IMG/VR virus record: IMGVR_UViG_3300047284_000455
Span: 1-20,400 of that record
DNA: 20,400 nucleotides
Strand: one strand, 5' to 3'
From: a virus
Shown here: positions 1 to 20,400 of the stretch, piece by piece
How the letters are laid out: each line of letters opens with the position of its first letter
How positions within the stretch are numbered: position 1 is the stretch's first letter
The notes under the pieces: generated by a model
Database searches by the model: none
What the model saw: only the letters and a program-made list of their open reading frames with translations
What the model was told of the DNA's origin: nothing
Position numbers and translations under genes: made by a program

Positions 1-2576
1 CCATACCCTTCATTAACAGGGGAAGTTACATCGGCTTGCCGATCATGTAACGGGTCGAACTCAACGAGTTCTGCCTCAAAAAACTCATCAAACTCTACAT
101 CCGTGGCAGGGTACACCCCGGAGTTCTGGTACTGACCCTCTTCTGGTGAGTTGAAATAAGCCACGTTGGAGTACAAGTATGGCTCAGTGTAGACATAGGT
201 GTAATCCGGGACTGGGGAACTATACAGGAACAATTCCTCGAAAACCAAGGGTGTATCATCTTCTGACGAGCATCGCATTAGCTCAGGGTCAATGTTAGAT
301 CCCCAGTACCCAAAGTCTTGACAAATTTGAGCGACTTTTTGCCAAACACTCTCATCGCGACCGTATTCCAGAGGGAGACGCACGAAATATTTCTCCCAGT
401 TTTCAGGGCCAGGACCATTGTTTAAGTCGGCAACCAAGGGGTTGATGTAGTTGTCTTCCTCCAGATGATCCACCGTTTCAGCGACTTGTAAAGCTTGGGC
501 TTTCCATAGACGCAGGGGAGTTTCCGCGTTGTAAACGTTGGGACTCATGTAGTAAGTGAGTCCACTAAATACAAGGTCGGTAATGTCCGCACGGTAAGTT
601 GTAGTTAACGAGTCGGATATGGTAATGCTTGGCAGTTGGGTTTTTCCTACAAAAGTCCTTGGGTGATACACAAAATCATATTTGCCGTTCACCGGATCCG
701 ATGTAAACGTAAACTCATAGTCATTGGTTGCATAAGACACACCATCTTTGACCAAAGTTCCATTACAATAGAACAGAACAGTGCCCAGATCTAGAGTTGG
801 CGCAGGAGCAGAGCTTTGGGGATGCGCGTTCACCTCAACCCAAGCGTTCTGATAGTAAATGGCAGCGGCACGAGTGTTGGGGTCGGTGTTGACAAAATCC
901 CACCACATTTGCCCCTGCAGGGGGGATCCGAACAGGGCTGAATAAGCAATGTACTTAAGGAGAGAGTCCGGGTAAATCTCCCAGGTTGTATTCCCGTAGT
1001 ACTTCATAAGGAGAACATCATAATCTCCCTCAATAGTTATACTGAGATTTTGAATTTGATATGATAGCCCTTCGGGGGATAGACCAGTGGCATTAAAAAT
1101 AACGACTGGTACTTTATATGGAAGTAGTTTTGCGTCTTGTTCAAAACTTGAAACGTCTGCGTATGCAAACTCATCGGGGACCCAGTAAGGACCTGAGGAG
1201 TCTTGGTGTAAGACAAGCCAGCCCGCAGCCGTTAAAGTCCCCTGGACTCCCAGAACATTGTCTGAAATGCTCAGCCCAGTGATATCATCAATGCGGACGA
1301 TGGTTCCTACGGGCAATGTTCCAGAATCTGCTCTAAATGTAGCAACATCCGGATATACAACCTGGGCGGGGAAAGTTTGACGAGGCTGTCTCCGATAGTC
1401 AATTTCCACCCAACTGCCACAACCAGTTTCACTGGGAAGCCAAACGGCTAAAGAACCAGTCGAGTCGCTCCACCACAGGTCCCCAGATTCAGCACCCCCC
1501 GGAGCAATCTCAGAGATGGTTGTCTTTTGGTAGTAAACATAGTTGACAATGTCGTTGAAGTTTACAGAGGCAGTAACATCAGGCAAATAAACTGAGTCCC
1601 TCTCACTAAACCCGTGGATGCTAAGGGCATCAAACATGAAGTTGAATGGCAGGTCGCCACCCTTGTTCCCCCAGACACCCCGGAAGTTATCCAGCGTGCT
1701 GATTGAACCCCAGTCCGAAGGGTCAACCCAGGGTTGAATGATTACCTCGAGGGAATAGTTATTGGCTTGAGAAATATTGCTGTTAGCCCAGGCTAAATAG
1801 GCTGTGATTCCCACGGTGTTTTCTATTTCCCCCGGAATTGGGATATACCATAGCCCCAGATCCGAGTCATACTCGGGAGGAATCGTCAAATCTAAATTAC
1901 TGGAAAGCGACAGGTAAAGGGGTTGATCAAAGTAGTAGACCGAGCCCGCGAAAAGAATAGGGAACTTAACCGGAAATTGCTTTTGAGTGTCGTAGGAGGG
2001 GTACAACACCAGGTCGCTACCAGAGTTACCGCACACGAACACGGCATCCCCAGAGACTCCGATATTCTCACGACGGAAAGGAGCGGGACGGTAAGTTGGA
2101 ATGTCTACGCGGATGGGCTCATTGGCCGCGATAAGATCCAAAAACTCTTGATCTAGTTCCCCAACAGAAACAATGTACTTATCCCCCTCAGTCGTTACGG
2201 ACTGCAATTGATAGACATTGTCCCCCAACAAAATCCGTGCAACTTGCGTTCGGCGCCCGGGTGTCAAGAATTTAAGACGATCTATAACAATCTCGTTACT
2301 CCAGTTTCGAATCTCGTAAACCCGGGGGATCACGTAACTGTTATAGACACCAAACGTTCCCCCCAGCAATTGCCGTTTTTGGTCTACCGTTGAGGGGAGA
2401 TTACCCCAGTAGTTAGGACCATTCCACCCCAACATCTGGGCAAGGAAATCCAGCTGATCATTGACACGACCCTCAGTGTTTGCCACTTCGGTCGCTTGAG
2501 TGGGAGTCAGATACGGGTTGGTGTAGTTCCGAAGTTCAAACTCCGAAATGTCAAAGACGGGGGTCTGTTGTGTCAC
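1..2576 (-). CDS. Large tail/baseplate-periphery protein, 3' end beyond window (858 codons visible)
   Basis: I read one uninterrupted minus-strand frame from a GTG at 2574-2576 to the window edge and found no in-frame stop. The GTG follows a strong ribosome binding site and lies one base after the stop of the upstream gene, which supports this start. The protein starts VTQQTPVFDISEFELRNYT. It is rich in Tyr, Trp, Asp and Pro, is predicted mostly beta, and has no signal peptide or membrane segment. Near residue 370 it carries GDLWWSDSTGSLAVW, a surface module of a kind I associate with cyanophage tail proteins (recalled, not searched). A related stretch, GQMWWDFVN, follows about 180 residues later. 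Its position after baseplate J and another large baseplate-type protein suggests a baseplate wedge, tail-fibre attachment or host-contact role. I do not recognise the family, and the C-terminus is not visible. Confidence 0.8.
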   Translation of the reverse strand, partial: MTQQTPVFDISEFELRNYTNPYLTPTQATEVANTEGRVNDQLDFLAQMLGWNGPNYWGNLPSTVDQKRQLLGGTFGVYNSYVIPRVYEIRNWSNEIVIDRLKFLTPGRRTQVARILLGDNVYQLQSVTTEGDKYIVSVGELDQEFLDLIAANEPIRVDIPTYRPAPFRRENIGVSGDAVFVCGNSGSDLVLYPSYDTQKQFPVKFPILFAGSVYYFDQPLYLSLSSNLDLTIPPEYDSDLGLWYIPIPGEIENTVGITAYLAWANSNISQANNYSLEVIIQPWVDPSDWGSISTLDNFRGVWGNKGGDLPFNFMFDALSIHGFSERDSVYLPDVTASVNFNDIVNYVYYQKTTISEIAPGGAESGDLWWSDSTGSLAVWLPSETGCGSWVEIDYRRQPRQTFPAQVVYPDVATFRADSGTLPVGTIVRIDDITGLSISDNVLGVQGTLTAAGWLVLHQDSSGPYWVPDEFAYADVSSFEQDAKLLPYKVPVVIFNATGLSPEGLSYQIQNLSITIEGDYDVLLMKYYGNTTWEIYPDSLLKYIAYSALFGSPLQGQMWWDFVNTDPNTRAAAIYYQNAWVEVNAHPQSSAPAPTLDLGTVLFYCNGTLVKDGVSYATNDYEFTFTSDPVNGKYDFVYHPRTFVGKTQLPSITISDSLTTTYRADITDLVFSGLTYYMSPNVYNAETPLRLWKAQALQVAETVDHLEEDNYINPLVADLNNGPGPENWEKYFVRLPLEYGRDESVWQKVAQICQDFGYWGSNIDPELMRCSSEDDTPLVFEELFLYSSPVPDYTYVYTEPYLYSNVAYFNSPEEGQYQNSGVYPATDVEFDEFFEAELVEFDPLHDRQADVTSPVNEGY

Positions 2577-2577
2577 G

Positions 2578-3873
2578 TTAAGCCTCCACTATTACTTGGT
2601 CTGTGGTCAGATTGGCGTATTCTTGCTTCATGCAGGAGGTAGGCGCCATCCAGAGAGAGTCGTAATCCGACACCTGCTCATAGAGGTTGATGAGATCTTC
2701 GTCAAAGGGGGCGGTCAACCAGTCCGCCACGGGCACATAGTCCCGGTGAATGATGCTCCGGGTGTCCTTAATTCGAGTGACTGTGTAAGTAGAGTCAGTG
2801 TCTACCTCAGCCAGCTTACAGTAGGCGGCCGGAACTTCCTCTCCCTGGTTGTTGAGAACAGTTGCTGGCAGTGTGTTCACGGGGTACATAACCAGAACCA
2901 CTCGAGGAGAAGGCGAAGCTTGTGGCTCCAGCAGAGTGAGATTTCCAGACACCGTGATGGACTGGATGGACACATTGGCCGAGGAAAAGGTCACGTTCCA
3001 ACCCGTTTGCAAGACAGGCTCTTCCACGGTGAGGGTGAAGAACTGACCAACCGTGTCAGAAGACACGGAGGCAGTTGCCGCAGGGGTCAACACACCGTCG
3101 TTGACGTAGGACAGGGTGGCTGTGCCAGTGTAGGCAGTGCCCGCAGGGCAACGCAAAGTCACCGTTTTGTATGCGTGGCCGAGCTCGCTTTCCCACTGCA
3201 GATAGGCAGTTGCGGGTTGAGCAAATGCAGGGAAGTACGTGTCCTCGTTTGCCCAGAAGTTGGTCTCGGTGTTGAGAAAAGCATTGACAGTAGGGTAACG
3301 CCACCCGATCACGGAGTCTGTGCTCGCAGTGATGTCCAAGGGCAACCCTGTCAACGCAAAGTCGGAAACCTCGTACAATTGAGGAATCGGGGAATCATCG
3401 TAGATGAGCCGGTAAGCCAAATCGTACTTACCGCTCAACACGTCCAGGACTTCCAGGTTGACGACGGTGGGGAGAACCTCAACCTTGCCGTATTTCCACA
3501 CGATGTTCCCCGCTTTGATCAGCAGGTCTTGTTTGCTTTCCGAGGCCACCACCTCCAATGACACAGGACCGTTTATGCTGAGTCCGTAGGGAACGTAGAC
3601 GTACCCAACTTCCTCAATGCCTTCCCCGACAAAGGTGTTACCAAGAGTGTTGGACTCGTTGACAATGTTGAAAAAATCAACCTGATAAGTCTCAGCAGAA
3701 GCCGGCAAACGTCGATAAATGGGTCGACCGTCGGGAACCCACTCTGTGGGTCGAGATTCCAGATTGTTGACGCCGATGTACTGCCGAGACAGAACATTTA
3801 ATCGATTCGGGGAAGTGGTAGACTGAATCTGGGGGACTACACCACCACTTGTGGGAGTAAGTAGCTGACTCAT
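2578..3873 (-). CDS. Putative baseplate/tail structural protein (431 aa)
   Basis: The protein starts MSQLLTPTSGGVVPQ and ends TTDQVIVEA. Its ATG overlaps the stop of the baseplate J gene (ATGA), and its own stop is one base before the next start, so the three genes form a tightly coupled set. The first 100 or so residues look like an attachment segment. The middle (about 220-330) is rich in Thr, Ser and Val with alternating hydrophobics, as in an immunoglobulin-like or jelly-roll beta domain. The C-terminal 80 residues are more acidic and aromatic. No catalytic motif, signal peptide or membrane helix is visible. Context points to a baseplate wedge or fibre-connector component. I cannot assign a family, so the role is inferred from position only. 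Confidence 0.75.
   Translation of the reverse strand: MSQLLTPTSGGVVPQIQSTTSPNRLNVLSRQYIGVNNLESRPTEWVPDGRPIYRRLPASAETYQVDFFNIVNESNTLGNTFVGEGIEEVGYVYVPYGLSINGPVSLEVVASESKQDLLIKAGNIVWKYGKVEVLPTVVNLEVLDVLSGKYDLAYRLIYDDSPIPQLYEVSDFALTGLPLDITASTDSVIGWRYPTVNAFLNTETNFWANEDTYFPAFAQPATAYLQWESELGHAYKTVTLRCPAGTAYTGTATLSYVNDGVLTPAATASVSSDTVGQFFTLTVEEPVLQTGWNVTFSSANVSIQSITVSGNLTLLEPQASPSPRVVLVMYPVNTLPATVLNNQGEEVPAAYCKLAEVDTDSTYTVTRIKDTRSIIHRDYVPVADWLTAPFDEDLINLYEQVSDYDSLWMAPTSCMKQEYANLTTDQVIVEA
2583..2587 (-). promoter_or_regulatory. Ribosome binding site fixing the GTG start at 2576
   Basis: The minus strand reads GTGGAGGCTTAACGTG. GGAGG lies six bases before the GTG. It supports GTG rather than a later internal ATG as the start of the large tail protein. 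The site lies inside the last codons of the upstream gene, so the two genes are translated in close succession. Confidence 0.7.
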
Positions 3874-6701
3874 AACTTAAGTGTTCCCTCACCGTAATCA
3901 GGGGGTGAGTAGGGATAAGCGGTTCCAGAAGACCAGGAAAGCTGAGGAACTTCTGCGATAGTCGCAGTGTTTTCCCACACGAACTTCACCTGCTCCTGAG
4001 AGTTGGCAAAACGACCCTTATTTTTCGGGATAATCGTGATCTGGGCGACCCCTAGCTTAATCGCAGAAACATCTCGACCAAGCTGAGAAAAGATGGACTC
4101 CTCGCAAGTGTACTGATCAACATAGCGCAGAAGATTGCCAAAAAATTCCTCATTCCGTGCCGTGTTGACAACTGCGGTGTTAGTCCAGTTTACAACCGTA
4201 TCGGGAGGAGTGAAGGCAAGCATCGTGCGATATAGGTTTCGCCCATCGATGGACACCACCGTGTCCTCAGAGTAGATGGCGTAGGCCGGGTCGAAGTAGG
4301 GTACGTAGTCAACGGTGTCAAACTGGGTGTCCAGGTAACGAGCCGTCTCCACAAAGATTCCGTTCTCCAGGTAAATGTAAAATTCAAAAAGTGGGTGGAC
4401 GTTAGTTGTTGCGGTGTAGGAAATAACCTGAGACCCTTGACGGAAGAATGTGCGATCACCTTTGAAGAAACGGAACATTCGAGTCGGTTGCTTGACTGTG
4501 CCCGCAGAGTTCATCAAATCCGCTACCAGGGACAAATACTGAGTGCGATCAAGGTATAACGGAAACACGAGGCCTTGATTTACCAGATCTTGGGCGCTGG
4601 TGCTGGTAGGGGTGAAATATTTGGCAGCAATGTAGTACTGGGGGGCGGAACTGGAATCTTCTCGATATTCCAAGTAGGTTCCTGCGGGGAACCGTGGCTT
4701 GTACTTGTAGATCGGCAAGCCCCCGTCCGCATTCTGTACTACAATCTCTTTGACGATGTCTTGCTCCACAAGCCTGTCAAAATATACACTGACGGTTTGT
4801 CCGTCAGGCTCGTAAGTGAAAGCTTGTTGGACGTAAGCATACTTATTAACTACCCCCAAACGAATGTCCACGTAATTGTAGTAAGGATCAGCAACGGGGT
4901 TAGGTCCAGAGCCAATCTGTGGGGTGTAGACCCAGTCGCCCACGGAGTAGGAAGTTCCCGGCTGTAAAATGATGGGGGAAATAGGTGCACCCAACTTAAA
5001 CGCCGTCTGACCGCCAGTTATATCGTTAGTTTGAGACTGTAGAGTAAAGTTCTGGTTTACGACCCAAACAAAGGTACCCGGACGCTGGTTTTGGGGGATG
5101 AGGGAGTCGGGGTTTGGAATGAACTCGTCTGCCGAGTAGTCATACTGGATGATCTCCGGGTCATATACCCCCCCGCTTGTGGACTCTTGGTAAGTTCCCC
5201 CAATAACGGGCCAAGAGGAATAGGTTTTTGCTCCGGATATCTTGCCTTTGGCGATCAAAGTGATTACATCAGTTTGTGAGCCAATTGTAAGGTTCTCGTT
5301 GATTACGTGAAGTTCGGAGTCACCTTCCACGGAGGGATCCCAATAGCAGACTTGGCCCTGAACATACTCCCCAGGGACGAGGAACTGAATTTGCTGAAGA
5401 ACTAAATTGCCGTAGATAGTTTGATCTTTTTTAGCGATGGAGTAGGGAGTGAAATCCGCCAGAACCGGGTAATATACGGGAACCGGTAACGTGGTTTCTA
5501 CGAGATCGTTGAGAGTTAGCAGAGACTCAGTGGGCTCGAATGTGTAGACATTGGTGTAAGTTGCTGCCGCCGACTCTAAGAGGGGAGGTGTGTTGTATGC
5601 TGCGCTCACTTTAATGTGAGGGTCGATGAATCGAGTAGACGCAGGGAAAGTTGCGTAGAAAGCAGCGTCTACGTCGCTAACGGTAGGATCAACCGTTGCG
5701 GGGAAGACATTCCCTGGTCGCAAAACTTCAAAGAGGCGATCCCGGAAATTGAGTGAACTGTCTTTCAAGGTTTTTCCAAATTCACCATTGGCGTCAACTT
5801 CCACCGTCAAATCGTATTGAACTTGGCTCAGAGTGATGGGATACAAGTGCCCTTGATTCTCCACAGGCACCGAATAGTTCACAACATTCTGCCCACGTTC
5901 TAGCTGACTTTTGTTTAGTTCAACTCCGTCTGGACCCAAGACAAAAAAGGACACTTGCCCGTTGGGCTTCAAGTAGTCAGTAACATAGTTGTACGTGCCT
6001 TGGTTGGGGCGATTGGGTTGGACCGAAGTTTGAGTGCCAATGCCGTAGAAGTCCGTGAAGAAATCCTGCCAATCTTCTGCACTGACAGGGTTCCGACGAC
6101 GGATCAGGGTGAAGAAACGCTCCTGAACTTCCTGGTAGGTCTCTACATCGCTACCACCGGTGGCCGCTTGAGGGTTGGTGGCAGTGAGACCATTCACGTT
6201 GATGGCTGAAGTGCCAGTGATGGAATTGGCCGGAGAATTATAGATAGCACCAACATACTGGGATGCCACTGTTGCATAAGCAGTGCTTTCCCCCGGCGCC
6301 ACATACACTTCAGCATCAGTGATAAAAGTAAAGCTCTCACCACCCGTCAGATTGGCATCTGTCGTAAAAGCCGTGCCTGCGGGAATGGTTGTTACAGTGT
6401 CGGACGGAGGAACCGTCAGGGTCAAGCGAGCAACCGCAGGGGTGCCAACGCGCCGCATAGCGCCCAGAAAAGGTCCAAGCCACTCAATCAAAATGGATTG
6501 TGGTAGCTGGTTGGCCCAGAACAAAAATTCTCCCTGAGCGAATGCTTGTCCCTCAAGGAGGGCGGCCAAAGGGTTGCCAGCGCTGAAATCATTCAGCGTT
6601 TGGCCGGATGCCTGATAAACACGTTGAGAAGCGGCCTGAACGAGTTCCGCTTCATTGCGAGGATCAATGTTTACTGAGGGGAGCGGGGCATAGCGTGCCA
6701 T
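3870..6701 (-). CDS. Baseplate J-like (T4 gp6-type) wedge protein, 943 aa
   Basis: The N-terminal region matches the baseplate J/gp6 pattern. It has an early helical segment about residues 15-85, including NPLAALLEGQAFAQGEFLFW. Next comes GTPAVARLTLTVPPSDTVTT with TIPAGTAFTT at about 85-115, the typical 'P-x-G-T' beta entry. Then follows ATGGSDVETYQEVQERFF at about 180-200 and the RRRNPVSAEDWQDFF segment near 205. In contractile tails this family builds the wedge ring around the central hub. At 943 residues it is longer than P2 gpJ (about 300) and T4 gp6 (about 660). The extra C-terminal 600 residues are beta-rich and unassigned. The ATG at 6701 is preceded by GGAG at six bases. It ends in an ATGA overlap with the next gene. 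Confidence 0.88.
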   Translation of the reverse strand: MARYAPLPSVNIDPRNEAELVQAASQRVYQASGQTLNDFSAGNPLAALLEGQAFAQGEFLFWANQLPQSILIEWLGPFLGAMRRVGTPAVARLTLTVPPSDTVTTIPAGTAFTTDANLTGGESFTFITDAEVYVAPGESTAYATVASQYVGAIYNSPANSITGTSAINVNGLTATNPQAATGGSDVETYQEVQERFFTLIRRRNPVSAEDWQDFFTDFYGIGTQTSVQPNRPNQGTYNYVTDYLKPNGQVSFFVLGPDGVELNKSQLERGQNVVNYSVPVENQGHLYPITLSQVQYDLTVEVDANGEFGKTLKDSSLNFRDRLFEVLRPGNVFPATVDPTVSDVDAAFYATFPASTRFIDPHIKVSAAYNTPPLLESAAATYTNVYTFEPTESLLTLNDLVETTLPVPVYYPVLADFTPYSIAKKDQTIYGNLVLQQIQFLVPGEYVQGQVCYWDPSVEGDSELHVINENLTIGSQTDVITLIAKGKISGAKTYSSWPVIGGTYQESTSGGVYDPEIIQYDYSADEFIPNPDSLIPQNQRPGTFVWVVNQNFTLQSQTNDITGGQTAFKLGAPISPIILQPGTSYSVGDWVYTPQIGSGPNPVADPYYNYVDIRLGVVNKYAYVQQAFTYEPDGQTVSVYFDRLVEQDIVKEIVVQNADGGLPIYKYKPRFPAGTYLEYREDSSSAPQYYIAAKYFTPTSTSAQDLVNQGLVFPLYLDRTQYLSLVADLMNSAGTVKQPTRMFRFFKGDRTFFRQGSQVISYTATTNVHPLFEFYIYLENGIFVETARYLDTQFDTVDYVPYFDPAYAIYSEDTVVSIDGRNLYRTMLAFTPPDTVVNWTNTAVVNTARNEEFFGNLLRYVDQYTCEESIFSQLGRDVSAIKLGVAQITIIPKNKGRFANSQEQVKFVWENTATIAEVPQLSWSSGTAYPYSPPDYGEGTLKL

Positions 6702-6712
6702 TTTTTACTCCA

Positions 6713-7273
6713 TCAGTTTGGGCAAATGGTATCGGAGTTACCAGCTCCAACACTATAGTTCTGGCACGAGGGATTGGAATTAGAGTAGTAAATGCCGTTG
6801 TCGAGTTCCAGAGAATCAAAGAGATATGATACCCACTCCTCTAGCACTTGTTTAGTTATCAGGTCAGCATTAACCAGGCTCGCAAACTTCTGGGGTACAG
6901 TGGGGAGAGGTACCCCATTGGCATAATTATATTTATCGTTTGTTGTGTAGCTCTTGGGGGCGTTTTCCCGGTAGTTGGCGGGATTGCCTGTCTGCAAGGG
7001 GTCATACCCGAAGTTCCACACACCTGTAACGACTTTGGCGCCACTGATGGGAGCACCACTAAGGAGCAGGCCATTGTTGTCAATTTCAGGTTGATCAGTC
7101 GTAAGTGTGACGTAAGCTGAATCCAGACCGTTGGGACCTGTGCGAACGAGCGAGTTGAGACCCAGAGGAGCATAGTGCCAGTCCAGGTCTTGACCGTCGA
7201 AATAGATTTGCTGAGCACCGTTGAGCCACTGGCTAGTAACGATGACTCCACTTGAAAATGTCGTTTTTGCCAT
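6713..7273 (-). CDS. Putative tail/baseplate-associated protein (186 aa)
   Basis: The protein starts MAKTTFSSGVIVTSQWLNG and contains IYFDGQDLDWHYAPLG at about residues 23-38. It is rich in Gly, Asn, Tyr and Thr, and ends in a Cys-containing tail (NPSCQNYSVGAG, DTICPN). It lacks a signal peptide and membrane segments. The composition resembles fibre-tip or baseplate accessory proteins, but I do not recognise a family. It is the first gene after the terminator at 7319-7345 and the motif at 7302-7314, so it probably opens the baseplate transcription unit. No clear Shine-Dalgarno sequence precedes its ATG, so its translation may be weak or depend on another signal. It ends 11 bases before baseplate J. 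Confidence 0.78.
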   Translation of the reverse strand: MAKTTFSSGVIVTSQWLNGAQQIYFDGQDLDWHYAPLGLNSLVRTGPNGLDSAYVTLTTDQPEIDNNGLLLSGAPISGAKVVTGVWNFGYDPLQTGNPANYRENAPKSYTTNDKYNYANGVPLPTVPQKFASLVNADLITKQVLEEWVSYLFDSLELDNGIYYSNSNPSCQNYSVGAGNSDTICPN

Positions 7274-7301
7274 ACGACTGATAACTATCCCACGTTAGTA
7301 G

Positions 7302-7314
7302 GTTTTTACCCTAC
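7302..7314 (-). promoter_or_regulatory. Recurrent motif GTAGGGTAAAAAC, copy A (candidate phage promoter)
   Basis: The minus strand reads GTAGGGTAAAAAC, starting five bases after the T-run of the terminator and 28 bases before the next ATG. Copy A also forms a small inverted repeat (GTAGG, seven-base loop, CCTAC). The same string occurs ahead of two other gene groups. A start signal is expected right after a strong terminator, which is the main reason to suspect a promoter. It matches neither a standard sigma-70 promoter nor the T4 late box, so the assignment is inference. Confidence 0.5.
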
Positions 7315-7318
7315 CTGC

Positions 7319-7345
7319 AAAAAGACCCCCGCCGAAGCGAGGGTC
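7319..7345 (-). terminator. Rho-independent terminator after the tail tube gene
   Basis: The minus-strand RNA would fold GACCCTCGC - UUCG - GCGGGGGUC, a nine-pair stem with one G:U pair and a UUCG tetraloop. It is followed directly by UUUUU. It sits 27 bases after the stop of the tail tube gene. This is the only classical intrinsic terminator I found in the window. It should end the decoration/capsid/tube transcript. Confidence 0.88.
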
Positions 7346-7372
7346 CAAAGCATTGAGTTGCTGAACCTTAAA

Positions 7373-7816
7373 TCAAGTTCTCTCAAAATAGTTCACAGTA
7401 AATTCAACCTCGATGGTCTGAACATCGCCGCTCTCACGGTCAACGTCAGCTGTGGTGATGCTCACGAATTGACACTCGTAGCAAACATACTGACCACCTG
7501 CGGGAGCGGATCCCTGACCGGAACAGTCACGCGGGGTGACGGTAATGGTGACAGGATTACAGTTGTAGTCGAGCCAGAACTGTTCAAGAGTCTTGAAAAT
7601 GTTCGGGTCGTACGGGGCCGTCAGAGTAACGTTGTCCGCAGTCCGAGGACCAACAATGTGATAGAGACGGTTGCCTGTGCCGTTTGCGTAGGTGCTGCTG
7701 TCTGAGGAATCATTGATTCCGCTAAACTGGGTGAACACCGCCGTAAAGGTCGGTCCACCGAGCGCAGTGAAGCTTACTTCGTACTGCGCCTTTGTGATTG
7801 GACGAAGAATTGCCAT
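7373..7816 (-). CDS. Tail tube protein, T4 gp19-like (147 aa)
   Basis: At 147 residues the protein fits the size of contractile-tail tube subunits (T4 gp19 is about 160). The order of features fits too: an N-terminal beta strand; FTQFSGINDSSDSSTYANG at about 28-46, where the family has 'F-x-x-(C/V)SG'; NRLYHIVGPRTADNVTLTAP, where the family has 'K-x-P-G-x-x-x-x-x-x-L'; a helix with LEQFWLDY; and a final strand EVEFTVNYF. This subunit stacks in hexamers to form the inner tube that is driven through the cell envelope when the sheath contracts. It is translated from the strongest ribosome binding site in the window and is followed by a terminator, as expected for an abundant virion protein. Confidence 0.85.
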   Translation of the reverse strand: MAILRPITKAQYEVSFTALGGPTFTAVFTQFSGINDSSDSSTYANGTGNRLYHIVGPRTADNVTLTAPYDPNIFKTLEQFWLDYNCNPVTITVTPRDCSGQGSAPAGGQYVCYECQFVSITTADVDRESGDVQTIEVEFTVNYFERT

Positions 7817-7821
7817 GATAA

Positions 7822-7830
7822 CACCTCCTT
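7822..7830 (-). promoter_or_regulatory. Near-perfect Shine-Dalgarno before the tail tube gene
   Basis: The minus strand reads TTAAGGAGGTGTTATCATG. AAGGAGGTG is close to the full complement of the 16S rRNA 3' end and lies five bases before the ATG. It is the strongest such site in the window and suggests high expression of the tube subunit. Confidence 0.85.
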
Positions 7831-7844
7831 AATTTCCTTCCTAA

Positions 7845-8897
7845 TCAGGACAGGATGTCGGTGACCATAGCTCCCGAACCGATCAGACCGGTGGAACCAA
7901 GGCCCACCAGGTTAACAACACGCTCAACGGTAATTTCAGCGCGAACCACACGACGCTCACGGATGTAGTACTCAGGACGAACGGCAGGGGTGCCGGTCAG
8001 CTGGTAGGTGTAAGCGAAGGCAGGAGTAGCAGCGTTAGCGCCGCCAGCAGGCATCACGCTGTCGCTAGGACCGTTGGGGCTGTAGAACAGAAGGATGCCG
8101 TTCTCAGGGAACACCGGCTGCAGGGTGCCGTCGGTGGCCAGATAACGACCCTCAGCCACACGCAGACCGCGCTCGAGACCGAAGTAGCGAGCCAGCATGT
8201 CGGTGTCGATGCTGTCGGCGGTGGTGTACTTGATACGCTCAAGGATCGCCTGGTTGGTCAGCAGCTGGTCAAACACAGCAGTACCAACAACCATCGAGTT
8301 AGGACGGATACCGATCTGGTTAGCGACGGAGCGCTTCAGGGTCAGAACGTCTTCGATCGGGTTGGAGGTCAGGGAGGACCAAGCAGCAGGGCCAGCAGCA
8401 GAGCCGTAAGCGGTGTTGAAGGTGGTCCAGCTGGTGAAACCGAGACCGTCCTGGGCGCCAGCGCCAGTGTTCGGCTCGTAGGGGTTGTAGGTACCGGTTA
8501 CGGTAACAGCCTGAGACACGGTGTACTCATAGGCGTTCATCAGGCGGGACATTGCGTTGCGAGTTTCAATCGCACGCAGGTCAACCTGAGCGGGGCCTTC
8601 ACCGGCGTTCTCGATAACTTCTTCCGGCAGTTCCCAAGCCACCACTTCTTGCTCGAGAGCATAGGGCTCCGAGTCGTAACGGCTTTGAACGTAAGGAATG
8701 TTGGTGCCATATGCACGACGGAAGTCGTTGATGGCAAATTGCTCCTTGCCGAAGCGCAGGATCCGACCAGCACGGGTCGGGGTGTCCACCACGGGGGCAA
8801 TGAAGTTGGCGATATTGGTCGCCGGGAGCATGAAACCCTGTGCAAGTGTAGTCAGAATGGGATCTACACCTGCATAGGTTTGTTGCAGGTTCATCAT
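7845..8897 (-). CDS. Major capsid protein (350 aa)
   Basis: The length, position between a probable decoration protein and the tail tube gene, and sequence fit a major head protein, presumably of HK97 fold. Recognisable parts are the N-terminal FIAPVVDTPTRAGRILRFGK (about residues 38-57); ALEQEVVAWELPEEVIENA (about 80-98), a spine-helix-like segment; IGIRPNSMVVGTAVFDQLL (about 195-213) followed by LERIKYT, a pattern common in capsid proteins ('N-x-hydrophobic-V-x-G-x-x-V/A-x-x-x-L'); and the C-terminal YYIRERRVVRAEITVERVVN. The start is the first of two consecutive ATG codons; the second, three bases on, is an alternative. The nearest Shine-Dalgarno-like sequence (CGGAGA) is rather distant. 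I cannot name the capsid subfamily. Confidence 0.85.
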   Translation of the reverse strand: MMNLQQTYAGVDPILTTLAQGFMLPATNIANFIAPVVDTPTRAGRILRFGKEQFAINDFRRAYGTNIPYVQSRYDSEPYALEQEVVAWELPEEVIENAGEGPAQVDLRAIETRNAMSRLMNAYEYTVSQAVTVTGTYNPYEPNTGAGAQDGLGFTSWTTFNTAYGSAAGPAAWSSLTSNPIEDVLTLKRSVANQIGIRPNSMVVGTAVFDQLLTNQAILERIKYTTADSIDTDMLARYFGLERGLRVAEGRYLATDGTLQPVFPENGILLFYSPNGPSDSVMPAGGANAATPAFAYTYQLTGTPAVRPEYYIRERRVVRAEITVERVVNLVGLGSTGLIGSGAMVTDILS

Positions 8898-8942
8898 GGG
8901 AGGAAGTCTCCGAAGTCTTTGTCTTCAAATGTGTGCACACAG

Positions 8943-8977
8943 GGCTGGGGCTTACACCGTATGACGATTGCCCAGCC
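8943..8977 (-). other. Inverted repeat between decoration and capsid genes
   Basis: Perfect seven-base arms GGCTGGG and CCCAGCC are separated by 21 bases, within the 101-base gap upstream of the capsid start. There is no T-run on the minus-strand side, so it is not a classical terminator. It may be an mRNA-stabilising or processing structure that lets capsid mRNA accumulate separately. The role is inference; no other gene is visible in this gap. Confidence 0.4.
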
Positions 8978-8998
8978 GAGTATTAACCTAATTAAAAA

Positions 8999-9493
8999 TC
9001 AGGCGAAGGATACGAGAGCCAGGCGGCGGCCACCGATGTTCACGTTCTCACGAACGATGGGGGTGGTACCGTCGAGGTTCACAGCGGTGCCAGCAGCAAC
9101 AGCCTGACCTGCAAGGTTGATCTGCAGGGGAGTGTTGATGGTGATAGCAGCGGAAGCGGGGTCCACTTCGATCAGCAGCAGGCCGCTGGTAGCGACGGTC
9201 AGCTGACGGGCGGTGTAAGGCTGAGCCAGGGCGGTAGGCATGTAAGCCTGGTTCACACCAGCGATCAGACCGGTGAAGCTAGCGGGAGCCAGAGCGTCGG
9301 GCTGAGCGGCCACGTTGGGGCCAGCGGAGCTTACGAAAGATACGACGTGGAGCTCGCCTACTTCAACAACGCCAACGGCGGTGCCAGCAGCAGCTTCAGC
9401 AGGGGAGCCGGCTTCGGCGTCCACAGCGGCTTCGAAAGTTTCGGCGTAGCGGATGTATTGCTTGCCGTAGATAGGTGCAGCGTTAGTAGCCAT
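8999..9493 (-). CDS. Probable head decoration/stabilising protein (164 aa)
   Basis: The protein starts MATNAAPIYGKQYIRYAE. It is small, very rich in Ala, Val, Gly and Thr, and all-beta in appearance with no catalytic motif. Repeated short strands and turns occur (GVVEVGELHVVSFVSS at about 41-56; ITINTPLQINLAGQAVAAGTA at about 117-137). Small proteins of this composition just upstream of the major capsid gene are usually capsid decoration or cement proteins. It lies after the recurrent motif at 9566-9577 and a 5' leader hairpin. Its ATG is preceded by AGGA at seven bases. The role is inferred from position and composition; the gene itself is well supported. Confidence 0.72.
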   Translation of the reverse strand: MATNAAPIYGKQYIRYAETFEAAVDAEAGSPAEAAAGTAVGVVEVGELHVVSFVSSAGPNVAAQPDALAPASFTGLIAGVNQAYMPTALAQPYTARQLTVATSGLLLIEVDPASAAITINTPLQINLAGQAVAAGTAVNLDGTTPIVRENVNIGGRRLALVSFA

Positions 9494-9528
9494 GTTTTAT
9501 CCTGGGAAAATGGACTTCAAATTGTTTT

Positions 9529-9554
9529 CACTGAGAATGGTTTTGAACTCAGTG
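9529..9554 (-). other. Hairpin in the 5' leader of the decoration/capsid transcript
   Basis: Minus-strand CACTGAG, a 12-base loop, then CTCAGTG: a perfect seven-base stem between the recurrent motif (9566-9577) and the decoration gene start (9493). There is no poly-T after it. If transcription starts at the motif, this would be a leader hairpin on the most abundant head mRNA, possibly for stability. The role is unproven. Confidence 0.4.
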
Positions 9555-9565
9555 GAGTGTAACAG

Positions 9566-9577
9566 GTTTTACCCTAC
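9566..9577 (-). promoter_or_regulatory. Recurrent motif GTAGGGTAAAAC, copy B (candidate phage promoter)
   Basis: The minus strand reads GTAGGGTAAAAC, one A shorter than copies A and C, 72 bases before the decoration gene start. Its TAG is the stop codon of the restored frame of the upstream minor head gene (CGG TAG). In copy C the TAG is likewise the stop of the portal gene. This shared arrangement supports both the motif and the restored frame. Confidence 0.5.
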
Positions 9578-9840
9578 CGGTATTCAATAAAACACCGGCA
9601 ACGGTCATAACACCGGCAGCCTTTACCCGGCATTGGTAATTCACCAATGGGGGTCCAGCCCTGGGTGTCATAGTCGCGACAATCTTTACAAGTTTTCTTG
9701 TCGTCTTTTGCTACCCTGCGCATCTCCTTAAATCCCTGGTCTTGGGCAACCATGTATTGCCCCAGGTTGTAAAAGGCGAATGTAGGAGTAGAGCCGGCCA
9801 GCTTCTTCCTTGTGCCCGTCGTTGAGAAGCTTCTTCAACA
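9574..9840 (-). pseudogene. Out-of-frame C-terminal part of the minor head protein (Cys-rich domain)
   Basis: Two further frames continue the minor head gene after the frame read from 10310 loses protein-like character. From about 9841 to 9785 one frame gives VLKKLLNDGHKEEAGRLYSY. From about 9780 to the TAG at 9574-9576 another gives FAFYNLGQYMVAQDQGFKEM, then DDKKTCKDCRDYDTQGWTP and IGELPMPGKGCRCYDRCRC, ending FIEYR. The C-x2-C ... GW-x-PIG-x-LP-x-PG-x2-C-x-C-x3-C-x-C pattern is a metal-binding-like tail that I associate with Mu gpF-like and minor head proteins. An ATG at 9753 could alone start a 59-residue protein with this domain, preceded by a GGGG-type weak ribosome site. Whether this is a separate gene, a broken end or a sequencing effect cannot be settled here. 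Confidence 0.6.
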
Positions 9841-10310
9841 CCCTCCTCTTCGGGATTGATGCCTTCGATTTCGTCAACGCCAAGCTCGATTGCTCCGGGA
9901 ATTGCGCCCAGGAGGTTGTAGTCTGCGAAGTCTACGGTTTGATCTCCAAGGCGGAGTACACCAGAGTCAATGTATTCTTTAGTCTCTGCTAAAAACTTTG
10001 TGAGAGGTGGGAGCATGTCGCCCACGATGATGGGCCAGCATTTTTCCAACTTCCGATCAGTTGCGTCGTCTTTGATACCAAGGATGCACGCAGCAAGGGC
10101 AGATACCAGGGTTTTGTCCAGAACTGTTCGTTCGTACTCTTCCCAACGCATCAACTTGTCACGCAATCCCTTCACGAGGCCAAGGGACTCTGCCTTCATC
10201 CGCTCTTCCAGACGGGGCTGCTCTTTGTATTTTCGAGCGAGAGTTTTGGCCTGTTCCATGTAGTCGGATCTCCGCTTGGTAGCCATTCCGACGGCGCTCA
10301 GGAGGTCCAT
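9711..10310 (-). CDS. Minor head/morphogenesis protein, frame broken near the 3' end
   Basis: As read, the frame gives 199 residues from MDLLSAVGMATKRRSDYMEQ. The first 155 or so are a convincing, largely helical protein (KTLARKYKEQPRLEERMKAE; TLVSALAACILGIKDDATD; KLEKCWPIIVGDMLPPLTKF), ending about ELGVDEIEGINPEEE. The remaining 40 (RAQGRSWPALLLHSPFTTWG and on) look like out-of-frame translation. A Cys-rich domain lies in another frame downstream (9574-9840). Removing one G of the GGG at 9841-9843 and one base near 9781 would give a 244-residue protein ending at 9574. Position between protease and decoration/capsid genes and the Cys-rich tail suggest a Mu gpF-like minor head protein. The start overlaps the end of HE2 by 13 bases, and GAGGAA lies six bases before the ATG. 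The ATG nine codons in (MATKRRSD) is a possible ancestral start. Confidence 0.75.
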   Translation of the reverse strand: MDLLSAVGMATKRRSDYMEQAKTLARKYKEQPRLEERMKAESLGLVKGLRDKLMRWEEYERTVLDKTLVSALAACILGIKDDATDRKLEKCWPIIVGDMLPPLTKFLAETKEYIDSGVLRLGDQTVDFADYNLLGAIPGAIELGVDEIEGINPEEEGVEEASQRRAQGRSWPALLLHSPFTTWGNTWLPKTRDLRRCAG

Positions 10311-10906
10311 CGAGGGTTCCTCGCGATTCGACGGATCTGACTCATTCCGACACCGTAACGGGTGGCGAGTTCTGAGCAGTTTCCGTTGTGTCCGTTTTTC
10401 TTGCCGGGGATGTATTCCAGAGCAATCTGGCGGCGGTCGTCATTCGTGAGTTTGGATCGACCGTTCTTCTCCCCGTGATGCCCATTGATGTTTGGGTTGC
10501 TTTCGCCAGTCATATCATGATGGCGACCTTCAGCCCATGCTGCGGCGACTCCTTTTCCGATCCGCTCTTTGGCCTCAAGGCGGTGGAGACGGCCGGTTCG
10601 AGTCCGGCTCATCTCGGCTTTGGCTTCTTGACTGAAGCGATAGCCGGGAATGCCCTCTCCGCCATCAGTGTAGTTCCTCAGGCAACCGGTGCCGTTGTTT
10701 TTTCTCCCCAAGACAGCAATCATATACACCTCGTGTTGAACCGACTCGGCATAAGTGAGGCCAGTCTTGAGGAAGAGAATCCGTTCCTTTGGGGGCACCT
10801 TGACGAAGTGCCCGCTCCGCTGGAATGCTCGGCGGTGCTTGCCCCGTCCGATGTAGTACGGGGTCCGATCCTCACGAAGGTAGGCGTAGGTGTAGTAGTT
10901 ATTCAT
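10298..10906 (-). CDS. GIY-YIG homing endonuclease HE2 (202 aa)
   Basis: The N-terminus shows the GIY-YIG nuclease fold: YTYAYL at residues 5-10 in the 'GIY' strand, YYIGRGKHRRAF at 17-28 for 'YIG' plus the catalytic Arg region, HEVYMI with Glu59 as the likely metal-binding Glu, and NYTDGGEG near 78-85. After that come EMSRTRTGR and GESNPNINGHHGEKNGRSKL, resembling the NUMOD3-type DNA-binding modules of phage homing enzymes. A C-terminal helix-turn-helix follows (CSELATRYGVGMSQIRRIAR at about 178-197). Such free-standing enzymes cut alleles lacking the gene and spread by repair. It sits between the protease and minor head genes. Its last 13 bases overlap the minor head start, and its coding sequence provides that gene's ribosome site. 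Only a weak GGGG-type ribosome site precedes its own ATG. Confidence 0.88.
   Translation of the reverse strand: MNNYYTYAYLREDRTPYYIGRGKHRRAFQRSGHFVKVPPKERILFLKTGLTYAESVQHEVYMIAVLGRKNNGTGCLRNYTDGGEGIPGYRFSQEAKAEMSRTRTGRLHRLEAKERIGKGVAAAWAEGRHHDMTGESNPNINGHHGEKNGRSKLTNDDRRQIALEYIPGKKNGHNGNCSELATRYGVGMSQIRRIARNPRWTS
10311..10323 (-). promoter_or_regulatory. Ribosome binding site of the minor head gene inside a hairpin
   Basis: The minus strand reads CGAGGAACCCTCG directly before the ATG at 10310. The GAGG of the ribosome site is the left arm of a perfect five-pair stem with an AAC loop. The sequence is also coding (the end of HE2). A ribosome finishing HE2 stops at 10298, just past the ATG, and would open the stem, so coupled translation is plausible. 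Confidence 0.5.
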
Positions 10907-10933
10907 CGGGACCCCGGTCTTGAGTTCAAGATT

Positions 10934-10939
10934 TATTAT
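10934..10939 (-). promoter_or_regulatory. TATAAT box upstream of HE2 (possible own promoter)
   Basis: In the 63-base gap after the protease gene the minus strand reads GGCTATAATAAATC, an exact TATAAT 27 bases before the HE2 start codon. No good TTGACA is found 16-18 bases upstream, so a host sigma-70 promoter would be of the weak -35 type. Two tiny inverted repeats (CTTGA/TCAAG and GACC/GGTC) follow before the ATG. Homing endonuclease genes often have their own promoter, but a chance A/T match is possible. Confidence 0.3.
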
Positions 10940-10969
10940 AGCCTTTTTGAGGCATCAGGAAACTGGAAC

Positions 10970-13654
10970 TCAGGAAGAATACATCGTTTTCTTGAGTGCT
11001 TCCACATAGTCAGAGCACTCGCCGGATTCAACCATCTTCAGAGCCTTTGCGTGGGGATCCAGGTCCTCTTCGGCATACTGGAAGGTACCACCGGCAACCT
11101 CGCCGAAGGAAACCATCGGAGGCAGCTTGCTCAGCAGGGTGAGCAGTTTGGTGGCAGCAGTTTCGCCCTCGGAGAATTCCAGAGTGCCAAACTCCAGGCC
11201 TTCCACGTAGGAGAGGAGCTCTTGCTCGGGCATGATGCCGTCGGTCAGACGACCTTCGGTGTACATGTGACCGATTGCCTCAGACAGTTGGTGCTGGCGG
11301 AAGCTCATTTTTTCCATACGGTTGCGCTTCTCAAGCTCAGCGTACTGACGCTTGAGGTTGGCCAGCTCTTCAGCCATCTCACGGATGCCCATGCCCACGG
11401 GAGCAGCCTGGCTCATGGAGCCCATGCCACCGTACTCCATGCCGCAATGGTCAACGGAGTATTCGTTGTAGGACTCTTCGCCCTCATCCACACCGCTGTC
11501 GCCTTCACCTTCACCTGCCTCGTAGGTAGAACCAAAGCCGGTCTTGGTGTAAGGATCCTTCTTCTCACCGTGCTCCTCAGCATAGACGCCACCAGACTTT
11601 TTGGTGATTTCGGCGGGATCGGTCACAGTGTCCATGGCGCCAGGGGTCAACTGCTTGCTCTTGCTAGCCTTGCCCTCAGCATAGGCACCGCCAGGACCCA
11701 CGATTTCAGCGGGATCGTCAACTTCGTCCATAGCGCCAGGAGTCAGTTGCTTGCCGGTGGCTTTCTTTTCGCCCTTGTAGGACTCAGCGAAGGCACCACT
11801 GGGACCCACGATCTCGGCAGGATCGTCGGTGGTGTCCATAGCACCAGGAGTCAGTTGCTTGTCCTTGGAAGGCTTGCCAGCGCCTTCACCGTGCTCAACG
11901 GTCTTGGCGTCGGTCATGCCCTTCTTGGCTGTGGTCACACCGTCATCGCCGGTCATTTCGTCGGCCTGGGGCTCAGCGAAAGCGGGGATGGGGCCGCCCT
12001 TCAGGGCTTCACGACCTTGGCTGGAGGTTTGACGTAGAACGCGCATGTTCTTGTCGCTCATGACGTTTTGAGTCTGAACGGCGAACACCTCGTTGTCAGG
12101 CATTTCCTCGGTTTCCACGGGGATCTTGGTGGCGGTTTCCTTACGACCGTAGGGGTCGGTGCCAGTGGACTCCTCGGGGCGGCTGCCTTCGGGATAGTCT
12201 TCTTTACCAGCGTCATACTGGTCGTTGTTGGTCACTTGGTCATAGCCATCTTCCTGGCCAGCCCAGCGACCGGTGTCACCTTTGCCGAACTCACCATTCT
12301 TGGCAGTGTGCATGCGGTCTTTATCTTGCTCACCGTTTTCGGCGGTGTGCATGCGGTCACGATCCTGCTCACCGCTCTTGGCAGTCTGCATACGGCCAGT
12401 GCGGGCATCTGCACCGGCTTTACCGGTCTTCATGCGGTCAACATAGCCGTCAGAATCGGAACGAGCGGTGTCATAACGACCCTCGTCACCACCTTCCTCT
12501 TCTTTCTTGGTTCCGAAGTGCACTTTACCGCCTTTGGATGTCTTGTAAGACACTTCGTCATACTCGAGCTCAGCGTGATCGGCAGATCCAGGACCACCAT
12601 CTCCACCATGACGCTTCATGACACCGGAGTCAGTCATGTCATCTTCGGAGTGCTTGGCTTCCTTGATGAGCTTGTCTTCTTCTTTGCCAAAGCGTTTTAC
12701 TTCCTTGGCCTCTTCATCTTTGCCTTCTTTCTTCAAGCGCTTGGCTTCGAAGGCACGATCAGCAGCAGCCTTGCGCTCATCGGTAGATTCTTTGTGTGCT
12801 TCTTCGTAGACGTTTTCTACTACTTGCATCACTTGGCCGTGGGCACCCTTTTCGTGCTTCCGGCTGATTTTTCCTTTTTCCATAAATTCCTCTTCCGGAA
12901 ATTGAGTTTCGAGGTCAGCCGTCTGCTGAGAAATTTCAGTTCCTTCGCGACCCACGTGTTTGCTGGTTTCTTTGAATTGGGGAGCATCTGGGTTGGCCAT
13001 TTGAGCGGCCTCGGGTTGTTCCGTCACGGATGACGTAGCCACCTCTTCCAGTTGCTCGGTCGGTTGTGATTGTTGGTTGCTTTGGAGATCTTTTACCGCA
13101 CTCGATACATCCTGACGGACTTCATCGAGTTTCTCCCGGAGCATTTCGAGAGGACTCTTTTCCACAATGAGCGTGGGTCCGAGTTCCTCATCAAAAATGT
13201 CAGAGGGGGCGAGAGCCACGGCGAAGTCAAAGACCCCGTCCGATTCAGCGAATGTGAAGGGCTCCAAACCCTTCACTGCCGGAGGCGAGGCCCCCAGCAA
13301 GGCCAGGTGTCGGGCGCTCCACTTCCCCTTGTGTGGGTTGATGGCAGAATCTGGGGAGTAGAAAGAGATTGAAACCTTGCGGTAATGCCCGTCTTTCACC
13401 AGATCCTTGGCTGTGTCGGTAAAGGCCACGTCGGCATACAAATTGCCCCCTTGCTGACTGAATCCTTTGATCCAGCCATAGGCAGGGAGGCTGTCATTGT
13501 CGCCTGCGTGACCAATCACCAGGGGAGCTTCATGGATTGAGGGATCGTAAGTTTTGACTACCTGCTCAAGGTCCTTTTCAGAGAAATGCCTCTGGACACC
13601 TTGAGCGGAGGTCTGATCACCTGCTTTGAAGACGTGAATACGTTTTTGAAACAC
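10970..13654 (-). CDS. Prohead protease/scaffold, Mu gpI-type, with long repetitive acidic middle (894 aa)
   Basis: Residues 1-130 fit the Mu gpI-like prohead protease: an early strand (RIHVFKAG), APLVIGHAGDNDSLPAYGWI at 43-62 (the conserved 'GH ... GWI' motif), LYADVAFTD, YRKVSISFYSP near 91-101, and HLALLGASPPAVKGLEPF at about 116-133. These proteins cleave scaffold and capsid parts in the prohead. The C-terminal part has a coiled coil near 755-785 (EELANLKRQYAELEKRNRME) and a helical end with SGECSDYVEALKKTMYSS, as expected for a scaffold. About 500 Lys/Glu/Asp/Gly-rich residues lie between, with two repeat families. Mu gpI is only about 360 residues. The start is a GTG directly preceded by an in-frame TAA, so no longer form is possible, and no clear ribosome site is seen. 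A well-placed internal start (Met258, ATG at 12883 after GAGGAA) could give a separate scaffold. Confidence 0.85.
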   Translation of the reverse strand: MFQKRIHVFKAGDQTSAQGVQRHFSEKDLEQVVKTYDPSIHEAPLVIGHAGDNDSLPAYGWIKGFSQQGGNLYADVAFTDTAKDLVKDGHYRKVSISFYSPDSAINPHKGKWSARHLALLGASPPAVKGLEPFTFAESDGVFDFAVALAPSDIFDEELGPTLIVEKSPLEMLREKLDEVRQDVSSAVKDLQSNQQSQPTEQLEEVATSSVTEQPEAAQMANPDAPQFKETSKHVGREGTEISQQTADLETQFPEEEFMEKGKISRKHEKGAHGQVMQVVENVYEEAHKESTDERKAAADRAFEAKRLKKEGKDEEAKEVKRFGKEEDKLIKEAKHSEDDMTDSGVMKRHGGDGGPGSADHAELEYDEVSYKTSKGGKVHFGTKKEEEGGDEGRYDTARSDSDGYVDRMKTGKAGADARTGRMQTAKSGEQDRDRMHTAENGEQDKDRMHTAKNGEFGKGDTGRWAGQEDGYDQVTNNDQYDAGKEDYPEGSRPEESTGTDPYGRKETATKIPVETEEMPDNEVFAVQTQNVMSDKNMRVLRQTSSQGREALKGGPIPAFAEPQADEMTGDDGVTTAKKGMTDAKTVEHGEGAGKPSKDKQLTPGAMDTTDDPAEIVGPSGAFAESYKGEKKATGKQLTPGAMDEVDDPAEIVGPGGAYAEGKASKSKQLTPGAMDTVTDPAEITKKSGGVYAEEHGEKKDPYTKTGFGSTYEAGEGEGDSGVDEGEESYNEYSVDHCGMEYGGMGSMSQAAPVGMGIREMAEELANLKRQYAELEKRNRMEKMSFRQHQLSEAIGHMYTEGRLTDGIMPEQELLSYVEGLEFGTLEFSEGETAATKLLTLLSKLPPMVSFGEVAGGTFQYAEEDLDPHAKALKMVESGECSDYVEALKKTMYSS
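11560..11860 (-). repeat. Three 32-36-residue tandem repeats within the protease/scaffold gene
   Basis: The units begin at 11860, 11752 and 11656 with KQLTPGAMD, continue with (D/T)DPAEI(V/T) and end with (G/S)G(A/V)(F/Y)AE. Spacings of 108 and 96 bases keep frame. DNA identity between copies is high in the KQLTPGAMD part. Repeat number could vary between relatives by slippage or recombination. The repeated (F/Y)AE ends, also seen as FAES and FAEP elsewhere in the protein, could be processing sites for the maturation protease, which is inference. Confidence 0.8.
12281..12439 (-). repeat. Four 13-residue repeats (DRMHTAKNGEQDK-type) within the protease/scaffold gene
   Basis: Units of 39 bases, with consensus (D/G)RM(H/Q/K)T(A/G)(K/E)(N/S/A)G followed by EQD(R/K) in two of them. 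The Met codons lie at 12433, 12391, 12352 and 12313, so spacing is 42, 39 and 39 bases. The two central copies are almost identical at DNA level, which points to recent duplication. The repeats are charged and hydrophilic and probably form an extended linker. Confidence 0.82.
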
Positions 13655-13680
13655 CGTGTTTATTAGTGACCCATTGTTCA

Positions 13681-13693
13681 GTTTTTACCCTAC
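13681..13693 (-). promoter_or_regulatory. Recurrent motif GTAGGGTAAAAAC, copy C (candidate phage promoter)
   Basis: Identical over 13 bases to copy A. It lies 26 bases before the GTG start of the protease gene, and its TAG is the stop codon of the portal gene. The 35-base gap between the two genes holds little else. A shorter relative (GAAGGGTAAAA) at 15950-15960 serves as the ribosome site of HE1 and may be coincidental. Confidence 0.5.
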
Positions 13694-15294
13694 TTTCTAT
13701 CCATCTCGACAGCTTCGTCTTCGGTAATGGTTTGGTTGCCGAAGGGTTTCTTTGCGGGTTGTTCCTCCTCACTTTCCATGCTACCTAGCAATCGCTCAAT
13801 CTCATCATCGGTAATCCATTGGTCACTCTCCGGAATCGCCTTTGCGGTGGCTTTGCTTGCTACGCTATCTAGTTGCTTTTCTACGTCGGGTGCGCTCACA
13901 GAGTCGGACTGGGTTTCTTCGGGGGCAGCGCCAGCAGGCATGTCCATTACATTTGCGGCAGCATCTAAATTTTGCGTGGCTGCTTGTTCCCTTTCGTCCC
14001 CAAAAATGGATTCAAATAGGTCTTGATCTTGCTGTGGATCGTATTGGGTGGTTGCTTCTTCACTCTCGCCCGCCTCTTTTTCCTCCAGCTCCACACGGAA
14101 GTGACGCTCAATCCATTCCTTACGGGGCGTGTAACCCGACTGAATCAGAAGAGAAACGTCAGGCATTGTGAGGGGGGATTCCTCGATACGGAACTCGCGG
14201 GTCAGAACCGGCGCAGCAACATCCACGCCGAAGTTCAAATCCACGATCCAACGGACCAGTGTCTGTGTCAGGGTGTGGGAGAGAGCTTCCGAAAGCTCGC
14301 TGGCCCGCACCACACGCACGGTGTTGGCCACTTGAGAGGAAGCGCGAGAACCGGACTCGGCTTGGCCTGCTTCGTTCTCTCCACAAATGACAAGGGAAAT
14401 TTCTTTGTCGATGTATTCAATCAGGTTTTTGAACACCTCGGGGGAGCCGGAGGGCACTACGAACTCAAGCTCGTAGCCCTCGGGCAAAATCATTGCGGTT
14501 TCTTGGGAGAGATTGGATAGATGGCCGTAGAGAGTATCCAGCTCTCGTGTGCTCGCAGAGAGTGGTGCCTTTGCAACAGCTGTCGGCGTCGCGTAACGGT
14601 CGCCGTAGAGGACGTAAGATTCGATGGCACGGCGCCGAAACTTGACAAGAGGATAAAGAATCCGACCGAGAGCAGCACCGTATGGGTCCCCATTGTGCGA
14701 AACATAATACCTCGACACGATAAACTTTCTCTGAGGCAACTCAACACCCTCAAACATCCGGTTGAAGGTCAAACATCTCATTGTAAAACCGTTCACAGCG
14801 TCCTGTTCTTCTTGGAACACAAATCGCCGTTGGTCCCTCATCCTCACGTCAAAGGGGATAACCCCCCTCTTAGTTTTCTTCCACATGATTTCCCCAACGG
14901 AGAAACCGGTAATCAGAGCCTCGGCCATGCCCATGTAGATTTCGTCAAGGGGCATTTCTTCCAGGACCTCTGCAACAAAGTCACGCACTGCGAGGTCACC
15001 AGGTTTGTCGGAATATTGCTGAACGTACCACGGACGGGAAGTTACCTCTTGCAGCAACTTGCGGAAGCAAGATTGTACTTGTTCGTCGTAGAGCAAGCGC
15101 TGATAGACAACGAGTGCCCGGTTTCCGCCCTTCTGCAGTAAGAGGTCATCATTCGGACGAACAATCGTGTTTCCAGCACCCGTGAAGGGGCTGGAACTTC
15201 CGAACATGTAGATCGACGAAAGATTGTAAGGGTCAGAAGTGTATCTGGCCACTTCCCCACTAGGGACTGGAGCAGTTTTAAATCTTTGCGCCAC
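13690..15294 (-). CDS. Portal protein, Mu gp29 (DUF935) type, 534 aa
   Basis: The pattern of Mu-type portals is clear. LLQEVTSRPWYVQQ at about 84-97 corresponds to the 'I-x-S-R-x-W-x-V' segment. EALITGFSVGEIMWK at about 125-139 is the 'L-x-x-G-x-S-x-x-E-I-x-W' motif. Others are FIVSRYYVSHNGDPYGAALG (about 191-210), ESYVLYGDRYATPTAVAK (about 225-242), and AMILPEGYELEFVVPSGS (about 267-284). The C-terminal 130 residues are acidic and low-complexity. The portal forms the dodecameric ring for DNA entry and joins head to tail. The size is usual for the family. The start is GTG, two bases after the HE1 stop, with AAGGAG at nine bases inside the HE1 coding end. The stop lies within the recurrent motif at 13681-13693. 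Confidence 0.9.
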   Translation of the reverse strand: MAQRFKTAPVPSGEVARYTSDPYNLSSIYMFGSSSPFTGAGNTIVRPNDDLLLQKGGNRALVVYQRLLYDEQVQSCFRKLLQEVTSRPWYVQQYSDKPGDLAVRDFVAEVLEEMPLDEIYMGMAEALITGFSVGEIMWKKTKRGVIPFDVRMRDQRRFVFQEEQDAVNGFTMRCLTFNRMFEGVELPQRKFIVSRYYVSHNGDPYGAALGRILYPLVKFRRRAIESYVLYGDRYATPTAVAKAPLSASTRELDTLYGHLSNLSQETAMILPEGYELEFVVPSGSPEVFKNLIEYIDKEISLVICGENEAGQAESGSRASSQVANTVRVVRASELSEALSHTLTQTLVRWIVDLNFGVDVAAPVLTREFRIEESPLTMPDVSLLIQSGYTPRKEWIERHFRVELEEKEAGESEEATTQYDPQQDQDLFESIFGDEREQAATQNLDAAANVMDMPAGAAPEETQSDSVSAPDVEKQLDSVASKATAKAIPESDQWITDDEIERLLGSMESEEEQPAKKPFGNQTITEDEAVEMDRK

Positions 15295-15296
15295 TT

Positions 15297-15950
15297 TTAC
15301 TTACTCCTTTTGAGACGGCCTAGTGTCCAATCACCATCGGGATTGGATTTGAACTTCTTTTCCGATGTGCCGTTGTTGAACCATCGGGTTCCGAAAGAAG
15401 GAGACAACTCGCCACTCTTCCCGTACATGGGGTTGTTCTCGCCGGCTAAAGGAGCCTTAAGTCCCCTTCCGCCAAGGGTCCAGCCCTCTCCGGGACACTC
15501 CGCCTCAAGAACATAGTTCCCTTTTCCGTCGTTCCACCATCGCTTACCGTATGCAGGGTTCGTTTCCCCCGCACAGTGAGCGGTTCGACGAGCGATTACT
15601 TCCGCATCCCATACTTTACCGTAGAGGTGATGATCGGGACCACCTGTGCCCAGGGCGGACGGTGGAACTTCAGCCTTTGGGTTAAGGTTGTAGCACCACA
15701 CGGTCCCGTGATAAAAGTCCAGATAATACTGTTCCTCATTACGGGTCTCCAACTCGTCGTCCTCACTTACGATCCAGTAGAAGTTTTCAGGATCTTTACG
15801 AAGAGAGTTTTGAAAAGGGTAGTCTTCGTTGGAGTTGAGATGTCCCTTTTGCCTTTTAGTAAAGTCCGTGGTACTTCCCACGTAAAACTTCTTGTTGGTT
15901 AGATTGATCGCGGCGTAGGTAATCACTCGACAACAGCGTTGATAACTCAT
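15297..15950 (-). CDS. GIY-YIG homing endonuclease HE1 with NUMOD3-like DNA-binding modules (217 aa)
   Basis: I chose the ATG at 15950 (MSYQRCCRVITYAAINL) because GAAGGG lies four bases before it and the nuclease fold begins at once. A longer frame would run 100 bases into gp25 with unlikely sequence. GIY-YIG signatures are ITYAA (10-14), FYVGSTTD (22-29) with Arg33, and NEEQYYLDFY for the metal-binding Glu. The rest is DNA-recognition modules: PDHHLYGKVW, GETNPAYGKRWWNDG and GENNPMYGKSGE (NUMOD3-like). Two W(W/F)N(D/N)G ... GWTLGR-type units end in ECPGEGWTLGGRG and NPDGDWTLGRLKR. It lies between gp25 and the portal. A hairpin begins in the gp25 stop codon, and the last HE1 codons form the portal ribosome site, so the element is inserted with almost no disturbance. 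Confidence 0.88.
   Translation of the reverse strand: MSYQRCCRVITYAAINLTNKKFYVGSTTDFTKRQKGHLNSNEDYPFQNSLRKDPENFYWIVSEDDELETRNEEQYYLDFYHGTVWCYNLNPKAEVPPSALGTGGPDHHLYGKVWDAEVIARRTAHCAGETNPAYGKRWWNDGKGNYVLEAECPGEGWTLGGRGLKAPLAGENNPMYGKSGELSPSFGTRWFNNGTSEKKFKSNPDGDWTLGRLKRSK
15304..15309 (-). promoter_or_regulatory. Portal ribosome binding site inside the HE1 coding end
   Basis: The minus strand reads AAAAGGAGTAAGTAAAAGTG. AAGGAG lies nine bases before the portal GTG and encodes the final Arg-Ser of HE1. It supports the GTG at 15294 as the portal start. Confidence 0.65.
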
Positions 15951-15971
15951 TTTACCCTTCGCCAGTCTCTG

Positions 15972-15990
15972 TAAATCGCGAAGCGATTTA
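15972..15990 (-). other. Perfect hairpin between gp25 stop and HE1 start
   Basis: Minus-strand TAAATCGC, loop TTC, GCGATTTA: an eight-pair stem whose first three bases are the gp25 stop codon. It lies 21 bases before the HE1 ATG. No T-run follows, so it is not a simple terminator. CTTCGC of its top is also complementary to GCGAAG overlapping the HE1 ribosome site (15957-15962), which allows an alternative fold. Confidence 0.6.
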
Positions 15991-16365
15991 GTTTGCCAGG
16001 GTGAAGTTGAGGGGAGGTTGGGGTTGCCCGTTGACTGAATACTCAATGAAGACTTTGTAGACACCGTCTTCCCCCTGAGACCGCCAATCACCAGTCACTG
16101 ACAGGTCGGTCAACCCTTGCACATTTTGCAGAATGCTGTATTGAATTGCGGAGTTGATTTGACCAGGGTCGAGAACCTCCAGCACATAGTCTCCGATACC
16201 GTAATCCGCCCGCATTACCCTTTCGTAGTAGCGGGTTTCCACAACACTGCGGATTTGTTGAGTCACGGTGGCGTAGTCGGTGCTGGTTGCCAGATTGCCA
16301 TTGACCACAGTCAAAGGGTAAGTCAAACCCCGAACCGCAGGGGACAGAATCGTTGGATCACTCAT
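15988..16365 (-). CDS. Baseplate protein of the gpW/gp25 family (125 aa)
   Basis: The length and pattern fit the T4 gp25/P2 gpW family: GLTYPLTVVNGNLATSTDYA at about 13-32, the helix VTQQIRSVVETRYYERVM (about 34-51) with the conserved 'I-x-x-x-(L/V)-x-T-x-x-x-E-R-x-M/P-x-x-x-(F/Y)G' pattern continuing RADYGIGDYVLE, and a C-terminal beta hairpin (VYKVFIEYSV ... PPLNFTLAN). In contractile tails gp25 joins wedge to hub and nucleates the sheath, so lying just after the sheath gene is sensible. The ATG overlaps the previous stop (ATGA). The stop is the first codon of the hairpin at 15972-15990. Confidence 0.87.
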   Translation of the reverse strand: MSDPTILSPAVRGLTYPLTVVNGNLATSTDYATVTQQIRSVVETRYYERVMRADYGIGDYVLEVLDPGQINSAIQYSILQNVQGLTDLSVTGDWRSQGEDGVYKVFIEYSVNGQPQPPLNFTLAN

Positions 16366-16640
16366 CGGATGTATCTGCGGGAAATTTGAAACTCAATGGT
16401 ATTCACACGCTTTCTGACTTCTTCTTTTGTCAAGTCGCTTTCAACAACTTTTCGGATTTCCTTGCGCAAATCTCCAAGGGTCATCGATTGATAATAGTTT
16501 GGATCCGCAAGGGACTCTTGTTTCTCTCCGGAAAGAAGGGAGAAGCAGAATGCTTCGAGGGAAACACCCTGCTCCTCCGCTTGTTTTTCCAGGTGAAAGA
16601 AAAGAGAGTCTGGGATCCGGAGGTTTAGGTCCCTGTACAT
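16362..16640 (-). CDS. Small ribbon-helix-helix-like protein (92 aa) between sheath and gp25
   Basis: The N-terminus reads MYRDLNLRIPDSLFFHLEKQ: a short strand (DLNLRIP), a first helix (DSLFFHLEKQAEEQG), a turn (GVS) and a second helix (LEAFCFSLLSG), the layout of the Arc/CopG/HicB-type DNA-binding fold. The C-terminal half is charged and helical (TLGDLRKEIRKVVESDLTKE). I preferred the ATG at 16640, which follows AGAGAG. A GTG at 16661 overlapping the sheath stop (GTGA) would add seven residues and is possible. It is stop-start coupled to gp25. The role could be regulation of the virion genes, or it may be a structural or chaperone-like protein with a similar-looking fold. Fold assignment is by eye. 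Confidence 0.72.
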   Translation of the reverse strand: MYRDLNLRIPDSLFFHLEKQAEEQGVSLEAFCFSLLSGEKQESLADPNYYQSMTLGDLRKEIRKVVESDLTKEEVRKRVNTIEFQISRRYIR

Positions 16641-16657
16641 TTGACTCTCTGTTAAAA

Positions 16658-19600
16658 TCACTGGTTAGACTGACCCAGACCCTGGATATCCAGTTCGTTC
16701 TGCATTTGACCGATGGCCACACGGATGAGGTCGATCTGAATGCGCTCAAGTGTCGGAACCGGGGTCACGAACACCTTGGCATTCACGATGCCGTTCTCCA
16801 GATCAGCACCCGTGTTGATCCGCTCATCGCAGATAACCTGGAAGGCATCGCTCGGACGAGCACCAAACAGTGCGCCACGAACGTACAACTGGTTCAGGAT
16901 GCTGTTACCAATCGAGATAATCTGGTTGAAGATTACGCCGAAACCATCGATCACGTTAAAGATCTGAGTGTCGAAAGCGTTACGCAGCGATCCGTACACC
17001 ACGTTGAGGATAACGCGAGTGTTGACAAACTGGTACAGCTTCTGCTGTGCGTCGTCAGGGTTGCCCAGACGGGTCCGACCACCCCAAATGAACACGGCAG
17101 TGTCAGGGTAGCCAGGCAGTGTGCGAACCACGTTACATCCCTTGGGATTCAGCAGGTTCTGCTGAGCCGAGTTAACCGGGATTTGAACGGCTTCAGCATC
17201 AGCCAACTGGAACTTAACACCGGCCGGCGGGAACTGGTAACCCTCGGAGCGGTAGCGACGGAGAGCCACACCGGTTACATAGGGGGACGGGGGAATGAAC
17301 TGACCCGCACCATTCTTGATATAAGAACCGTAGTAAGCAATGAAGCCGAAGGGGTTGGAATAACGCTGTGAGTCTTCCAGAAGGCGATTCACATTGTCAA
17401 CACCAGCCTCGACCAACTCAGCTTGAGGCGCACCGTTGAAGCCAATACCACGGAGAGCATCGCTGATGATCTCGGTAGAGGTGATGGCATCAAAGCGCCA
17501 GAGGTTACTGGGGACAGCTTGCTCTGGGGAGAAAGTCAGCTCAACCTGGGAACCGTAAAGCACAGTGGCCACGGTCGACAAATCGCCGCCATTGGCGTCG
17601 GAGGGAACAATCGCCCAATCGTAGGTGCCATCGTTGTAAATCAGAGCGATGCGGTCACCCACCACAACGGATTCGCCACCAGGTGCTGTACCAGCGCCAC
17701 CGACGACATCCATGTAGGTGCCAGGGAACTGGGTCTTAATCACTTCCAGGTTAGAGGCTGTCATGCCGACAACAAGGCCACAGGCTGCACTGTAGGCCGA
17801 GGTCGCGGTGAGGCTACCGCTAGCGTCATCGATTGTGCTGATTGTGAAGGTAGCGGTTCCATCGCTGAAGTCAGGAGCTGACACAGCCTCGCCGACAGAG
17901 TAACTCTGTCCACCACTGGTGAAGGTGATGCTGGTGATGCTATTGGTGGCGTCTACAACCAGGGTAGCTTTAGCACCTGTGGCGATAGAGACACCACTGG
18001 GCTCGATCGACACATTGCTGTAAGTGCCAGGAGCAACACCAGGAGCCAGGTTAATGCCGATGTTCGCTGCAGTTGCGGGGCCAAGTGTGCCTGTTACGGT
18101 GGGGTCATACTCCCCGGCTAGGACTGAATCGATAGACGGTACGAGATAGGCTTCCGATTGGAAGCTTTGATCCACAGTTGGTGTGCAATAGGCGTTACTG
18201 GTGGAAGAAGTCGGGGTCAGGGTTGGTGTTACACCGAGGAAGGCAGGTAGGTATCCGCACTTGGAGGATACTGTGAGGTCTTCACCCCAGGCACTGACTT
18301 GAGCCTCACCGAGAACGGTGGAGGAGTTATTCAGAACAATGCGGGCGGTAGGTCCCACTACCGGAAGAGTCCCAGGAGTTTCATCAGCTGACAGAGAGAC
18401 GTTGAAGATGGAAGAGGTGTCGAAACCGTACTTCCGTCCACGAATCATGGGCAACGTGGTAAGGGTCGTTGAGGTGATGGAGTTTACGTTCCGACCCAGA
18501 ATCTCTGTGTAGAAAGTGCTAGGATGAGTCGAGATGCTCAGACCCGTTCCGTAGGAAACATAGCTACCAGAAACGTAGTCGGCCAAAGAAGGAGCGATTA
18601 CGAAGGTGCTTGTTGTGAGGGTCTTTACCACGTAGGGGCGCGAAACGCTCTTAGTGGTTGGGCGAATCAGGGGAGTTGTGGTCGTAGCGTCAGAGGTGCT
18701 GATGGGGTTTGTAAAGAAGATGTTTTGACCATCAAGCAGACCGTGGCTCTCCACCGTGATAATGGCTGTACCGTCTGCTACGCTTGTGCTACCGCTTGCG
18801 CGAGCAATCTGAGCACTGGGGTCGTACAGTGTACGGGACGCCCAATTGAGTACGTACTCAGAAGTGAAATCCTGCAGAGTGCCGGGCAGATGGAGGGTGT
18901 TTACACCGACATCAGCGCCCGAGATGTTCTCAACCAGGTTGGAGGTCTGACCGTTGATTTCTACAGGAAGATCCCAGTAGGGGTCAGAGTAAGCGATCTC
19001 AGCGGTTGTGCCAGTTGGGGTAGGAACAATCACTGAGCCCACGAGGGGGGCAGTAACGTTCTTAGATCCACCTGCTAACTTAACGGTGTTGTAGATGTTG
19101 GAAGCGTCTCCGGCAGTTTGTGCCAGGAGAATGTAGTTGAGGCTATAGTCCGAAGAAACCTCGAGGTCGTACGGAGCGGCAATCACGTAGACTTCGGTGT
19201 TGTTCAGGTTCACGCCGGTGGCGCCACCCTGAATATCCACGTTAGCAAAGTCAGTGCCAGAAGCCACTCCTGAGAGGGCCACTTTTTGTATGGGTAGGTC
19301 TACGGGCCACTGACCACCGGCGGAGATTTGGAACACACCGTTATCCGCAGTGGCCGAAGCGGTCACAGTGTACTTGCCGCCATCTTCAAGACCGACCTTA
19401 GTGGAATCTGCCACGAGGTTGGCGGACTCATTGATCGCGATGCCAGGGTTGGCCCCAGTCACGAATTCTTGGTGGTCCAGTTTGTTGTAGGTGACGGAGT
19501 TACCGATCCACTTGTAGATGGCGTTGTCTACCAGGTAGCTATCGCCCTCGATCAGATCTGCGGCAGCCTGGTGAGGAGCGAAATCCTCATACTTGTTGAC

Positions 19601-20400
19601 ATCGGTTACCAGGAAAGGACCGGGGTCAGCCAGGGCCATCCACTTGTAGTTATTATTCTCACAATGGGCGGCGGCGGCGGCACCCACCAGAGCACGGCCC
19701 TCAGCATCGAACTGAGCGTAAGCGGTAGGGGTGATAAGGTAGCCTTGGTCTTGTTGACCGTCGAACGCAGTTTCGATGCACTGGGTGTAGTCTTGAGGGA
19801 CACGCACCAGGTCTACGGAGCCACCTACAATGTTTTGGATTTCGTAAGTGTTTTGCATCGCCACATAATTGCTGCCCACGGGCAGAACCTGGGTGATGAC
19901 GGTTACATTGGCATTGAAAGTGGTAGAAGCGATCGTAACGTAGCTGTTTTCGGAGTTAGCGTACTTGACGGGATCCAGGTCATTCAGTTGACCAAAATCA
20001 CGCACATACACCGAGCTGCGGATAGCAGGGTTGCTCTCGATGGCCAGGGTTACTGCGTCAGCGAGGGCGGACGAGATACGACGGTTGTTGGCTTCGTCAC
20101 CGGCGACATAGGACACCGGAATTATCACGGGCACGCCGAGCCACTCGCCGTCGGCAGTGTAGCCGGTGCTACCATCGCCAGCTACCAGTTTCTGACCGTT
20201 GATTACCATTTGAACATAGACCACGTCTCCGGCCATGAAGGCAGAAGGCAGATCTGAACTGTTTTGCTTGGTGCCGGAAGGCAAGAACTGAATTTCAACA
20301 ATCTGGTCGGGAGTGCCTACGCGAACAACGCGCAGGTCGCCAACTTGAGCGTTCTGGAAGAACTCATTGACGCAGTTATAGCTCAGGAGCGGGATACGTC
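16658..20400 (-). CDS. Tail sheath protein, unusually large, 5' end beyond window (1246 codons visible)
   Basis: The frame stays open to the window edge. A TTG at 20284 is not a real start, because codons above it continue sensible protein (YNCVNEFFQNAQVGDLRVVR, then VGTPDQIVEIQFLPSGTK). The C-terminal 300 residues carry the sheath signature: TSTEIISDALRGIGFNGAPQ, DSQRYSNPFGFIAYYGSYIK, SPYVTGVALRRYRSEGYQFP, NLLNPKGCNVVRTLPGYPDT, VFIWGGRTRL, and a final helical/strand region. The N-terminal 270 visible residues are also sheath-like (LADPGPFLVTDVN). The middle, roughly bases 17750-19480, is a Ser/Thr/Gly-rich beta insertion that includes an HGL-x2-G-type module (ESHGLLDGQNIFFTNP). The sheath contracts to drive the tube. 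At over 1240 residues it far exceeds T4 gp18 (659). Confidence 0.9.
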   Translation of the reverse strand, partial: RIPLLSYNCVNEFFQNAQVGDLRVVRVGTPDQIVEIQFLPSGTKQNSSDLPSAFMAGDVVYVQMVINGQKLVAGDGSTGYTADGEWLGVPVIIPVSYVAGDEANNRRISSALADAVTLAIESNPAIRSSVYVRDFGQLNDLDPVKYANSENSYVTIASTTFNANVTVITQVLPVGSNYVAMQNTYEIQNIVGGSVDLVRVPQDYTQCIETAFDGQQDQGYLITPTAYAQFDAEGRALVGAAAAAHCENNNYKWMALADPGPFLVTDVNKYEDFAPHQAAADLIEGDSYLVDNAIYKWIGNSVTYNKLDHQEFVTGANPGIAINESANLVADSTKVGLEDGGKYTVTASATADNGVFQISAGGQWPVDLPIQKVALSGVASGTDFANVDIQGGATGVNLNNTEVYVIAAPYDLEVSSDYSLNYILLAQTAGDASNIYNTVKLAGGSKNVTAPLVGSVIVPTPTGTTAEIAYSDPYWDLPVEINGQTSNLVENISGADVGVNTLHLPGTLQDFTSEYVLNWASRTLYDPSAQIARASGSTSVADGTAIITVESHGLLDGQNIFFTNPISTSDATTTTPLIRPTTKSVSRPYVVKTLTTSTFVIAPSLADYVSGSYVSYGTGLSISTHPSTFYTEILGRNVNSITSTTLTTLPMIRGRKYGFDTSSIFNVSLSADETPGTLPVVGPTARIVLNNSSTVLGEAQVSAWGEDLTVSSKCGYLPAFLGVTPTLTPTSSTSNAYCTPTVDQSFQSEAYLVPSIDSVLAGEYDPTVTGTLGPATAANIGINLAPGVAPGTYSNVSIEPSGVSIATGAKATLVVDATNSITSITFTSGGQSYSVGEAVSAPDFSDGTATFTISTIDDASGSLTATSAYSAACGLVVGMTASNLEVIKTQFPGTYMDVVGGAGTAPGGESVVVGDRIALIYNDGTYDWAIVPSDANGGDLSTVATVLYGSQVELTFSPEQAVPSNLWRFDAITSTEIISDALRGIGFNGAPQAELVEAGVDNVNRLLEDSQRYSNPFGFIAYYGSYIKNGAGQFIPPSPYVTGVALRRYRSEGYQFPPAGVKFQLADAEAVQIPVNSAQQNLLNPKGCNVVRTLPGYPDTAVFIWGGRTRLGNPDDAQQKLYQFVNTRVILNVVYGSLRNAFDTQIFNVIDGFGVIFNQIISIGNSILNQLYVRGALFGARPSDAFQVICDERINTGADLENGIVNAKVFVTPVPTLERIQIDLIRVAIGQMQNELDIQGLGQSNQ

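Follow-up and report, generated by a model that had tools for sequence, protein, structure and literature searches.

A single 28-nt deletion appears to interrupt the minor-head gene in a fragment of an S-CBWM1-like cyanophage

The minor-head gene in the 20.4-kb virus record analysed here (the window) is, as judged by comparison with its relatives, very probably interrupted by one 28-nt deletion confined to the window sequence, with no recoding involved (probability about 0.96). The window is a cyanophage fragment related to Synechococcus phage S-CBWM1, and its major capsid protein is 67% identical to the S-CBWM1 counterpart over the whole length. In S-CBWM1 the order is portal (gp169), peptidase (gp170), gp171, which is the minor-head homologue and is annotated as hypothetical, and major capsid (gp175); the same order is found in the window (Table 1). 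gp171 (ATW62855.1) has 40% identity to the intact form over 253 residues and belongs to the same family with a Cys-rich C-terminus, but unlike the window copy it is an intact single open reading frame with no HE2 gene in front of it. Both halves of the window copy are homologous to this family and lie in the expected gene order, portal, protease, minor-head gene and, further on, major capsid. The first-pass annotation of the window had seen no break in any other gene, which agrees with our comparison: 11 other genes which could be compared with relatives are unbroken, two of them being matched over only part of their length, the relatives' loci ending there.

Table 1. Features of the window in and around the minor-head gene.
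Feature	Position	Strand	Remarks
Portal gene	15294-13690	-	
Protease gene	13654-10970	-	
HE2, endonuclease-like gene	10906-10298	-	between protease and minor-head genes; homologues at same place
Minor-head gene	10310-9574	-	broken in window
Native 5' part, codons 1-174	9789..10310	-	in frame with start; contains the stretch proposed as a second frame
Junction of putative 28-nt deletion, as defined against the intact relatives, all of which have the block	9789..9792	-	blastn to L002 and spacing; CT microhomology leaves 2 nt of uncertainty in the breakpoint
25 foreign codons and TAG, read past junction	9711..9788	-	
Native 3' part, 67 codons and TAG, Cys-rich C-terminus	9574..9777	-	out of frame; homology to relatives
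164-aa gene	between minor-head and major capsid genes	-	
Major capsid gene	8897-7845	-	

The reading frame which begins at 10310 meets its first stop, a TAG at 9713-9711, after 199 codons. Its native 5' part shows 97% amino acid identity, over 174 of 174 residues, to locus L077, which is on the same contig as the closest match, L002, and the same frame carries on in all the intact relatives. The 3' part is up to 93% identical to 75 relatives. Its coding portion (9777-9577, followed by the TAG at 9574) contains the motifs C-x2-C ... GW-x-PIG-x-LP ... C-x-C-x3-C-x-C, and the cysteines which are invariant in the family (C217, C220, C241, C243, C247 and C249, L002 numbering) are out of frame in the window. 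The first-pass annotation had described a frame from 10310 followed by another running to the TAG at 9574 with the cysteine motifs, and had taken them for parts of one ancestral gene, since interrupted, that encoded a Cys-rich C-terminus; the layout is confirmed, and the ancestry is borne out by the intact open reading frame in relatives. As written, the gene would give a 199-residue product (174 native and 25 foreign) lacking the Cys-rich C-terminal part, and such a truncated product would probably be non-functional or impaired. The internal ATG at 9753 is no adaptation of the window sequence: relatives have a conserved methionine codon there (YMVAQD).

The 3' part was found in 75 related viral contigs and the 5' part in 76. 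In all there were 127 loci, from viral contigs and one isolate (S-CBWM1 included), giving 72 distinct gene sequences. Every locus containing the gene start has one uninterrupted reading frame, 248-254 residues long, that runs through both parts, and none is broken; relatives with a three-frame layout, or ending at 199 residues, which the first-pass annotation had said would count against its reading, are absent from the set. All the relatives thus have the single open frame of about 250 residues typical of the gp171 family and the window does not, and on this comparison the window gene belongs to the S-CBWM1-like gp171 minor-head family as a broken copy and not as a functioning member. The nearest relative, IMGVR_UViG_3300044681_001058 (L002/L077), is approximately 93% identical to the window at the DNA level around the minor-head gene; it differs in that its gene is intact and HE2 is absent. 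With the nearest relative at that distance and without HE2, and with near-identical records possibly absent from the comparison, the deletion could still be present in a sister phage closer to the window. The identical junction was not found in any other viral contig searched, a set from which near-identical records may have been omitted.

The deletion is delimited by the blastn alignment of the window to L002. Positions 9790-10283 correspond to 3960-3467, and positions 9574-9791 to 4204-3987, with DNA identities of 95% upstream of the junction and 92% downstream. The two blocks overlap by 2 nt, 28 nt of L002 are absent between them, and there are no further gaps. The spacing between the N-terminal and C-terminal parts tells the same story: it is 65 nt in the window, against 93 nt in almost every relative. 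A single loss of 28 nt would remove about nine conserved residues and at the same time shift the frame. Relative to L002, dN/dS is 0.07 upstream of the junction and 0.11 downstream; the latter value implies that the 3' part was under selection until recently, so that the break is either recent or not biological. Both halves are close to the family consensus. The change would therefore seem to be very recent, either a deletion in the phage lineage or molecule, or a fault of assembly or consensus; what the window holds is either an unremarkable broken version of a conserved structural gene or an artefact.

The choice between a real deletion and an assembly fault is about even. There is an even chance that the 28 nt were lost in the assembly or consensus of the metagenome contig and that the gene is intact in the phage. 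The deletion is present in one contig only while the structural gene is intact in 72 of 72 distinct relatives, both of its parts still look to be under purifying selection, and the other genes show no break, just as one would expect if the phage were viable. Against a fault of this kind, short-read assemblers seldom drop 28 nt in unique sequence without supporting reads, and the junction homology is only 2 nt, which is near chance (it is expected in 10% of random 28-nt deletions of the minor-head gene). Three residues in the C-terminal part, 205K, 209D and 212T, are private to the window at the threshold used, and there are none in the N-terminal part; they give a weak hint of relaxed selection past the junction, ie of a real event, and are too few to decide the matter.

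That the phage lineage, whether living or defective, recently underwent a real microdeletion and has lost or truncated the protein is given slightly under even odds. This would account for a clean single event with microhomology at its ends, and for private residues past the junction only. In SPP1 the counterpart, gp7, is not known to be strictly needed for assembling particles, so loss of the minor-head protein may be tolerated. Set against this, no relative is without the gene or its C-terminus, and a search of six longer related records found no second copy of the minor-head gene, which leaves no obvious back-up. It is improbable, judging from the sequence, that the deletion is both real and fixed in a viable lineage, one which would have given up or shortened a MuF-like protein otherwise universal in this cyanophage group, and in which the truncated 174+25-residue protein, or a C-terminal piece started separately at the ATG at 9753, is still used.

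The first-pass annotation had explained the break differently, by a middle frame at 9841-9785 and two extra bases, one at 9841-9843 and one near 9781, whose correction was to restore a 244-residue protein. A second frame is indeed open over 9841-9785, but the first frame is homologous there in all relatives. Between 9841 and 9790 their first frame reads GVEEASQRRAQGRSWPAL or close variants; that of the window is GVEEASQRRAQGRSWPAL and L002 is identical. As the relatives read straight through this stretch, the first frame must be correct down to about 9790. The middle-frame peptide, VLKKLLNDGHKEEAGRLYSY, results from translating ordinary first-frame coding sequence in the wrong frame; L002, whose gene is intact, yields VLKKLLNDEHKEEAGRL when translated in that wrong frame, which is nearly the same. 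The alternative frame is open by chance over the short stretch in most intact full-length relatives (51 of 62), and its openness therefore carries no meaning. The alignment to L002 contains the one 28-nt gap and no one-base gap. The joined 244-residue product would replace conserved sequence with an artefact, and the two one-base corrections restore no homologous protein; two insertions or base-call errors have thus next to no chance of being the explanation. Since short alternative frames may resemble protein-coding sequence, a gene that seems to span several frames should be checked against its relatives before it is put down to one-base errors or recoding. Programmed frameshifting or bypassing, which the annotation had also entertained as unusual decoding, could in principle join two pieces that are both protein-like and lie in overlapping open frames, but its probability is negligible: the relatives are single-frame throughout and none needs it, they show no conserved frame change or signal of a programmed frameshift, the codons for about nine conserved residues are no longer in the DNA at all, and, as the annotation had itself remarked, there is no canonical slippery heptamer (0 frame, junction to stop).

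HE2 overlaps the start of the minor-head gene by 13 nt (10298-10310), and inactivation linked to it had also been suggested. Homologues of HE2 lie at the same place, over the start codon, in L006, L044, L057, L068, L085, L088, L102 and L127, and in 8/8 of these carriers the minor-head gene is intact and of normal length; HE2 is for this reason judged not to be the cause of the break. Compared with HE2-free relatives, the carriers share an alteration of the first nine or so minor-head codons, a pattern that co-conversion at a homing site would be expected to leave. Upstream of the minor-head gene in L030, L031 and L042 there is a match to the N-terminal 100-126 residues of HE2 only, which suggests modular endonucleases whose C-terminal parts have been exchanged at the same locus. 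A second homing endonuclease gene, of the GIY-YIG/NUMOD3 type, is at 15297-16091, between a 125-aa gene and the portal gene, and has relatives in other contigs of the group.

The intact protein is likely to be a distant MuF-like minor head protein of the S-CBWM1 group. An AlphaFold2 model of the intact L002 protein (pLDDT 81.5) superimposes on the S-CBWM1 homologue with a TM score of 0.83. In BFVD it matches many minor capsid, MuF-like and head morphogenesis proteins, the similarity being modest (E 4e-4 to 1e-2, TM mostly 0.25-0.5). These fold matches, together with the gene order, support the assignment. With MuF-like minor head proteins of the phage Mu gpF and SPP1 gp7 kind the family shares a position near the portal and protease genes, a predicted fold and a weak profile match: the 3' part matches phrog_24776 (unknown) at 2.5e-14 and phrog_115 (minor head protein) at only 2e-4. 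It is distant from them in sequence, and the window copy is in addition truncated. Pfam gave no match for the minor-head protein, and its MuF model matched none of 57 family members at E<=0.1, the family perhaps being too distant for sequence models. Solved structures gave no significant match by sequence or by fold, and nothing bearing on the minor-head gene was found in the literature. The assignment provides a likely name for an unannotated gene family of S-CBWM1-like cyanophages.

The stop at 9574 lies inside a recurrent motif, TAGGGTAAAA, as the first-pass annotation had stated. The motif occurs on the minus strand at 13692, 9576 and 7313, before the protease, 164-aa and 186-aa genes, respectively, and in 52 of 57 distinct relatives GGGTAAAA comes just past the stop of the minor-head gene. 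Longer related records each contain 3-5 exact copies of TAGGGTAAAA, all on one strand, and no copy of the reversed control; S-CBWM1 contains no TAGGGTAAAA. The motif may be a promoter of the phage or a regulatory element of some other kind. Within the protease gene, several degenerate repeat arrays, with units of 39 and about 100 nt, lie at 11575-12440.

Follow-up and report, generated by a model that had tools for sequence, protein, structure and literature searches.

Sheath proteins are usually viewed as a conserved engine. Giant sheaths with extra beta domains have nevertheless already been published. The passages of Evseev et al. (2022, PMC9230969) on type 3 multi-domain sheaths report lengths of up to 1283 aa among 153 proteins, some with five or more domains, and place the extra beta domains of large sheaths outside the core, perhaps for adhesion or stability. 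The nearest isolate to the sheath studied here is Synechococcus phage S-CBWM1 (Aokuangvirus), whose gp167 (1492 aa) is annotated as tail sheath and for which virion proteome results are cited in a passage of PMC10665884. The 1137-aa sheath of cyanophage S-TIM5 (Aurunvirus) is also giant. The structure of a core homologue, the 506-aa sheath of Anabaena phage A-1(L), has been solved (PDB 8kee); PMC10966104, on the A-1(L) tail, describes domain II (364-460) as contacting the tube and also names N- and C-tails.

We analyzed one stretch of 20,400 nt (IMG/VR record IMGVR_UViG_3300047284_000455, positions 1 to 20,400), hereafter the window. It contains an unbroken sheath ORF of 1246 codons, whose start is absent because the contig ends. 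In relatives, the sheath starts with MATFSLG, ~80 residues upstream of the visible end of the query. By these starts, ~80 N-terminal residues are missing and the full-length protein would have ~1325 residues, roughly double the length of a usual sheath. The sheath gene, its parts and the neighbouring genes are as follows.

16658..20398, (-) strand: giant tail sheath gene, 5' end off the contig edge
19616..20398, (-) strand: visible stretch of the N-terminal sheath core (residues 1-261)
17405..19615, (-) strand: beta-rich insertion of 737 residues (262-998) in one core loop
16661..17404, (-) strand: C-terminal sheath core (residues 999-1246; HMM 255-483, E 3e-56)
15988..16365, (-) strand: gp25-like baseplate wedge gene (phrog_261, E 1.4e-6; Pfam GPW_gp25, E 1.7e-4, under cut-off)
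13690..15294, (-) strand: portal, Mu type (PF06074, E 2e-71)
7373..7816, (-) strand: tail tube (phrog_35249, E 7e-7)
3870..6701, (-) strand: baseplate J-like protein (PF04865, E 6e-16)

The C-terminal part of the ORF matched the PHROG tail sheath families phrog_17610 (E 3e-43) and phrog_23 (E 2.5e-24) as well as the A-1(L) sheath 8kee_A (E 5e-38), and the A-1(L) sheath was also recovered when the whole query model was searched against the PDB. The Pfam sheath models stayed under cut-off on the query (Phage_sheath_1C, E 0.011; Phage_sheath_1, 13.4 bits), and residues 1-280 on their own gave no PHROG match. Positions 191-252 of the A-1(L)-group HMM aligned to residues 201-261 with E 2.5e-9, and hhalign, run with the N parts of 23 sequences against A-1(L) group positions 1-252, gave a probability of 98.4%. 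An earlier note on this DNA had reported sheath sequence at both visible ends; this holds, for the N-part at profile level, as do both figures in its comparison of 1246 visible residues with the 659 aa of T4 gp18. Judged by its sequence, the ORF is a contractile tail sheath, and other contractile-tail genes (gp25-like, baseplate J, tube) all lie within the window. The relatives suggest that the host is probably a cyanobacterium. A search of genome contigs for a host clue with two short peptide patterns returned 66 stretches, of which 0 were confirmed.

On the query, the A-1(L)-type sheath profile stopped at position 252 and restarted at 255, with 737 residues between. The earlier note had recognized an insertion here of ~570 residues, at about 17750-19480; its existence stood, and its size had to be corrected to 737 residues, encoded at 17405-19615. 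The Ser/Thr/Gly richness that the note described was borne out (31.8% in the insertion, vs 19.9% for one core part and 17.7% for the other), and the net charge of the insertion is -45.

The same interruption was found across the family. IMG/VR yielded 301 candidate stretches with a relative of the query, of which 80 were kept; not all of the 301 were confirmed as giant. L056, whose start had been misplaced, was omitted from the sheath alignment. A two-flank criterion selected 73 of 85 family sheaths, and all 73 carry an insertion of 618-1025 residues at A-1(L) 252-255. The 12 others were judged separately: five are cut before the site and seven share the layout with ragged local ends. Among these seven, the layout of L026 agrees, the end of its sequence being cut, and in L015, L059, L060, L061, L062 and L084 overlapping local matches run past the site, with flanks ~600-770 residues apart. 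The complete family members (n = 67, including S-CBWM1) measure 1197-1614 aa and fall into length clusters of 1197-1227, 1294-1338, 1394-1418, 1482-1521 and 1614, in steps of ~90-100 aa. Not every step corresponds to the GxGY module described below.

The extra mass lay at A-1(L) 252-255 in the query, L065, L027 and S-CBWM1; the S-TIM5-type site (~139-189) was not used. The 252-255 site looked continuous in T4, phiM9 and Ma-LMM01 (Pfam coordinates), with at most 26 extra residues in T4, and in Atu_ph07 and RaK2 (PHROG coordinates), the site coordinate in these profiles being an estimate and the sample small. PBS1 spans the site with at most 76 extra residues, in a match read through one stop. 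SCTP-2, where the match begins after the site, and phiKZ, which gave no match, fell outside this comparison. We are highly confident that the protein is an ordinary sheath core interrupted in one loop by a block of beta domains.

For the insertion, model residues 221-950 (residues 267-996 of the query) had pLDDT 73-96, and a folded block of several beta domains is predicted. The middle lies outside the sheath core, as the earlier note supposed: it falls into the gap from A-1(L) position 252 to 255 and was modelled as separate beta domains. Since the site also falls outside A-1(L) domain II and outside its N- and C-tails, an outer position is likely. We infer with good confidence that the insertion is displayed outwards, although the C-core was modelled poorly (pLDDT mostly <50). 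Three domains or modules and one motif were delimited within the block.

18983..19384, (-) strand: beta domain 1 (residues 339-472), weak likeness to the ubiquitin-E1 FCCH barrel
18497..18844, (-) strand: HGLxxG domain (residues 519-634), predicted beta barrel like E1 FCCH or the endosialidase beta barrel
18728..18745, (-) strand: HGLLDG motif (H-G-L-x2-G), residues 552-557
17798..18082, (-) strand: GxGY module (residues 773-867), ~95 residues (module HMM, E 4e-18)

In VIA-align, beta domain 1 matched E1 FCCH with Z 4.8-6.3 over 76-79 residues (rmsd 2.4-3.5, 8-14% identity); with Z under 8, an FCCH-like barrel is suggestive only. The HGLxxG domain contains, as HGLLDG, the HGL-x2-G-type module seen in the earlier note, and HGL is present somewhere in 68/84 aligned sheaths. 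This domain reached Z 6.8 at most with E1 and Z 5.5 with residues 424-506 of endosialidase 3ju4 (21% identity). Pfam End_beta_barrel (PF12195) scored E 0.047 on it, at 14.1 bits vs a cut-off of 35 (2/23 members), and E1_FCCH (PF16190) scored E 0.038, also under cut-off, on another family member (1/23 members). With Z <8 and Pfam scores under cut-off, these barrel matches may reflect merely a common arrangement. Another part gave cupredoxin-like rows (SufI, Z 7.0, VIA-align).

Several further candidates were rejected. A test for duplication between the two barrel-like domains found no sequence similarity (hhalign 0.7%). By sequence, the HGLxxG segment did not prove to be a widespread phage module: tblastn against 50,697 phage records returned S-CBWM1 only (2 records), and its best PHROG match covers 2/23 members. 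Matches to Pfam FctA (E 0.16) and to Ntox25 (1/22 members, E 5e-4; no toxin evidence) were regarded as chance. The PDB search with the whole model also gave long unspecific rows (spike, integrin; probability <=0.10), which were set aside. In a viral structure library, the whole model retrieved the S-CBWM1 sheath first (E 9e-87), followed by cyanophage baseplate and fibre proteins at low TM-scores; an S-TIM5 virion protein aligned with the query model over 93 columns (rmsd 2.7).

The GxGY module was traced beyond its site in the query, whose copy was among the building sequences of the module HMM. In relatives it was found at three other sheath sites (532, 391, 901) and also in a baseplate protein and an upstream virion protein. 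An HMM built from 51 own-site copies found 12/12 other-site sheath copies with E 1e-11 to 2e-19 (10 of 13 at site 532 and one each at 391 and 901 were tested), along with copies in non-sheath proteins. The module is present in the L095 and L098 relatives of the baseplate J-like protein and absent from the J-like protein of the window itself. Matches of the module extend to families of a wide range of virion proteins, some of them named baseplate wedge and tail fibre. Against Pfam, each matching family fits at most 1/51 members; the six single-member matches include no Ig family, and a weak Gp18_dom_I match in 1/51 members (E 0.013) was set aside. In the fold search, scores peaked at Z 4.6, with glycine-cleavage T-protein and EF-Tu barrels as best rows, and this ceiling is no proof of a new fold. 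By its profile matches, the GxGY module is mobile among sheath sites and virion proteins. Modules are gained and lost in the sheath insertion; in the tree counts for the module at site 532, L057, which starts after that site, was scored as missing, and the count is 5.

Comparison of close relatives indicated exchange of the block. Between the L041 group and L090, the synonymous difference pS rose from 0.12-0.18 in the two cores to 0.66-0.68 across residues 301-764; DNA identity was 90-100% in the flanks and 66-78% in ungapped windows within the insertion. Because the cores are near-identical while the divergence of the insertion extends to synonymous sites, the block appears exchanged, and on this sequence pattern it has been swapped between phages at least once. 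One independent event shows the exchange clearly; its 5 pairs all involve one cluster and one partner contig, and a chimeric assembly of L090 may be an alternative source of the signal. In 30/37 close pairs, the insertion carried no synonymous excess.

The insertion is under purifying selection. Median dN/dS in the insertion was 0.10 (residues 262-764) and 0.16, from 44 and 45 usable pairs; it was 0.31 in the GxGY module (22 pairs) and 0.03-0.05 in the cores (51 and 59 pairs). Usable pairs were drawn from 70 and are not independent. Within the insertion, I481, N482, G483, Q484, H552, N735, P740 and T741 were invariant in 18 sequences.

We propose that an ordinary contractile core has, in a single surface loop, a large block of beta domains that is modular and exchangeable. 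Every subunit would then present ~740 additional residues outwards and, with the A-1(L) tail built of 24 rings of six, such display on each subunit would form a thick coat around the tail. The block would change in size by gain or loss of ~95-residue modules and be swapped by recombination between phages. Its most likely benefit would be many weak contacts with glycans of the host envelope or with particles, which may hold the phage near cells until the fibres engage. This explanation as a whole, a modular, exchangeable and outward adhesive coat in one sheath loop, seems moderately probable; adhesion as the main benefit is put forward tentatively, and the glycan contacts and the gain in adsorption are likewise presumed. 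Hints of adhesion are the weak endosialidase-barrel likeness, modules in baseplate wedge and tail fibre families, and one cassette exchange. A stronger version, in which the sheath is a swappable host- or particle-binding surface, its loop docking exchanged cassettes as tail-fibre adhesins do and sharing a mobile module with the baseplate and other virion proteins, is rather unlikely. If true, the tail would bear at least 100 weak binders and the sheath type would influence adsorption.

Other roles can be set against the adhesive coat. The block might instead cement neighbouring subunits or rings and keep the loaded tail stable in water, with no role in adhesion. The extra domain of phage 812 touches a neighbouring sheath subunit, and stability is one idea raised in the corresponding passage of PMC9230969; according to a passage of PMC10783000, S-CBWM1 was the one among four phages that best preserved its infectivity during one year, a result not linked there to the sheath. 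A cement should, however, change together with the core, yet pS was 0.12-0.18 in cores and 0.66-0.68 in blocks (one event), and modules are gained and lost at several sites, although blocks might still cement one another. We consider such a stabilising role a minor possibility. A coat that shields the sheath against proteases or surface factors of the host, its diversity reflecting escape, would suit a modular, fast-changing surface block with a net charge of -45; its dN/dS, elevated yet well below 1, makes this quite improbable.

The block could also have grown by mostly nonadaptive accretion in a permissive loop that tolerates shuffled virion modules. The GxGY module matches families of many virion proteins and shows the weakest constraint (dN/dS 0.31), but at least 618 residues are retained in all 73 sheaths selected by the two-flank criterion, and the block holds residues invariant among 18 sequences and a dN/dS of 0.10 at 262-764, so that we regard accretion as improbable. 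Removal of the middle from virions by intein splicing or protease processing would fit the size of the block and its exact position between two core halves. This is extremely improbable: Pfam hits of the query protein up to E 1 include no intein family, and the block bears a module that matches virion-protein families. For the adhesive coat and its rivals alike, the exchangeable block makes the role of extra sheath domains (adhesion, stability or shielding) testable.

Among known systems, the S-CBWM1 sheath is most like the query: it has the identical insertion site (915 residues) and 47% identity over 84% of the query, and the gene order is the same (gp25-like, portal, protease, capsid, tube, baseplate J). 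It differs by an additional ~277-residue segment after residue 731, and the GxGY module was not found in the S-CBWM1 sheath or genome. The C-core of the S-TIM5 sheath is related to the query family (hhalign 99.9%), but it accommodates ~640 additional residues (165-802) at A-1(L) ~139-189 and is continuous across 252-255. The A-1(L) sheath is without an insertion at the site. The type 3 sheaths in the passages of PMC9230969 resemble the query in being large and having extra beta domains; its main text does not name S-CBWM1 or S-TIM5, and the portions covered here contain no swapped cassette, mobile module or 252-255 insertion site. The promiscuous Ig-like virion domains treated there are likewise small beta domains that pass from one virion protein to another; the GxGY module differs in that no Pfam Ig family is among the matches of its 51 members. 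New here are the insertion site, the block exchange and the module hopping: a sheath site with room for 600-1000 residues, a module outside the Pfam families that keeps reappearing in virion proteins of cyanophages, and a clade that holds, in one loop, a block larger than the core, exchangeable while the engine stays nearly unchanged.

In the window, an IMG/VR virus record of 20,400 bases, the sheath gene lies in a same-strand block of contractile-tail and head genes (gp25-like, Mu-type portal, protease, capsid, tube and baseplate J), whose order is the same in Synechococcus phage S-CBWM1, the nearest isolate.

16658-20398, minus strand: giant tail sheath ORF cut by the contig edge, with 1246 visible residues

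The sheaths of relatives begin with MATFSLG about 80 residues upstream of the visible start, so the full protein would have ~1325 aa. The C-terminal part of the ORF matched PHROG sheath families and, with E 5e-38, 8kee, the sheath structure of Anabaena phage A-1(L), while Pfam sheath models scored under their cut-offs. A profile-level match assigned the N-terminal part to the same sheath family. By sequence, the product is a sheath.

Several neighbouring ORFs were also observed. A GIY-YIG homing endonuclease ORF with NUMOD3 (15297-16091, E 4e-8) lies between the portal and gp25-like genes. Its relatives occupy the same place in two related virus contigs (L008 and L027), and none was found in the compared stretches of L015, L022 and S-CBWM1; it therefore looks like an optional homing gene. 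A 202-aa ORF (10298-10906) resembles GIY-YIG endonucleases by eye and has a partial relative in L027 directly downstream of the sheath gene. A 99-aa ORF (16362-16661), also present in relatives, overlaps the sheath stop codon; with its weak Arc-like repressor similarity (phrog_582, E 0.0024), it is an unusual neighbour for a structural operon. The head maturation protease (10970-13654) is 894 aa long and has an extended, charged C-terminal region, and the best alignment of the S-CBWM1 peptidase (~480 aa) covers only its first ~182 residues.

An A-1(L)-type HMM built from four sheaths was used to locate the insertion. HMM positions 191-252 correspond to window residues 201-261, and positions 255-483 to residues 999-1236. 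Because the matches end at 261 and resume at 999, the 737 residues 262-998 replace two residues of the A-1(L) group. The ~570 residues described in the earlier note cover the stretch where this insertion is richest in Ser/Thr/Gly (34.1%), but not the whole of it. Among 85 family sheaths, the window included, 73 could be aligned on both flanks, with the N-side match running to HMM 230-262 and the C-side match beginning no earlier than 245. In all 73, the N side ended at 251-253 and the C side started at 245-260, with 618-1025 residues in between. The other 12 comprised five cut before the site, one that agrees but has its end cut, and six of the same layout with ragged local ends. According to the paper on the A-1(L) tail (PMC10966104), domain II (residues 364-460) lies next to the tube, and the N- and C-tails (1-27 and 461-505) are involved in ring stacking. 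The insertion site is outside all three regions.

An AlphaFold2 model of window residues 47-1246 (65 sequences) gave block pLDDT values of 73-96 for model residues 221-950, corresponding to window residues 267-996, approximately the limits defined by homology. A stretch of pLDDT 52-75 separates the insertion from the earlier N-core (62-90), and the C-core was mostly <50. The absent N-terminus and the low core diversity in the alignment may account for this weak core modelling. The A-1(L) sheath was recovered as a structural neighbour of model residues 8-996 (Z 7.3, 158 residues, rmsd 5.0). The earlier note would have been contradicted by a middle belonging to the sheath core; profile and model both favour the note on this. 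Within the insertion, residues 339-472 and 519-634 resembled the ubiquitin E1 FCCH barrel (Z up to 6.3 and 6.8, respectively), and residues 519-634 also the bacteriophage endosialidase NF beta barrel (Z 5.5, 21% identity). Pfam leaned weakly toward the same barrels (E 0.047 and 0.038, under cut-off), and these modelled likenesses are suggestive only. The endosialidase beta barrel binds sialic acid.

The family sheaths differ through insertions, among them ones of about 90-100 residues. The GxGY module (~95 residues, window 773-867), scored by region length, was present at this own site in 55 of 84 aligned sheaths (four with longer runs) and absent from 29. Extra copies follow residue 532 in 13 sheaths, and residues 391 and 901 in one each. 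An HMM of 51 own-site modules, with copies from other sites kept out, recovered all 12 copies given from those sites (10 of the 13 at site 532), which are therefore homologous. With this HMM, 54 of 85 real sheaths scored under 1e-10; of 425 shuffled sheaths, 2 gave a match with E 10 or lower, the strongest being 7e-4. Outside the sheath, the HMM also matched a protein of 326-357 aa encoded upstream of it, the equivalent protein of S-TIM5 and, in two relatives, the baseplate J-like protein. At E up to 0.001, 17 of 20 related records searched had a match and S-CBWM1 had none. Among deposited phages, 19 records matched, all Synechococcus or Prochlorococcus phages, including gp7 of P-HM2. The 51 members matched PHROG virion structural (49), tail fibre (47), baseplate wedge (43) and head-closure (29) families at E up to 0.01, and no Pfam family fitted more than one member. 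Modelled alone, the module formed six strands (pLDDT 75) with no confident structural neighbour. A 748-aa ORF of a related phage (L099:2173-4416) carries about seven GxGY matches, of which three are stronger than E 0.002-0.1. A separate ~280-residue segment after residue 731 (L024:8128-8970) occurs only in L002, L023, L024 and L086 among the 84; neither Pfam (E up to 0.1) nor PHROG (E up to 0.01) gave a match to it.

Median dN/dS values for close pairs, which overlap and are non-independent, were 0.05 in the N-core (51 pairs) and 0.03 in the C-core (59), compared with 0.10 in insertion residues 262-764 (44), 0.31 in the module (22) and 0.16 in 868-960 (45). The insertion is thus a maintained coding part that changes faster. 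On a quick tree of core columns (84 rows, support by SH-aLRT only), the 532 module required 5 changes, the 731 segment 2 and the own-site state 11; well-supported branches alone imply fewer changes (3 in the case of the 532 group). Contig L041 and its near-copies (five contigs) differ from L090 by pS 0.12-0.18 in both cores but 0.66-0.68 in residues 301-764. At the DNA level they are 90-100% identical in flanking windows, 85% identical in the window at the border and 66-78% identical in ungapped inside windows, with still lower values where L090 is without the module. Since relaxed constraint does not increase synonymous divergence, the simplest reading of these sequences is that recombination swapped the insertion, in one event. 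L090 could alternatively be a chimeric assembly. Among 37 pairs with close cores, the synonymous excess was seen in the 5 of the L041-L090 event, was intermediate in 2 and absent in 30. The window and L012 showed a weaker effect in the opposite direction, with pS lower in the insertion (0.27) than in the C-core (0.46).

The host of S-CBWM1 is Synechococcus CBW1002, and a photosystem reaction-centre match above the cut-off was present in 4 of 12 searched records, one of them S-CBWM1. The genome collection search found no relative. A reaction-centre gene of a photosystem is also present in a related 277-kb virus record (L077), roughly double the size of the S-CBWM1 genome. The insertion would coat the outside of the tail with exchangeable beta domains. 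Weak adhesion is its most likely putative role and stabilisation the main rival; protection, which the earlier note had proposed beside adhesion, is less likely, as is nonadaptive accretion of the insertion.

In a published survey with models of 112 contractile phage sheaths, table lengths reach 1283 aa and extra domains are sited away from the tube (PMC9230969). Giant sheaths as such are thus already known, and that of S-CBWM1 is entered in GenBank as a tail sheath. In a small sample (T4, phiM9, Atu_ph07, RaK2 and Ma-LMM01), with the site coordinate in profiles estimated, sheaths were apparently continuous at the site. The S-TIM5 sheath (1137 aa) carries its ~640 extra residues elsewhere, between A-1(L) positions of about 139 and 189, and shows no break across A-1(L) 252-255, where the window has its insertion.
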